Shown in pieces: positions 1 to 64,000 of a stretch of 64,000 nt of DNA. The stretch is taken from assembly GCF_000283655.1 (NCBI RefSeq), contig NC_016587.1:558001-622000 (forward strand), in the 5' to 3' direction. The stretch comes from Azospirillum lipoferum 4B. Its GTDB lineage: Bacteria; Pseudomonadota; Alphaproteobacteria; Azospirillales; Azospirillaceae. Position 1 is the stretch's first letter, and every line of letters starts with the position of its first letter. A program made the translations under genes and the position numbers. The notes under the pieces are model-generated. The model was not told where the DNA came from. It was given only the letters and a program-made list of their open reading frames with translations, and ran no database searches.

Positions 1-1382
1 CCCAGCACTTCCGGGCTGATGGTGTAGCCGCGGACATGGCAGCCGCCGCGGTTGTTGGTGGCGTAATTCAGACCGATGCCCTGCACCGCACGCGGATCGT
101 AGGCCGGAATCTCCTGCTTCTTGACGGTCATCGACAGTTCCGGATGACCGTAGAGGCTCGCCATCCGGTAGGAGCCCAGCGCCAGCTTCCTGCCGAAGCC
201 CTCGCCCAGCCCGGTCAGCCGCACCGCCTCGACCATCGCGTCGACATTGCCGAAGTCGAGTTCCAGCCCTTCGGTGTCCTCCAGCGTGATGATGCCGCGG
301 TTGAACAGCTCCATCGCGCAAGCGACGGTGCTGGACATCGAGATGGTGTCGAGGCCGTATTCGTTGCAGTAATAGTTGGCCTTGATCACCGCGTCGAGAT
401 TGTCGATCCGGCAATCCGGCCCGAAGCCCCAGGCGGTCTCGTATTCCGGTCCCTCGCCCTCGCCCTTGTATTTGGGGTTGCTGACCTTGGTGGCGCGGCC
501 GCAGGAGATGATGCAGGAGAAGCAGCCCTTCGGCCGCTGCAGCTGGTTGGCCGCCAGCGTTTCGCCGCCCACCTTGTCGGCCGTCTCGAAATGACCGTCC
601 TGGAAATTGGCGGTCGGCAGGCCGCCGATCGAGTTGAGGATATTGACCAGCACGTTGGTGCCGTAGAGCCGCAGGCCGGTGCCGCCGACCGGATGCTCCT
701 TGACCATGGTGCTGGCCTTGACGACGGCGTCCACGAAGCCCGTCTTGTCGGCGACGGTGACGGCACCCGTGCCGCGCACCACCACCGCTTTCAGGTTCTT
801 CGATCCCATCACCGCGCCGACGCCGGTGCGGCCGGCGGCGCGCTGCATGTCGTTCATGATGGCGGCGATGTAGGACAGCTTCTCGCCCGCCGGGCCGATG
901 CAGGCGATCTTGGCGTCGGGCGCTGTCTCCTCGTTCAGCGCCTCGGTGGTCTCCGGCACGTCCTTGCCCCAGAGATGGGCGGCGTCGCGGATCTCCACCT
1001 TGCCGTCCTGGATCCAAAGATAGACCGGCTTGGCCGCGCGGCCTTCCAGGATCAGCATGTCGTAGCCGGCGTATTTCAGCTCCGGCCCCCAGGCGCCACC
1101 GGAGTTAGACGCGGCGATGGTGCCGGTCAGCGGACCTTTGGTGACGACGTCGTAGCGCCCGGCCGACGGCGCGAAGGTGCCGGTCATCGGACCCGACGCG
1201 AAGATCAGCTTGTTCGCCGGCGACAGCGGATCGACCGTCGGGTCGACCTCGTCATACATGTATCTGGTGCCCAGCCCGCGCGCGCCGATGTAATCGCGCG
1301 CGTGGTCCATGTTGAGCGCTTCGGTCGCAATCGTCCCGAAAGTCAGGTCGACCCTCAGGATTTTTCCAATCCAGCCATACAT
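1..1382 (-). CDS. Aldehyde ferredoxin oxidoreductase (tungsten-type), 3' part outside window
   Basis: About 460 N-terminal residues of an AOR-family enzyme, which oxidises aldehydes to carboxylates (or runs in reverse) with a tungsten- or molybdenum-bis-pterin cofactor and passes electrons to ferredoxin. The protein begins [13 protein letters not shown], typical of the family. It carries the GARGLGTRY and [16 protein letters not shown] blocks and a CFSCIISC motif (C-x2-C-x3-C) that would ligate the [4Fe-4S] cluster. Family members are about 600 residues, so roughly a quarter lies beyond position 1. The start ATG at 1382 follows a GGAGG box with 7 nt spacing, located in the end of the ferredoxin gene; only 2 nt separate the genes, so they form one minus-strand operon. 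Substrate cannot be told from sequence. Confidence 0.93.
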
Positions 1383-1384
1383 GA

Positions 1385-1861
1385 TCAGACCTCCGCGAAG
1401 GCGTTCTTGAGCTTGGCGGCGAAGGTCCGTTTGCGGGTCTGCGCCGACACGGTGTCCTCGACCCACTCGAGCGCGTGGGTGGGGCAGATCGCGGCGCAGG
1501 ACGGGCTGCCGCTGCAGGTGTCGCATTTCAGGATTTGCGCCCCCAGAAAGTCCCAGGAGGCGCAGCCGAACGGGCAGGCCTGCACGCACATCTTGCAGCC
1601 GATGCATTTCGACTGATCCAGCTCGACCTGACCGTTGGCCGGGTTGCGGGTCATCGCCTTCGGCATGCAGACGGTGGTGCAGGACGCGTCCTTGCACTGC
1701 TGGCACATCATCGGGACGGAAAACCCTTCCCGTTCCCAGGTGTAGACGTGAATTCTCGACGCCTTCGGCCGGAAATTCCCTTCGTGTTCCATGGAACAGG
1801 CGAGTTCACAGTTACGGCATCCGGTGCATTTGTCCGGATGGATCATCAGCATCATGCTCAT
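1385..1861 (-). CDS. Four-cluster 4Fe-4S ferredoxin subunit (electron partner of AOR)
   Basis: A 158-residue DmsB/HycB-like iron-sulfur protein with four cysteine clusters: [35 protein letters not shown] and [14 protein letters not shown]. Together these can hold four [4Fe-4S] centres. It immediately precedes the aldehyde ferredoxin oxidoreductase gene and very probably carries its electrons. The reading frame stays open further upstream (to 1981), but the ATG at 1861 was chosen because it precedes the first Cys cluster by only a few residues and has a GAGG box 8 nt upstream. No signal peptide is seen, so a cytoplasmic location is inferred. Confidence 0.88.
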
Positions 1862-2621
1862 GGGCGATGGCCTCATCGAAACCATGCTGCAACGGTTCAG
1901 CCTTAGCGCCGCCTTGCCTGCATGGTAAGTTTCAGGACTGCTTATCGCGCGCTGTCTATTGATTGCTGATTGCAGCAACACGCGGCTTCACGTCGGTTCG
2001 GCGCCGGAGTTTTACTTTGATGGCGACAGATCACTCTTTCCGTGAGGAACCCGTATCAAAGGGCGATGATCGATGGCAAAAAGTCCCGGCGAGCGCCAGG
2101 ACGAAGCGTGATGCGCCCCGTCGGTTGAACGCGATCGACGCGCGGCAGATGGAGGCTTGGTCAGCCCTGCGCCGGCAAACACGACGCGTGGGGGGGGGTA
2201 CTGCAGTGTCGCGCCCTTCGACGCAGGGCTGACCAAGCCTCATCCGTTCATGTTCCGATGCGGGGCTGACGGAATTGCGGCTGTGCGACCTTCTGGTTTG
2301 GGCTCCATTGTGGCTGTGGCCTCGGACCTGCTCAAAATCGGCGATCCTGAAGGAATTGTCTGTCCGCCAGCCGACAGCGTGCCGATTTTTTTCGTGTCGG
2401 CCGAATGACAGTAGGAAGGGCCCGGCTGTCGGCTCTGCGACCTGCGGCGCCACACCGGCATGGGCGCGTTAGGATGTCGCGTTGCTCGCCCCACCCCTCC
2501 CACTTTAGACTTTCAAAGTCGCGGGCGGGACCTTCCATGAACTCCCGGGCGACCCACAGAAAAAAACCAAAGACTGTATCTGCGCCGGTTAGGAATTTTT
2601 GGCCCAGGGAGGCGGCTTGTG
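1862..2621. other. Long divergent intergenic region between ferredoxin/AOR and the GAF-Crp regulator
   Basis: About 760 bases without a convincing gene. Small open frames here have no recognisable content. It should hold the promoters of both divergent units. Visible elements are a perfect 20-bp inverted repeat (2152-2171 / 2222-2241) and a 7-bp inverted pair CTTTGAT (2015-2021) / ATCAAAG (2055-2061) resembling separated Fnr half-sites. The spacing of that pair is not that of a normal Fnr box, so a role as an operator is only a guess. Confidence 0.6.
2152..2241. repeat. Perfect 20-bp inverted repeat with 50-nt loop
   Basis: The arm at 2152-2171 (GAGGCTTGGTCAGCCCTGCG) is exactly reverse-complementary to 2222-2241. 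Pairing stops on both sides of the arms. The 50-base loop contains a run of nine or more G. It lies in the non-coding region between divergent operons. It could be a small mobile-element relic or a regulatory or structural RNA element; there is no U-run to support a simple terminator. Confidence 0.75.
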
Positions 2622-4385
2622 ATGGAACTGCTGAAAGATGACGTGCCGGAAAGCCGCCGTATCGATGGCTGTCATTGCATGAGCTGCGCCGACAACCGGG
2701 CGATGTTGGCATCCGTCGCACCACCAAGGGTCGCGGCCACGGCGAAGTGGGATTTGGAAGCGATGATCGCCGCGCGGCGCGGATTCCTGGCACACGGCAA
2801 TGCTCCCGCCAGCGTTCCGCAACCCATCCTGCGTTCATGGCAACGGAGCGCCCGGCACGGCTTGGATCTTGAAACGAAGCTGACGGTCGAGCCGGTGTCG
2901 GGGCACGAGATGCGGGAGGCGCTGGAACGGAACGAACTGCTGGTTCAGGCCGCCTGGGCCGAGATCGAGGCACTGTGCCGCGAGATCGAATCCCCTGGGG
3001 GAGTCGTCGTTCTCACGGACCCGGACGGCTTCGTCCTGTCGCGATGCGGCAGCCCCGCCTTCCTCGGAGAGGCCGACGAGTTGGCGCTGCGTCCCGGCGT
3101 GCTCTGGAACGAAGCCGTCATCGGAACCAACGCCATCGGAATGGCGCTGGTCGAACGCTCGGAGATAACCGTTTTCGGCGGCGAGCATTTCTTCAAATCG
3201 CACGGCATCCTGAGCTGTTCCGCCGTGCCGATCATCGATTCGGTCGGCGCGACCATCGGTGTGCTTGATCTTTCCACGGTATCCAGCGTGTCGCATCACT
3301 ATGCCCTTTCCCTGCTGCGGCGGGCTGCGGAGCAGATCGAACGCCGCTTGTTCGAGCAGACCTTCGCCTGCCAGGAGCGGATGCATCTCCATTCCAACCC
3401 CTTGCTTCTTGGCGGGCCGCGTGAGGGGGTGATCGCTTTCGACGGCGACCGGCTGGTGGGGGCGAACCGCCATGCCATCGAGCTGCTCGGGCTGGACTGG
3501 TCGGCAATCGGCATGGTGCGCTTCAACCAGCTCTTCGCCATGCGGTGCAGCAGCGTGCGCCGCAATGCATTCTCGGACGAATGCGTCGTCCAGACGACAG
3601 GGGGCACGACCCTGTTTGCCCGCCTGCAAACGCCGGGAACCGGGGACAAGCCGCACGCCCCCGCGATCCGCACCAAACCCGGTCCGGACGCACGTAAGCC
3701 GGTCGCCACGGCCGGACGCCCTGCAGAAAAAACATATCCACTGCCCCACGAGATTCTGGAACGCCTGCTCCATGGCTCGCCCAGCGAGCACCACTCGGTG
3801 TGGAGACCGAAGGCGGGCAGCCTCATTTATGGATCGGAGATAACCGGGGAAGCGGGGGAAACCATTCTCATTGTGCGAAGCGGTCAGATGCGCACATATT
3901 CCTCCTACGAAGGGAAGGAATTGACACTGTTTTTTTTGGGCGTTGGCGATGCCATTATTATTCATCCACAAACAATGCTTGAAGTGAAAGCCGACAGCGA
4001 AGTAATAATTCTTCATGAGTCCATGTTCCGGGAATTGGCCCAGAGCGAACCCGATCTTGGCTTGTCGGTCATGCCGGCGATGAATCGCATCCTGCAGAAA
4101 TCGATCCGCATGCTCGAAGACCTGGCATTTCACAGCGTCAAGCATCGTCTGGTCCGACTGCTGGCCGACATGGCTGAACGCGATGGCAGGAAATCCTCGC
4201 GGGGCATTCTCATCGAATCGATCCCCAATGCGGAAGATTTGGCCATGCAAGTCGGTGCGACCCGGCAAACCGTATCGACCATCATTGCTGAACTGGTCCG
4301 CAGGGGACTTCTTCAGCGGGCCGGCAAAAGTTCGATTGTCATACCGGACCTGGAGCTCCTGTCGGACGAACTCGAAGCGGAATAG
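2622..4385 (+). CDS. Chimeric regulator: AcoR-like GAF region fused to Crp/Fnr sensor and HTH
   Basis: A 587-residue regulator with an unusual order. Residues 65-85 (ILRSWQRSARHGLDLE) and a GAF domain at about 110-245 are typical of AcoR-type sigma-54 activators; a short PAS-like stretch follows at about 265-300. The expected AAA+ sigma-54 domain is absent. Instead there is a Crp/Fnr-like beta-roll (about 395-480) and an Fnr-type HTH (about 535-565, AEDLAMQVGATRQTVSTII). A C-H-C-M-S-C cluster lies at residues 17-22 and could bind metal or an Fe-S cluster. The gene is divergent from the ferredoxin/AOR operon and probably controls it. The ATG at 2622 is used (GGGAGG upstream); a GTG at 2619 is the alternative. 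Confidence 0.85.
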   Translation: MELLKDDVPESRRIDGCHCMSCADNRAMLASVAPPRVAATAKWDLEAMIAARRGFLAHGNAPASVPQPILRSWQRSARHGLDLETKLTVEPVSGHEMREALERNELLVQAAWAEIEALCREIESPGGVVVLTDPDGFVLSRCGSPAFLGEADELALRPGVLWNEAVIGTNAIGMALVERSEITVFGGEHFFKSHGILSCSAVPIIDSVGATIGVLDLSTVSSVSHHYALSLLRRAAEQIERRLFEQTFACQERMHLHSNPLLLGGPREGVIAFDGDRLVGANRHAIELLGLDWSAIGMVRFNQLFAMRCSSVRRNAFSDECVVQTTGGTTLFARLQTPGTGDKPHAPAIRTKPGPDARKPVATAGRPAEKTYPLPHEILERLLHGSPSEHHSVWRPKAGSLIYGSEITGEAGETILIVRSGQMRTYSSYEGKELTLFFLGVGDAIIIHPQTMLEVKADSEVIILHESMFRELAQSEPDLGLSVMPAMNRILQKSIRMLEDLAFHSVKHRLVRLLADMAERDGRKSSRGILIESIPNAEDLAMQVGATRQTVSTIIAELVRRGLLQRAGKSSIVIPDLELLSDELEAE

Positions 4386-4814
4386 TTCGACCGCAAGTCT
4401 TTTCCGATGGGGGCTGACGCGCCGAGGCGCAGAAAGCGTCCTCGCTGCACGTCGCCGGTCCGACCAATAGCCGGCGTGCTTTTACCCGTTGTCCGTGGAT
4501 CGGCGTGGTGTTGTCACGTTGCTGGCGGCACCGTGCTCGGAGGCAGAGACGAGGCGGACAGGGCTTTATCCGATCTCCGCCCCGCCGCAAAAACGGCAAA
4601 AGAGCCTCGGACCATCACCGCCCCACCCAACGATGCCAAAGAATTTCTTATTTTCGCGCTGTTTATAGAAAAACTTTCTCCCACCGGCTATGCGCCGAAC
4701 CAAAAAAGTAAAAAATTATCATGGCAGCTATGGCATATTATCAATCGCAAGCATGGGCCGGCAGAACATCAAGTTGGCTCCGGTTATTTCCCGCCGATCA
4801 CAAATCATCATCAC
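4386..4814. other. Intergenic region, nothing recognisable
   Basis: About 430 bases between the convergent ends of the GAF-Crp regulator and the Lrp-type regulator. The second half (from about 4620) is visibly lower in GC than the flanks. I see no gene, clear hairpin terminator or repeat. Confidence 0.5.
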
Positions 4815-5288
4815 TCACGATGATACTGCATAGGAAAGGGGGATCTCAGTTGTTGACTTCATTTCTTCCATCGCGAACATTGACGATACATCCTGAAGCT
4901 CGATCCGCTCGATCAGCTTCCGGTAGAATGCATCATATGCTTTGATGTCCGGAATGACCACACGCAGCAAATAGTCGATCTCACCGCTTAGACGGTAAAG
5001 GTCAACAACTTCAGGTATGCCGGCCACGACGTTCCGGAATTTCTCCAGCCACTCGGCGGAATGGTTGCTGGTGCGGACCGCCACGAAGACCGTCACATCC
5101 ACATTCAGCCTTGCCCTGTCCAGCAACACGACCCGCTTGCGGATATACCCTTCCTGTTCAAGGCGTTGGATGCGGCGCCAGCAGGGGGTGGTGGACAGCC
5201 CCACCTGCTTGCCGAGATCGGCGAGCGAAAGGGCCGCATCGGATTGAAGGGCCGCCAGGATTTTGCGGTCGGTGGCATCGATGGTCAT
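4815..5288 (-). CDS. Lrp/AsnC-family transcriptional regulator
   Basis: A 157-residue protein of standard Lrp/AsnC size. The N-terminal winged HTH is clear (DRKILAALQSDAALSLADLG, then VGLSTTPCWRRIQRLEQEGYI), followed by the C-terminal RAM ligand-binding fold (residues about 65-150) with the GEIDYLLRVVIPD block. Members bind amino acids and regulate the adjacent transport or catabolic operon. It is divergent from the ridA-cysteine desulfhydrase operon 170 bp away, with a palindrome in between. Given that operon, a cysteine-related effector (as for the DecR/CdsR branch) is a reasonable inference, not something the sequence proves. Confidence 0.9.
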   Translation of the reverse strand: MTIDATDRKILAALQSDAALSLADLGKQVGLSTTPCWRRIQRLEQEGYIRKRVVLLDRARLNVDVTVFVAVRTSNHSAEWLEKFRNVVAGIPEVVDLYRLSGEIDYLLRVVIPDIKAYDAFYRKLIERIELQDVSSMFAMEEMKSTTEIPLSYAVSS

Positions 5289-5347
5289 AGGGCACGCTCA
5301 GGGAAACGAATGATGGTGCGAAGGATTTTGTCAAATCTGCTCAGCTG

Positions 5348-5363
5348 AAGAAAAGATTTTCTT
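5348..5363. promoter_or_regulatory. Candidate Lrp-type operator
   Basis: AAGAAAAGATTTTCTT is a palindrome of two 7-bp arms separated by GA, lying in an AT-rich patch between the divergent Lrp-type regulator (start 5288) and ridA (start 5459). Position and symmetry fit autoregulation and activation of the operon. No binding data are available. Confidence 0.45.
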
Positions 5364-5458
5364 GATTGCCGATTTCGCGTGCATCCGCGTGCCCCGCAAA
5401 GGGCAGTGCGCATGATTTTTAAGCAGATTGCGACCTCTATCACAGGAAAGGCAGATCG

Positions 5459-5836
5459 ATGACCGATCACATCGCAACAGAGAAAGCCCCGGCCGCCATC
5501 GGTCCCTATGTTCAGGCCCGCATCGCGGGCGGCCTGCTGTTCGTCTCCGGGCAGTTGCCGATCGACCCGGCCACCGGGAGCTTCGCCGGCACGGATGCGC
5601 CGGCCCAGGCCGGACAGAGCCTGACCAACATCGCGGCCATCGCCGACGCCGCCGGCACCAGCCTGGGCAAAGCGGTCAAGATGACCGTCTACGTCATCGA
5701 TCTCAGCCAGTTCAAGGCGGTGAACGAGGTCTATGCCGGCTTCTTCCAGGCGCCCTTCCCTGCCCGCACGACCGTCGAAGTATCGGCCCTGCCCCTGGGC
5801 GCGTCGGTCGAGATCGACGCCATCATCGCTCTTTGA
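5459..5836 (+). CDS. RidA family enamine/imine deaminase
   Basis: A 125-residue RidA/YjgF/UK114 protein, a trimeric cytoplasmic enzyme family that hydrolyses reactive 2-aminoacrylate and related enamines to keto acids and ammonia. Family blocks present are AAIGPYVQARIAGGLLFVSGQLP, with the active-site pocket region at FPARTTVEVSALPLGASVEID (the Arg of PARTTVEV is the conserved carboxylate-binding residue). First gene of the operon, with an AGGAAAG box before the ATG; the next gene starts 7 nt after its stop. It precedes a PLP enzyme whose beta-elimination of cysteine would release exactly the compound RidA detoxifies, which supports a dedicated role. Confidence 0.9.
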   Translation: MTDHIATEKAPAAIGPYVQARIAGGLLFVSGQLPIDPATGSFAGTDAPAQAGQSLTNIAAIADAAGTSLGKAVKMTVYVIDLSQFKAVNEVYAGFFQAPFPARTTVEVSALPLGASVEIDAIIAL

Positions 5837-5843
5837 GGATGTC

Positions 5844-6995
5844 ATGACCGCTTCCCCGCGGATCCTGTCCGCGCAGCCGGCCGCCCGGCCCTCGCTCCCC
5901 CCCGTCCGCCTCGATTTCACGCCTTTGCCCGAGTCCGGCCGAAGCGACTGGGTTCGGCAGGCGATCGGGTTGCTGGAGACCGAGGCGGCGCGGTCCCCCG
6001 ACACACCCCTGCTGAAACTGGACGTCCCGGCGCTTGCCGGACTCGACATCTATCTGAAGGACGAGTCGACCCACCCCACCGGCAGCCTGAAGCATCGCGT
6101 CGCCCGGTCGCTGCTGCTGTTCGCCATCTGCAACGGCCGCATCGGAGACGGGACGCCGGTGATCGAGGCATCGTCGGGCTCCACCGCCGTTTCGGAGGCC
6201 TATTTCGCCCGGCTGCTCGGCCTGCCCTTCTATGCGGTGATGCCGCAGGGAACGTCGGCGGAGAAGATCGCCGCGATCGAACTCTATGGCGGCCACTGCC
6301 GGTTCGTAGAGAGTTCGCAGGCGATCTATGCCGAGGCCGCCGCCCTGGCGGCCCGGCTCGGCGGGGTCTATCTCGACCAGTTCACCTACGCGGAGCGGGC
6401 GACCGACTGGCGCGCCAACAACATCGCGCAGTCCATCTTCGACCAGATGCGCAACGAACACCATCCGGTGCCGGACTGGATCGTCATGAGCGCCGGCACC
6501 GGCGGCACCGCCGCCACCATCGGCCGCTACATCCGCTACCGCCACCTCGCCACGCGGCTGTGCGTGCCCGACGCAGAACATTCCGTCTTCTACGACAGCT
6601 TCACCAGCCGCAGCACCGCGGTGACCTGCGAGCGCGGATCGCGGATCGAGGGCATCGGCCGCCCGCGCGTCGAACCGTCCTTCATCCCCGAGGTGATCGA
6701 CCAGATGATCAAGGTGCCGGATACCGCATCGCTGGCGGCGATGAGGGTGCTGTCGCGGCGCCTCGGCCGCAAGGTCGGCGGCTCCACCGGGACGAACTTC
6801 TTCGCGCTGTGCTGGATCGCCGGGCGGATGCGGGATGCCGGCCGCTCCGGGTCGCTGGTGACGCTGATCTGCGATTCCGGCGAACGCTACCGCAACACCT
6901 ACCATGACGAATCCTGGATGCGGCAGGCCGGCTTCGACACCGCCGCGGTCGAGGAGAGAATCGAGCAGTTCCTTCAGGGCGGCGCGCCGCTCTGA
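5844..6995 (+). CDS. PLP-dependent cysteine synthase-family enzyme, probable L-cysteine desulfhydrase
   Basis: A 383-residue fold-type II PLP enzyme. K83 in PTGSLKHR is the expected Schiff-base lysine, SSGSTAV (110-116) the substrate loop and SAGTGGTAAT (216-225) the phosphate-binding loop. The sequence resembles the Cds1-like branch of cysteine synthases, which degrade L-cysteine to pyruvate, H2S and ammonia, more than CysK/CysM; note the long N-terminal extension of about 50 residues. The start at 5844 was chosen by its tight coupling to ridA; the frame is open further upstream, inside ridA. Pairing with ridA (removal of 2-aminoacrylate) and an Lrp-type regulator favours a catabolic desulfhydrase. 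Cysteine synthesis is the alternative. Confidence 0.8.
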   Translation: MTASPRILSAQPAARPSLPPVRLDFTPLPESGRSDWVRQAIGLLETEAARSPDTPLLKLDVPALAGLDIYLKDESTHPTGSLKHRVARSLLLFAICNGRIGDGTPVIEASSGSTAVSEAYFARLLGLPFYAVMPQGTSAEKIAAIELYGGHCRFVESSQAIYAEAAALAARLGGVYLDQFTYAERATDWRANNIAQSIFDQMRNEHHPVPDWIVMSAGTGGTAATIGRYIRYRHLATRLCVPDAEHSVFYDSFTSRSTAVTCERGSRIEGIGRPRVEPSFIPEVIDQMIKVPDTASLAAMRVLSRRLGRKVGGSTGTNFFALCWIAGRMRDAGRSGSLVTLICDSGERYRNTYHDESWMRQAGFDTAAVEERIEQFLQGGAPL

Positions 6996-7061
6996 ACAAA
7001 AGAAAAAAATCGAGCTGTCGCCACCAAGAAAAGCAGCCGATACGAACAGGAGACTTCACCG

Positions 7062-7559
7062 ATGGACGATTTTCGCAAGCTCTTGCGGGACGCGATGAAA
7101 AGCCGCGCCATGGTCTATGAGGCCGCCTTCGACGAGATGCGCAAGGAGATCGGCGACGGCAAGGCCAGGGAGATCATGGCGCGCACCATCTACCGCCGGG
7201 GTGCGGCGATAGCCCACAACTTCGCTCCCCATGCTCCCGCCGATCTGGCCGGCCTGAGGGACGCCTTCCTGAAATTCATCCCCGACGCCGAGGCCCAGTT
7301 CGGGCCGGAGGTCGTGCGCTGCACCGACGAGGTGCTGGAGATCCGCTTCCACACCTGCCCGCTGAAGGAGGCCTGGATGGAGGCGAAGCTGCCGGTGGAG
7401 ACGGTGGAGACGCTGTGCGAACTCGCCGGATCGGTCGACAAGGGCACCTTCGAGACCGCCGGCTTCGACATCGAGGTCGACACCTGGAAGCCGGGCCGCA
7501 GCACCTGCTGCCACCTGACCATCACGCCGGGCCGGCCGGCGCCGGCCGCAGCACTTTGA
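7062..7559 (+). CDS. L-2-amino-thiazoline-4-carboxylic acid hydrolase family protein (first copy)
   Basis: A 165-residue protein that I place in the ATC hydrolase family (PF14196). Members open the ring of 2-amino-thiazoline-4-carboxylate to N-carbamoyl-cysteine in Pseudomonas. Shared features are a helical N-terminal half, then HTCPLKEAW (C99), VETLCELAGSVDKG (C119) and a terminal DTWKPGRSTCCHLTI with two adjacent cysteines (149, 150). It sits 66 bp after the cysteine desulfhydrase-like gene and directly before the ABC-transporter genes. A distant paralogue lies at 12347. Exact substrate is unknown; family membership is from remembered motifs. Confidence 0.7.
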   Translation: MDDFRKLLRDAMKSRAMVYEAAFDEMRKEIGDGKAREIMARTIYRRGAAIAHNFAPHAPADLAGLRDAFLKFIPDAEAQFGPEVVRCTDEVLEIRFHTCPLKEAWMEAKLPVETVETLCELAGSVDKGTFETAGFDIEVDTWKPGRSTCCHLTITPGRPAPAAAL

Positions 7560-7588
7560 CCCCGGTCCCGTCGAAAGGGAGCAGCACC

Positions 7589-8710
7589 ATGAAGACGCAC
7601 TTCATCCTCGGCGCCGTCCTCGGCACCTTGCTGGCCGCCGGTTCCGCAACCGCAGCCGACCGCGAGATCGTCATCGGCTATCAGGCGCCGCTCAGCGGCG
7701 ACCGCAGCCAATATGGCGAGATGTTCCGCAACGCGGCGCAGATCAAGCTGGAGGAGTTCAACAAGTCCGGCAAGCTGGCGGGCGCCACCGTCTCCATCGC
7801 CTTCGAGGACAGCAAGGACGATCCCAAGGAAGCGCGCAACATCGCCCGCAAGTTCCTGGACAATCCGAAGATCGTCGGGGTGATCGGCGATTTCTCCTCC
7901 ACCGTCTCGATGGCGGCCGGCGAGATCTATGCCGCCGAGAAGATGCCGCAGCTGTCCCAGACCGCTTCCCATCCCGACTTCACCAAGATCAGCCCCTGGC
8001 AGTTCCGCAACATCACCACCCAGGCCTTCGAAGGCCCCTACAATGCCGACTGGATCCTGGCCGGCGGCCTGAAGTCGGCGGCGGTGATCTACATCCAGAA
8101 CGACTGGGGCATCTCGGCGCTCGACGGCTTCGTCGCCGGTTTCAAGGCCAAGGGCGGCAAGATCGTCTCCACCGAAGCCTTCAACCCCGGCAACCGCGAT
8201 TTCCGCTCCATCCTGACCAAGGTCGCGCGGCAGAAGCCGGACGTGATCTATCTCGCCATGTTCTATGAAGAGGGCGCGGCGCTGGCCCAGCAGCGCGAAC
8301 AGCTGGGCATCGCCATCCCGCTCTACGGCACCAGCTCCCTCTATTCGCCCAAGCTGATCGAACTGGGCCGCGGATCGGTCGAGGGGCTGCATCTGGCGAC
8401 CACCTTCACCCCGGACAATCCCGACCCGGCGGTGCGCAGCTTCGTGACGGAATACTCGGCGCGCTACAAGGCGGAACCAGGCATGTTCGCCGCCCAGGCC
8501 TACGACGCGGTCGGCATCATGCTCGACGCCGTGGCCAAGGCCGGCCCCGCGGTGACGCGCCAGAGCCTGCGCGACGCGCTGGCCTCCACCACCGCCTATC
8601 CCGGCGTCACCGGCGCCACCAGCTTCGATCCCGTCACCCGCGAACCGTCCAAGTCGCTGGCGCGGATGATGGTGAAGGACGGCAGGTTCCAGGTGGTGGC
8701 GGGTCCCTGA
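7589..8710 (+). CDS. Branched-chain amino acid-type ABC transporter, periplasmic substrate-binding protein
   Basis: A 373-residue LivK-like (Peripla_BP_6) receptor. It has a typical Sec signal peptide (MKTHFILGAVLGTLLAAGSATAA, cleavage near residue 23), followed by EIVIGYQAPLSG and the ligand-fold blocks VGVIGDFSSTVSMAAGEIYA and YIQNDWGISALDGF. The start was taken at 7589, just before the signal peptide; the frame stays open upstream. It delivers ligand to the permease pair encoded next. Embedding between two ATC hydrolase-family genes suggests that the ligand is a heterocyclic or acylated amino acid rather than leucine. Confidence 0.9.
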   Translation: MKTHFILGAVLGTLLAAGSATAADREIVIGYQAPLSGDRSQYGEMFRNAAQIKLEEFNKSGKLAGATVSIAFEDSKDDPKEARNIARKFLDNPKIVGVIGDFSSTVSMAAGEIYAAEKMPQLSQTASHPDFTKISPWQFRNITTQAFEGPYNADWILAGGLKSAAVIYIQNDWGISALDGFVAGFKAKGGKIVSTEAFNPGNRDFRSILTKVARQKPDVIYLAMFYEEGAALAQQREQLGIAIPLYGTSSLYSPKLIELGRGSVEGLHLATTFTPDNPDPAVRSFVTEYSARYKAEPGMFAAQAYDAVGIMLDAVAKAGPAVTRQSLRDALASTTAYPGVTGATSFDPVTREPSKSLARMMVKDGRFQVVAGP

Positions 8711-8826
8711 ACGGTCCCGCGCCTGCCACCTCCGGGCATCACGCCCGATCCGTCCGACGGACGAAAGCCGCGGGGGCCAGTCCCGCCCAAGCCGGCGGGC
8801 ATGCCCCCCGAAGCCTGGAGCTTGCC

Positions 8827-9744
8827 ATGGTTTTCGACATCTTCTTTCTTCAGCAGGTCATCAACGGCCTGTCCATCGGCTGCGTCTATGCCCTGATGGC
8901 GATCGGCTTCACGCTGATCTTCGGTGTGCTCAACGTCGTCAACTTCGCCCATGGCGAGGTCTATACCGTCGGCGCCTTCGTCGGGCTGATGGTCATCACC
9001 GCCTTCGCCCCGCCGCTGCTGGCGGTGGTGCCGCTGGTCCTGGCCGCCGGCGCGCTGGCCGGGGTCGGGCTGGAGCGCATCGCCTTCCGCCCCTTCCGCC
9101 GCTTCAACGACGAGGCTAGTCAGAAATCCCGAGCCATGCGCGAAGCGACCCTGCTGTCCTCGCTGGCCGTGTCGATCGTGACGCGGGAGGTGATGATGCA
9201 CCTGTTCGGCGGCGACATGCAGGGCATTCCGGCCGGCTATCTGCTGCAAAGGCCGGTCGCCATCGGTCCGGTGATGGTCGCCAGCGGCAGCCTGGTGATC
9301 TTCGCCACCTCCGCCGTGATGCTGGGCGCCCTGCAGTTCCTGCTCTACCGCACCCAGACCGGGCTGGGCATCCGGGCGGTTTCCAACAACCAGCTGGGCG
9401 CCCGCTATGTCGGCATCGACACCGACCGCACCATCGTCACCACCTTCGCCGTCGGATCGATGCTGGGGGCGACGGCGGGAATCCTGGTCGGGCTCTATGA
9501 CGGCGCCATCTCGCCGCACATGGGATTCGCCCCCGGCGTCAAGGCCTTCGTCGCCATGGTGATGGGCGGGCTGTCCAGCATTCCGGGGGCGGTCGCCTGC
9601 GCGCTTCTGCTCGGCGTGTCGGAGAGCATCGCCACCGAATTCCTGTCGAGCGGCTGGAAGGATCTGATCACCTACAGCCTTCTGGTCATCACGCTGGTCT
9701 TCTTCCCGCAAGGATTGTTCGGACATGGACGTGAACGTGCCTGA
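8827..9744 (+). CDS. LivH-type ABC transporter permease
   Basis: A 305-residue inner-membrane permease of the branched-chain amino acid / urea family. FFLQQVINGLSIGCVYALMAIGFTLIFGVLNVVNFAHGE is the family's N-terminal signature, and about eight hydrophobic segments follow, with the EAA-like ATPase contact near VKAFVAMVMGGLSSIPGA. An unusual hydrophilic loop (residues about 95-112, FNDEASQKSRAMREA) is longer than in LivH. It overlaps the next permease gene by 20 bp, indicating translational coupling. Confidence 0.92.
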   Translation: MVFDIFFLQQVINGLSIGCVYALMAIGFTLIFGVLNVVNFAHGEVYTVGAFVGLMVITAFAPPLLAVVPLVLAAGALAGVGLERIAFRPFRRFNDEASQKSRAMREATLLSSLAVSIVTREVMMHLFGGDMQGIPAGYLLQRPVAIGPVMVASGSLVIFATSAVMLGALQFLLYRTQTGLGIRAVSNNQLGARYVGIDTDRTIVTTFAVGSMLGATAGILVGLYDGAISPHMGFAPGVKAFVAMVMGGLSSIPGAVACALLLGVSESIATEFLSSGWKDLITYSLLVITLVFFPQGLFGHGRERA

Positions 9745-10789
9745 CGCCCGGCCGATGCCGGACACCGCGGCGCTGCCCGCCGCCGCATGGCGCGGCCGGC
9801 AGCATGGCTGGACCCTTCTTCTGCTGGTCGTCGCCTTCGGCGCCGTGCCGGCCGCCATCGCCGCGACGGGTTCCAGCTACCTCGCCCAGATCGCCATCAC
9901 GGCGACGATCTTCGTCATCCTGTCGGCCAGCCTGAACCATGTCACCGGAACGGCCGGACTGCTGTCGATCGGACATGCCGCCTTCTACGGCATCGGCGCC
10001 TACGCCGCCGCGCTGCTGTCGACCAAGCTCGGCCTGCCCTTCATCGTCACCCTGCCGGCGGCCGGGCTGATCGCCGCGCTGTTCGGCCTTCTGGTCGCCC
10101 TGCCGACCATGAGGCTGGTCAGCATCTATTTCGCCGTCGCCACGCTCGGCATCGGCGAGATGATCTATGTGATCCTGCTGAACTGGGTGGATCTGACCCG
10201 CGGGCCGATGGGAATCCGCGGCATCCCGCCGGTCGAGCTGTTCGGCTGGCAGGCCGATACGCTGCTCAGCCGCTATCTGGTGGTGGCCGCGGTCGCCGTC
10301 GCCAGCCTGTGGGTGCTGCACCGGCTGACCCACTCCTACTACGGCAACGCGCTGCGGGCCCTGCGCGAGGACGACCAGTGCGCCGACAGCATGGGGGTCG
10401 ACGTGGTGCGGCTGAAGATCGAATCCTTCGTCGTCGCCACCTTCTTCGCCGGCATCGCCGGAGCCCTGCTGGCCCACACCTCCGCCTATATCGCGCCGGA
10501 CAATTTCCGCTTCATGGAATCGATCCTGATCCTGGCGATGGTCGTGGTCGGCGGGCTGGGCAGCCTGCCCGGCGCGGTCGTCGGCGCCCTGTTCATGATC
10601 GTCCTGCCGGAGGCGCTCCGCGGCATCGGCGATTACCGCATGATCGCCGTGGGGGTGACGATGTTCCTGTCCATCCTGCTGCTGCCGAAGGGCATGCTGA
10701 CCGAAGGCGTCGCGCTCGGCTTCGTCCGCCGCGCCTTCGCCCGTGGCTGGGCCACCGTCGCCGGCGGCAAGCCGGTCGGCTGGAAGTGA
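9725..10789 (+). CDS. LivM-type ABC transporter permease
   Basis: A 354-residue partner permease. Residues 1-35 are a variable cytoplasmic tail, then come about nine to ten hydrophobic segments. [31 protein letters not shown] and [16 protein letters not shown] / [21 protein letters not shown] are diagnostic LivM blocks. The start overlaps the end of the livH-type gene, and the ATPase gene starts 8 nt after its stop. Confidence 0.92.
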
Positions 10790-10797
10790 GGCGGACC

Positions 10798-11565
10798 ATG
10801 AGCGACACACTTCTGAACATCCAGGGGCTGACGCGGCGCTTCGGCGGCCTGCTGGCGGTCGGCGACGTCAGCGCCACCATCGCCGAGGGCGAACTGGTCG
10901 GGCTGATCGGCCCGAACGGCGCCGGCAAGACCACCCTGTTCAACCTGATCACCGGCTTCACGCCGCCGTCGGAAGGCAGCGTCACCTTCGCCGGGCGCGA
11001 CATCACCGGGCACAAGCCCTGGCAGATCGCCCGCATGGGCATGGGCCGCACCTTCCAGAACCTGCGCGTCTTCCCGACCATGACGGTGTTCGACAACGTG
11101 TCGGTCGGTGCGGTGGGCCGTTCCGGTCAGTCGCCCTGGCAGGCCCTGGTCAATGGCGGCGCCCGCAGCCGCGCGGTCAGCGAGCGCAGCTGGGAGGCGC
11201 TCGAACGGGTCGGGCTGGCCGATCAGGCCGGGGAGATCGCCGCCAACCTCTCCTACGGCAAGCGCAAGTATCTGGAGATCGCCCGCGCGCTGGCGACCTC
11301 GCCCCGGCTGCTGATCCTCGACGAGCCGGCCGCCGGGCTGAACGACACCGAGACCGCCGAACTGGCGGCCTTCATCCGCCGCCTGCATGCCGGCGGCATC
11401 ACCGTCCTGCTGGTCGAGCACGACATGGGGCTGGTGATGGGAAGCTGCAGCCGGGTCATCGTGCTGGCCTCGGGCCGCAAGATCGCCGACGGCACGCCCG
11501 ACGAGGTCCAGCGCGACCCCGCCGTCCTCGAAGCCTATCTGGGAGTGGAAGACGATGCCGCCTGA
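10798..11565 (+). CDS. LivG-type ABC transporter ATP-binding protein
   Basis: A 255-residue ATPase. Walker [10 protein letters not shown] is at about 37-45, the Q-loop lies in RTFQNLRVF, the signature is [14 protein letters not shown] (LSYG variant usual for LivG), Walker B is [12 protein letters not shown] and the H-loop is LLVEHDM. The RTFQN block and C-terminal EAYLG motif mark it as the LivG subunit. It overlaps the livF-type start by 11 bp. Confidence 0.93.
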
Positions 11566-12331
11566 CGGAGTTCACGCCCCCGCCACGGCCCCCGCCCCTG
11601 CCACGGCCCCCGCCACCCACGCCGTCCGCCGCATCCTGGAGGTCCGCGACCTGACGGTGCGGATGGGGTCGCAGGAGATCCTGCGCGGCGTCTCTCTCGA
11701 CGTCGCCGAGGGCGCCATCGTCGCGGTGCTCGGCGCCAACGGCGTCGGCAAGACCACGCTGATGCGGGCGCTGTCCGGCATCTACCGCAGCAGCGGCGGC
11801 GCCACCGTGTTCGACGGCCGCGACCTGACCGACAGCCCGAGCCACGAGGTGGTGCGGCGCGGGCTGGCCCAGGCGCCCGAAGGGCGGCAGATCTTCGGCA
11901 CCATGACGGTTCGGGAAAACCTGCTGCTGGGCGGGCGGGCCCTGCGCCAAGACCGTGCCGCACGGATGGAGGAGATGCTGGACCTGTTTCCCCGCCTGCG
12001 CGAACGGCTGATCCAGAAGGCCGGGTCGCTGTCCGGCGGCGAACAGCAGATGCTGTGCATCGCCCGCGCCCTGATGTCGAAGCCGCGGCTTCTGCTGCTG
12101 GACGAGCCGTCGCTCGGACTGGCGCCGATGGTGGTGAAGCAGATCTTCGACCTGCTGACGCGGATCCGCGGCGAAGGCACCTCCATCCTGCTGGTGGAGC
12201 AGAATGCCCGCGCGGCGCTGCGCGTCGCCGATCATGCCTACGTGATGGAGGCCGGGCGGGTTACGCTGTCCGGCAATGCCGCTGACCTTGCGGCCGACCC
12301 GCGTGTCCGGGCGGCCTATCTCGGCGGCTGA
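11555..12331 (+). CDS. LivF-type ABC transporter ATP-binding protein
   Basis: A 258-residue second ATPase of the importer. Walker A GANGVGKTT, signature LSGGEQQMLCIARAL, Walker B LLLLDEPSLGLAP and H-loop LLVEQNA are intact, and RGLAQAPEGRQIFGTMTVREN is characteristic of LivF. The first 27 residues are an Ala/Pro-rich extension (PATAPAPATAPAT) not needed by the fold; a later start is possible. Confidence 0.92.
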   Translation: MPPDGVHAPATAPAPATAPATHAVRRILEVRDLTVRMGSQEILRGVSLDVAEGAIVAVLGANGVGKTTLMRALSGIYRSSGGATVFDGRDLTDSPSHEVVRRGLAQAPEGRQIFGTMTVRENLLLGGRALRQDRAARMEEMLDLFPRLRERLIQKAGSLSGGEQQMLCIARALMSKPRLLLLDEPSLGLAPMVVKQIFDLLTRIRGEGTSILLVEQNARAALRVADHAYVMEAGRVTLSGNAADLAADPRVRAAYLGG

Positions 12332-12346
12332 AGAAGGAGCGGATCG

Positions 12347-12898
12347 ATGACCCACACCGACGAAACCCCGCCCATCCCCGCAGCGCCCGCCCCGCCTTCA
12401 CTCAACGCCATGCCGATCCTGGACCGGCGGCGCGTCGAGGCGGCCTTCGCCAAGGCGCTCTATGACCAGCTGGTGCCCGAGATCGGCCGGGAGCGGGCGC
12501 GGGCCGTCCTCGCACGCGCCATCGAGACGATGGCGCGCGAGGCCGGGGCCGCCATGGCGGCGGAAGACCGCGCAACCCGCGGCACCGCGGATCTCGCCAC
12601 CTTCCGCGACCGGCTCGCCCTGTGGACCGCCGGCGACGCCCTGCGGCTGGAGGTGGTCGAAAGCGCGCCGGACCGGCTCGGCTTCAACGTCACCCGGTGC
12701 CGGTATGCGGAGAGCTACCGCGAGATGGGCGTGCAGGAGATCGGCGACATCCTGTCCTGCAACCGCGACGGCGAGTTCATGTGCGGCTACCTGCCGGATG
12801 CCCGCTTCACCCGGACCCGGACCATCATGCAGGGCGACAGCCACTGCGACTTCCGCTACAGCCTGCCCGGAAGCGGCAGCATGGAGAATCCGGAATGA
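12347..12898 (+). CDS. L-2-amino-thiazoline-4-carboxylic acid hydrolase family protein (second copy)
   Basis: A 183-residue protein with the strongest ATC-hydrolase signature in the cluster: NVTRCRYAESYREMG (C118), EIGDILSCNRDGEF (C138), MCGYLPD (C146), RTRTIMQGDSHCDFRY (C167). The first 20 residues are Pro/Ala-rich and probably disordered. It starts 15 nt after the livF-type stop and overlaps the M20 amidohydrolase start by 4 nt. That layout matches a two-step route in which the hydrolase opens the thiazoline ring and an amidohydrolase removes the N-carbamoyl or N-acyl group to give cysteine. It shares little sequence with the 7062 copy. Confidence 0.78.
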   Translation: MTHTDETPPIPAAPAPPSLNAMPILDRRRVEAAFAKALYDQLVPEIGRERARAVLARAIETMAREAGAAMAAEDRATRGTADLATFRDRLALWTAGDALRLEVVESAPDRLGFNVTRCRYAESYREMGVQEIGDILSCNRDGEFMCGYLPDARFTRTRTIMQGDSHCDFRYSLPGSGSMENPE

Positions 12899-14094
12899 CC
12901 ATTCCCGCGACTGTCCGCCTGGACCCGGCCGCCGAGGCGTTGGCTCCCGAAATGCGGCACTGGCGGCACCATCTGCACGCCCATCCCGAAACCGCCTTCG
13001 AGGAGCATGAGACCGCCGCCTTCGTCGCCGCCAAGCTGCGCGACTTCGGCCTGGAGGTGGCGACGGGGCTGGGCCGCACCGGCGTGGTCGGCACGCTGAA
13101 GGGGCGGCGTCCCGGCAACCGCGCCATCGCGCTGCGGGCCGACATGGACGCCCTGCACATCCAGGAGACGAACGCCTTCGCCCACCGCTCGGTCAATCCG
13201 GGCCGGATGCATGCCTGCGGCCATGACGGCCACACGACCATGCTGCTGGGAGCCGCGAAGATCCTGGCCGAGGATCCCGACTTCGCCGGAACGCTGCATG
13301 TCATCTTCCAGCCGGCGGAGGAGAATGAGGGCGGCGCACGCGAGATGATCGCCGACGGGCTGTTCGAGCGTTTCCCGGTGGAGGGCGTCTACGGCATGCA
13401 CAACTGGCCGGGCCTGCCGCTGGGGCACATCGCGCTCCGTCCGGGGCCGATGATGGGCAGCTACGACATCTTCGAGGTGGCGATCCACGGCAAGGGCAGC
13501 CACGCCGCCATGCCCCACATGGGCAACGACCCCGTCACCGCCGCCGGCCATCTGCTGACCGCGCTCCAGACCATCCCCGGCCGCAGCCTGCATCCGCTGG
13601 ACAGCGCGGTGGTGTCCCCGACCTGGATTTTCGGCGGCGACACCTGGAACGTCATCCCGTCCGACGTCACGCTGCGCGGCACCGTGCGCGCCTTCAAGGA
13701 GAGCGTGCAGGACGTGGTGGAGGCGCGTCTGAGGACATTGGCGGAACACACCGCCGCCTCCTTCGGCTGCAGCGCCAGCGTGCGCTACGAACGGCGCTAT
13801 CCGGCGACCGTCAACAGCCCGGCGGAAACCGCCCTGTGCGCCGGGGTGGCCGCGGCCCTGGTCGGGGAGGAGAACATCGACCACGACCCCATGCCCTCGA
13901 TGGGCGCCGAGGATTTCGCCTTCATGCTGAAGGAGCGGCCGGGCTGCTACATCTGGCTCGGCAACGGTCCGGCCGAGGGCGGCTGCCTGCTGCACAATCC
14001 GGCCTACGACTTCAACGATGCCAACCTCGCCATCGGCGCCAGCTATTGGGTGGCGTTGGCGAAGGCCCTGCTCCCGGCGGAGGCGGCGCAATGA
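12895..14094 (+). CDS. M20 family metallo-amidohydrolase
   Basis: A 399-residue M20D-type peptidase (hippurate / N-acyl-amino-acid amidohydrolase group). Metal-ligand blocks are visible: MHACGHDGHT, the ALRADMDALHIQE block, QPAEENEGGA and the late MGAEDFAFML His/Glu region; GSHAAMPHMGNDP marks the dimerisation domain. Known relatives cleave N-acyl or indole-acetyl amino acids, and N-carbamoyl-L-cysteine is the substrate expected if the pathway follows Pseudomonas ATC degradation. It overlaps both neighbours by 4 nt, so it is tightly coupled to the second ATC hydrolase and to the FAD enzyme. Confidence 0.88.
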   Translation: MTIPATVRLDPAAEALAPEMRHWRHHLHAHPETAFEEHETAAFVAAKLRDFGLEVATGLGRTGVVGTLKGRRPGNRAIALRADMDALHIQETNAFAHRSVNPGRMHACGHDGHTTMLLGAAKILAEDPDFAGTLHVIFQPAEENEGGAREMIADGLFERFPVEGVYGMHNWPGLPLGHIALRPGPMMGSYDIFEVAIHGKGSHAAMPHMGNDPVTAAGHLLTALQTIPGRSLHPLDSAVVSPTWIFGGDTWNVIPSDVTLRGTVRAFKESVQDVVEARLRTLAEHTAASFGCSASVRYERRYPATVNSPAETALCAGVAAALVGEENIDHDPMPSMGAEDFAFMLKERPGCYIWLGNGPAEGGCLLHNPAYDFNDANLAIGASYWVALAKALLPAEAAQ

Positions 14095-15380
14095 CCATGC
14101 TCCATCAGTCCATGCCCGACTCGCATTGGGCGGCGACCGCCGTGGCTGCACCGGACATCCGGCCGCTGGACGAGACCGTGCAGGCCGACGTCGCCATCGT
14201 CGGCGCGGGCGTGACCGGCCTTTCCACCGCGATCCATCTTGCCGAACAGGGGGTGCGCGCCGTCGTGCTGGAAGCGCAGGAACCCGGTTTCGGCGGGTCC
14301 GGCCGCAACAACGGCCAGATCATTCCGACCCTGTCCCGCCTGGACCCGGCGAACCTGACCTCCGCCTATGGGGAGGAGACGGGAACGGCGCTGGCCCGCA
14401 TGGTCGGCGGGTCTGCCGAACTGGTCTTCGACCTGATCCGGCGCTACCAGATCCGCTGCGATGGGGTGCAGAAGGGCTGGATCCAGCCGGCCCACCGGCC
14501 CGGCCGCATGGCGGCGGTGGAGAAGCGGGTTGCGCAATGGCGGGCGCTGGGGGCGGAGGTCGATCTGCTCGACGCCGGCCAGACCGAACGGGCGCTGGGC
14601 ACCGGCTTCTGGCATGGGGCGATGGTCGCACCCACCGGCGGCCATGTGAACCCGCTGTCGCTGGCCCGTGAACTGGCACGCGCCGCCATCGGCCTGGGTG
14701 TGCGGATCCACGGCGCCTCCCCCGTCACGGCGATCGACCGTGCCGGCGGCGGCTGGCGGCTGGCGACGCCGCAGGGAAGCGTGACCGCCGACCGCGTCGT
14801 GCTGGCGACCAACGCCTATACCGACGGTCTCTGGCCGGGCCTGCGGCGCTCCATCGTGCCGGTGCTGAATTTCCAGATGGTGACGGAGCCGCTGCCTGCC
14901 CGGCTGCGCGACAGCGTGCTTCCCTCGGACATGGCCTGCAGCGACACGCGCGGCGACCTGTATTTCTTCCGGTGGACCGCCGACAACCGGCTGGTTTCGG
15001 GCTGCACCCTGGTCCGTTCCGCCAACGCCGACTCTCGGGCACGAGAGCGGGTGCGCGAGCGCATCCGCCGGGTCTTCCCGCAGGCCGGCGATCCGGCGAT
15101 CGCCCGGAACTGGAGCGGACATCTGGCGATGACCGCCGATTTCCGTCCCCATTTCCACGAACTGGCTCCCGGTGTGGTCGGGGCGGTGGGCTACAATGGC
15201 CGCGGCATGGCGCTCGGCACCGCGGTGGGGCGGGAACTGGCCCGCCAAGCCATCGGCGCCCGGCCGCGAGATCTGGCTCTGCCCTTCACGGCCGTGAAGC
15301 CGCTTCCCTTCCACGATCTGGTAAGCCGCTTCGCACGGCTCTACATGCTGCACCTGCGCCGGCTCGACCGGACTGGCTGA
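14091..15380 (+). CDS. FAD-dependent amine/amino-acid oxidoreductase (DAO family)
   Basis: A 429-residue DadA/PuuB-like flavoprotein. The dinucleotide fold starts at about residue 32 (VAIVGAGVTGLSTAIHLAEQG, with GxGxxG) and GFGGSGRNNGQIIP is the FAD-contact block of the gamma-glutamylputrescine oxidase/DadA group. GVVGAVGYNGRGMALGTAVG near the C-terminus closes the FAD site. It would oxidise a C-N bond of an amine or imino acid, perhaps a reduced thiazolidine or a D-amino acid made in this pathway. Last gene of the operon; the true substrate is unknown. Confidence 0.85.
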   Translation: MTMLHQSMPDSHWAATAVAAPDIRPLDETVQADVAIVGAGVTGLSTAIHLAEQGVRAVVLEAQEPGFGGSGRNNGQIIPTLSRLDPANLTSAYGEETGTALARMVGGSAELVFDLIRRYQIRCDGVQKGWIQPAHRPGRMAAVEKRVAQWRALGAEVDLLDAGQTERALGTGFWHGAMVAPTGGHVNPLSLARELARAAIGLGVRIHGASPVTAIDRAGGGWRLATPQGSVTADRVVLATNAYTDGLWPGLRRSIVPVLNFQMVTEPLPARLRDSVLPSDMACSDTRGDLYFFRWTADNRLVSGCTLVRSANADSRARERVRERIRRVFPQAGDPAIARNWSGHLAMTADFRPHFHELAPGVVGAVGYNGRGMALGTAVGRELARQAIGARPRDLALPFTAVKPLPFHDLVSRFARLYMLHLRRLDRTG

Positions 15381-15435
15381 ATGCACTGTAGGGCTGCACC
15401 GCGGCCGGGTGTCTCATCGAACCGTGCCGCGCCCC

Positions 15436-15570
15436 ACGCCACTGGCAGCCGGTGCGCACCACGTAGAACAGGCCGTCCAGAAGATGGCGCATGCCCGTGC
15501 TGCGCGGTCGCCCTGCCGGTTTGGGTGGCGGGATCGGCGGTTCGATCAGACGGTACTGCTCATCGCTCAG
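15436..15570 (-). pseudogene. IS5-family transposase N-terminal fragment (DUF4096-like)
   Basis: About 45 residues read LSDEQYRLIEPPIPPPKPAGRPRSTGMRHLLDGLFYVVRTGCQWR in pieces. This matches the start of IS5/IS1031-type transposases (DUF4096), in which the RTGCQWR block is nearly invariant. After it the frame departs from the family, and no DDE catalytic core is found on either side. It is therefore a remnant of an insertion sequence. Confidence 0.75.
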
Positions 15571-15689
15571 GGCTTGGCCGGCGCCATAATCGCCAAACTT
15601 GGACAAGTGCACCCAGCAACCGCGGTCGGGGGTCCAGCGCCGAAACGCATCGACGAACCGGGCCTCCTTGGCCTCGGCCCTGTCCAGCG

Positions 15690-15880
15690 GCATCGACCAG
15701 TTGGACTCCGTCAATGGCGCCCCATCCCCCCTTATCGCCGCAGGCATAGGCACGGGCGAACCATGAACAGCCAAGCCGGGGAAGCAGCCTCTGAACCACC
15801 GGCCAGATCGAGACCGGAACATTTTCAGCGTCGATCAACACGGCAAGACGCGTGGGATCGCAACTCACCGAACTGGACTC
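15690..15880 (-). pseudogene. NYN-domain (LabA/DUF88-like) gene fragment
   Basis: The frame reads RLAVLIDAENVPVSIWPVV, then FARAYACGDKGGWGAIDGVQLVDAA, resembling the first strand and helix of NYN-domain proteins (LIDADN motif of a PIN-like nuclease fold). The frame then loses similarity and runs into the transposase fragment in another frame, so the gene is truncated or frameshifted. It may have been interrupted by the neighbouring insertion sequence. Confidence 0.5.
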
Positions 15881-16139
15881 GTCGGTGGGTGTGCGTCCAA
15901 CACAACACATCGTGATATCCGGGTTGGCTGCAATGGACGCGGTCTCCCGTCCCTATCGGTCTCAAGAGGATGACGGCAAGGATAGCGGGGCTGACGATGG
16001 CCGCAAGCTTGCCGTGATCCTGCGGCCTCTCGCCCCATCCGGCAATCGGCAACACCCGCACGGGTTCGATATCGAAAGGGAAGTCTCACGCCCGGATGCG
16101 GGAGAGGCGCGCGGCGGCCCGTCGCGGAGATCCGCGATA

Positions 16140-16245
16140 TCACACGCAACAACGCGCCCCCGGTCCAGCCAGGACCGGACCAGCCTGTATCAGCGAATCA
16201 CCGCCAGGATCATCGCCGAACTGAAGGCCGGCCGAATGCGGTCGC
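16140..16245 (+). pseudogene. ArdC-type antirestriction protein N-terminal fragment
   Basis: The frame reads SSQDRTSLYQRITARIIAEL KAGR, resembling the N-terminal single-strand-DNA-binding motif of plasmid ArdC/DUF1738 proteins (xLYxRVTxxIIxxLExG). The usual following WxxPW block and the metalloprotease HExxH part are absent. A remnant of plasmid or integrative-element DNA is inferred from this short match. Confidence 0.45.
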
Positions 16246-16542
16246 CACTCGCCGCGCAAGTTCTACTTTTGCGCCCGCTTCTCCGGGCAATGCAATCGCT
16301 TTCGTGCGTCAACCTCAGGCTGGTTCGCGAAAAACGAGCGCAATTTATGTTGATTCCCGGAAGCGCCCTCGGTTATCAAGGTAGCAGAAAGTTTCCGAGG
16401 ACTCGTAACTTTTTCATCTGTTGAGGAACATGCACGCTCCGGTCCGCCACGCGGCGGGACCACAGCTTATTGGCTGCCGTCCGCGAGCGGCACCATTCGC
16501 CGACGCAAGCATGGTCTCGAGATGAAATCCAGGGAATGAGGC

Positions 16543-18705
16543 ATGCCACGTCTGGTGGAAGACAGCGTGATTCCGGATACCGGACTGTCATGCCTGACCC
16601 TCATGCTACGCCTCATGGGCCATCCCGCCGATCCGGAGCAGCTCCGCCATGATCAGGCTGCCCGCGGCCGGGCGATGGAGACGCTTGACATCCTGCGCGC
16701 GGCGAAGCGATTCGGCCTGAAGGCGCGATCCGTCACCACCCGCTGGGAACGGCTGGCCGCCACGCCGCTGCCGGCGATCGCCAGACGGCGCGACGGCCGT
16801 TACTTCATCATCGCCAAGATCGACGGCGACCGCGCGCTGATCCAGGACCCGCTGGAATCGAAGCCGCTGGCGCTGCCGCGCGCGGTGGTCGAGCCGGCAT
16901 GGTCGGGCGAACTGGTGCTGATGGCGCGCCGCGCCGGCCTGGATCTGGCGCAGGTGCGCTTCGGCATCGGCTGGTTCGTGCCGGCCCTGCTGAAATACCG
17001 GCACCTGTTTTCGGAAATCCTGATCGCCTCCTTCATGTTGCAGGTGTTCGGGCTGATCAGTCCGCTGTTCTTCCAGGTCGTCGTCGACAAGGTGCTGGCC
17101 CACCGCAGCCTGACCACGCTGGACATCCTGACCATCGGGCTGGTGGTGGTGTCGCTGTTCGAGACGGTGCTGGGCGGGTTGCGCAGCTATCTGTTCTCGC
17201 ACACCACCAGCCGGGTCGACGTGACTCTGGGCGCTCGGCTGTTCGACCATCTGCTGGCGCTGCCGCTGCCCTATTTCCAGGCGCGCCGGGTCGGCGACAA
17301 CGTGGCGCGGGTGCGCGAACTGGACCGCATCCGCGATTTCCTGACCGGATCGGCGCTGACGCTGGTCATCGATCTGGTCTTCACCGTCGTCTTCCTGGCG
17401 GTGATGTGGTGGTACAGCCCGGCGCTGACCGGCATCGTGCTGGCGTCGCTGCCGGTCTATGCCGCGATCAGCCTTGCCGTCACCCCGATCCTGCGGCGGC
17501 GGCTGGAGGCGAAATTCGCCCTGGGGGCGGAGAACCAGGCCTTCCTGGTCGAGAGCATTTCCGGCATCGAAACGCTGAAGGCGATGGCGGTGGAACCGGA
17601 GATGCGCCGCCATTGGGAGGAGAAGCTGGCCGCCTATGTCGGCGCCGCCTTCCGCGCGTCCAGCCTGGGCGTGGTCGCCGGCCAGGCCGTCCAGCTCGTC
17701 AGCAAGCTGACCCTGGCGGCCCTGCTCTATGTCGGCGCGCAGGAGGTGATCGCCGGCGCGCTGACCATCGGCGCGCTGGTGGCGGTGAACATGCTGGCGG
17801 GCCGGGTGTCGTCGCCGGTGCTGCGGCTGGCGCAGCTGTGGAACGACTTCCAGCAGGCGCGCGTCTCGGTCGAGAGGCTGGCCGACATCCTCAACACCAC
17901 GCCGGAACCGGCGGCGAAACCCGGCCGCCTGCCGCTGCCCGCCATCCGCGGCCGCATCCGCTTCGACCGGGTGGGATTCCGCTATCGCCCCGACGCCTCC
18001 CCGACGCTCCAGGGCATCGACCTGACGGTGGAGGCGGGGGAGACGGTCGGCATCGTCGGCTCGTCCGGCTCGGGAAAGAGCACGCTGACCAAGCTGGTGC
18101 AGCGGCTCTATGTGCCGGAGACCGGCCGCGTTCTGATCGACGACGTGGACCTGTCGCTGGTGGACGTGGCGTGGCTGCGGCGCCAGATCGGCGTCGTCCT
18201 GCAGGAGAACGTGCTGTTCAACCGCTCCATCCGCGACAACATCGCGCTGGCCGATCCCGGCATGCCGATGGAGCGGATCGTCGAGGCGGCGCGGCTGGCC
18301 GGGGCGGACCGCTTCATCCTGGGCCTGCCCGAAGGCTACGACACGGTGATCGGCGAGCGTGGCGCCAGCCTGTCGGGCGGACAGCGCCAGCGCGTCGCCA
18401 TCGCCCGCGCGCTGGCCACCGACCCGCGCATCCTGATCTTCGACGAGGCGACCAGCGCGCTCGACGTCGAGAGCGAGGCGGCGATCCAGGCCAACATGCG
18501 CCGCATCTGCGACAACCGCACGGTTCTGATCGTCGCCCACCGCCTGTCCACCGTGCGCGGCTGCGACCGCATCGTCACGGTGGAAGAGGGGCGGATCGCC
18601 GAACAGGGCACCCATGACGACCTGATCCGGCTCGGCGGGCGCTATGCGGCGCTGTGGCGGATGCAGGCGGGCAGACAGGCGGAGGCCGATCATGGCGTCG
18701 CTTGA
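16543..18705 (+). CDS. Type I secretion ABC exporter (HlyB/LapB-type) with degenerate C39 domain
   Basis: A 720-residue exporter. Residues 1-130 form a C39-peptidase-like domain, but the catalytic Cys position is Thr (DTGLSC where peptidases have DCG), so it is a non-cleaving substrate-docking domain as in HlyB. Residues about 150-430 hold the membrane domain, and the ATPase follows: Walker A GSSGSGKST near 506, LSGGQRQRVAIARAL near 609, ILIFDEATSALD near 630, AHRLS near 666. The adaptor gene overlaps its end by 14 bp and the giant RTX gene follows. This is the inner-membrane motor for that protein; the outer-membrane TolC partner is not in the window. Confidence 0.94.
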   Translation: MPRLVEDSVIPDTGLSCLTLMLRLMGHPADPEQLRHDQAARGRAMETLDILRAAKRFGLKARSVTTRWERLAATPLPAIARRRDGRYFIIAKIDGDRALIQDPLESKPLALPRAVVEPAWSGELVLMARRAGLDLAQVRFGIGWFVPALLKYRHLFSEILIASFMLQVFGLISPLFFQVVVDKVLAHRSLTTLDILTIGLVVVSLFETVLGGLRSYLFSHTTSRVDVTLGARLFDHLLALPLPYFQARRVGDNVARVRELDRIRDFLTGSALTLVIDLVFTVVFLAVMWWYSPALTGIVLASLPVYAAISLAVTPILRRRLEAKFALGAENQAFLVESISGIETLKAMAVEPEMRRHWEEKLAAYVGAAFRASSLGVVAGQAVQLVSKLTLAALLYVGAQEVIAGALTIGALVAVNMLAGRVSSPVLRLAQLWNDFQQARVSVERLADILNTTPEPAAKPGRLPLPAIRGRIRFDRVGFRYRPDASPTLQGIDLTVEAGETVGIVGSSGSGKSTLTKLVQRLYVPETGRVLIDDVDLSLVDVAWLRRQIGVVLQENVLFNRSIRDNIALADPGMPMERIVEAARLAGADRFILGLPEGYDTVIGERGASLSGGQRQRVAIARALATDPRILIFDEATSALDVESEAAIQANMRRICDNRTVLIVAHRLSTVRGCDRIVTVEEGRIAEQGTHDDLIRLGGRYAALWRMQAGRQAEADHGVA

Positions 18706-20179
18706 GACCGCGACCGAACCCGTGGCGGCGACGCAGGATGCGCCGGCCGCTACCGCCGCCGCACCGCCGCCAAACCCGCCGCCGCCAAACCCGCCCCTGC
18801 CGCCCCGCGTCCGTCCCCGCCGCGGGCACGAGCTGGAGTTCCTGCCGGCGGCGCTGGAGGCGATGGACACGCCGCCCTCGCCGTTCGCCAGGGCGGTGTC
18901 GCTGCTGATCGTCGCCTTCGCCGTCGTCGCCGTCACCTGGGCCTGGATCGGCCACATCGACATCACCGCCGTCACCCGCGGGCGCATCATCCCCAGCGAC
19001 CGCAACAAGCTGGTGCAGACGCTGGAGCCGGGCATCGTCCGCGCCATCCGCGTCACCGAAGGGCAGCAGGTGGAACAGGGCGCGGTCCTGCTGGAACTCG
19101 ACCCCACCGACAGCGCCGCCGACGCCGGGCGCGCCGAATGGGAGCTGGCGGTGGCGGAGACCGAGGCGGCCCGCCTGCGCGCCGCCCTGGCCGGCCGGCG
19201 CGGCTTCGACCCGCCGCCCGCCGCCGACGCCGCGCTGGTGGCGCTGCAGCGCTCGATCCTCGCCAACCAGCTGACAGCCCGCGACGCCGCGCTCGACGCC
19301 ATCGGCAGCCAGGAGCGCCAGCGCCGGGCGGAGATCGCGGCGCTGGCCGCGGAGAAGGCACGGCTGGCTGCCACCCTGCCGCTGATCCGTGAGCAGGTGC
19401 AGGCCAAACGGAACCTGTCCCAGCGCGGCTACAGCCCGCGCTTCGACCTGCTGGAGCTGGAGAAGGAGCTTGCCGAGGTCGAGTATGGCGCCGTCGCCGC
19501 GAAGAACCGCGAGGCCGAGGCCGAGGCGGCGCTGAAGGGGCTGGGCGACGAGCGGCGGCGGGTGATCGCGGAGTTCGACGGCAGGGCGATGACCGACCTC
19601 GCCGATGCCGAGAACCGCGCCGCCGCCCTGCGTCAGGAACTGACCAAGGCGGCGCGGCGGCGGGAGCGCCAGCTTCTGACCGCGCCGGTCGGCGGGGTGA
19701 TCCAGCAGCTCTCCGTCCACACGGTCGGCGGGGTGGTCACGGCGGCGGAACCGCTGATGGTGATCGTCCCGGCCAACCGCACCCTGGTCGTCGAGGTGCA
19801 GGTGGAAAACAAGGACATCGGCTTCCTCCACCCCGGCATGCCGGCGGAAATCAAGGTCGATGCCTTTCCCTTCACCCGCTACGGGCTGCTGCCCGGCACG
19901 GTCGCGGCGGTTTCGCACGACGTGATCCTGCCGCCGGACGGGGCGGCGGCACGCACCGGGGCGGCCGAACCGGTGGCGGCGGCCGACCGCGACGGCCCGA
20001 AATTCTCGGCGCGCATCGCGCTGGACCGCACCGTCATCCGCGGCGAGACCGGCGAGGACATCGCGCTGGCTCCCGGCATGGCGGTGACGGCGGAGGTGAA
20101 GACCGGCCGCCGCCGCATCCTCGACTACCTGCTTTCCCCGGTGCTCGCCCACGTCCACGACGCGATGCGCGAGCGCTGA
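18692..20179 (+). CDS. Type I secretion membrane fusion protein (HlyD family)
   Basis: A 495-residue periplasmic adaptor. Residues 25-45 are a Pro-rich cytoplasmic tail (PPPNPPPPNPPLPP), one membrane segment spans about 67-89 (AVSLLIVAFAVVAVTWAWI), and a first lipoyl half follows (RGRIIPSDRNKLVQTLEPGIV). A long coiled coil lies at about 140-320, then the second lipoyl half (LTAPVGGVIQQLSVHTVGGVV) and a beta-barrel with the HlyD signature near ENKDIGFLHPGMPAEIKVDAFPF. It bridges the ABC exporter and an outer-membrane channel. Start ATG at 18692 overlaps the exporter gene. Confidence 0.94.
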   Translation: MASLETATEPVAATQDAPAATAAAPPPNPPPPNPPLPPRVRPRRGHELEFLPAALEAMDTPPSPFARAVSLLIVAFAVVAVTWAWIGHIDITAVTRGRIIPSDRNKLVQTLEPGIVRAIRVTEGQQVEQGAVLLELDPTDSAADAGRAEWELAVAETEAARLRAALAGRRGFDPPPAADAALVALQRSILANQLTARDAALDAIGSQERQRRAEIAALAAEKARLAATLPLIREQVQAKRNLSQRGYSPRFDLLELEKELAEVEYGAVAAKNREAEAEAALKGLGDERRRVIAEFDGRAMTDLADAENRAAALRQELTKAARRRERQLLTAPVGGVIQQLSVHTVGGVVTAAEPLMVIVPANRTLVVEVQVENKDIGFLHPGMPAEIKVDAFPFTRYGLLPGTVAAVSHDVILPPDGAAARTGAAEPVAAADRDGPKFSARIALDRTVIRGETGEDIALAPGMAVTAEVKTGRRRILDYLLSPVLAHVHDAMRER

Positions 20180-20253
20180 GTCCCGAACCTTTCCCGAACC
20201 CACAGCCGCAAGGCCCCCAAGCAACCGGGCCGACATTTCCGGAGGACAAGCCG

Positions 20254-23200
20254 ATGACCAGCACCGTGACCACCGACGGCGACGATCTGCTGACCGGCGA
20301 CTGGCGCGCCGACACGCTGAGCGGCGGGGCCGGCAACGACACGCTGCAGGGCGGCGACGGCGACGACCGGCTGGACGGCGGCGACGGAAACGACCGGCTG
20401 GACGGCGGGACCGGAAGCAACAGCCTGCTCGGGGGCGCCGGCAACGACACGCTGCTGGGCGGCAGCAACAACGACACGCTGGACGGCGGCGACGGAAACG
20501 ACGCGATCTCCGCCGGGACGGGCAACGACCTGCTCTCCGGCGGCGACGGGGCCGACAGCATCGACGGCGGCGAGAACGACGACACCCTCGACGGCGGCAG
20601 CGGCAACGACACCATCCTCGGCGGCGGCGGCCGGGACGTGGTGACAGCCGGCGACGGCGACGATCTGGTGACCGATGGCGCCTGGGTGTGGAGCGACGAC
20701 CGCTTCGACGGCGGGGCCGGCAACGACACGCTGGAAGGCGGTTACGGCAGCGACACGCTGATCGGCGGGGCCGGCAACGACCGGCTGACGGTGGGCGACG
20801 ATTACAGCGGCGATTCCCTGGACGGCGGCGACGGCGACGATGCGCTGACCGGCGGAATGGGCGCCGACCGGCTGGCCGACGGCGCCGGGACCGATCTGGT
20901 CCGCGCTGGCGGCGGCGATGACACGCTGGACCATGTGCTGTCGGATCAGGCGGGCAACGACACGCTCGACGGCGGGGCGGGCTATGACCGGCTGCGCGTG
21001 GCGCTGACCGCCAACCAGGTGACCGCCGCGGTCGCGGCCGACCTCGTCCAGCTGGCGGACTTCATCCGTCTGCATGGCGACGACGGACAGGTCTTCACCG
21101 GTCAGGCGATCCGGGTGGACGCCAACAACTGGAACGCACTGGAGGTGACGGTCGACGGCCGGCCGGTGGCGGTGGCCGATCTGGCCGGGATGGTCGTCGC
21201 GGCGCCCAACCGCGCGCCGGTCGCCGCCGATCAGGCGCTGACCGGGACGGAGGACATGCCGGTCACCGGCTCGGTCGGCGCAATCGACCCCGACGGCGAC
21301 GCTCTGTCCTACGGCGTCGGCGCCGGTCCGGCGCATGGCCGGCTGGTGCTGGAGGTCGACGGCCGCTTCACCTACCGGCCCGACGCCGACTATGCCGGCA
21401 CCGACAGCTTCCGCATCGACGTGTCGGACGGCCGGGGCGGGGTGACCGCGCAGACCGTCACCGTCACGCTGGACGGCGTCAACGACGCCCCGTCCGCCGT
21501 GACGCTGGACGGTGCGGCCATCGCCGAGGATGCCTCTGCCGGGACGGTTGTCGGCACCGCGCGGGGCAGCGATCCCGACGGCGAGGCGCTGACCTACAGC
21601 CTGGCCGACGATGCCGGCGGCCGCTTCGCGATCGACGCGGCGACCGGTGTCCTGTCGGTCGCCGCCGGGGCCGACCTCGACTATGCGCAGGCTCCCGCCC
21701 ATGCGGTGACCGTCCGCGCTACCGATGCCGGGGGCCTCGCCACCGACCGGGTCTTCCACATAGGCGTGACCGCGACCCGCAACGACGGCGCCGCCGACAT
21801 CGACGGGCTGTCGCCGGCCGAGGAACGGGCGCTGGAGGCGGCGGAGGCGCAGGACGGCGGCAACGATGCGGTGACGGGCGACTGGCAGGCCGAGACTCTC
21901 GACGGCGGGGCCGGGAACGACACGCTGGGCAGCGGCGGCGGCGGCGGTACGCTGCTGGGCGGTGCCGGCGACGACGTGCTGACCGGCGACTGGGGCGAGG
22001 ATTCCCTGCGCGGCGGGTCGGGTGCCGACACGCTGCGCGGCGAATCGCAGAGCGACCGTCTGTTCGGCGGCTCCGGCAACGATGCGCTGGACGGCGGCAG
22101 CGAGGACGACACGCTGGACGGCGGAACCGGCAACGACACGCTGCTGGGCGGCAGCGGCGCCGACCTGCTGCATGGCGGCATGGGCGACGATCTGCTGGAC
22201 GGCGGAACCGACGCCAACCGACTCTATGGCGGCAGCGGCAACGACACGCTGCTGGGCGGCGACGTGGGCGACACGCTGGACGGCGGCAGCGGCAACGACC
22301 TGATCGCCGGCGGCATCGGTGCCGACAGCATCCGCGGCGGGGCCGGCGACGACCGGATCGACGGCGGCGAGAACGATGACAGCATCGAGGGCGGCAGCGG
22401 GTACGACACCATCGTCGGCGGCGGCGGCCGGGACGTGGTGGCTGCCGGCGACGGCGACGATCTGGTGACGGACGGCGAAGGCGTGTGGAGCGACGACCGT
22501 TTCGACGGCGGGGCCGGCAACGACACGCTGGACGGCGGCCTGGGCAGCGACACGCTGATCGGCGGCGCCGGCAACGACCGGCTGACGGTGGGCGCCGATT
22601 ACAACGGCGACCATCTCGACGGCGGCGACGGCGACGACACGCTGGCCGGCGGGCTGGGCGCAGACACCCTGCTGGGCGGTGCCGGCAACGACGTGCTGAA
22701 GGGCGGCGGCGGCAACGACGTGCTGATCGGCGGCGACGGCATCGACATCGCCGACTATTCGGCGGAAACCGGCGCGATCTCCATCGATCTGCAAAGCGGC
22801 GAGGTTCGTCACGGCGGCTGGATGGCCGACCATGTCTCCGGCGTCGAGACGATCCTGGCCGGCGGCGGCGCCGACACGCTGGCCGGCGACGGCGGCGACA
22901 ACAGCCTGGCCGGCGGGGCCGGCGACGACAGCCTGTCGGGCGGGGCCGGCGACGATCTGCTGGACGGCGGCAGCGGGGCCGACCTGATCGACGGCGGCGA
23001 CGGCATCGACACCGCCAGCTATGCGGCGTCCGGCGCGGGCGTGACGGTCGATCTGGCGGCCGGCAGCGGGGCCGGCGGCGATGCCGAGGGCGACCGGCTG
23101 ACCGGCGTCGAAAACCTGATCGGCTCGGCCCATGGCGACCGATTGACCGGAAACGGCGGCGCCAACCTCCTGGACGGCGGGGCTGGCGACGACCTGCTGG

Positions 23201-26200
23201 CCGGGGCCGGCGGCGCGGATACGCTGGTCGGCGGCGAGGGGACCGACACGGCCGACTATTCGGCCTCCGATACCGGCGTGACGGTCGATCTGGCGGCCGG
23301 CGCCGGCAGCGGCGGCGATGCCGAAGGCGACCTGCTGTCGGGGATCGAGAACCTGACCGGCTCGGCCCATGACGACCGGCTGACCGGTGACGCGAACGCC
23401 AACCTGCTGGACGGCGGTGCGGGCGACGACACGCTGGCCGGGCTGGGCGGCGCCGACACACTGACCGGCGGCGAGGGGACCGACACCGCCGACTATGCCG
23501 CGTCGGGTGCGGGCGTCACCGTCGATCTGGCGGCGGGCACCGGTTCCGGCGGCGATGCCGAGGGCGACCGGCTGGCCGGGATCGAGAACGTCACCGGCTC
23601 CGCCGCCGCCGACAGCTTGTCGGGCGACGCGGGCGGCAACCGGCTGGACGGCGGCAGCGGGGACGACTGGCTGTCCGGCGGCGCCGGGGCGGATACGCTG
23701 ATCGGCGGCGACGGAATCGACAGCGCCGATTATGCGGCCTCGACCGGTGGCGTCGACGTGAACCTCGCCGCCGGCACCGGTTCGGGCGGCGACGCCGAGG
23801 GCGACCTGCTGACGGGCATCGAGAACCTGACCGGCTCCGCCCATGACGACCGGCTGACCGGCGATGCGAACGCCAACCGGCTGGACGGCGGCGCGGGCGA
23901 CGACATCCTGGCCGGGCTGGGCGGGGCGGACACGCTGGTCGGCGGTGACGGCATCGACCTTGCCGATTACTCGGCCTCCGCCGCGGGTGTGGCGGTGGAC
24001 CTGTCGACCGGGACCGGTCTCGGCGGCGACGCCGAGGGCGACCTGCTGTCGGGGATCGAGAACCTGACCGGCTCGGCCCATGACGACCGGCTGACCGGTG
24101 ACGCGAACGCCAACCTGCTGGACGGCGGTGCGGGCGACGACACGCTGGCCGGGCTGGGCGGCGCCGACACACTGACCGGTGGCGAGGGGACCGACACCGC
24201 CGACTATGCCGCGTCGGGTGCGGGCGTCACCGTCGATCTGGCGGCGGGCACCGGTTCCGGCGGCGATGCCGAGGGCGACCGGCTGGCCGGGATCGAGAAC
24301 GTCACCGGCTCCGCCGCCGCCGACAGCTTGTCGGGCGACGCGGGCGGCAACCGGCTGGACGGCGGCAGCGGGGACGACTGGCTGTCCGGCGGCGCCGGGG
24401 CGGATACGCTGATCGGCGGCGACGGAATCGACAGCGCCGATTATGCGGCTTCGACCGGTGGCGTCGACGTGAACCTCGCCGCCGGCACCGGTTCGGGCGG
24501 CGATGCCGAGGGTGACGTGCTGACGGGGGTCGAGAACCTGTCCGGTTCCGATCACGACGACCGGCTGACCGGCGATGCGAACGCCAACCGGCTCGACGGG
24601 CGCGGCGGCAACGACACGCTGGCCGGGCTGGGCGGGGCCGACACGCTGATCGGCGGCGACGGCATCGACACGGCGGAGTATCTGGCCTCGGCCGCCGCGG
24701 TGTCCGTCAGCCTGACGAGCGGCACCGGTTCAGGCGGCGACGCCCAGGGCGACCGGCTGACCGGCGTCGAGAACCTGACCGGTTCCGCCTTCGGCGACCG
24801 GCTGACCGGCGACGGCGGCGCCAACATCCTCGACGGGGCGGGCGGCAACGACACGCTGCTGGGCGGTGCCGGCGCCGACACGCTGATCGGCGGCGCCGGC
24901 AGCGATACCGCCGACTATTCGGCGTCCGGGGCGGCGGTGACGGTCGATCTGGCGGCCGGAACCGGGCTTGGCGGCACGGCGGAGGGGGATGTGCTGATCG
25001 GGGTGGAGAACCTGATCGGCTCCGCCCGCGCCGACCTGATGACCGGCGACGGGCAGGACAACACCCTGCGTGGAGGCGCGGGTGCGGACACGCTGACCGG
25101 CGGCGCCGGATCGGACACCGCCGACTACACCGGTTCGGCGGCGGGGGTGACGGTCAGCCTTGCCGACGGGACGGCGGAAAGCGGCGATGCCGCGGGCGAC
25201 GTGCTGACCGGGATCGAGAACCTGACCGGCTCGGCCGCCGACGACCGGCTGACCGGCGATGGCGAAGCCAACCGCCTGCGCGGCGGCGGCGGCAACGACA
25301 CCCTGATCGGCGGGACGGGCGCCGACACGCTCAGCGGCGGGGCTGGGATCGACACCGCCGACTATTCGGCGTCCGACGCGGCGGTGTCGGTCAACCTCGC
25401 CACCGGCATCGGCCGCGGCGGGCATGCGGAGGGCGACCGTCTGGACGGGGTGGAGACCCTGATCGGCACCGGGCTCGGCGACAGCCTGACCGGCGACGGC
25501 GCCGCCAATTATCTGGACGGCCGCGGCGGCGCCGACAGCCTGTCCGGCGGGGCCGGCGACGACACCTTGCGGGTGCTGGACGACGGATTCGCCAGCCTGG
25601 ACGGCGGCAGCGGTTTCGACACCCTGCGCTTCGAGGGGGAGCGGCTGGTGGTGACCGGCGCCGATGCCGGCGGGGTTCACGGCCTGGAGACGATCGACCT
25701 CTCCCATTCCGGCCGCCAGGTCCTGATCCTGAACGAGCAGGGCATTCTCGCCGACACCGGCGGCGCGCCGCTCTATGTCACCGGCAACCGCGACGACCTG
25801 GTGACCTTCAAGGAATCCGGCTGGAAGCGCGGCGGTGCCGAGACCGTCGGCTCCGTCCTCTACAACCAGTACAGCCGCGGCACGACCACGATCTATGTCC
25901 AGGATGGCGTGCGGATGTTCGGCGACCTCCTGGTCACCGGCACGGCGGGAGACGACATCCTCACCGCGCCGTCGGGCGTCGGCCATGTGGTGGTGTTCGG
26001 CGAGGGCGGCGACGACACGGTGCGGTTCGGCGCCGGCTTCCGGCATGAGATCGCGCATCTGGTGCGGATCGACGACGACCTCCACGTCCTGTTCGACGCC
26101 CAGGGCGGTCCGGCCGGCGAGGACGGCTATGCCCGCGACCGCGTCACCATCATGGGCCATTTCGCCGCCAACGGCGCCGCCGGGGCGGGGGACGGCAGCG

Positions 26201-29200
26201 TCCGCCGGATCGAGTTCGCCGACGGCGTGGTCTGGCCGGTATGGGGCGACGACCTGCTGCTGGGCAGCACCGGCGACGACACCGTCGCCATCGAACCGGG
26301 GTTCGGCAGCCACAGCCTGCATGCCGATGCCGGCGTGAACGTCATCCGCTTCGGTGACGACGTGACCGCCGACGACCTGCGCCTGTCGCGCAAGGGCGAC
26401 GACCTGGAGATCCGCATCGCCGGCACCGACCGCTCGCTGCTGCTCTTCAACCATTTCTCGGCGGAGGCGCTGGCCGGCGCCGGCAATGGCGGGGTCGAGG
26501 CGGTCGAGTTGGCCGACGGCACGCGCTGGCGCGTGCGCGGCAGCGACGTGGTGATCGGCAGCGGCGGCGACGACCGCGTGGTGTTCGGGTTGGATGGCGG
26601 GCAGACGACGCTCTACGGCAGCGCCGGGGCCGACACAATCGCCTTCGCGACGACCATCGATCCCGACCGCATGCGGCTGAGCCGCGAGGGCGACGACCTG
26701 CGCCTGTCCTATGAGGGCAGCGGCGCGTCCTGGCTGATCGAGCAGCATTTCGACGGCGATCCGGACGGCTACCGGACGATCCGCTTCGGCGACGGCACCG
26801 AATGGGCCATCGACAACACCCGCCTGATCGCCGGCACCGCCGCCGACGAGAGCGTGGAGCTGGGCGCCGGGCTGGGAGAGCGCGTGCTGGCGACCGGCGG
26901 CGGCAGCGACGGGCTGGTCCTGGCGGCCGGCATCGCCCCGTCGCAGGTGGCTCTGCGCCGCGACGGCGACAAGCTGGCGATCCAGATCGCCGGCAGCACC
27001 GACCGGGTGGTGGTGCTCAACCACTTCAACGGCACGGGCGCCGGCAACGGCGTGCTGCGCAGCCTGAGCTTCGCCGACGGCACGGTGTGGCCGCTGGATC
27101 CCGGCACCGGGTTCCGCATCGGCGGCGACACCGGCGACGTGTTCTCCTTCAAGCCGGGCGACGGCGCCGTCACGCTGTTCGCCGGCAAGGGCGTCGATAC
27201 GCTGAACGTCGCCTCCACCATCGGCGCCGCCGCGCTGGGCTTCACCCGCCAGGGCGACGACCTGGTCATTTCGGTGAAGGGATCGGCGGACAAGGTCACG
27301 GTGCTGAACCATTTCGCCAGCGGCTGGGGCGCGTCGCTGCTCGAGAACGTCTATGCCGGCGGGCGTTTCTGGAACCTGTCCGATCCGGCCATGCTGATCG
27401 GCGGGGCCGGCGACGACAGCTACACCCTGACGGTGGGCAGCGGCGCCATGTCGATCCTGCCCGGCGGCGGCAACGACCGGATCGTCATCGGTCCCGGCAT
27501 CGACAAGGCGAGCGTCACCATGCAGCGGGTGGGCGACGATCTGGTGATCGGCCTGCGCACGCTGCCCGACAAGCTGACCGTGCTGAACCACTTCTCCGGC
27601 GGGGCAAGCGGCGGGGTTCACACGCTGCGCTTCATCGACGGCGACACCTGGAACATCTGGGGCGCCAGTCTGATGGTCGGGACCAGCGCCACCGACACCT
27701 TCACCGCCGAACCCGGCATCGGCCACGTCTCGCTCTTCCCCGGCGGCGGCAGCGACCGCCTGCGGCTGGGCACCGGCTTCGACAGCCTGAACACGCTGGT
27801 GCGGCGGGACGGCGACGATCTCGAGATCGTGATGCGCGACGGCAGCGATTCGGTCAAGGTCCTGAACCACTTCCTGGGCAACGAGGCGCGCGACATCGCC
27901 TTCGCCGACGGCAAGGTCTGGACGGTCGGCGGCCCCAATGCCCGCATCGGCACCGACGGCGCCGACCGCTTCGTCCTGTCGCCCGGCATGGGGAATGTCG
28001 TGATCTATGGCGGCGGCGGCCAAGGCGGCGACCGCATCGAGGTGGCGCCCGGCGTCGACCCGTCCACCGTCCGGCTGACCCGGGTCGGCAACGACCTGCG
28101 GGTCACCGCCGGCACCGACAGCATGACCATCGTCAACCAGTTCGCCACCGGCGGGGTGGTGACGATCCCCGAGATCGTCTTCCCCAACGGCGTCGTCTGG
28201 CCGATTGCCGGCACCAACGTCTTCATCAGCGGCGCCGGGGCGGAAACGATCCCCGCGGGTCCGATGTTCATCTATCCCGGTGCGCCCGGCCAGCGTCTGT
28301 CCATCGACGCCGACCCGGGCAAGACCCGCGTCGTGCGTGTCGGCAACGACCTGCATCTGAGCATCGTCGGCCAGCCGAACGAGATGATCGTCGTCAACCA
28401 CTTCGCCATGAACGGCATCGGCGATCTGGTCTTCGACAACGGCACCACCTGGAACATCCAGGGCGGCCGGGTGCTGATCGGCGGCACCGGCCATGACGAA
28501 TTCGTGATCCAGCGCGGCATGGGCGACGTCATCGTCTATCCCGACAGCATCGGCGACGACACCCTTCGCTTCGTCGACACGGTGGACGGATCCAAGATCC
28601 GCGTGGCGCGCGTCGGCGACAATCTGCGCATCACCATCGACGGCACCGCGGACGCGCTGACCATCGTCAACCATTTCGCCGGCACGCCGATGGAGTCGCT
28701 TCAGCGTCCCGACGGCTCCGTCCTGCCGCTGACCGGCGACGGGCTGCTGTTCGGCAGCCCCGGCGGAACCGTCTTCCTGGTCGGCGAGGACAGCGGGTCG
28801 AAGACCATCTATGCCGAGGGCGGCGACCGCGTGGTCTTCGACGACATCGACAGCACGGAGGTGCGGCTGATCCGCACCGGCTCCGACCTGCAGATCTTCA
28901 TCGACCGCACGCAGCAGGTGGTGACCGTCCTCAACTATTTCGGCGGCGTCGGCCAGCTGGAGTTCCCCAACGGACGGACCTTCGACCTGTCGTCGCCCTA
29001 CACGCTGATCGGCGGCGGCGGCGGCGACCGCTTCACCATCGGCAGGACCGGGCCGGCCAGCCAGATCATCCATGCCGGCGGCGGCGGCAGCCAGATCGAC
29101 TTCGGCCCCGACGTCTCGCCCGGCGACGTGACCCTGCGGCAGGACGGCGTCGATCTGGTCGTGGTCTTCATCGGCAGCGGGCGCACGGTGCGCGTGGTCA

Positions 29201-32200
29201 ACCACTTCACCGCACCCACCGACGGCCTGTCGCGCGGGCTCGACGCCATCACCTTCAGCGGCGGCGTCACGCTGGACGTCTTCGGCGAGAACGTGATGTT
29301 CGGCCAGCAGGGGACGGACGACTTCACCGTGTTTCCCGGCCAGGGTCGGCAATACATCTTCGCCGGCGGCGGCACCGACCGGCTGACTTTCGGTCCCGGC
29401 GTCGATCCGGCGCTGGTGCGGATGGAGCGGGACGGCGTCAACCTGCACATCTTCACCGACGACGGCAGCATCGATCTGGTGGCGGTCAACCATTTCGGCC
29501 CCACCGGGGTGGCGGGCAGCGGCTCCGGCCTTGCCACCGTCGCCTATGCGGACGGGCAGAACTGGACGGTCGCCGGCAACGGCATCCTGATCGGCAGCCT
29601 CGGCAACAACAGCTACAGCGTGGCGACCAACAGCGGCCCGGTGACGATCCACCCGGCGGGCGAGGACAACCGGCTGGCCTTCACCGCGGGCATTCCCCCA
29701 ACGAATTTGCGGCTGGTGCGCGAGCATGACGACCTGCGCATCCTGTCGGCCGACGGCACGGTCAACGTGCTGGTGGTCAACCATTTCCGGAACCAGCTGG
29801 ATCAGGTCACCTTCTCGGCCGGCGCGCCGTGGAATCTGGGGGCGGGCAACGTCTTCATCGGCGGCGACGGGCCGTCGGTCTTCCGCTTCGACAACATCGC
29901 CACCGACCTGATGGTGTTCCCCGGCAGCGGCGACATCGTGGGGATGCCCAGCGGCCTCGACTGGAAGGACGTGGTGCTGACGCGCTCCGGCGGCGACCTG
30001 ATCGTGCAGGTCCGCGCCACCGGGCGGCAGGTCCGCATCGTCAATCATTTCTCCGCCAGCGACGGCACCGGCGGGTTGGCCGGGCTGAACTTTGCCGACG
30101 GCACGACCATGCCGCTGGGTGAGCTGGCGGTGCTGGGCGGCGGCAGCGGCGACCTGCTGACCGGGACGGCCACCGAAGACGTGATGCTGGGCCAGGACGG
30201 CGACGACCGGCTGAGCGGCGGCGGCGGCAACGACACGCTGATCAGCGGCATCGGCAACGACACGCTGGACGGCGGCGCCGGCAACGACGTCTATGTCTAC
30301 CGCATCGGCGACGGCCGCGATTACATCCTGGACAGCGCCGGCTTCGACCGGATCGAGTTCGGTCCCGGCATCGGCCGCGGCGACCTCTACTTCGCGCGCT
30401 TCGGCAACGATCTCCACATCCGCTTCCGCGGCCGGCCGGCCGACGAGATCGTGGTGACCGGCCGCTTCAACATGGCGGGCGACGGAACCAGCTTCGTGGA
30501 GCGGCTGGCCTTCGCCGACGGCAGCAGTTTCGAGCTGACCCGCACCGACATCGCGCTGGAGACGGTGGCGACCAACGCCAGTGAATACCTGCAGGGCTAC
30601 AATGTCGGCGACCGGATCGAGGGAACGGCCGGCAACGACACGATCCTGGGATATGCCGGCAACGACACGCTGATCGGCGGCACCGGATCGGACTCGATCG
30701 ACGGAGGGATGGGCGACGACCTGATCGACGGCCGCGACGATCCCGGCACCGATGGCGCACGGGACGTGATCCTGGGCCGCGACGGCAACGACACCATCCT
30801 GGCCGGCGGCGGATCCGATGTCATCCTTGGCGGTACCGGCGACGACAGCATCGACGGTGGCGGCGGCAACGACAGCATCGATGGCGAGGACGGCAACGAC
30901 AGCATCGACGGCGGCACCGGTGCCGACACCATCTATGGCCGGGACGGCAACGACACGCTGGCCGGCGGCGCCGGCAACGACACGCTCTACAGCGGTGCCG
31001 GCGACGACCTGATCCGTTACGGCGGCGGCAGCGACACCATCGCCAACGAGGACGGCCGCGACATTCTGGAGATCGGGCCGGGCTTCGCCCGCGCCGACCT
31101 CTACTTCGCGCGCTTCGGCAACGATCTCTACATCCGCTTCCGCAATTCGGCGGAACAGATCGTCCTGACCGGCCGCTTCAGCGGGGCGGGCGACGGGACC
31201 AGCTTCGTGCAGACGCTGCGCTTCGCCGACGGCACGGACTATGCCGTCACAGCGCAGGATCTGGCGCTGGAAACGGTGGCGACCGACGCCAGCGAGACGC
31301 TGGAAGGCTACAATGTCGGCGACATCATCCTCGGCCAGGGCGGCAACGACACCATTCACGGCTATACCGGCAACGACAGCCTGGACGGCGGGAGCGGCAA
31401 CGACCGCCTCTATGCCGGCAGCGGCGACGATGTCCTGGAGGGCGGCGACGGAGCAGACGCCCTGTATGGCGACATCGGCAACGACCTGCTTTCCGGCGGC
31501 ACCGGCAACGACAGCCTCTATGGCGAGGCGGGAGCCGATTCCCTGTCCGGTGGCGACGGCGCCGACTTCCTGTCGGGTGGCGACGGCAATGACGGTCTGA
31601 CCGGCGGGGCGGGCAACGACACGCTGGATGGCGGGGACGGCAACGACCTGCTGGAGGGCGGTGACGGCGACGACAGCCTGCGGGCCGGCGACGGCGACGA
31701 TACGCTGGTGGGCGGCAACGGCACCGACACCCTGTCGACCGGGGCCGGCAACGACACCATCCGCTTCGATGGCGGGCGCGAGACCATCACCAACGAAGGC
31801 GGCGCCGACGTGCTGGAGATCGGCGGCGGGCTGACCAAGGCCGATCTCTATTACGCCCGCTTCGGCAACGACCTGTATCTGCGCTTCCGCAATCGCAGCG
31901 ACGAAGTGATTCTGACCGGCCGCTTCAGCGGCGACAGCGACGGGTCGAGCTATGTCCAGACCGTGCTGTTCGCCAATGGCGACCGCGCCGATCTGACCGA
32001 TCCAGCCCTGGTGCTGGAAACGGTGGCGAGCGAACTCAACGACTCGCTGGAGGGTTACAACGCCAACGACACCATCAGCAGCCTGGGCGGCAGCGACACC
32101 ATCCGTGGCTATGGCGGCGACGACCTGCTGGCTGGCGGCACCGGCAACGACGTGCTGTTCGGCGGAACCGGGAACGACCGTCTGAACGGCGGCGGCGGGG

Positions 32201-35200
32201 CCGACCGTCTGGAAGGCGGCGACGGCAACGACACGCTGGAAGGCGGAGACGATGCCGACCTGCAGTATGGCGGTGCGGGCGACGATTTGATCCTCGGCGG
32301 CGGCGGCAACGATTACATGCAGGGCGGTGACGGGGCAGACAGCCTGACCGGCGACGTCGGCAACGACACGCTGTACGGCGATGCCGGCGACGACAGCCTG
32401 CAAGGCGGCGACGGCAACGACTATCTTCAGGGCGACGACGGCGCCGACACGGTGGAAGGCGGGGCGGGCACCAACACCGTCCTGACCGGGCTGGGCGACG
32501 ACGTGATCCGCTATGACGGCGGGCGCGACACCATCACCAACGAGGGCGGCAACGACGTTCTGGTGATCCGCACCGCATTGAGGCGGGAGGACCTCTATTT
32601 CGCCCGCTTCGGCAACGACCTGTATCTGCGCTTCCGCGGCGCGGCCGACGAGATCGTTCTGAAGGACCGCTTCAACGGCGCCGGCGATGGGACGAGCTAT
32701 GTCCAGCGCATCCTGTTCGCCGACGGGCAGGAGGTGGACCTGACCGACCCGACGCTGAAGCTGGAAACCCTGGCGACCGCGGCGTGGGAGACGCTGGAGG
32801 GCTACAATGTCGGCGACCTCATCCAGGGCGTGGGCGGCAACGACAGCATCCACGGCTATGGCGGGAACGACACGCTGGATGGCGGGGCCGGCAACGACAC
32901 GCTCTATGGCGATGCGGGCAATGACACGCTGATCGGCGGGGCGGGCGACGACCGGCTGGAGGGCGCCGACGCCGACGACCTGCTGCAGGGCGGCGACGGC
33001 AACGACAGCCTGACCGGCGGGGCCGGCGACGACACGCTGACCGGCGGCGCCGGTAAAGACCAGTATTACGGCGGCGACGGCAACGACCTGATCGACAACC
33101 GGGACGACACCGGCACCGGCGCCGCGCTGAATGTCGCCTATGGCGAGGCGGGGAACGACACCATCCTGGGCGGCGATGCGGGCGAGACCTTCGCCGGTGG
33201 AGACGGCGACGACCGGCTGGAGGGCAATGCCGGCAACGATTGGCTGGAGGGCAACGCCGGGAACGACAGCCTGCAAGGCGGCGGCGGCGACGACAACCTT
33301 CAGGGCGGCGATGGCGCTGACACTCTGGAAGGCGGGGCGGGCACCAACACCGTCCTGGCCGGGCTGGGCGACGATGTGATCCGCTATGACGGCGGGCGCG
33401 ACACCATCACCAACGAGGGCGGCAACGACGTTCTGGTGATCCGCACCGCTTTGAGGCGGGAGGACCTCTATTTCGCCCGCTTCGGCAACGACCTGTATCT
33501 GCGCTTCCGCGGCGCGGCCGACGAGATCGTTCTGAAGGACCGCTTCAACGGGGCCGGCGATGGGGCGAGCTATGTCCAGCGCATCCTGTTCGCCGACGGG
33601 CAGGAGGTGGACCTGACCGATCCGACGCTGAAGCTGGAAACCCTGGCGACCACGGCGTCGGAAAAGCTGGAGGGCTACAATGTCGGCGACCTGATCCAGG
33701 GCGTGGACGGCAACGACACGATCCATGGCTATGGCGGGAACGACACGCTGGATGGCGGGGCCGGCAACGACACGCTCTATGGCGATGCGGGCAACGACAC
33801 GCTGATCGGCGGCACCGGTGTCGACCGGCTGGAGGGCGGCGACGGCCTCGACACGCTGGACGGTGGCGAGGGGGACGACACGCTCTATGGCGATGCCGGC
33901 GACGACACGCTGATCGGCGGGGCCGGCAACAACACCCTCTATGGCGGAACGGGCAGCAACGTCATCCGTTTCGATGGCGGCCAGGACATCGTCTACAACA
34001 CCGGCGGCAGCGACGTCATCGAACTGGATGAGTCCTTCGACAAGGCTGCGCTCTATTTCTCCCGTTTCGGCAATGATCTCTATGTGCGTTTCACCGGCCG
34101 GACGGATCAGATCATCGTCAAGGACCGCTTCAACGGCGCCGGCGACGGTGCGGCCTATGCGCAGACCCTGCTGTTCGCCGATGGATCGCGGGAGGATCTG
34201 ACCCGCAAGGATCTGGTGATCCAGACGATCGGCGGCGCTGGAGGCGACAAGCTGGAGGGGTACAATGTCGGCGACACCCTCGACGGACAGGCCGGCAACG
34301 ACACCGTTTACGGTTATGGTGGCGACGACACGCTGACAGGCGGAACCGATCACGATCTGCTGGATGGTGGCGATGGCTCAGACATCGTCGATGGCGGGGA
34401 GGGCAACGATCTGGCTTTCGGCGGTGGTGGAAATGATACCGTTGCGGGCGGAAACGGCGAGGACCGCCTTTGGGGCGATGGTATTTCTCCCACTGGGAAT
34501 GAGGTGATCACCATTCGGATTCGAATGGGTGGACACAGTGTCAGTGGAAATTGGCCCCGAACCATCGTCACTCTCGATGGTCGGGTGATTATGGACGAGA
34601 CGGTCTACGTCCATTATTCGCATCTCAGTCCTTATCGGGTTGAAACGATTTATAATGGAGAACTGCGGGATTATAAGTTCACGTTAAGGGATATCAGTCA
34701 GGCAAGTCAGCTTGTCATCAGTGTGTACGATTATACGCATGGACGCGAAAGGCATAGCACGGCCGTGTTCATCGCCGGCATTGAGGTCGATGGCTATCCT
34801 GTCGCTGCCGGGTTTTATGTTTGGGAGTCCTACGCTGCAGGCGTATGGGGGCTGAATTCCCTCCTGCCCTCCCCATCCGCGACCGAACCTGTCGGCAACG
34901 ACTCTCTGACGGGTGGCGCCGGCAACGACGCGCTCAGCGGCGGCCAGGGCGACGACAGCCTGACGGGCGACAGCGGCAACGACACCATCCTCGGCGGCGC
35001 CGGCAACGACACCATCCTCGGCGGAGCCGGCTCCGACGAAATGCATGGCGGCGCCGGCAACGACCAGATCGACAACCGTGACGACCCGAACGCCGCCGGC
35101 ATCAACGACCTGTCCTACGGCGGTACTGGTACCGACACCCTCTACGGCGGTGGCGGCATCGACGTCGCCTATGGCGGGGCCGGCGACGACCTGATCGACG

Positions 35201-38200
35201 GCGGCGGCGGCGCCGATTACCTCTATGGCGAGGACGGCGCGGACTCCGTCCTCGGCGGCGCCGGGGCCGACTATCTCTACGGTCAGGCCGGCAACGACAC
35301 TCTGGACGGCGGGGCCGGCAACGACGCCATCGACGGCGGGGCCGGCAACGACCTGATCCGCTTCATCTCCGGTGACGGTGTGGACAGCATCGCCGGCGGC
35401 GGCGGCAACGACACGCTCGAACTGGGAGCCGGGCTGACGCTGGAGCAGATGTATCTCTCGCGCATCGGCACCGACCTGCACCTGATCTTCCGCGACACCG
35501 GCGACCGCATCGTCCTGGCCGGCCGCTTCAGCGGCGACGGCGACGGCGCGAATTTCGTACAGACGGTTAAGTTCGCGGATGGACGCACCATCGACCTGTC
35601 GGCCCAGACCATCGTGATGGAAACCCATGGGCAGGCGGCGGCGGAGACCCTGTACGGCTACAAGGACGACGACAGCATCGATGGCGGCGGCGGCAACGAC
35701 ACCCTCTATGGCTATGCCGGCGACGACCTGCTGACCGGAGGGGACGGCAACGACGCGCTGTATGGCGGGACCGGCAACGACACGCTGTCGGGCGGTGCCG
35801 GCGCCGATTACTTCGAAGGCGGCGACGGTGCCGACAGCCTGTCCGGCGGCGCCGACAACGACACGCTGTATGGTGGGGCCGGCAACGACGCGCTGTCGGG
35901 CGGCGCGGGCGCCAACACCATCGACGGCGGCGCCGGCAATGACAGCATCCTCTACGAAGGCGGCACCGACACCATCGTCGGCGGCGGCGGCAACGACGAG
36001 CTGGTCTTCGGCGAGGACTACACCCAGGCGGGCCTGCGGCTGGAACGCTTCGGCAAGGATCTGCACCTGGTCTTCGACGACCTGGCCAAGCGGATCGTCG
36101 TCGCCAACCGCTTCAGCGCGGTCGGCAACGGCGAGGGGACGAACTATGTGCAGACCCTGCGCTTCGCCGACGGCGGTACGATGGACCTGTCACGCACCGA
36201 TCTGGCGATCGCCACCCGCGACAGCGACGTCGGGCATGAGCTGGCGGGCTACAACGTCGGCGATGTGATCCGCGGCAACGGCGGCACCGACGCTATCTAT
36301 GGCTATGGCGGCAACGACACGCTGTATGGCGGCGCCGGCGCCGACGAGATGCGTGGCGGCGACGGCGACGACCTGATCGACAGCCGGGACGAGACGGCCG
36401 GCGGCGACGTTGCCTATGGCGAGGCCGGCAACGACACGCTCTATGGCGGTGCCGCCAACGATGCGCTCCATGGCGGCGACGGCGAAGACCTGATCCTGGG
36501 CGGCGCTGGCAACGACAGCATCGAGGGCAATGCCGGCAGGGACAGCCTGAGCGGCGGGGCGGGCGTCGACAGCCTGCACGGCGGGGCGGACGACGATACC
36601 CTTCATGGCGATGACGGCAACGATTACCTGTCCGGCGATGCCGGCGACGACATCTTGGCCGGCGGGGCCGGGGCCGACACGCTGGATGGCGGTATCGGCG
36701 CGGACATGCTGTCCGGCGGCGACGATGCCGATACGCTGGACGGCAAGGACGGCAACGACACGCTGGCCGGCGGTGCCGGCGCGAACTGGATCGTGACGGG
36801 GGCGGGCGACGACCTCGTGCTCTACCAGGGCGGTGCCGACACGGTGGTCGGCGGCGGCGGCAACGACACGCTGTCCTTCGGCGACGGCTTCAGCCGCGAC
36901 GACCTGCGGTTCGAACGCTACGGCAACAACCTGCATGTCCGCTTCGACGGCAAGCCCGACCGGATCGTCGTCGCCAACCGCTTCAGCGGAGCCGGCAACG
37001 GCGCCAACTACCTGCAGACGCTGCTGTTCGCCGACGGACGAACCGTCGACCTGAGCGATCCGGGCCTCGTCATCGACACCCGGGACGATGCGACCGCCCG
37101 CACGCTGGAAGGCTATGCCGCATCGGACACCATCCGCGGCGGCGGCGGCGACGATTCCATCCACGGCTATGGCGGCGACGACAGCCTGTATGGCGGGGCG
37201 GGATGGGATCTGGTCCGCGGCGGGGCCGGCAACGACCTGATCGACAGCAGCGACGACGACGCCAGCCACGACAGCCTCTATGGCGAGGACGGCAACGACA
37301 CCGTGCGCGGCGGCGGCGGCGGCGACGCCCTTTATGGCGATGCCGGCAACGACCGGATCGAGGGGCTGGCCGGGACCGACTCCATGATGGGAGGCACCGG
37401 CGACGACACGATGGAGGGCGGTGCCGGCAACGACACCCAGTTCGGCGGCGACGGGGCCGACAGCCTCGATGGCGGGGCGGACAACGACTATCTGATGGGC
37501 GATGCCGGTGCCGACGAGCTTTCGGGGGGCCTGGGTCACGACACGCTCTATGGCGGGGCCGACGGCGACCGCCTGTTCGGCGGCGACGGCAACGACATCC
37601 TCTTTGGCGATGCCGGCAACGACACCCTGATGGGCGGCGCCGGCGACGATGCCATCGACACCGGCGCCGGGGACGATCTGGTCGTCTATGACGGCGGCCG
37701 GGACACCGTCCTGGGCGGCGGCGGCAACGACACGCTGCTGTTCGGCGAAGGCTTCGCGGCCGACCAGCTCTATTTTGCGCGATTCGACAACAATCTGGTG
37801 TTGCGCTTCCGCGACCGGCCGGAACAGGTGGTCATCTCCAACCGCTTCAGCGGCGGGGGAGACGGCGCCAACTATCTGCAGACCGTCCGCTTCCACGACG
37901 GAACGGAGGTGCTGCTGTCCGATTCCGCACTGCGGCTGGAAACGGTCGGCGGCGACGGTGACGAGGCTCTGGCCGGCTATGTCAACGGCGACCGGATCGA
38001 CGGGCAGGGCGGCAAGGATGTGCTGGCCGGCTACGGCGGCAACGACACGCTGGTGGGCGGCACCGGCAGCGACAGACTATCGGGCGGCGACGGTGACGAC
38101 CTGCTGGACAGCCGGGACGACCTTGCCGGCTCAGGCGACAATGACGTCGCCTATGGCGAGGCCGGCAACGACACCGTGCTGGGCGGCGGCGGCAACGACA

Positions 38201-39900
38201 GCCTGTCGGGCGGCGACGGTGACGACAGCCTGGACGGCGGCGTTGGCGTCGATATCCTGGTGGGCGGCGCAGGACAGGACACATTGGAGGGCGGTGACGG
38301 CAACGATGTGCTTGCAGGCGACGCCGACGATGACCGGCTTTCCGGCGGGGCCGGCGCCGACACGCTGGTGGGTGGCACCGGACGGGATGTGCTGGAAGGC
38401 GGCGACGGCAACGACAGTCTGGTCGGCGATGCCGGGGCGGGAAGCGGCACCTACATGTTCGATACGATGAAGACGGTGTTCAGCGGCGCCTTCTCCGTCA
38501 CCTGGAACACGCAGGATCATGTTCCCCGCCTGCTCGGCGACGTGAACGGCGATGGCCGGGCGGACATCGTCGGCTTCTCCAGCACGTCGGTCCAGATCGC
38601 CCTGGGGCGGGCGGACGGCAGCTTCGGACCGGTTCAGGTCGCCTACAACGGGGAATTCACGCCCACCTATGGCGGCTGGAACAGTCAGAACGTCAATCCC
38701 CGGCAACTGGCCGACGTGAACGGCGACGGCCGGATGGACATCGTCGGCTTCGCGAGCGGCGTGGTGCGGGTGGCCCAGGGGCAGGCGGATGGAACCTTCG
38801 CGACCGCGCAGACGGCGCTGAGCGGGACTCTGACCTCCGGCACGAGCTGGACCAGCATGGGGCAATATCCCCGCCTGCTCGGGGATGTGAACGGCGACGG
38901 CCGGGCGGACATCGTCGGCTTCTCCAGCACCAGCGTGGTGACCGCGCTGGGGCAGGCGGACGGAACCTTCGGGTCCGTCACTCTCGCCTACAACGGCAGC
39001 TTCACGACCGGCTATGGCTGGACCAACAACAATGACTATCCCCGTCTTCTGGGTGACGTCGATGGCGACGGCATGGCCGACATCGTCGGTTTCGGTGGCA
39101 ATCAGGTCTTCGTCGCCCGTGGCCGGGCCGACGGCACCTTCGCCCCGATGAAGGTCGCCTACAGCGACAACTACACCAAGTACACGGGCGGCTGGACGAC
39201 CCAGGACCAGTATCCCCGCCAACTGGCGGACGTGAACGGCGATGGCCGGATGGACATCGTCGGCTTCGCCAGCAACGGGGCCTACGTGTCGTTCGGTCAG
39301 GCGGACGGCACCTTCAGCCGGATTCGCCAGGGCACCGACGACTATGGCTATGGTGGCTGGAATACCCAGAACACCTATCCGCGGCAGACCGCCGATGTCG
39401 ACGGCGACGGGCGTGCCGACATCGTCGGCTTCGCCTCCAACAGCGTCGTGGTGTCCAGATCGGTCCTCAACGACGATACGCTGAGCGGCGGGGCCGGGGA
39501 CGACACGCTGGGCGGCGGGCTGGGCGACGATGTCTACCGGTTCGGTCGCGGAGACGGCCGGGACCGCATCGTCGAGAATGACAGCGACATCGGCACCGAC
39601 CGGCTGGTGTTCGAGGCCGGGATCGACGCCCGCCAGCTGTGGTTCACCAAGACGGGCAACGACCTGGAGGTGCAGGTGGTCGGCACGGCGGACAAGGTGA
39701 CCATCGCCGACTGGTACAGCGGCGCCGAGCATCACATGGATAGCATCGAGACGGCCGACGGGGCCGTGCTGCTGGATTCCATGGTGGCGGGGTTGGTTCA
39801 GGCCATGGCAGGGTTTGCCCCGCCAGAAGCCGGGACGATGAGCATCGAGCCCGATCTCTATCCGTCCGTCGATCATGCCATCACAGCCGCATGGCGGTGA
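20254..39900 (+). CDS. Giant multi-array RTX protein (6548 aa), type I secretion substrate
   Basis: One uninterrupted frame after GGAGGA and 7 nt. Domain order (residues): 1-246 RTX nonapeptides (GGxGxDxLx, calcium-binding); 320-413 Ig/VCBS-like and 413-513 cadherin-like domains; 533-1770 RTX plus 12 serralysin-type repeats of about 79 aa with a DTADYxAS core; about 1773-3300 a run of 15 HCBP-related repeats with a xxVxNHF core and few nonapeptides; 3300-6063 ten modules of RTX blocks joined by a LYFARFGNDLYLRF ... FADG ... GYNVGD linker, with a CBM60-like insert at about 4743-4876; 6066-6408 six FG-GAP blades (DVNGDGRADIVGF); 6409-6548 a last RTX/HCBP unit and C-terminal tail with the secretion signal. 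There is no LapA-type N-terminal retention module, so release to the surface or matrix is inferred. It probably acts as a glycan-binding adhesin or matrix protein. Confidence 0.93.
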   Translation: MTSTVTTDGDDLLTGDWRADTLSGGAGNDTLQGGDGDDRLDGGDGNDRLDGGTGSNSLLGGAGNDTLLGGSNNDTLDGGDGNDAISAGTGNDLLSGGDGADSIDGGENDDTLDGGSGNDTILGGGGRDVVTAGDGDDLVTDGAWVWSDDRFDGGAGNDTLEGGYGSDTLIGGAGNDRLTVGDDYSGDSLDGGDGDDALTGGMGADRLADGAGTDLVRAGGGDDTLDHVLSDQAGNDTLDGGAGYDRLRVALTANQVTAAVAADLVQLADFIRLHGDDGQVFTGQAIRVDANNWNALEVTVDGRPVAVADLAGMVVAAPNRAPVAADQALTGTEDMPVTGSVGAIDPDGDALSYGVGAGPAHGRLVLEVDGRFTYRPDADYAGTDSFRIDVSDGRGGVTAQTVTVTLDGVNDAPSAVTLDGAAIAEDASAGTVVGTARGSDPDGEALTYSLADDAGGRFAIDAATGVLSVAAGADLDYAQAPAHAVTVRATDAGGLATDRVFHIGVTATRNDGAADIDGLSPAEERALEAAEAQDGGNDAVTGDWQAETLDGGAGNDTLGSGGGGGTLLGGAGDDVLTGDWGEDSLRGGSGADTLRGESQSDRLFGGSGNDALDGGSEDDTLDGGTGNDTLLGGSGADLLHGGMGDDLLDGGTDANRLYGGSGNDTLLGGDVGDTLDGGSGNDLIAGGIGADSIRGGAGDDRIDGGENDDSIEGGSGYDTIVGGGGRDVVAAGDGDDLVTDGEGVWSDDRFDGGAGNDTLDGGLGSDTLIGGAGNDRLTVGADYNGDHLDGGDGDDTLAGGLGADTLLGGAGNDVLKGGGGNDVLIGGDGIDIADYSAETGAISIDLQSGEVRHGGWMADHVSGVETILAGGGADTLAGDGGDNSLAGGAGDDSLSGGAGDDLLDGGSGADLIDGGDGIDTASYAASGAGVTVDLAAGSGAGGDAEGDRLTGVENLIGSAHGDRLTGNGGANLLDGGAGDDLLAGAGGADTLVGGEGTDTADYSASDTGVTVDLAAGAGSGGDAEGDLLSGIENLTGSAHDDRLTGDANANLLDGGAGDDTLAGLGGADTLTGGEGTDTADYAASGAGVTVDLAAGTGSGGDAEGDRLAGIENVTGSAAADSLSGDAGGNRLDGGSGDDWLSGGAGADTLIGGDGIDSADYAASTGGVDVNLAAGTGSGGDAEGDLLTGIENLTGSAHDDRLTGDANANRLDGGAGDDILAGLGGADTLVGGDGIDLADYSASAAGVAVDLSTGTGLGGDAEGDLLSGIENLTGSAHDDRLTGDANANLLDGGAGDDTLAGLGGADTLTGGEGTDTADYAASGAGVTVDLAAGTGSGGDAEGDRLAGIENVTGSAAADSLSGDAGGNRLDGGSGDDWLSGGAGADTLIGGDGIDSADYAASTGGVDVNLAAGTGSGGDAEGDVLTGVENLSGSDHDDRLTGDANANRLDGRGGNDTLAGLGGADTLIGGDGIDTAEYLASAAAVSVSLTSGTGSGGDAQGDRLTGVENLTGSAFGDRLTGDGGANILDGAGGNDTLLGGAGADTLIGGAGSDTADYSASGAAVTVDLAAGTGLGGTAEGDVLIGVENLIGSARADLMTGDGQDNTLRGGAGADTLTGGAGSDTADYTGSAAGVTVSLADGTAESGDAAGDVLTGIENLTGSAADDRLTGDGEANRLRGGGGNDTLIGGTGADTLSGGAGIDTADYSASDAAVSVNLATGIGRGGHAEGDRLDGVETLIGTGLGDSLTGDGAANYLDGRGGADSLSGGAGDDTLRVLDDGFASLDGGSGFDTLRFEGERLVVTGADAGGVHGLETIDLSHSGRQVLILNEQGILADTGGAPLYVTGNRDDLVTFKESGWKRGGAETVGSVLYNQYSRGTTTIYVQDGVRMFGDLLVTGTAGDDILTAPSGVGHVVVFGEGGDDTVRFGAGFRHEIAHLVRIDDDLHVLFDAQGGPAGEDGYARDRVTIMGHFAANGAAGAGDGSVRRIEFADGVVWPVWGDDLLLGSTGDDTVAIEPGFGSHSLHADAGVNVIRFGDDVTADDLRLSRKGDDLEIRIAGTDRSLLLFNHFSAEALAGAGNGGVEAVELADGTRWRVRGSDVVIGSGGDDRVVFGLDGGQTTLYGSAGADTIAFATTIDPDRMRLSREGDDLRLSYEGSGASWLIEQHFDGDPDGYRTIRFGDGTEWAIDNTRLIAGTAADESVELGAGLGERVLATGGGSDGLVLAAGIAPSQVALRRDGDKLAIQIAGSTDRVVVLNHFNGTGAGNGVLRSLSFADGTVWPLDPGTGFRIGGDTGDVFSFKPGDGAVTLFAGKGVDTLNVASTIGAAALGFTRQGDDLVISVKGSADKVTVLNHFASGWGASLLENVYAGGRFWNLSDPAMLIGGAGDDSYTLTVGSGAMSILPGGGNDRIVIGPGIDKASVTMQRVGDDLVIGLRTLPDKLTVLNHFSGGASGGVHTLRFIDGDTWNIWGASLMVGTSATDTFTAEPGIGHVSLFPGGGSDRLRLGTGFDSLNTLVRRDGDDLEIVMRDGSDSVKVLNHFLGNEARDIAFADGKVWTVGGPNARIGTDGADRFVLSPGMGNVVIYGGGGQGGDRIEVAPGVDPSTVRLTRVGNDLRVTAGTDSMTIVNQFATGGVVTIPEIVFPNGVVWPIAGTNVFISGAGAETIPAGPMFIYPGAPGQRLSIDADPGKTRVVRVGNDLHLSIVGQPNEMIVVNHFAMNGIGDLVFDNGTTWNIQGGRVLIGGTGHDEFVIQRGMGDVIVYPDSIGDDTLRFVDTVDGSKIRVARVGDNLRITIDGTADALTIVNHFAGTPMESLQRPDGSVLPLTGDGLLFGSPGGTVFLVGEDSGSKTIYAEGGDRVVFDDIDSTEVRLIRTGSDLQIFIDRTQQVVTVLNYFGGVGQLEFPNGRTFDLSSPYTLIGGGGGDRFTIGRTGPASQIIHAGGGGSQIDFGPDVSPGDVTLRQDGVDLVVVFIGSGRTVRVVNHFTAPTDGLSRGLDAITFSGGVTLDVFGENVMFGQQGTDDFTVFPGQGRQYIFAGGGTDRLTFGPGVDPALVRMERDGVNLHIFTDDGSIDLVAVNHFGPTGVAGSGSGLATVAYADGQNWTVAGNGILIGSLGNNSYSVATNSGPVTIHPAGEDNRLAFTAGIPPTNLRLVREHDDLRILSADGTVNVLVVNHFRNQLDQVTFSAGAPWNLGAGNVFIGGDGPSVFRFDNIATDLMVFPGSGDIVGMPSGLDWKDVVLTRSGGDLIVQVRATGRQVRIVNHFSASDGTGGLAGLNFADGTTMPLGELAVLGGGSGDLLTGTATEDVMLGQDGDDRLSGGGGNDTLISGIGNDTLDGGAGNDVYVYRIGDGRDYILDSAGFDRIEFGPGIGRGDLYFARFGNDLHIRFRGRPADEIVVTGRFNMAGDGTSFVERLAFADGSSFELTRTDIALETVATNASEYLQGYNVGDRIEGTAGNDTILGYAGNDTLIGGTGSDSIDGGMGDDLIDGRDDPGTDGARDVILGRDGNDTILAGGGSDVILGGTGDDSIDGGGGNDSIDGEDGNDSIDGGTGADTIYGRDGNDTLAGGAGNDTLYSGAGDDLIRYGGGSDTIANEDGRDILEIGPGFARADLYFARFGNDLYIRFRNSAEQIVLTGRFSGAGDGTSFVQTLRFADGTDYAVTAQDLALETVATDASETLEGYNVGDIILGQGGNDTIHGYTGNDSLDGGSGNDRLYAGSGDDVLEGGDGADALYGDIGNDLLSGGTGNDSLYGEAGADSLSGGDGADFLSGGDGNDGLTGGAGNDTLDGGDGNDLLEGGDGDDSLRAGDGDDTLVGGNGTDTLSTGAGNDTIRFDGGRETITNEGGADVLEIGGGLTKADLYYARFGNDLYLRFRNRSDEVILTGRFSGDSDGSSYVQTVLFANGDRADLTDPALVLETVASELNDSLEGYNANDTISSLGGSDTIRGYGGDDLLAGGTGNDVLFGGTGNDRLNGGGGADRLEGGDGNDTLEGGDDADLQYGGAGDDLILGGGGNDYMQGGDGADSLTGDVGNDTLYGDAGDDSLQGGDGNDYLQGDDGADTVEGGAGTNTVLTGLGDDVIRYDGGRDTITNEGGNDVLVIRTALRREDLYFARFGNDLYLRFRGAADEIVLKDRFNGAGDGTSYVQRILFADGQEVDLTDPTLKLETLATAAWETLEGYNVGDLIQGVGGNDSIHGYGGNDTLDGGAGNDTLYGDAGNDTLIGGAGDDRLEGADADDLLQGGDGNDSLTGGAGDDTLTGGAGKDQYYGGDGNDLIDNRDDTGTGAALNVAYGEAGNDTILGGDAGETFAGGDGDDRLEGNAGNDWLEGNAGNDSLQGGGGDDNLQGGDGADTLEGGAGTNTVLAGLGDDVIRYDGGRDTITNEGGNDVLVIRTALRREDLYFARFGNDLYLRFRGAADEIVLKDRFNGAGDGASYVQRILFADGQEVDLTDPTLKLETLATTASEKLEGYNVGDLIQGVDGNDTIHGYGGNDTLDGGAGNDTLYGDAGNDTLIGGTGVDRLEGGDGLDTLDGGEGDDTLYGDAGDDTLIGGAGNNTLYGGTGSNVIRFDGGQDIVYNTGGSDVIELDESFDKAALYFSRFGNDLYVRFTGRTDQIIVKDRFNGAGDGAAYAQTLLFADGSREDLTRKDLVIQTIGGAGGDKLEGYNVGDTLDGQAGNDTVYGYGGDDTLTGGTDHDLLDGGDGSDIVDGGEGNDLAFGGGGNDTVAGGNGEDRLWGDGISPTGNEVITIRIRMGGHSVSGNWPRTIVTLDGRVIMDETVYVHYSHLSPYRVETIYNGELRDYKFTLRDISQASQLVISVYDYTHGRERHSTAVFIAGIEVDGYPVAAGFYVWESYAAGVWGLNSLLPSPSATEPVGNDSLTGGAGNDALSGGQGDDSLTGDSGNDTILGGAGNDTILGGAGSDEMHGGAGNDQIDNRDDPNAAGINDLSYGGTGTDTLYGGGGIDVAYGGAGDDLIDGGGGADYLYGEDGADSVLGGAGADYLYGQAGNDTLDGGAGNDAIDGGAGNDLIRFISGDGVDSIAGGGGNDTLELGAGLTLEQMYLSRIGTDLHLIFRDTGDRIVLAGRFSGDGDGANFVQTVKFADGRTIDLSAQTIVMETHGQAAAETLYGYKDDDSIDGGGGNDTLYGYAGDDLLTGGDGNDALYGGTGNDTLSGGAGADYFEGGDGADSLSGGADNDTLYGGAGNDALSGGAGANTIDGGAGNDSILYEGGTDTIVGGGGNDELVFGEDYTQAGLRLERFGKDLHLVFDDLAKRIVVANRFSAVGNGEGTNYVQTLRFADGGTMDLSRTDLAIATRDSDVGHELAGYNVGDVIRGNGGTDAIYGYGGNDTLYGGAGADEMRGGDGDDLIDSRDETAGGDVAYGEAGNDTLYGGAANDALHGGDGEDLILGGAGNDSIEGNAGRDSLSGGAGVDSLHGGADDDTLHGDDGNDYLSGDAGDDILAGGAGADTLDGGIGADMLSGGDDADTLDGKDGNDTLAGGAGANWIVTGAGDDLVLYQGGADTVVGGGGNDTLSFGDGFSRDDLRFERYGNNLHVRFDGKPDRIVVANRFSGAGNGANYLQTLLFADGRTVDLSDPGLVIDTRDDATARTLEGYAASDTIRGGGGDDSIHGYGGDDSLYGGAGWDLVRGGAGNDLIDSSDDDASHDSLYGEDGNDTVRGGGGGDALYGDAGNDRIEGLAGTDSMMGGTGDDTMEGGAGNDTQFGGDGADSLDGGADNDYLMGDAGADELSGGLGHDTLYGGADGDRLFGGDGNDILFGDAGNDTLMGGAGDDAIDTGAGDDLVVYDGGRDTVLGGGGNDTLLFGEGFAADQLYFARFDNNLVLRFRDRPEQVVISNRFSGGGDGANYLQTVRFHDGTEVLLSDSALRLETVGGDGDEALAGYVNGDRIDGQGGKDVLAGYGGNDTLVGGTGSDRLSGGDGDDLLDSRDDLAGSGDNDVAYGEAGNDTVLGGGGNDSLSGGDGDDSLDGGVGVDILVGGAGQDTLEGGDGNDVLAGDADDDRLSGGAGADTLVGGTGRDVLEGGDGNDSLVGDAGAGSGTYMFDTMKTVFSGAFSVTWNTQDHVPRLLGDVNGDGRADIVGFSSTSVQIALGRADGSFGPVQVAYNGEFTPTYGGWNSQNVNPRQLADVNGDGRMDIVGFASGVVRVAQGQADGTFATAQTALSGTLTSGTSWTSMGQYPRLLGDVNGDGRADIVGFSSTSVVTALGQADGTFGSVTLAYNGSFTTGYGWTNNNDYPRLLGDVDGDGMADIVGFGGNQVFVARGRADGTFAPMKVAYSDNYTKYTGGWTTQDQYPRQLADVNGDGRMDIVGFASNGAYVSFGQADGTFSRIRQGTDDYGYGGWNTQNTYPRQTADVDGDGRADIVGFASNSVVVSRSVLNDDTLSGGAGDDTLGGGLGDDVYRFGRGDGRDRIVENDSDIGTDRLVFEAGIDARQLWFTKTGNDLEVQVVGTADKVTIADWYSGAEHHMDSIETADGAVLLDSMVAGLVQAMAGFAPPEAGTMSIEPDLYPSVDHAITAAWR
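23326..23792 (+). repeat. 467-bp segmental duplication within the RTX gene, copy A (copy B 24037-24503)
   Basis: The two copies are offset by 711 bp (237 codons, three 79-aa repeats). By eye they differ at two positions only (23469 C/T and 23739 C/T), both synonymous. Flanking repeats have diverged far more, so this is a recent duplication or gene conversion. Confidence 0.9.
32461..32945 (+). repeat. 485-bp segmental duplication within the RTX gene, copy A (copy B about 33334-33818)
   Basis: The copies are offset by 873 bp (291 codons, one full module). They agree except for roughly twenty substitutions, mainly in the region following LKLETLAT. The event looks older than the 711-bp one. Confidence 0.85.
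34480..34880 (+). other. Lower-GC insert in the RTX gene encoding a CBM60-like domain
   Basis: Base composition drops sharply (runs such as GATTTATAATGGAG) against the GC-rich repeats on both sides. The encoded segment (VITIRIRMGGH, RTIVTLDGRVI, FIAGIEVDGYPV) has the pattern of calcium-dependent xylan-binding modules. It has no GGxGxD nonapeptides. The assignment to CBM60 is by pattern only. Confidence 0.6.
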
Positions 39901-40080
39901 CGGGCATGGACAATCCATAGGCCACGGCACGCGCGCGGCATCGACCTGGGCCACCGCCCCCGGCGTCGATGCCGCGTCGGGGGCGAGGCCCAGCGGGCTG
40001 CGGTCGATGCGGGCTCCGGTCGACCGCCGTCGCTACGGTTCCGGACGCAATGAGAAAGGCCGGCTCGGGCCGCCAGAGGG

Positions 40081-40923
40081 TCAGATGCTGTAATCGCCCT
40101 GCTGCAGGCTCTGGTCCATGGTCAGTGCCGGGGCCGGCTCGTCGCGGCACCAGCCGACGACCTTGGCGGGCACGCCGGCCACGGTGGCGCAGCCGGGGAC
40201 GTCCTTCAGCACGACGCTGCCGGCGCCGACCTTGGCGTGGGCGCCGATGGTGATGTTGCCCAGCACCTTGGCCCCGGCCGACAACAGCACGCCGTCGCGG
40301 ACCTTGGGGTGGCGGTCGCCATGTTCCTTGCCGGTGCCGCCCAGCGTGACGTTCTGCAGGATCGAGACGTCGTTGCCGATCACCGCGGTCTCGCCGATCA
40401 CCACGCCGGTGCCGTGGTCGATGAAGACGCCGCGCCCGACCGGAACCGCCGGGTGGATGTCGACGGCGAAGGCCTCCGACACGCGGCTCTGCAGGAAATG
40501 GGCGAGGTCGTGGCGCTGGCGCTTCCACAGCCAGTTTGCCACGCGGTGCCATTGCAGGGCGTGGAAGCCCTTGAAATAGAGGAAGGGCGTCAGGCAGCCG
40601 TCGGCGGCCGGGTCGCGCGCCAGGATGGCGGCGAGGTCGGCGGCGGCGGCGTCGACGATGGCCGGGTCGGACTCCATGGCGTCGCGCACAACGGCGGCCA
40701 GCCGGTCCTCCGGCATGGCGCGGTCGGCCAGCTTGCGCACCAGCAGCGCCGCCAGCGCCGGGCCGAAGCCGTCGCGCGCCAGCACCGCGTCATACAGGAA
40801 GGGGGCGAGGCCGCTTTCCTCCTCCGCGACGCGGGCGGCATCGGCGCGCAGGCGGCGCCACAGCGATTGTTCGACCGATTCCGCCGCCTCCCGCACTGCA
40901 ACGTCCAGGCTGTCCATCGCCAT
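40081..40923 (-). CDS. cysE: Serine O-acetyltransferase
   Basis: A 280-residue CysE, which acetylates L-serine with acetyl-CoA for cysteine synthesis. The N-terminal helical domain (SVEQSLWRRLRADAARVAEEE) and the left-handed beta-helix (DIHPAVPVGRGVFIDHGTGVVIGETAVIGNDVSILQNVTLGGTG) with catalytic His are intact, followed by the long acceptor loop and C-terminal tail ending DYSI. The C-terminal Ile is the residue that usually docks into CysK. The frame is open upstream; ATG 40923 or 40917 is likely, and the latter has the better spaced AAGGGG. Confidence 0.93.
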   Translation of the reverse strand: MAMDSLDVAVREAAESVEQSLWRRLRADAARVAEEESGLAPFLYDAVLARDGFGPALAALLVRKLADRAMPEDRLAAVVRDAMESDPAIVDAAAADLAAILARDPAADGCLTPFLYFKGFHALQWHRVANWLWKRQRHDLAHFLQSRVSEAFAVDIHPAVPVGRGVFIDHGTGVVIGETAVIGNDVSILQNVTLGGTGKEHGDRHPKVRDGVLLSAGAKVLGNITIGAHAKVGAGSVVLKDVPGCATVAGVPAKVVGWCRDEPAPALTMDQSLQQGDYSI

Positions 40924-40978
40924 CACCCCTTCCCGCGGGGCGTGCCCCGCGATATCCGCTCGCCATATCCGAAGGATG

Positions 40979-41974
40979 CTACTGTGGTGAGACGCCCCCG
41001 GTCCGGTCAAGGCCGTTGCCATCAAGGCTGCCTCCCGCTGCGCCGGTGGCCTCGTGCCCATCGCCGGCGTGCGCCCGCCGGAAGGCCTGCGGCGACCGCC
41101 CTTCCCGCTTGGTGAAGAAGCGCGAGAAATAGGCCGGATCCTCGAAGCCCAGGGCATAGCCGATCTCCGCCATGCCGTGGCTGGTATAGATTAGCGACCG
41201 TTTGGCCTCCAGCATCAGCCGGGCATGGACCAGCTGCAGGGTCGACAGGCCGGTGACGCGGCGGCAGGCGGCATTCAGCCGGCCGGGGGTGACGCCCAGC
41301 GCCGCGGCATAGCGCTCCACCGGCCAATGCTGGCTGAACCGCTCGTCGATCATCGGCCGCAGCCGGGCGAGCAACCGCAAGTCGGGGGATTGCCCCGGCC
41401 CGTCCCGGCCCGCCCCGTCCCGCCGGCCGGCCTTCAGCCGCGCCACGGCGACAAGCAGCAGCATCACATGGGCCGAAATCGCGCTGGCGCGGCCGACATG
41501 GTGAGCGCGGAACTCCCCCCGGATGGCGGCGAAGGCATGGGACAGCGCCGCCGCCTCGTCCGATCCCTCTTCCAAATCCCAGGCCAGCGGCAGGGGCGGA
41601 GCCTCGCGCAGCTCCGCCTCCGGCGCGGCGGCAAGCACGCCGGCCAGGAAGCCCTCCGACATGGTCAGCACATGGCCGTCGGTGCCGGCATCGAAGCGGA
41701 AGCCGTGCACCACCTGCGCCGGAACGACGATGAGGGCGGGGGCGCGAAAGGCGGTTTCCACCCCATCGGCGGTCAGCCACCCACCGCCGCCGGTGACCAG
41801 AAGCGCGTGGCTCAACCCGTCGTGGCGGTGGGGCCGGACCTCCCAATTGTACAAGCGCATCCGTTCCGGGATCGTCTCGATATGGACGAAGCGCAGCTCC
41901 GGGACGGCCGGCGGTTCGCCATAGAGCCAATAGCGGGGAATGGGTTCGGCACTGTGGGCAAGCTGGGCGGACAT
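40979..41974 (-). CDS. pobR: AraC-family regulator, probable PobR
   Basis: A 331-residue AraC-family activator. An N-terminal cupin sensor (residues about 25-130; RPHRHDGLSHALLVTGGGG, APALIVVPAQVVHGFRF) is followed by a C-terminal double HTH (about 215-310) ending in the signature YALGFEDPAYFSRFFTKREGRSPQAFRR. It is divergent from pobA with about 160 bp between starts, the classic pobR-pobA arrangement, so 4-hydroxybenzoate is the probable effector. An Ala/Gly-rich tail follows the HTH. Confidence 0.88.
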   Translation of the reverse strand: MSAQLAHSAEPIPRYWLYGEPPAVPELRFVHIETIPERMRLYNWEVRPHRHDGLSHALLVTGGGGWLTADGVETAFRAPALIVVPAQVVHGFRFDAGTDGHVLTMSEGFLAGVLAAAPEAELREAPPLPLAWDLEEGSDEAAALSHAFAAIRGEFRAHHVGRASAISAHVMLLLVAVARLKAGRRDGAGRDGPGQSPDLRLLARLRPMIDERFSQHWPVERYAAALGVTPGRLNAACRRVTGLSTLQLVHARLMLEAKRSLIYTSHGMAEIGYALGFEDPAYFSRFFTKREGRSPQAFRRAHAGDGHEATGAAGGSLDGNGLDRTGGVSPQ

Positions 41975-42063
41975 CGCACGGGCTCCGACGGTCTGGCGAT
42001 GAAAAGTACAAGGCTTTCACCGGTTCGTCTATGTCCGGCCGTCCGCTTCCGGGAATAGCATGA

Positions 42064-43335
<1,272 letters not shown>

Positions 43336-43355
43336 GTGGGGCTACTGCGGCTGCC

Positions 43356-43402
43356 CCCCTCCCTAACCCTCCCCCGCCCAGCGGGGGAGGGTTAGGGAGG
43401 GG
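43356..43402. repeat. Perfect 22-bp hairpin downstream of pobA
   Basis: Arms 43356-43377 and 43381-43402 are exactly complementary with a 3-nt loop (CCA). The stem is CCTCCC/GGGAGG-rich, a form common as a dispersed intergenic hairpin in these genomes. There is no T-run after the stem, so it may terminate pobA poorly or act as a transcript-end stabiliser. Confidence 0.8.
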
Positions 43403-43512
43403 AAAAACCCGCTGCTTCCACCCCCCGAAAATCCCACCCCCGCCCCCTGGCCCTCCCCGCCTCCGCGCGCCATCATCCTCCTCACCCGACACCGACAGGA
43501 AAGCCCGGCGCG

Positions 43513-43869
43513 ATGAAGCAGGTGATGTTCGTGGAACTCGGCATGGGGGTGGATCTGCACGGCCAGGACGTGACCAAGGCCGCCGTCCGCGCCGTGCGCA
43601 ACGCCATAGAACGCAACTCGATGCCCGGCATGCGCGCCCTGGTGGACGGCGACACCGGCAGGATGCAGGTGCGGGTCCACCTTGCCGTGCCGGCCGATGC
43701 CGACCGGCTCGACCACGAGGCGGTGAAGGCCGTCTTCCCCTATGGCGCCGTCACCATCCACGTCACCGGCGGCGGCATGCTGGCGCCGAGCGGCATCTTC
43801 CTCGCCGACAAGAACGACCGCAACGAACAGATCTACGTCGTCAACGCCGCGGTGGAGGTCGGCCTTTGA
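43513..43869 (+). CDS. Lin0512 family protein
   Basis: A 118-residue protein matching the Lin0512/TIGR02058 family: MKQVMFVELGMGVDLHGQDVTKAAVRAVRNAIERNSMPG and VTIHVTGGGMLAPSGIFLADKNDRNEQIYVVNAAVEVG. Its biochemical role is unknown. Family members are about 115-120 residues, so it is full length. It lies 177 bp after pobA on the same strand, separated by a hairpin, so co-transcription is uncertain. Confidence 0.85.
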   Translation: MKQVMFVELGMGVDLHGQDVTKAAVRAVRNAIERNSMPGMRALVDGDTGRMQVRVHLAVPADADRLDHEAVKAVFPYGAVTIHVTGGGMLAPSGIFLADKNDRNEQIYVVNAAVEVGL

Positions 43870-43907
43870 GCGTTCCAACCGCCGCGGCGTGAGCTTTGCG
43901 GCATGAC

Positions 43908-45593
43908 TCAGCCGGCGCGGATGCCGCCGATGAAGCGGTCCATCTGGCGGGTCAACTCCTCTGACTGCATCAGCAGATCGGAGGCGGCCTCTTCCACCTG
44001 GCTGGCGCCGCTACCGGTTTCGCCGGCCATCTTCTGCATGCCCTGGACGCGGCTGACCACCTCCTGCGCCCCGTTGGCCGCCTGCTGCACGTTGCGAGCG
44101 ATCTCGCGGGTCGCCGCTCCCTGCTCCTCGACGGCTGAAGCGATGGTGGTTGCGGTCTCATTGATGCCGGTGATGGTGCTGCTGATGTCGTCGATGGCAG
44201 TGACGACGGAACGGGTGGCGGACTGGATCGTCCCGATCTGGGCGCTGATCTCTTCTGTGGCCTTCGCCGTCTGATTGGCGAGGTTCTTGACCTCGCCGGC
44301 GACCACGGCGAAACCCTTGCCGGCCTCACCGGCCCGCGCCGCCTCGATGGTGGCGTTCAGTGCCAGCAGGTTGGTCTGCGAAGCGATGGCGTTGATCAGG
44401 TTGACCACATCGCCGATCTTACCGGCGGCGGCGGTGAGGCCGGCGACGATCTCGGCCGTCCGCTGGGTTTCGTCCACCGCCTTCTGGCTCATGCTGGTCG
44501 ACCGGCTGACTTCGGCGCTGATCGCCTGGATCGACGAAGCCAGCTGCTCCGCCGCCGCAGCGACGATCTGCACGCCGCTGCCGGCTTCGGAGGCCGCCCG
44601 CAGGGTGTGGTCCGACTGCTCGGCCGCATTCCGGGCGATGTCGGTCAGCACGCCCGAGGTCGAGCGGAGCTGGGATGCCTGCTCGGCAACGCTGTCGACG
44701 ATGGTCTTGATCTGGGTTTCGAAGCCGTTGGCCAGATCCATCATGCCCTTGCGCCTGTCGGCCGCGGCCTGTTCGGCGGCCTGTTCGGTGTTGCGGCGCA
44801 GGGCCTCCATGGCGATGCCATTGTCCTTGAAGACCTGGACGGCTTGGGCCATCGCGCCGATCTCGTCCCGCCGCCCGGCTCCTGAGATGGTCACGCCGTG
44901 GTCGCCATCGGCCAGCCGGCGCATGGCGGCCGACAGCGCGGCGATGGGCCCGGTGATCGCCTTGCCCAGATAGGTCGAGGCGATCAGCAGCACCGCGATC
45001 ACGCCGGCGACCACCGCCAGGGCGCGATAGAGCTTGTCGGCGAAGCTGTTGTCGATGTCGTCGACATAGACGCCCGACGCGATCACCCAATTCCACGGGG
45101 TGAAGGGGGCGTCGTAGGAAATCTTGGCATAGACGGCGCTGCCGCCATTCGGCTTGGTGAAGCGGTAGGTGGTGAAACCGCCGCCGGCCTGGGCGTTGGC
45201 GATCTGATGACGCAGGAAGGGGAAGCCGTCGACGTCCTTCTCCTCCAGACGCATCTGGCCTTCGAGTTCCTTGCGCGTGCCATGGACCTCGGTGACGCCA
45301 TTCGTATTGTAGACGAAGAAGTAATCGCCCTTGCCATACCGCAGGGCGCGGATGACGTTCTTCGCGCGCGTCTTGGCCTCTTCCACCGGAAGCGCGCCGC
45401 TCATCGCCTCTCGATTGTAATAGTCGGCGATGCTGACGGCTGTTTCCACGATGTTGCGGATCGCCTGCTTGCGATCCTCGATCATCGATTGCTTCAGACT
45501 TGTAAAGTTGTGAAACACGATGGCGAACGAACAAAACAATGCCAGCGCAACAAGCGCAAGAATCTTTTTCGTTATGCTGAGGTTATTCAACAT
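43908..45593 (-). CDS. Methyl-accepting chemotaxis protein with single Cache sensor
   Basis: A 561-residue chemoreceptor. TM1 lies at about 10-30, a periplasmic sCache_2 domain at about 35-185 ([43 protein letters not shown]), TM2 at about 190-212, HAMP at about 213-265, and a cytoplasmic signalling domain ([32 protein letters not shown] hairpin near 410). sCache_2 receptors usually sense small carboxylates. No C-terminal CheR-docking pentapeptide is present. It stands alone, convergent with the Lin0512 gene. Confidence 0.93.
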
Positions 45594-45879
45594 GAAAGAA
45601 CACCCTTCCTCTCACGGCGCTTATCAGAACGCCATTCCGTGCCGTTTCCACATTCGTCGGGTGTCCTTTTGACATAGCTGAACGGACGTTCAAGAAAAAA
45701 CTCTATACGATATATCAATGGCAGGTCCGCACATTTGCAGGGGAATGATCCGGCCGGAATTCGCCGTCTGCGTTCGTAAACGGCCGACGGTCCGGACGCT
45801 GTGGACACGACCATCCCTCGCCCGTCATCCCTTGCTCGTTTGGCGACCGTGCAGGAGCGGATGGGGGGCGGGAACTGCT

Positions 45880-46986
45880 TCAGCCCCGCCCTTCGCGCAT
45901 CCTCGCCGGTGAAACGCCGAACCAGCGGCGGAAGGCCCGGCTGAAGGCGCTGACCTCCGAATAGCCGAGCAGCGCGCCGATGTCGGCGATGGGCACATGG
46001 CGCTGGCGGATGTAGACCGCGGCCAGATCGCGCCGCACCCCCTCCACCAGATCGGAGAAGCTCAGCCCCTCGTCGGCCAGCCGGCGCTGCAGGGTCCAGC
46101 GGGCGATGCCGATCCGGTCGGCGATGTCCTCGACATAGGGCGGGCCTTCCGGCAGCCGCGCCCGCACCTCCGCCTTCACGCGGTCGAGCAGCGGCGGCGT
46201 GCCGGTGCCGCGGGCGATGTCGATCAGCGTGCCGCACAGCCCGGTCAGCCGGGCCATGTCGCCGCCGGGCATGCGGCGGTCGAGATGGCGGTCGCGCAGC
46301 AGGATGGCGTTGGTGCGCTGGCCGAAATGGGCGGGCGCGTCGAACAGCGCCTCGTGCTGGCGCCAACCCTCCGGCTTGGGATGCTCGAAATGCACCTCCT
46401 CCGGCATCCACTGCGGCCCCAGGCAGGCGCGCACCACATTGGCGAACATGCCCATGGTCAGCTCGGCATCCTGCCGCCGCTCGACGATGCAGCCGTCGAG
46501 GATGCGGTATTCCAGCCGCAGCAGCTCGCCCTCGCGGACGAAGCGGGTCTCGGTCGCCTGCTGATGGAAGGGGAACAGCCGGGCCAGATGGTCCAGCGCC
46601 GCACCCAGCGTCGGGGCGGCCAGCGCGATGGAGCCGATCAGCCCCAGCATCTCCGGCTGGAACTGCCGTCCGAACATCAGGCCGAAATTGTCGTTGCCGG
46701 TCTCCGCCGCCGCCACCTCCATCATCGCCACATAGGCGCGGAGGTCGAGCGCCACCGTCGGCTGGCCGAGCGCCCGCTCCTCCACGCCAGCGCGGTGGAA
46801 CACCCGGTCGGGGCAGCCGCCCTGCGCGGCGATGAAGCCGGACACCCCGCAAGCCGCGGCGGCCAGGATGTTGTTCTGCACAGATCCTGTGCGGCCCCCG
46901 TCAAGGCGGCCGGCAGTGTGCCCAAAAGACGGTCGGTGCGGTCCCATGACACAGCCCCTCGCAGCCGGTTTGCCGCAACGCAGCAA
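45880..46986 (-). CDS. AraC-family regulator (OruR/ArgR-like with Arabinose_bd-type N-terminus)
   Basis: About 368 residues. The central part (LGLMFGRQFQPEMLGLIGSIALAAPTLGAALDHLARLFPFHQ) is the PF12625-type sensor, and the C-terminal AraC HTH ends LLGYSEVSAFSRAFRRWFGVSPARMREG. The HTH is complete. The N-terminus is uncertain: ATG at 46947 (MGPHRPSF) is an alternative, and the first 35 residues look unconserved. It lies just downstream of the NitT/TauT-type ABC operon, on the same strand; its target is unknown. Confidence 0.85.
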   Translation of the reverse strand: MLRCGKPAARGCVMGPHRPSFGHTAGRLDGGRTGSVQNNILAAAACGVSGFIAAQGGCPDRVFHRAGVEERALGQPTVALDLRAYVAMMEVAAAETGNDNFGLMFGRQFQPEMLGLIGSIALAAPTLGAALDHLARLFPFHQQATETRFVREGELLRLEYRILDGCIVERRQDAELTMGMFANVVRACLGPQWMPEEVHFEHPKPEGWRQHEALFDAPAHFGQRTNAILLRDRHLDRRMPGGDMARLTGLCGTLIDIARGTGTPPLLDRVKAEVRARLPEGPPYVEDIADRIGIARWTLQRRLADEGLSFSDLVEGVRRDLAAVYIRQRHVPIADIGALLGYSEVSAFSRAFRRWFGVSPARMREGRG

Positions 46987-47119
46987 ACATCATGCCGACT
47001 TCAGGCTGCCAGAGACCGTTCGTATAGGAAATTATACGATGGACTTATGATCGTGAGGCCAGGGAGCGGCGAATGCCCCCGCACCCCACGGGCGGGAGCA
47101 CTCTCCGGGCTTTTTCCGA

Positions 47120-47887
47120 TCAGATGCTGTAATTGTCGGCGATTTCCGAGCGCAGCTGCTCCACCTGATCGCGGAACACCGAGCCGTCGCGGCCGGCGCT
47201 GTTGCGCACGTCGCGCACCACCCGCGCCGGGGTGCCGCCCAGCACGATGATGCGGTCGGCCAGATGCACCGCCTCTTCCAGGTCGTGGGTGACGAACAGC
47301 ACGGTCTTGCCGGTCTCCTGGTGGATGCGGCGCAGTTCGTCCTGAAGGTTGTGGCGGGTGATGGCGTCCAGCGCGCCGAAGGGCTCATCCATCAGCAGGA
47401 TGTCCGGGTCCACCGCCATGGCGCGGGCGATGCCGATGCGCTGGCGCTGGCCGCCCGACAGCTCGTAGGGCCAGCGGCGGGCATAGCCGTCGAGCCGGAC
47501 CAGCTTCAGCGCGGCCTCCGCCCGTTGACGCCGCTCGTCGCGGCTGACCGGCAGGCCCTCCAGCCCGAATTCCACATTGCGGATCACCCGGCGCCAGGGC
47601 AGCAGGCGGGAATCCTGGAACACCAGCCCGACCGGCCGGTGGCCGGGACGCTGGTCCTGGTGGATGGTGACGCCGCCGCTGCGCGCGGTGTGCAGCCCGG
47701 CGACGACGCGCAGGAGCGTGGATTTGCCGACGCCCGACGGGCCGACGATGGCGACGAAGCTGCCGCGCTCGACCGACAGGTTGACGTCGACCAGCACCGG
47801 CGGCGCATCCTTGCCATAGCCGATGGACACGTCCTCCAGGTCGATGACCGACGCGGCGGTGGTCTTGGAGAGGGTCACCGCTGCCAT
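47120..47887 (-). CDS. NitT/TauT-family ABC transporter ATP-binding protein
   Basis: A 255-residue ATPase of the SsuB/TauB type. It has Walker A GPSGVGKST, Q-loop VGLVFQDSRLLPWRRV (typical of SsuB/NrtD), signature ELSGGQRQRIGIARAM, Walker B ILLMDEPFGALDA and H-loop FVTHDLEEAVHLADR. It overlaps the permease gene by 13 bp. It energises import of a sulfonate-, nitrate- or pyrimidine-like compound. Confidence 0.93.
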   Translation of the reverse strand: MAAVTLSKTTAASVIDLEDVSIGYGKDAPPVLVDVNLSVERGSFVAIVGPSGVGKSTLLRVVAGLHTARSGGVTIHQDQRPGHRPVGLVFQDSRLLPWRRVIRNVEFGLEGLPVSRDERRQRAEAALKLVRLDGYARRWPYELSGGQRQRIGIARAMAVDPDILLMDEPFGALDAITRHNLQDELRRIHQETGKTVLFVTHDLEEAVHLADRIIVLGGTPARVVRDVRNSAGRDGSVFRDQVEQLRSEIADNYSI

Positions 47888-48627
47888 GAGAGCACCCGCG
47901 ACTGAACTTGCATGAACAGGAAATCCGACACGCCGTAGAGCAGCGCGATGGTGACCATGTAGAGCACGACGATGTGGGTCGCCAGCAGGCCCGACGCCTC
48001 CATCATCCGCATGCCGAGGCCGGAGATGCCGAACAGCTCGGCCGCGACCACCGTCATCCAGCCCTGCCCCAGCCCGGCGCGCAGGCCCGACAGGATGCCC
48101 GGAAGGGCGCCCGGCAGGATGATCTTGAACAGCCGCGGGAACAGCCCGCCCTGGCCGAAGGCATAGCCCAGCTCGATCAGGTCCTTGTCCACCCCGCGCA
48201 CCGCGGCGTAGCTGGCGTAATAGTTGATCCAGAACACCGTCAGCGCGATCAGGAAGGACGCCGCCGCCTCGCTGACGCCGAACCAGATGATGGCGAAGGG
48301 GATCCAGGCGATGGCCGGGATCGGGCGCAGCATGCGCACGACCCAGGCCTGGAAGGCGTCCCACTTGCCCCACAGCGCCGCCGCCGTGCCGAAGGACACG
48401 CCGAGGAAGGTGCCCAGCGACAGCCCGACCAGATAATGCGACAGGCTGGCCGTCACCATCGCCTGCCAGGTGCCGCTCTTGAACTCGGTCAGGAAGGCGG
48501 CGGGCACGGCGCTCGGCGACGGCAGCAGCCGGGCCGGCACCACGCCGCTGCGCGCCACCGCTTCCCACGCCAGCAGGAAGACGACGACGCCCAGCGCCGA
48601 CAGGGCGATCTTGTTATAGGTCTTCAT
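47875..48627 (-). CDS. NitT/TauT-family ABC transporter permease
   Basis: A 250-residue BPD_transp_1 permease with about six hydrophobic segments; the EAA loop is near LPGALPGILSGLRAGLGQGWMTVVAAELFG. RLLPSPSAVPAAFLTEFKSGTW at the N-terminus is characteristic of SsuC/TauC. It lies between the binding-protein gene and the ATPase gene. Confidence 0.92.
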   Translation of the reverse strand: MKTYNKIALSALGVVVFLLAWEAVARSGVVPARLLPSPSAVPAAFLTEFKSGTWQAMVTASLSHYLVGLSLGTFLGVSFGTAAALWGKWDAFQAWVVRMLRPIPAIAWIPFAIIWFGVSEAAASFLIALTVFWINYYASYAAVRGVDKDLIELGYAFGQGGLFPRLFKIILPGALPGILSGLRAGLGQGWMTVVAAELFGISGLGMRMMEASGLLATHIVVLYMVTIALLYGVSDFLFMQVQSRVLSWQR

Positions 48628-48657
48628 CGGCTTTCCGATATCCCTGGGCGCGCCGGA

Positions 48658-49698
48658 TTACTTGGCGACGGCGTCGTAGAAGCTGAAATCGAAGGCTTCG
48701 GCCACCGGAATGGTCTCGCTGGCCGACCCGATCTCCTTGGTGAAGGCCATCATCGCCTCCACCGCCGGCACGACCTTGTGCGGATCGGCGACGAACTTGG
48801 AACCCGGACCCTTGAAGGCAGCTTCCAGAGTCGCCGGCTCCATCAGGCCCTTGCCGAGATAATTGTTCACCAGCTTCGCCGACGCGGCCGGATCCTTGGC
48901 GATCATGTCGACGGCGCGGATGTGGGCCTTGACCAGCGCCTTGATGGCCTCGGGGCTCTTCTTCAGCACTTCGGCGCGGGCGGCGACCACGGTGCCGGGC
49001 TGGTCCGGGAACATCTGTGCGCCGGTGGCGAGCAGGGCGACGTTCGGGTCCATCTGCTGGGTGACGGTCACCGTCGGCTCGCGGATGGTGGCAGCGTCGA
49101 GCGCACCGGCCAGCAGGGCCTGCTGCGTCTTCTCGATGCCCATCGGCACCAGCTCGACATCGGCCGGATCGACCTTCACCACCTTGAACAGCCAGTGCTT
49201 CAGTACGGTGTCGGGAACCGACCCCGGCGGCTGGGTGCCGATCTTCGGCTTGCGGCCGGTGTCGGCGGCGAACTTCCTGAAGGATTCGGCGGTCGGGTTG
49301 GCGCCCACCGCCTTGGCGAAGGGACCGCGGGCGGCCACCACCATCTCCTCCACCGCCGAATTGGCGATGACCGAGATGTCGGCGCCCTTGGTGCGGGCGA
49401 CCAGCACCGGGGCGACACCGGCATAGAGCAGGTCGATCTGGCCGGCGGCCATCGCCTGGATGGCGTGCGGGCCGGATTCGAAACGGGTCAGCTTCAGCTG
49501 GATGCCCGCCTCCTTGGCCCAGCCCTGCCCGTCGACGATGAACAGCGGCGACGCGGCCAGGATCGGGATGTAGCCGATCTCCAGCTTCACCGGATCGGCG
49601 GCGCGCGCGGTGCCAGGCATGACGGCGACGGCCGATGCGGCAGCCGACGCGAGGGCGACCAGGGCGGCAAGGGTGGAGCGACGGGTCAGGCGGAGCAT
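48658..49698 (-). CDS. NitT/TauT-family ABC transporter substrate-binding protein
   Basis: A 346-residue periplasmic receptor. A twin-arginine-like or Sec signal (LTRRSTLAALVALASAAASA) ends near AARAADPVK, followed by the NMT1/SsuA fold: IGYIPILAASPLFIVDGQGWAKEAGI, FESGPHAIQAMAAGQIDLLYAGVAP. The start at 49698 was chosen so that the signal peptide begins directly. First gene of the three-gene importer. Substrate is not evident; relatives bind alkanesulfonates, nitrate, taurine or thiamine precursors. Confidence 0.9.
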   Translation of the reverse strand: MLRLTRRSTLAALVALASAAASAVAVMPGTARAADPVKLEIGYIPILAASPLFIVDGQGWAKEAGIQLKLTRFESGPHAIQAMAAGQIDLLYAGVAPVLVARTKGADISVIANSAVEEMVVAARGPFAKAVGANPTAESFRKFAADTGRKPKIGTQPPGSVPDTVLKHWLFKVVKVDPADVELVPMGIEKTQQALLAGALDAATIREPTVTVTQQMDPNVALLATGAQMFPDQPGTVVAARAEVLKKSPEAIKALVKAHIRAVDMIAKDPAASAKLVNNYLGKGLMEPATLEAAFKGPGSKFVADPHKVVPAVEAMMAFTKEIGSASETIPVAEAFDFSFYDAVAK

Positions 49699-49880
49699 CG
49701 GATCATCCTCGACTGGGGTTCCGACGCTATTTAGCACGGTTGCGCGTTTGGGGAAGAGAGATTTTCACATGATCGTGCACGGGAATTTGCAATAGCACAC
49801 AAAGTTGATGTTATTTAAGGAGTCGGAATAGGCGAAAACCGCGGAAATTGCGGGTCCGGCGCGGTGCAGGCGGTCCGGAC

Positions 49881-50009
49881 TCAGATCTCCGTCAACAGGT
49901 AGAGCGAGACGCCGCAGAGCGAGACACCCACCATCAGGATGGCCACCGCGATGCGGGTCCACAGCGCGATGTGCGAATCGAGCGGTTCGGCAAAGTCGTC
50001 GTCGTCCAT
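49881..50009 (-). CDS. Small single-pass membrane protein (42 aa), unknown function
   Basis: A short frame with a good GGAAG box 7 nt before its ATG. The peptide has an acidic N-terminus (MDDDDFAEPLDSH) and one predicted membrane segment (IAVAILMVGVSLCGVSLYLL), ending TEI. Codon use is similar to that of the neighbours. I do not recognise a family. Confidence 0.6.
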   Translation of the reverse strand: MDDDDFAEPLDSHIALWTRIAVAILMVGVSLCGVSLYLLTEI

Positions 50010-50153
50010 ATCCGGACTTCCGTCACTGTGGGGGAGGCGGCGGGGCGGACCCCGCCGGTTCCTGGTGACGGCAAGCGATAGCGGGGCCGTGTTGCCGCCA
50101 TGTGTCCCGCGGACGGCCTTGTGTAACGGTTGGTAACGGCGCCCTCCGGCGCG

Positions 50154-50441
50154 TTACAGCCCCTCCACCACGATCATCTTGAAGTCGGCGGCATCGCGCC
50201 GGGCTTCGCGCGCCTTGCGGTATTCCGGGCTGTCGTAGAAGGCCTTGGCACTGCCCAAGTCCGGGAATTCCAGGATGACGATGCGGTTGGGCTGCCAGTC
50301 GCCTTCCAGCACCGCCGTTTCGCCGCCGCGGCTGAGGAAGCGCCCGCCATTCCTGGCGATCGCATCGGGGGTCAGCGACTTGTAGACCTCATAGGCGACC
50401 GGGTCGGTCACGCGCACGTCGGCGATGATGTAGGCGGCCAT
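50154..50441 (-). CDS. DUF1330 family protein
   Basis: A 95-residue ferredoxin-like-fold protein: AAYIIADVRVTDPVAYEVYKSLTP, ILEFPDLGSAKAFYDSPEYRKARE and DFKMIVVEG are the family blocks. Full length for DUF1330. The family has no established activity, though it resembles dimeric alpha-beta-barrel monooxygenases and stress-response proteins. It is on the same strand as the transhydrogenase operon but lies after that operon's terminator, so it is a separate unit. Confidence 0.9.
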   Translation of the reverse strand: MAAYIIADVRVTDPVAYEVYKSLTPDAIARNGGRFLSRGGETAVLEGDWQPNRIVILEFPDLGSAKAFYDSPEYRKAREARRDAADFKMIVVEGL

Positions 50442-50475
50442 GGTTTCCGCATCCTCTCTTGTCTTTTTCGGCCCA

Positions 50476-50513
50476 AAGAAAAGGGCGCGGGAAGCTTCGC
50501 CCCCGCGCCCTTT
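50476..50513 (-). terminator. Rho-independent terminator of the pnt operon
   Basis: Twelve-base arms (AAAGGGCGCGGG 50480-50491 and its complement at 50502-50513) with a 10-nt loop. On the minus strand the stem is followed by TTTTCTTT. It lies about 40 bp after the pntB stop. Confidence 0.8.
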
Positions 50514-50551
50514 CCGGTCAATTGCAGATGGATGCCGCAGATGGACGCCGA

Positions 50552-51946
50552 TCAGGCTTCCATCGCCTTCACCACCTCTTCGGTGACCTTCTTGGCGTCG
50601 CCGAACAGCATCATCGTGTTCGGCCGGAAGAACAGCTCGTTCTCCACGCCGGCATAGCCCGCCGCCATGCCGCGCTTGATGAAGAACACCGTCTTGGCCT
50701 TCTCCACATCCAGGATCGGCATGCCGTAGATCGGCGAGGTCGGATCGGTCTTGGCCGCCGGGTTGGTCACGTCGTTGGCGCCGATGACGAAGGCGACATC
50801 CGCCGTGCCGAAGTCGCGGTTGATGTCCTCCAGCTCGAACACCTCGTCATAGGGGACGTTGGCTTCGGCCAGCAGCACGTTCATGTGGCCGGGCATGCGG
50901 CCCGCCACCGGGTGGATGGCGTATTTCACATCCACGCCCTCGTGCTTCAGCACGTCGGCCATCTCGCGCAGGGCATGCTGGGCCTGGGCCACCGCCATGC
51001 CGTAGCCGGGGACGATGATGACCGACTGGGCGTTCTTCATGATGTAGGCGGCGTCCTCGGCCGAGCCGGCCTTGACCGAGCCCTGCGGACCCTTGGCAGG
51101 ACCGCCGGCAGCGGCACTCTCGCCGCCGAAGCCGCCGAGGATGACGTTGAAGATCGAGCGGTTCATGCCCTTGCACATGATGTAGGACAGGATCGCGCCC
51201 GAAGAGCCCACCAGCGCGCCGGTGATGATCAGCAGGTTGTTCTGCAGGGTGAAGCCGATGCCGCAGGCCGCCCAGCCGGAGTAGCTGTTCAGCATCGAGA
51301 TGACCACCGGCATGTCGGCGCCGCCGATCGGCAGGATCAGCAGGAAGCCGAGAGCCAGCGCCACCAGCACGATCAGCCACATCGCCGCCGACGAGTTCGA
51401 CTGCACCAGCCAGATGATGAGGATGACGGTCAGCACGCCCAGCGCCGCGTTCAGCGGGTGCTGCATCGGGAAGACCAGCGGCTTGCCGGTGACGAGGCCC
51501 TGCAGCTTGGCGAAGGCGACCAGCGAGCCGGTGAAGGTGATGGCGCCGATGGCGGTGCCGAGCGCCATTTCGACCAGCGAGCCCTTGGCGATGGCGCCGG
51601 CCACGCCGATGCCGTAGGCCTCCGGCGAGTAGAAGGCGGCCAGCGCCACGAAGACGGCGGCGAGGCCGACCAGCGAGTGGAAGGCGGCGACCAGCTGCGG
51701 CAGCGCCGTCATCTCGATCTTCTTGGCCACCACATAGCCGATGGCGCCGCCGATGGCGATGCCCAGCACGATCATCCAATAGGACTGGACGATGGGGGAG
51801 GCCAGCGTGGTCAGGATGGCGATGGTCATGCCGACCATGCCGTAGATGTTGCCCTGGCGCGAGGTCTCCGGGCTGGAGAGCCCGCGCAGCGCCATGATGA
51901 AGCAGATGGAGGCGACGAGATAGAGAAGGGCCGACAAGGTTTCCAT
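50552..51946 (-). CDS. pntB: NAD(P) transhydrogenase subunit beta
   Basis: A 464-residue PntB, the membrane and NADP(H)-binding part of proton-translocating transhydrogenase, which makes NADPH from NADH using the proton gradient. The first about 270 residues are membrane helices. The C-terminal domain III has VIIVPGYGMAVAQAQHAL, VKYAIHPVAGRMPGHMNVLLAEANVPYD and the GANDVTNPAA motif. It follows the pntA2 gene by 4 nt. Confidence 0.96.
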   Translation of the reverse strand: METLSALLYLVASICFIMALRGLSSPETSRQGNIYGMVGMTIAILTTLASPIVQSYWMIVLGIAIGGAIGYVVAKKIEMTALPQLVAAFHSLVGLAAVFVALAAFYSPEAYGIGVAGAIAKGSLVEMALGTAIGAITFTGSLVAFAKLQGLVTGKPLVFPMQHPLNAALGVLTVILIIWLVQSNSSAAMWLIVLVALALGFLLILPIGGADMPVVISMLNSYSGWAACGIGFTLQNNLLIITGALVGSSGAILSYIMCKGMNRSIFNVILGGFGGESAAAGGPAKGPQGSVKAGSAEDAAYIMKNAQSVIIVPGYGMAVAQAQHALREMADVLKHEGVDVKYAIHPVAGRMPGHMNVLLAEANVPYDEVFELEDINRDFGTADVAFVIGANDVTNPAAKTDPTSPIYGMPILDVEKAKTVFFIKRGMAAGYAGVENELFFRPNTMMLFGDAKKVTEEVVKAMEA

Positions 51947-51950
51947 GGTC

Positions 51951-52370
51951 TTACTTGCCCTTCTTCTTGAACATGGAGAGCATGCGCTGGGTCACGAGGA
52001 AGCCGCCGAAGATGTTGACGCTTGCCAGGATGACGGCGAGGAAGCCCAGGACCTTGGAGAAGCCAAAGCCTGCGGGGCCGGCGGCGATCAGCGCGCCGAC
52101 GATGATGACCGAGGACACGGCGTTGGTGACGGCCATCAGCGGCGAGTGCAGAGCCGGGGTGACGCGCCAGACGACGTAGTAGCCGACGAAGCAGGCCAGC
52201 ACGAGCACCGTCAGGCCGGTGACGAAGAAATCGCCGTGGCCGCCGGCGGCCTCCGCGGCGGGCTGGGCCGCGTGAGCGACCTGGGCGGCCAGCTGGTCGG
52301 CCTGCTGGCTCAGCGCCGCGAGATTCGCCTTGAGCTCGGCAATACGGGCGGACAGTTGGGTCTGGTCCAT
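51951..52370 (-). CDS. pntA2: NAD(P) transhydrogenase subunit alpha part 2
   Basis: A 139-residue membrane part of the alpha subunit, encoded separately from the NAD-binding part as in Rhodospirillum rubrum. The N-terminal 35 residues form a helical stretch ([22 protein letters not shown]); three to four membrane segments follow, with [24 protein letters not shown] and [17 protein letters not shown]. The ATG at 52370 is favoured; upstream sequence in frame is non-conserved. Confidence 0.94.
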
Positions 52371-52396
52371 TGCGGTAAGTCTCCTCAGGCGCCCGG

Positions 52397-53545
52397 TCAG
52401 CCGGCGAAGGCGGGGTGGACGACGGCGCCATCGCGGGTCAGCGCGATGGCCTTGACGATCTCGTCGTCCCAATTGACGGCGACACCCGTCTCCTTGCCGT
52501 GCAGCGAGGTCAGCAGCGCCAGCAGGTTCTTGGCGTAGAGCAGCGATGCGGACTCGGCGATGCGGCTGGCGTAGTTGGCATGGCCGACGATCTTCACGCC
52601 GTTGGCCGTGGTCACCACCTCGCCCAGCTTGGCGCCTTCGACGTTGCCGCCCTGCTCCACCGCCAGATCGATGATGACCGAACCCGGCTTCATCGACGCC
52701 ACATGCTCCGCCGTCACCAGGATCGGCGCCTTGCGGCCGGGGATCAGCGCGGTGGTGATGACGATGTCCTGCTTCTTGATGTGCTCGGCGACCAAGGCGG
52801 CCTGCTGGCGCTTGTAGTCGTCCGACATCTCCTTGGCATAGCCGCCGGCGGTCTCCGCCTGTTTGAACTCTTCATTCTCGACGGCGACGAAGCTGCCGCC
52901 CAGGGACTGCACCTGCTCCTTCACCGCCGGGCGCACGTCGGTGGCCGAGACGATGGCGCCGAGGCGCTTGGCGGTGGCGATGGCCTGGAGGCCGGCGACG
53001 CCGACGCCCATGATGAAGGCACGCGCCGGCGGAACGGTGCCGGCGGCGGTCATCATCATCGGGAAGGCGCGGCCGTATTCCGAGGCGGCATCGACGACGG
53101 CCTTGTAGCCGGCGAGGTTGGCCTGGGAGGACAGCACGTCCATGACCTGGGCACGGGTGATGCGCGGCATGAACTCCATGGCGAAGGCGTTCACGCCGGC
53201 ATCGGCATAGGCCTTCACATGGTCGCGGCTGTTGTAAGGGTTGAGGATGGCGAACAGCAGCGTGCCCCGGCGCATCAGCGCCAGCTCGTCCTCGCCACCT
53301 TCGGCGGCGATGAGCGGCCGCTGCACCTTCAGCACGATGTCGGCGTCGGCCAGCGCGGACGCGGCATCGGCGGCGATGGCGGCCCCCGCCGCCTCAAAGG
53401 CCGCGTCGGTGATGCTGGAACCGAGACCGGCCCCGCTCTCCACCACCACGTCCAGTCCCAAACCCTTCAGTTTCTTCACCGTTTCCGGTGAGGCGGCCAC
53501 GCGAAGTTCGCCCGCACGTCGCTCCTTTGGAATGGCGACTTTCAT
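52397..53545 (-). CDS. pntA1: NAD(P) transhydrogenase subunit alpha part 1
   Basis: A 382-residue soluble NAD(H)-binding domain [27 protein letters not shown] at the start, a Rossmann segment near [23 protein letters not shown], and [25 protein letters not shown]. Length fits the split-subunit form. Start ATG at 53545, where conservation begins. First gene of pntA1-A2-B. Confidence 0.95.
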
Positions 53546-53931
53546 TAGATAAGACTCCCCTGCCTCAGATACGCCGATCCCGGCATCCCCCATGGGTCAT
53601 CGGCCCAGACGACGCGCATTCATGACGCATCTCCGTGGTTTTGTGAAGCCGACCCCCTTGATGGTAATACCAGCCTATACAGTGCATCGCAACAAAGGGA
53701 ATGGCTACGTGAGTCCATCGTACGATTGTTTCAGATATTAGGACAAATCAGCCACGGGCTGTTCAAATCCGCGCGGTGACCCAGGATGTACGAAGGAACA
53801 ACCGCGACGCGATGACGCAGGCGCAGCCCGGTACCGTCCGGCCGGGGCGCATCGTCGGCTTGCCAATCCCCCCGCCCGCCGATATTGTCCCGCCCCTGTT
53901 CCAGAACACCCCCATCGTTTGAGGTTTTGCC
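53546..53931. other. Divergent intergenic region pntA1 / GapR-like gene
   Basis: About 390 bases. The part at 53640-53760 is AT-richer than its surroundings and probably carries the pnt promoter. No gene or strong repeat is seen. Confidence 0.5.
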
Positions 53932-54180
53932 ATGTCCGACGTCGGCGGCATCGCGGCTGATCGCCTGAAGTCCTTCGTCGAGCGCATCGAGCGTCTCGAA
54001 GAGGAAAAGCGCGGCCTGCAGGAAGACATCAAGGAAGTCTACGCCGAGGCGAAGGGCACCGGTTTCGACACCAAGATCATCCGTCAGATCATCCGCCTGC
54101 GGAAGATGGACAAGGCCGACCGCCAGGAGCAGGAAGCCATCCTGGAGCTCTACAAGGAAGCGCTGGGGATGGTGGAGTAA
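53932..54180 (+). CDS. GapR-like DUF2312 nucleoid protein
   Basis: An 82-residue DUF2312 protein. LKSFVERIERLEEEKRGLQEDIKEVYAEAKGTGFDTKIIRQIIRLRKMDKADRQEQEAILELYKEALG is almost entirely helical and matches the GapR type. Caulobacter GapR is an essential protein that clamps overtwisted DNA ahead of moving polymerases. The gene is a lone transcription unit with a GAGG box before the ATG. Confidence 0.9.
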   Translation: MSDVGGIAADRLKSFVERIERLEEEKRGLQEDIKEVYAEAKGTGFDTKIIRQIIRLRKMDKADRQEQEAILELYKEALGMVE

Positions 54181-54204
54181 AGACCCCGGAGAGCTGACGG
54201 CCGG

Positions 54205-55752
54205 TCAGTTGCAGCCGGCCATCATCAGCCCCAGCGTCTTCTCGTCCGCCTCGTCCGGCAGAACCTCGCCGACGATGTGGCCGTCGAACATCACGACGAT
54301 GCGGTCGGACAGGGCGCGGATCTCGTCCAGTTCCACCGAGACCAGCAGGATGGCCTTGCCCTGGTCGCGCAGGGCCACGAGCCGGCGGTGGATGAACTCG
54401 ATGGCGCCGATATCGACGCCGCGGGTCGGTTGCCCGACCAGGAGAAGGTCGGGATTGCGTTCGATCTCGCGCGCCAGCACGATCTTCTGCTGGTTGCCGC
54501 CGGAGAAATTGGCCGCCGCCAGCGTGCCGTCGCGCGGTCTGGTGTCGTAATCCTCCATCTGGCGGGCGCAGTTGGCGGCGATGGCGTCGCGGTCGAGCAG
54601 AACCCGCCCGTTCCAGGCCGGATCGTCCTGGAATCCCAGGATCGAGCATTCCTCCGCCGAGAACCCGGTGACGAGGCCGACCTTCTGCCGGTCCTCCGGC
54701 ACATGGCCGACACCGAGTCCGCGCAGCGCGCGGGCGTTGAAGCGGTTGGCATGGCCGGCCAACTCCTCCCCCCGCATCCGGACGGAGCCGCCGGCGATGG
54801 GCCGCATGCCGGCCAGCGCCTCCAGCAATTCGGACTGACCGTTGCCGGACACCCCGGCGATGCCGACGATCTCGCCGGCCCGCACCGACAGGCCGACGCC
54901 CTTCACCCGCTCCACGCCCGACGGATCGCGCACCCGCAACCCCTCGACCCGCAGCACCTCCGCCCCCGGCTTGGCCGGCGTCTTGTCGACTCGCAGCAGG
55001 ACCTTGCGGCCGACCATCAACTCGGCCAGCTGTTCCCGGCTGGTGTCGCGGGTGGCGACGTTGGCGACCACCTGCCCGCGCCGCATCACCGTGACGTTGT
55101 CGGTCAGCTCCATGATCTCGCGGAGCTTATGGGTGATGATGATGACCGTCTTGCCCTGCTGGCGCAGCGCCCGCAGGATGCGGAACAGGTGATCGGCCTC
55201 CTGCGGGGTCAGCACGCCGGTCGGCTCGTCAAGGATCAGGATGTCGGCGCCGCGATAGAGCGCCTTCAGGATCTCCACCCGCTGCTGGGCACCGACCGGC
55301 AGGTCGCCGACCGGGCTGTCGAGATCGACCTCCAGCCCATAGTCGCGGGCCAGCCGCGTCAGTTCCCCCCGCGCGCGGGCAAGGCCGCCCGCCAGCGTCA
55401 CCCCGCCTTCCGCCCCCAGCAGTACATTCTCCAGCACGCTGAAGGGATCGACCAGCATGAAGTGCTGGTGGACCATGCCGATGCCGGCGGCCAGCGCGTC
55501 GCGCGGCGTCCGGATGGCGGCAGGATTGCCGTTCACCCGGATTTCCCCACCGTCGGCGCGCAGATAGCCGTAGACGATGCTCATGATCGTCGACTTTCCG
55601 GCACCATTCTCGCCGATCACCCCATGGATCGTTCCGGCCGGCACGGACAGCGACACGTCGCGGTTGGCATGGTTGGTGCCGAACCACTTGTTGATCGCCA
55701 CCGTTTCCAGAGCGATGCCGGAACGGGCAGGCCGCGGGCTTTCCTGCATCAT
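54205..55752 (-). CDS. Duplicated-cassette ABC transporter ATPase (BMP/nucleoside importer type)
   Basis: A 515-residue ATPase with two nucleotide-binding domains, as in the YufO/NupO group. The first has Walker A GENGAGKST and VHQHFMLVDPFSVLENVLLG, and the second has a degenerate Walker A (GVSGNGQSE, normal for the group) and the signature NFSGGNQQKIVLARE. It is upstream-linked to the BMP-family binding protein gene. Purine nucleosides are the usual cargo. Confidence 0.91.
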   Translation of the reverse strand: MMQESPRPARSGIALETVAINKWFGTNHANRDVSLSVPAGTIHGVIGENGAGKSTIMSIVYGYLRADGGEIRVNGNPAAIRTPRDALAAGIGMVHQHFMLVDPFSVLENVLLGAEGGVTLAGGLARARGELTRLARDYGLEVDLDSPVGDLPVGAQQRVEILKALYRGADILILDEPTGVLTPQEADHLFRILRALRQQGKTVIIITHKLREIMELTDNVTVMRRGQVVANVATRDTSREQLAELMVGRKVLLRVDKTPAKPGAEVLRVEGLRVRDPSGVERVKGVGLSVRAGEIVGIAGVSGNGQSELLEALAGMRPIAGGSVRMRGEELAGHANRFNARALRGLGVGHVPEDRQKVGLVTGFSAEECSILGFQDDPAWNGRVLLDRDAIAANCARQMEDYDTRPRDGTLAAANFSGGNQQKIVLAREIERNPDLLLVGQPTRGVDIGAIEFIHRRLVALRDQGKAILLVSVELDEIRALSDRIVVMFDGHIVGEVLPDEADEKTLGLMMAGCN

Positions 55753-55766
55753 CGGAGGCGCCGATC

Positions 55767-56753
55767 TCAGGGCTTGTACGGCTTGACCGCCAGCGAGCCG
55801 GCGATGATCTGCTTCTCGGCCTCCTCCAGCCTGGCCTCCATCTCCGGCGTGATCAGCTTGCGGTTATGCTCGTCCAGCGCATAGCCGACGCCGTCCTCCT
55901 TCAGGCCGACGACACGGTGGCCGGCCTTCCAGCTGCCCTCCTTCGCCGCCTTCATGCAGTCATGGACGACCACATCGACCCGCTTGACCATGGAGGTCAG
56001 CACCTTGCCGGGATGGACGTGGTTCTGGTTGCTGTCGACGCCGATGGCGAGCTTGCCGGCATCGGACGCCGCCTGCATCACGCCCAGCCCGGTGGCGCCC
56101 GCCGCGGCGAAGACCACGTCGGCGCCGCGGCCGAACTGGCTCTTGGCAAGCTCCGCCCCGCGGCCGGGATCGTTCCAGGCGGCGGGCGTGGTGCCGGTCA
56201 TGTTGACGAACACCTCGGCGCCCGGCGTCACATGCTTCACGCCCTGCTCGTAGCCGGTCAGGAAATTGCGGATCAGCGGGATGTCCATGCCGCCGATGAA
56301 GCCGACCTTGCCGGTCTTCGACGCCAGCGCCGCCGCCATGCCGACCAGGAAGGAGCCCTCCTCCTCCTTGAAGGTCACGGACTGGACGTTGGGGGCCTCC
56401 AGCTTGTCGTCGATCAGGCAGAATTTGGTGTTGGGCGATTCCTTCGCCACCTTCTCCACCGCCGCGGTCTGCGAGAAGCCGACGGCGACGATCACCGAGG
56501 CGCCGCGGCGCACCAGCGTGCGCAGGGCCTGCTCGCGCTGCCCCTCATTCGTGACCTCGAACTCGCGATAGGCGGTGCCGGTCTCCTTCTTGAAGCGTTC
56601 GGCGCCGTTGTAGGCGGCTTCGTTGAAGGACTTGTCGAACTTGCCGCCCTGGTCGAACACCACGGCCGGCGAGAAGTCCTGCGCCCGCGCCTGGGGCCCG
56701 ACAGCAACGGCCGCCGTCATCGCCAGCATGGCGGCAAGGATACGCGTCTTCAT
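55767..56753 (-). CDS. BMP family periplasmic substrate-binding protein
   Basis: A 328-residue binding protein. A signal peptide (MKTRILAAMLAMTAAVAVGPQARA) precedes DFSPAVVFDQGGKFDKSFNEAAYNGAERF, the Bmp/Med family N-terminus. VGFIGGMDIPLIRNFLTGYEQGVKHV and ADVVFAAAGATGLGVMQAA are further family blocks. Relatives bind purine nucleosides. First gene of the unit; the ATPase follows 14 nt after its stop. ATG 56753 starts the signal peptide. Confidence 0.92.
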   Translation of the reverse strand: MKTRILAAMLAMTAAVAVGPQARAQDFSPAVVFDQGGKFDKSFNEAAYNGAERFKKETGTAYREFEVTNEGQREQALRTLVRRGASVIVAVGFSQTAAVEKVAKESPNTKFCLIDDKLEAPNVQSVTFKEEEGSFLVGMAAALASKTGKVGFIGGMDIPLIRNFLTGYEQGVKHVTPGAEVFVNMTGTTPAAWNDPGRGAELAKSQFGRGADVVFAAAGATGLGVMQAASDAGKLAIGVDSNQNHVHPGKVLTSMVKRVDVVVHDCMKAAKEGSWKAGHRVVGLKEDGVGYALDEHNRKLITPEMEARLEEAEKQIIAGSLAVKPYKP

Positions 56754-57000
56754 GTCCCACCCACTCCGGATAGCCGAAACTTGACCCAAAGGATAACCGC
56801 GCCATCATTCCGCACAACAGGGAAAGCGGGCGAGATGGCGCAGCAAATCGCGGCGCCCCCGGTTGACGACGGGAACGGGGGCGTTTATCACCCCCGCCGA
56901 TGGTCGTTGCATCGAACCGGTTGCGGTTTGCAGCGGCAAGCCGGCAAGGCCACAGGTGTTGGCGACAGGATCTGGCAATAGGTTCGGGGGGCGACGCTCG

Positions 57001-57648
57001 GTGGACGAAGTCTGGGTGCTTTTGCAGGGGATCGCTCTCGGATTCGCCATCGCCGCACCCGTCGGGCCGATCGGTCTGCTGTGCATCCGCCGCACCCTGC
57101 AGCACGGCCCCCTGATGGGCTTCTTCACCGGATTCGGCGCCGCGGTCGCCGACACCATCTATGGCGCCATCGCCGCCTTCGGCGTGTCGGCGGCGCTCAG
57201 CTTCCTGCGCGGGCACGAGACGGCCTTCCAGCTGATCGGCGGCATCTTCCTGCTGGTGGTGGCGGTCCGCACCTTCCGCCAGCAGCCCGACGCGGAAGAG
57301 CGGGAGGCGGCGGCCGCTCCCGACACCAAATCCTGGTTCACCGGCTTCATGACCGGGCTGTCGCTGACCCTGACCAACCCGGCGACCATCATGGCCTTCA
57401 TCGCCATCTTCGCCGGTTTCGGGCTGGGCGGCACGCTGAACCGGCTGGAGGCCTCGACCCTGGTGCTGGGCGTCTTCATCGGATCGTCGCTGTGGTGGAT
57501 GACGCTGTCGATGGGCGTCGCCGCCGTGCGCCACCGCATTTCCGACCGCGGGCTGACCATGCTGAACCACTGCACCGGCGTGGCGCTGGGCGCCTTCGGC
57601 CTGTGGGCGCTGGGCATGGCCGCCACCGGCCTCGCCGGCATGGCCTGA
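57001..57648 (+). CDS. LysE family amino-acid exporter
   Basis: A 215-residue inner-membrane protein with about six hydrophobic segments. IALGFAIAAPVGPIGLLCIRRTL is the LysE/RhtB N-terminal signature and GLSLTLTNPATIMAFIAIFAGFG the central one. A GTG at 57001 is taken as the start because it places the first membrane helix at the N-terminus; the upstream in-frame ATG at 56863 would add a non-conserved leader. Cargo is unknown. Confidence 0.88.
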   Translation: MDEVWVLLQGIALGFAIAAPVGPIGLLCIRRTLQHGPLMGFFTGFGAAVADTIYGAIAAFGVSAALSFLRGHETAFQLIGGIFLLVVAVRTFRQQPDAEEREAAAAPDTKSWFTGFMTGLSLTLTNPATIMAFIAIFAGFGLGGTLNRLEASTLVLGVFIGSSLWWMTLSMGVAAVRHRISDRGLTMLNHCTGVALGAFGLWALGMAATGLAGMA

Positions 57649-57653
57649 AGCGG

Positions 57654-58316
57654 TCAACAGCCGGCCGGCGGCGTGACGGTTGGGCTCTGGTCGCTGCCGC
57701 CCCCCTTGCGCAGCAGATGCAGGTGCCCGGCCAGCCGCCAGAGATAGAGCCCGACCAGCACCACCAGCAGCCCGACGGTGACATAGCCGACCAGCCGGTG
57801 CGCGAAGGGCCAGGTGGACAGTATGTAGCCGGTCCAGGCCAGCAGCGCCGTCCACAGGATCGAGCCGATGCCCGAGGCCAGCGAATAGTTCAGGATCGAC
57901 ATCCTGCACGCCCCGGCCGGAATCGAGATCAAGGTCCGCACCCCCGGCACCGGCTGCGAGAACAGCACGGCGATGCCGCCATGCCTGGCGAACCAGTCCG
58001 TGCTCCGCCGCACCTTCTTCGGGTCGATGGTCAGCCAGGGACCGTATTTCTTCAGGAAGGCCTCCAGCCGGTCGCGGCCCATCAGCCGGCTGGGCAGGAA
58101 CCACACCAGCTGCCCGGCCAGCGAGCCGAGCCCGCTGGCGATGGCGATCCCGACCAGCGTGAACTCGCCGGTCGCCGCCCCGATCCCGGCCAGCGGGATC
58201 ACCGACTCGGCCGGCAGCGGCGGAAAGATCCGCGCGAGCGCCACCAGCAGGAAGATCCCGATATAGTGGAGGTGGTGCATGGTGTGCACCAGCCAGTCCG
58301 TCAATCCGCCATCCAT
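57654..58316 (-). CDS. DedA family membrane protein
   Basis: A 220-residue DedA/SNARE-associated (VTT domain) protein. LARIFPPLPAESVIPLAGIGAA, GSLAGQLVWFLPSRLMGRDRLEAF and RHGGIAVLFSQPVPGVRTLISIPAG are the diagnostic blocks; members act as lipid (undecaprenyl phosphate or phospholipid) transporters. ATG 58316 has GGAGG upstream. It converges with the LysE gene, the stops being a few bases apart. Confidence 0.9.
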   Translation of the reverse strand: MDGGLTDWLVHTMHHLHYIGIFLLVALARIFPPLPAESVIPLAGIGAATGEFTLVGIAIASGLGSLAGQLVWFLPSRLMGRDRLEAFLKKYGPWLTIDPKKVRRSTDWFARHGGIAVLFSQPVPGVRTLISIPAGACRMSILNYSLASGIGSILWTALLAWTGYILSTWPFAHRLVGYVTVGLLVVLVGLYLWRLAGHLHLLRKGGGSDQSPTVTPPAGC

Positions 58317-58395
58317 TCCGTTCCGTCCTCCCCCAGCGGTCGACATGACCCGCATCGGGAAAACGGCCGGCTGCGGCAGACGGTTCCCGCCCCCC

Positions 58396-59025
58396 TCACG
58401 CCGCCTTCGCCATCCCGCCGCCGGAACCGCTGTTTTCCTGGTGGCAGCGCCGCAGCCGGAAGGCGGTCACCAGCGCCAGCATGCCGAACGCGATCAGATA
58501 GGCCGCCACCCCCCAGGCGAGCGCCAGCAGGCCCAGCGCCGGCAGCACCCACATGCTGAAGCCGAACAGAATCGACAGCACGCCGGCCACGCCCCAGGCC
58601 CATTTGCCGTGGCTGCGGTCCATGCGCCAGGCGCCCATCACCTCGGCGAAGCCGGTGATGACCGACCAGGCGGCGATCAGAAAGACCAGGGCGAACAGGC
58701 TGGCGGCCGGCCACAGCGCGGCGACGACGCCGGCGATCAGGCTGACGACGCCCTCCAGGATGAAGGGCAGCGAGCGCTCATGGTGGCGGGAGGCACGGAT
58801 GCCGGCCAGGATGGCGAAGACGCCGTCCAACAGCAGATAGGCGGCGAAGGTCAGCGCCAGGGTCGCCACCGTCACGCCCGGCATCGTCAACGCCAGGATC
58901 CCCAGCAGGATGGCCGCCGCCCCGCGCAGCGCCAGCGCCCACCAGTTGCGCGCCAGCAGCATGTTCATGCTGTGCAGGCGGCTTGCGGGCTCACGCGTCG
59001 CCCGCTGTGCCGGATCATAGGACAT
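58396..59025 (-). CDS. HdeD-like DUF308 membrane protein
   Basis: A 209-residue protein with six hydrophobic segments in three hairpins, as in HdeD/DUF308. RNWWALALRGAAAILLGILAL at the first helix is typical. HdeD homologues are linked to acid stress in enterics, but the function here is unknown. ATG 59025 follows GGGAGG with 6 nt spacing. Confidence 0.87.
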   Translation of the reverse strand: MSYDPAQRATREPASRLHSMNMLLARNWWALALRGAAAILLGILALTMPGVTVATLALTFAAYLLLDGVFAILAGIRASRHHERSLPFILEGVVSLIAGVVAALWPAASLFALVFLIAAWSVITGFAEVMGAWRMDRSHGKWAWGVAGVLSILFGFSMWVLPALGLLALAWGVAAYLIAFGMLALVTAFRLRRCHQENSGSGGGMAKAA

Positions 59026-59112
59026 GAAACGCCTCCCGCTGCCCGTCTTGCGAAATGACAACAGGAGGCGAAGGGTTTTGTTTCCGGCCCGGTATCGAAG
59101 ATGTCCGGCCGC

Positions 59113-59799
59113 TCAGTTGCCGCGGCCGAAATCCGATCCGCGCGCCGGCTCCTTGAAATAGAACATGTCGCGGTCGAAGGTGACGTCGGTGCGCGGATTC
59201 AGCAGGGCGACCTCGGTGGTCATGCCCTGGGCATCCAGCACCCGCCACTTGCGCAGCTGGAAGGGACGGTCCTCGAACACCAGCGTCAGGGTGCCCTTGC
59301 CGGGATCCTTGGTCTCCAGCAGGCTGACCTCGATCACACCGGGGGCCTGGAACACCTCGGTGACGGTCACGTCGCCCGACAGGCGGATATCCTTGCGCAG
59401 GATGAAGTCGGCCAACGTCGATCCGATGGGAGCGCTCGACTGCTGGCGCATCTCGCCGTCCCAATAGAAGACGAAGCTGCCGTCGGCGACGATGAAGTCC
59501 TTCAGCGGCCGGTCATACTCCAGCCGCATCCGGCCGGGCCGCCACAGATAGAAGGTGCCGGTCGCCTGCCGCCCGTTCGGCGCCACCTGCAGGAACTTCG
59601 ACTGCAGGGTGGCGATGCCGTTCAGATACTCCTCCACCTTGGCGACGACGGCCTGATCCTGCGCCGACAGCGAGACGGGCGTGGCCGGGGCGGCGACGGC
59701 GGACGGGGCGAGCACGACCGGCAGCGGAGCCAGGAGGGCGGCGCACAGCAGGGCGGCGGGAAACAGAGAGCGGGAGAGGCGGCGAAGCACGGTCTTCAT
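59113..59799 (-). CDS. LolA-like outer-membrane lipoprotein carrier protein
   Basis: A 228-residue periplasmic protein. A signal peptide (residues 1-36, ending SAVAAP) is followed by the LolA fold: EYLNGIATLQSKFLQVAPNGRQATGTFYLWRPGRMRLEYD, DGSFVFYWDGEMRQQSSAPIGSTLADFIL. LolA shuttles lipoproteins from LolCDE to the outer membrane; alphaproteobacterial members are diverged, so this is a family call. Confidence 0.88.
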   Translation of the reverse strand: MKTVLRRLSRSLFPAALLCAALLAPLPVVLAPSAVAAPATPVSLSAQDQAVVAKVEEYLNGIATLQSKFLQVAPNGRQATGTFYLWRPGRMRLEYDRPLKDFIVADGSFVFYWDGEMRQQSSAPIGSTLADFILRKDIRLSGDVTVTEVFQAPGVIEVSLLETKDPGKGTLTLVFEDRPFQLRKWRVLDAQGMTTEVALLNPRTDVTFDRDMFYFKEPARGSDFGRGN

Positions 59800-59915
59800 C
59801 CTTGGTCGTTCGGATCCCGAATCCCTAATCGGGCAGTGAGGCGGACATAAGGCGTCCGCCCGCCGCTGCCAAGGATTACCGGTGCCGGCAAAGTGGCTGC
59901 TTCAAAGTGGCTGCT

Positions 59916-61199
59916 TCAAAGCGGCTGGCCCCGGATCATCCGCGGCAGGTCGCCGACCACGCCCATCGCATGCTTCATGAAGAAGCGCTTGACCGGCGGC
60001 AGACGGTTGATCGCCGCCATGCCCAGGTTGCGCGCCAGCTTCAACGGCGGAATGCTGTTGGAGAACAGGTGGACCAGCCCGTCGCACACCGCCGCCAGCA
60101 GAACGGTGTCGAAGCGGCGCCAGCGCTGGAAGCGGGCCAGCACCTCCGGCCCGCCGACATCGAGGCCGAGGCGGTGGGCGTCGACCACCACCTCGGCCAA
60201 TGCCGCGACGTCGCGCATGCCCAGGTTCAGCCCCTGCCCGGCAATCGGGTGGATGGCGTGCGCCGCCTCCCCCACCAGGGCCAGCCGGTCGGCGACGAAG
60301 CGGTCGGCCAGCAGCACCGACAGCGGCCAGGCCTCGCGCTTGGTCAACAGCGCGATCTCGCCCAGATAGCCGCCGGAGCGCCGTTGCAGTTCGTCGATGA
60401 ACTGGTCGTCGGGCAGGTTGAGATAGGTGTCGACCAGCGACGTCTTCTCGCTCCACACGATGGAACAGCGGTTGTCGGTCATCGGCAGCACGGCGAAGGG
60501 GCCGTTGGGCAGGAAATGCTCGACCGCGACGCCCTTGTTCGGCTCGGTGTGGCGGATGGTGCAGATGATGGCGCTCTGGTCGTATGACCAGCGCCGCACC
60601 TTGATCCCGGCGCTGTCGCGCGCCAGCGATCGCCGCCCGTCGGCGCCGACCAGCAGCCGGCCGCGCACCGTGCGCCCGTCGGCAAGCCGCACCGACACGC
60701 CGGACCGCGTGCGCTCCACCGCGGTCGCCTGGGCCGGCGCCAGATGGACCAGCCCCGGCAGTTCGGCCGCGCGGGTGAACAGGGCGCGGCGGATGTCCTT
60801 GTTGTCCAGGATCCAACCGAAGGGCTGGTGCCTGCCCTCCATCGCCAGTTCGGTGTGGTCGTAATGGATGAACAGGGGCGAGAACTGGTCGGCGATGCGG
60901 ATGTCCAGCATCGGGCCGGCCTGGTCGGCCATGTGGTGCCACACGCCCGCCGACTCCAGCACCATCTTGGAGGCGTAGGAGATGGCGGTGGTGCGGATGT
61001 CGAAATCCTGGCCGCCCATGCGTTCCGGGCTGTCCCGGTCGATGCAGACCACCGGCACGCCGGCGCTGGCCAGCGCCGCCGCCATGGTCAGCCCGGCGAG
61101 ACCGCCGCCCAGCACCACGACCTCGGTGGTGATGTCGCCGCCGACGCCCCCCTGGGGAGGAACGGTCGCGTTGCCCGATTCGGTGCCCGGTACGGCCAT
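59916..61199 (-). CDS. UbiH/COQ6-family FAD-dependent hydroxylase
   Basis: A 427-residue flavoprotein monooxygenase of ubiquinone synthesis. The FAD fold is VVVLGGGLAGLTMAAALASAGVPVVCID, with DG motif LLVGADGRRSLARDSAGI and GD motif LALVGEAAHAIHPIAGQGLNLGMRDVAAL, the last being a UbiH/UbiF/COQ6 hallmark. Which ring position it hydroxylates cannot be told. The first 20 residues after ATG 61199 are variable. It is divergent from the P-II gene. Confidence 0.9.
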   Translation of the reverse strand: MAVPGTESGNATVPPQGGVGGDITTEVVVLGGGLAGLTMAAALASAGVPVVCIDRDSPERMGGQDFDIRTTAISYASKMVLESAGVWHHMADQAGPMLDIRIADQFSPLFIHYDHTELAMEGRHQPFGWILDNKDIRRALFTRAAELPGLVHLAPAQATAVERTRSGVSVRLADGRTVRGRLLVGADGRRSLARDSAGIKVRRWSYDQSAIICTIRHTEPNKGVAVEHFLPNGPFAVLPMTDNRCSIVWSEKTSLVDTYLNLPDDQFIDELQRRSGGYLGEIALLTKREAWPLSVLLADRFVADRLALVGEAAHAIHPIAGQGLNLGMRDVAALAEVVVDAHRLGLDVGGPEVLARFQRWRRFDTVLLAAVCDGLVHLFSNSIPPLKLARNLGMAAINRLPPVKRFFMKHAMGVVGDLPRMIRGQPL

Positions 61200-61376
61200 G
61201 ATGCTCGCTGCCCTCTCGCCTTCTTGCGCCTGCGCTGCGGTCGACCGGCCGGACGTGAGCCTTGCCGGGTGCCGCGCGCGGTGAAACAATTGTCGCACGG
61301 GGGCGTCCTGTCCAGTCTCCTGTCCCCGGCCGGCGGCCGGCGCGCACCGGACAGATTGCCGCTGGGCAATTTATAG

Positions 61377-61937
<561 letters not shown>

Positions 61938-61969
61938 GGCTGCAGGCCCCAAGGCCACTGGTCATGGCG

Positions 61970-61990
61970 GGCGCGCGTCTGCGCGCCTGT
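61970..61990 (+). terminator. Putative terminator of the P-II gene
   Basis: Stem GGCGCGC / GCGCGCC with loop GTCT, about 30 bp after the P-II stop, followed by only a weak pyrimidine run (TGTCCGCTCTTTC). Intrinsic termination is plausible but weak. Confidence 0.45.
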
Positions 61991-62011
61991 CCGCTCTTTC
62001 AGCCGGCAAAC

Positions 62012-62575
62012 TCAGCCGGCAAACGCATCCGCCGCCAGCGCGCGGGCATAGTCGCGCTGGTCGGCCGGCCAGTCCGCCGTCAGCGCGTCGAACCGCGCGC
62101 GGTCCGCGGCATAGAGCGCCCGAACCGCCTCCTCATAGCCCGGCCGGTCGCCGGCCAGCTCCAGCATGACGCGATAAGCGGCCTCCTGCGCATGGCGCAC
62201 GCGGTCCTTCGCCTCGTTGCCCTTGCGTGCCTCGTCCACCAGCTTGCGCAGCGCCACCGACGCCCCGCCCGGCTGGGCGTTCAGCCAGTCCCAATGGCGC
62301 GGCAGCAGCGTCACCTCCCGCGCCACCACCCCCAGCTTCGGCCGGCCCGGCCCCCGCGGCGGCGGCGCGAGACGCCACGCAACCTCCTCATCGCTTCCCC
62401 GCAGATCGAGGTCGACCGCCTTTCCGGTGGCATCGTCGAACACCAGCACCGGCGGTCCATCCGGCTCCGCGTCCAGCGCCGCCCGCAACGCCCGCGCCAC
62501 GCTCAGCGCATCCCCTGCGGCAAGGCGTCGCTCGCCACGAAAGGCGGTGCAGAGAGTCTCGGCGGTGACGGACAT
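62012..62575 (-). CDS. DUF2239 family protein
   Basis: A 187-residue protein of unknown function. GRPKLGVVAREVTLLPRHWDWLNAQPGGASVALRKLVDEARK is the strongly conserved DUF2239 centre, and the N-terminus (MSVTAETLCTAFRGERRLAAGD) also fits. Full length. A 13-bp tandem repeat covers its stop codon. It converges with the P-II gene. A pair of direct repeats upstream may be its operator. Confidence 0.88.
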   Translation of the reverse strand: MSVTAETLCTAFRGERRLAAGDALSVARALRAALDAEPDGPPVLVFDDATGKAVDLDLRGSDEEVAWRLAPPPRGPGRPKLGVVAREVTLLPRHWDWLNAQPGGASVALRKLVDEARKGNEAKDRVRHAQEAAYRVMLELAGDRPGYEEAVRALYAADRARFDALTADWPADQRDYARALAADAFAG

Positions 62576-62602
62576 GGACGGAGCTCCGGTTGTGCGGACG
62601 GA

Positions 62603-62649
62603 ATTTTATCCGGGTGGAATGCGGGCGTCAATATTATCCGGGTTTAATG
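62603..62649. promoter_or_regulatory. Pair of direct repeats upstream of the DUF2239 gene
   Basis: ATTTTATCCGGGTGGAATG (62603-62621) and ATATTATCCGGGTTTAATG (62631-62649) agree at 16 of 19 positions and start 28 bp apart. They lie 28 to 74 bp upstream of the DUF2239 start, a position suited to a regulator-binding site or core promoter. The regulator is unknown. Confidence 0.55.
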
Positions 62650-62838
62650 TGGACCTCCCTCTCCCGTCCCGGGAGAGGGATTCTTCCCCCCCTGTGACCG
62701 TTCGGCCACCTGCCGCGACCAAGGGTTTTGGGCGCTTGTGCCCCCCGTGCCCCGCCGATAGGATCGGTCGCTCGTAAGGCGTGGCCGTCTCCCCTGGCCG
62801 GGGTACGGCACCAGGGTGGGAAGAGGGTTGCGGTCGTC

Positions 62839-64000
62839 ATGGTCTCTGCCGATTTCAGCGTGAACAGCGGTGCCGTCTTCACCGAGGCGATCGGCAACGA
62901 CCGGCTCGACCTGCTGACCGATTATCCCTTCACCCGGCTGGCCAACCTGCTGGCGCCGATCACCCCGCGCGCCAACGTCGCCCCCATCCTGCTGACGGTG
63001 GGCGAGCCGCAGCACACCCCGCCCGCCATCATCGAGGAGACGCTGCGCGCCAGCGCATCCGGCTGGAACAAGTATCCGCCGGTCGGCGGCACGCCGGAGT
63101 TCCGCGCCGCGGCCGGCGACTGGCTGACCCGCCGCTACGACCTCCCGGCCGGGCTGCTGCATGCCGACAGTTCCATCCTGCCGCTGTCCGGCACGCGCGA
63201 GGCGCTGTTCATGCTGGCCCTGCTGGCGGTGCCGACGCGGAAGGCCGGGCGCCAGCCGGCGGTGCTGATGCCCAACCCCTTCTACGCGCCTTACGAGGGG
63301 GCGGCCGTGATGGCGGGGGCGGAACCGGTCTTCCTGTCGGCGACGCGCGAGACCGGCTTCCTGCCCGACCTCGACGCCCTGACGCCGGACCTGCTGGAGC
63401 GCACGGCGCTCTTCTATCTCTGCACGCCCGCCAACCCGCAGGGGGCGGCGGCGACGCCGGGCTATCTCGCCAAGGCCATCGGGCTGGCGCGGCAGTACGG
63501 CTTCGTGCTGGCGGTCGACGAATGCTATGCCGAGATCTGGCTGGATGCCCCGCCCGCCGGCGCGCTGCAGGTCGCAACCGCCCTGCCGCATGAGGACGGG
63601 AAGCCCTGGGCCAACCTGCTGGTCTTCCATTCCCTGTCCAAGCGGTCGAGCGCGGCCGGCCTGCGCTCCGGCTTCGTCGCCGGCGACCCGGCACTGATCG
63701 GGCGCTTTTCCCGCCTGCGCAGCTACGGCTGTGCCGGCATGCCGCTGCCGATCCTGGCCGCCAGCACCGCACTGTGGCGCGACGAGGCGCATGTGGAGGA
63801 GAACCGCGCCGCCTACCGCGCCAAGTTCGCGGCGGCGGAGGCGGAGCTGGGCGGGCGCTACGGCTATCAGCGGCCGGCCGGCGGCTTCTTCCTGTGGCTG
63901 GAGGTCGGCAACGGCGAGGAGGCGGCGAAGCGGCTGTGGGCGGAGGGCGCCGTCCGCGTGCTACCCGGCGCTTACCTGTCGCGCAGCAACCCCGGCGAGC
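62839..64000 (+). CDS. Class I/II PLP aminotransferase (DapC/aspartate aminotransferase-like), 3' end outside window
   Basis: About 387 residues of a fold-type I aminotransferase. RLDLLTDYPFTRLANLLAP and LTVGEPQHTPP at the start resemble succinyl-diaminopimelate aminotransferase (DapC). NPFYAPYEGAAVMAGAEPVFL, CTPANPQGAA, VDECYAEIW and the PLP-lysine block HSLSKRSSAAGLRSGFVAG are intact. It probably makes N-succinyl-diaminopimelate for lysine and peptidoglycan, with general aspartate/aromatic transamination as the alternative. The end lies past position 64000. A 10-bp hairpin at 62656-62680 lies between it and the DUF2239 gene. Confidence 0.88.
   Translation, partial: MVSADFSVNSGAVFTEAIGNDRLDLLTDYPFTRLANLLAPITPRANVAPILLTVGEPQHTPPAIIEETLRASASGWNKYPPVGGTPEFRAAAGDWLTRRYDLPAGLLHADSSILPLSGTREALFMLALLAVPTRKAGRQPAVLMPNPFYAPYEGAAVMAGAEPVFLSATRETGFLPDLDALTPDLLERTALFYLCTPANPQGAAATPGYLAKAIGLARQYGFVLAVDECYAEIWLDAPPAGALQVATALPHEDGKPWANLLVFHSLSKRSSAAGLRSGFVAGDPALIGRFSRLRSYGCAGMPLPILAASTALWRDEAHVEENRAAYRAKFAAAEAELGGRYGYQRPAGGFFLWLEVGNGEEAAKRLWAEGAVRVLPGAYLSRSNPGE

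Follow-up and report, generated by a model that had tools for sequence, protein, structure and literature searches.

A conserved gene set of Azospirillum lipoferum 4B that looks built to import and break down a ring-shaped cysteine derivative

The closest described system is the Pseudomonas route from 2-aminothiazoline-4-carboxylate (ATC) to cysteine. In the portion of the literature available on it, the published pathway consists of a racemase, a hydrolase and an amidohydrolase, and the text gives N-carbamoyl and S-carbamoyl variants, while a figure legend gives the S-carbamoyl one (PMC10821248). The available text of another source states that a PF14196 enzyme opens the thiazoline ring at its C-S bond, and that a related domain occurs in archaeal signalling proteins (PMC5847659). 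Because this is the bond that is cut, the opening of the ring by PF14196 leaves an N-acyl-type product. To our knowledge, thiazoline opening is the only characterised activity of the family, and it is a single biotechnological reaction.

Other systems resemble parts of the locus. Thioproline is cysteine plus formaldehyde, and the yxe operon of Bacillus serves the disposal of S-(2-succino)cysteine. The ring carbon of L-pipecolate that AmaA oxidises is the one remote from the carboxyl group. The Bacillus sarcosine oxidase shares one broad family of flavin oxidases with the oxidase described below; for the Bacillus enzyme, the available text lists L-thioproline as a minor substrate, with 0.17% of the efficiency for sarcosine (PMC12582975).

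The locus examined here lies at positions 4815-15380 of a window from Azospirillum lipoferum 4B (the whole stretch of DNA that was analysed, 64,000 nucleotides). It consists of a divergent Lrp regulator and a run of eleven genes for RidA, a Cds1-like PLP enzyme, two PF14196 proteins, a complete Liv-type importer, an M20 amidohydrolase and a FAD (DAO) oxidase. Every gene named in the initial annotation was found in place:

4815..5288, minus strand: Lrp/AsnC-family regulator, divergent from the operon (PF01037 69.5 bits, PF13404 67 bits)
5289..5458, no strand: gap between Lrp and RidA, where promoter and regulator site are presumed to lie (alignment of 10 sequences, several conserved blocks)
5459..5836, plus strand: RidA-type enamine/imine deaminase (PF01042 121.7 bits; TIGR00004 151.7 bits, cut-off 106.25)
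5844..6995, plus strand: PLP enzyme, cysteine desulfhydrase Cds1-like (PF00291 173.4 bits in the longer frame; NF052478 532.5 bits, cut-off 600)
7062..7559, plus strand: PF14196 protein 1 (ATC1), divergent branch (43.8 bits, cut-off 28.1)
7589..8710, plus strand: periplasmic amino-acid-type binding protein, Liv class (PF13458 212.3 bits; best solved relative by sequence 3hut, E 2.6e-117)
8827..9744, plus strand: LivH-type permease (PF02653 135.6 bits)
9725..10789, plus strand: LivM-type permease (PF02653 151.8 bits)
10798..11565, plus strand: LivG-type ATPase (best NCBIfam model LivG 258.1 bits, below the cut-off of 362)
11555..12331, plus strand: LivF-type ATPase (PF00005 113.7 bits)
12347..12898, plus strand: PF14196 protein 2 (ATC2), canonical branch (126.5 bits, cut-off 28.1, positions 2-145 of 145)
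12895..14094, plus strand: M20 amidohydrolase, aminoacylase type (PF01546 160.9 bits; TIGR01891 361.8 bits, cut-off 153.75)
14091..15380, plus strand: FAD-dependent DAO-family oxidase, nearest model AmaA (PF01266 240.5 bits; NF050086 301.7 bits, cut-off 600)

The several overlaps of 4 to 20 bp reported earlier agree with the coordinates: LivH and LivM share 20 bp, LivG and LivF 11 bp, and PF14196-2/M20 and M20/DAO 4 bp each; the remaining plus-strand gaps in the run measure 7 to 116 bp. Families and order also bear out a full Liv-type importer placed between the two PF14196 genes, and a Cds1-like PLP enzyme beside RidA. Where does the operon end? On a plasmid of Azospirillum argentinense the complete set is flanked by different neighbours, so that Lrp and the oxidase can be taken as its borders. 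In a consensus scan of 4700-15700, nothing promoter-like matched in the Lrp-RidA gap and nothing terminator-like 3' of the oxidase; several blocks of this gap are conserved across the 10 aligned sequences, and the regulator site in it is only putative.

For the comparison, contigs were scanned with two peptide patterns of PF14196-1, which matched 123 stretches, 70 of them confirmed, a sample biased toward the protein used to find the loci. A gene was scored as present if within 9 kb and above 35-38% identity, and loci clipped by contig ends were scored as lacking genes, so that absence counts are upper bounds. Azospirillaceae contribute 31 of the 70 loci, plus L128. PF14196 occurs in 42 genomes, and 40 chosen stretches from 32 of them were compared. 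The counts for PF14196-2 in the 70 loci use 40 frames, one of which (L139) is truncated to 9 bases.

The gene set is real and evolutionarily conserved. The nearest compared genome (G001) has all of it, with proteins 92-99% identical, and the full set is present in 8 of the 70 loci, all from Azospirillum; since these and the A. argentinense plasmid carry it complete, the grouping is more than chance. The genome search for conserved co-occurrence that the initial annotation had proposed thus returns the full set in few loci and a core more widely: the oxidase, PF14196-1 and the importer, often with PF14196-2 and M20, are also found in other Alphaproteobacteria and in Burkholderiales MAGs. The oxidase occurs in 56 loci, the binding protein in 57, and both together in 53. 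PF14196-2 is present in 31 of the 32 M20-bearing loci, and in 7 of 7 outside Azospirillaceae (Fisher p 4e-4 there, for loci that are not independent). The position of Lrp is unchanged across the 8 full loci, and 13 of the 70 loci have it in all. The PLP enzyme and RidA are absent from 62 loci, PF14196-2 from 30 and M20 from 38, some of these loci being cut by contig ends.

Partial loci show how the set comes apart. L052 keeps Lrp, the PLP enzyme and PF14196-2, and L053 these and RidA; in the stretch examined neither has the importer, oxidase or M20. L048, L050 and L054 keep PF14196-2 with M20 and lack the rest, and the genomes of the first two carry an importer-oxidase-PF14196-1 block elsewhere (L049, L051). 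PF14196-2 stands without M20 in nine loci (L106, L108, L109, L114, L118, L127, L129, L139 and L140), and no substitute amidohydrolase was found among ten proteins from seven of these loci and three from L118. In L099 and L092 a Glyoxalase_3 gene adjoins the importer-oxidase block. Some strains also have a further operon related to this one.

The two small proteins had been assigned to the ATC hydrolase family, with a profile search named as a possible refutation; this search places both inside PF14196 (43.8 and 126.5 bits, above 28.1). Their predicted structures (pLDDT 95.8 for PF14196-1, with a V4R/TRAPP-like fold, and 91.7 for PF14196-2) suggest that both adopt the V4R/TRAPP fold, a kinship of the family that is already published. 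No solved relative of PF14196-2 was found up to E 1 in a sequence search of solved structures, and its C.RD motif is absent from PF14196-1 (0 of 70 loci). PF14196-1 is without any other gene of the set in nine of the 70 loci and therefore has other uses too. Ten of its neighbours in the atypical loci L095, L097, L101, L102, L104, L116 and L147 (PilZ, S41 peptidase, DUF2336, Sel1, an E1 dehydrogenase pair, nitroreductase, DNA polymerase delta, EAL and one unmatched) gave no hint of a substrate. The PF14196-2 genes of L070 and L071, which lack the other genes, adjoin transposase-type genes and may be remnants.

The enzymes can be placed by profile. The M20 protein is an amidohydrolase, as first annotated, and belongs to the TIGR01891 group (361.8 bits, cut-off 153.75); it is not of the carbamoylase type, scoring 22.4 bits with the hydantoinase/carbamoylase group TIGR01879 (cut-off 204), to which we take AtcC of Pseudomonas to belong. 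Its closest solved relative by sequence is YxeP (1ysj), and all 32 orthologues found in the 70 loci carry motifs like HACGHDGH and PAEE. The oxidase is best matched, of 56 models, by that of the L-pipecolate oxidase AmaA, below its curated cut-off (301.7 against 600 bits). It had no role in the first reading of the locus, yet it occurs in 56 of 70 loci.

Against the Cds1 model the PLP enzyme reaches 532.5 bits (positions 1-351 of 354), short of the curated 600. RidA is a member of its family (TIGR00004 151.7 bits, above 106.25), and its genes cluster with those of D-cysteine desulfhydrase and L-cysteine desulfurase, according to the available text of PMC4433059. Here RidA follows the PLP enzyme (8 of 8 loci) and not the oxidase (8 of 56), and so most likely serves 2-aminoacrylate. 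A profile scan found no racemase gene among the scanned genes of 4815-15380; in four loci (L137, L138, L140 and L141) Lrp and the oxidase have a racemase-family gene (PF01177) between them, which would suit a chiral ring substrate.

The set looks built to import a ring-shaped cysteine derivative, open the ring and break down the freed cysteine. Our preferred reading, to which we assign a probability of about 40%, is an operon that breaks down a cyclic adduct of cysteine, the most likely class being thiazolidine-4-carboxylates, for example thioproline or a relative with a 2-substituent. It is the oxidase adjoining a thiazoline hydrolase that points to a thiazolidine. From the observed families, gene order, conservation and co-occurrence we infer the substrate, the reactions and a division of labour. 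The Liv-type importer would take up the thiazolidine, and the FAD oxidase would turn the ring imino acid into thiazoline-4-carboxylate, since oxidation with the regiochemistry of AmaA would create in thioproline the C=N bond that marks a thiazoline. A PF14196 hydrolase would open this ring to an N-acyl (N-formyl) cysteine, and the M20 enzyme would remove the acyl group. The Cds1-like enzyme would then split cysteine into sulfide and 2-aminoacrylate, which RidA would deaminate to pyruvate and ammonia, while Lrp may sense an amino acid of the route. PF14196-1 would work with the oxidase and importer, and PF14196-2 with M20.

Several points speak against this preferred route. The scores of the oxidase and of the PLP enzyme, below the AmaA and Cds1 cut-offs, leave both assignments provisional. 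Many loci lack the PLP enzyme and RidA, PF14196-2 or M20, and the presence of two PF14196 proteins is unaccounted for. Moreover, cysteine and formaldehyde also gave N-formylcysteine in buffer alone (PMC9814826), so that a dedicated enzyme is not chemically required.

What else could these genes do? In the ATC route, imported 2-aminothiazoline-4-carboxylate would be converted by PF14196 to N-carbamoyl-cysteine and by M20 to cysteine, which is degraded, with the oxidase as an accessory. PF14196 is named for that reaction, and both proteins exceed its cut-off; the Pseudomonas precedent and the racemase-family gene of four related loci also favour it. However, the M20 enzyme is of another group, the operon in the window has no racemase among its scanned genes, and the widespread oxidase has no place in a route that needs no oxidation; we consider the ATC route unlikely. 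The core might instead handle a non-sulfur substrate, another cyclic or N-substituted amino acid, via an imine or amidine and an N-acyl amino acid, with Azospirillum adding the lyase for its own product. Ectoine, opened and then deacetylated, offers a parallel, and the model of the ectoine enzyme DoeB2 gives the M20 enzyme 316.6 bits, below its cut-off of 550. The cysteine lyase is missing from 62 of 70 loci, and PF14196 proteins occur in other settings, as do their relatives in archaeal signalling. This remains a doubtful reading, if a serious one: the one characterised PF14196 activity known to us is thiazoline opening, as the available text of PMC5847659 also has it, and among the models the operon lyase comes nearest to that of a cysteine desulfhydrase.

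It may also be asked whether both PF14196 proteins are enzymes. PF14196-1 could assist the oxidase or the importer as a binding or regulatory protein, or it could pair with PF14196-2 in a TRAPP-like heterodimer, either of which is compatible with the other explanations. We think this improbable: a common fold shows no function, and an obligate heterodimer is unlikely because each protein occurs without the other, PF14196-1 alone in several loci and a single match, of PF14196-2 type, in each of G013, G036, G043 and G046. Very unlikely is the reading in which a plain importer of branched-chain amino acids, or of amino acids in general, stands beside unrelated amino-acid enzymes. The importer is a complete Liv/HAAT-type ABC system (binding protein, two permeases, two ATPases) whose genes match Liv families. 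Against this, the same enzymes accompany the importer across genera, and the binding protein reaches 117.7 bits with the Liv model (cut-off 477), a score that does not decide the ligand.

The complete path to pyruvate, sulfide and ammonia proposed initially fits the Azospirillum set, but with the PLP enzyme and RidA in only 8 of 70 loci the "on to pyruvate" part looks like a local addition. Among the matches listed in a literature search that had most subscription journals outside it, no paper on this gene set was found. That the operon is a dedicated, enzyme-complete pathway for thioproline and other aldehyde-cysteine adducts, with import, flavin oxidation, V4R-fold ring opening, deacylation and cysteine breakdown, is a tentative proposal that we hold to be somewhat doubtful. 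If true, cysteine would be recovered, the aldehyde would leave as an acid, and the ATC hydrolase family would gain a role in nature; a conserved operon that joins importer, oxidase and deacylase puts that role in testable form. Such a pathway would also connect formaldehyde-cysteine chemistry with sulfur supply and the release of sulfide in rhizosphere bacteria.

How does the locus compare with the systems already described? With the Pseudomonas ATC route it shares a PF14196 hydrolase adjoining an amidohydrolase, cysteine as end product and, in four relatives only, a racemase-family gene; it differs in the group of its M20 enzyme and in having no racemase, and it adds a second PF14196 protein, the FAD oxidase, importer, lyase, RidA and Lrp. 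Thioproline oxidation by E. coli proline dehydrogenase or ProC, and in mitochondria to N-formylcysteine, resembles the proposed ring oxidation followed by an N-acyl-cysteine; in the available accounts those are activities of proline enzymes, whereas a dedicated operon is proposed here. The Bacillus yxe operon likewise joins an importer to a YxeP-type M20 enzyme acting on an N-acylated cysteine derivative, but is not known to have a PF14196 protein or a DAO oxidase. Finally, the PLP enzyme matches the model of the mycobacterial L-cysteine desulfhydrase Cds1 over nearly its full length, although it falls below the cut-off and sits in a catabolic operon.

The operon at window positions 4815 to 15380 was described from an ORF list and translations, together with searches against Pfam and NCBIfam. 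Two of its products belong to the ATC (2-aminothiazoline-4-carboxylate) hydrolase family and are called here PF14196-1 and PF14196-2.

Genes of the operon (window coordinates, strand, product)
4815-5288, minus, Lrp/AsnC regulator, divergent from the plus-strand genes
5459-5836, plus, RidA
5844-6995, plus, Cds1-like PLP enzyme
7062-7559, plus, PF14196-1
7589-8710, plus, Liv-type binding protein
8827-9744, plus, permease 1
9725-10789, plus, permease 2
10798-11565, plus, ATPase 1
11555-12331, plus, ATPase 2
12347-12898, plus, PF14196-2
12895-14094, plus, M20 amidohydrolase
14091-15380, plus, DAO-family oxidase

The gene overlaps noticed in the initial annotation agree with these coordinates, which give 20, 11, 4 and 4 bp. 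The gene set is real and conserved. The nearest comparison genome, G001, holds the complete operon set, with protein identities of 92-99%, and the operon query was found with at least 80% of its length at one place in 7 of the 72,556 records of the plasmid collection (coverage 93-100%, identity 86-87%). The hosts of these plasmids are Azospirillum brasilense, A. argentinense and Azospirillum sp. TSH58, and an Azospirillum is accordingly the most probable host of the window as well. In the plasmid copy of A. argentinense Az39, the genes that flank the operon are unlike those in the window, so that the unit can be taken to run from the Lrp regulator through the oxidase. At another place, G001 also carries a second Cds1-like gene (L004, G001:C1:994982-996085), which is 58% identical and has one TGA within the matched stretch.

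How far does this set extend beyond Azospirillum? The contigs of 84,980 species genomes were scanned with an alignment of PF14196-1, which gave 70 loci, and the partner proteins of the window were looked for within 9 kb around each match. All eleven partner types occur together at eight loci, every one titled Azospirillum. Another 20 loci have the importer, the oxidase, PF14196-2 and M20 and do without Lrp, RidA and the PLP enzyme; three more loci have the same genes plus Lrp. The importer and oxidase are accompanied by PF14196-2 in the absence of M20 at nine loci, and by neither PF14196-2 nor M20 at another nine, one locus of each group having Lrp. The partner set is otherwise partial at 12 loci, and at the last nine PF14196-1 has none of the partners. 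Counted gene by gene over the 70 loci, the binding protein is found at 57, the oxidase at 56, PF14196-2 at 40, M20 at 32, Lrp at 13, and the PLP enzyme and RidA at eight each. Outside Azospirillum, the importer and oxidase occur in Chelatococcus, Xanthobacter, Prosthecomicrobium, Aquabacter, Siculibacillus, Pacificibacter and Burkholderiales MAGs, among others. Within the class, PF14196-1 was matched in 29 of 385 sampled genomes at E 0.001, some of these matches being weak.

PF14196-2 is present at 31 of the 32 loci with M20, the oxidase at all 40 loci with PF14196-2, and RidA and the PLP enzyme co-occur in 8 of 8 cases. The p-values for co-occurrence across the 70 loci are only a rough guide because the loci share descent. 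These pairings suggest two blocks, one made of the importer, the oxidase and PF14196-1 and the other of PF14196-2 and M20; RidA with the PLP enzyme would then be an addition made in Azospirillum. In genomes of the window's order the first block occurs separately at loci L047, L049 and L051, and PF14196-2 with M20 at L048, L050 and L054; L048 and L049 share one genome, and L050 and L051 another, both blocks thus being present but apart. A strict pairing of PF14196-2 with M20 is argued against by L052 (Lrp, PLP enzyme and PF14196-2) and L053 (the same plus RidA), which do without M20 at that place.

Other neighborhoods have features of their own. L142 has tandem PF14196-1 matches, from 777 and from 1419, upstream of the importer. 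An Asp/Glu/hydantoin racemase family gene is flanked by Lrp and the oxidase in L137, L138, L140 and L141, and a Glyoxalase_3 family gene adjoins an importer-oxidase block without PF14196-2 in L092 (10989-11807) and L099 (16467-17336). A third PF14196 group is represented in one genome from the genus closest to the window (L074:8872-9546, 225 aa, 51.9 bits to the C-terminal part of the model), where the gene sits in another Liv-type transporter cluster.

What might the operon degrade? The route proposed in the initial annotation, from a thiazoline such as ATC to cysteine and on to pyruvate, sulfide and ammonia, accounts for the PF14196 proteins, M20, the PLP enzyme and RidA, but it leaves the oxidase without a step. 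It also requires a carbamoylase, which M20 is not according to its NCBIfam profile.

Thioproline chemistry would give every gene of the operon a use, and we infer all of its reactions. Oxidation of this thiazolidine would yield a thiazoline, the ring type that PF14196 enzymes open, and the resulting N-formyl- or N-acyl-cysteine would be passed on to M20, which among solved structures is nearest in sequence to YxeP, giving cysteine for breakdown. The substrate may instead be a 2-aminothiazoline or a ring lacking sulfur. Three papers bear on thioproline chemistry: thioproline is described as giving N-formylcysteine in bacteria and mitochondria, the product arising in buffer too in the same study (PMC9814826), as being oxidized by E. 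coli ProC (PMC12899673), and, in its L-form, as a weak minor substrate of Bacillus sarcosine oxidase (PMC12582975).

The rest of the window offers further material. A regulator with a GAF domain fused to a Crp-type helix-turn-helix lies outside the operon (2622-4385, plus). On the plus strand, the region 16543-39900 encodes an ABC exporter for type I secretion, which has a C39-like domain, along with an HlyD-type adaptor. It also holds an ORF of 6548 aa with many RTX calcium-binding repeats and Ig- and cadherin-like domains, whose predicted product is a giant secreted adhesin-like protein. At 40082-41157 (minus), a gene for a serine acetyltransferase-like protein (SATase_N), an enzyme of cysteine biosynthesis, adjoins an AraC-type regulator.

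No description of the operon as a unit was found among the literature matches listed. Every one of its parts falls in a known family, and public annotation already has names for these parts.
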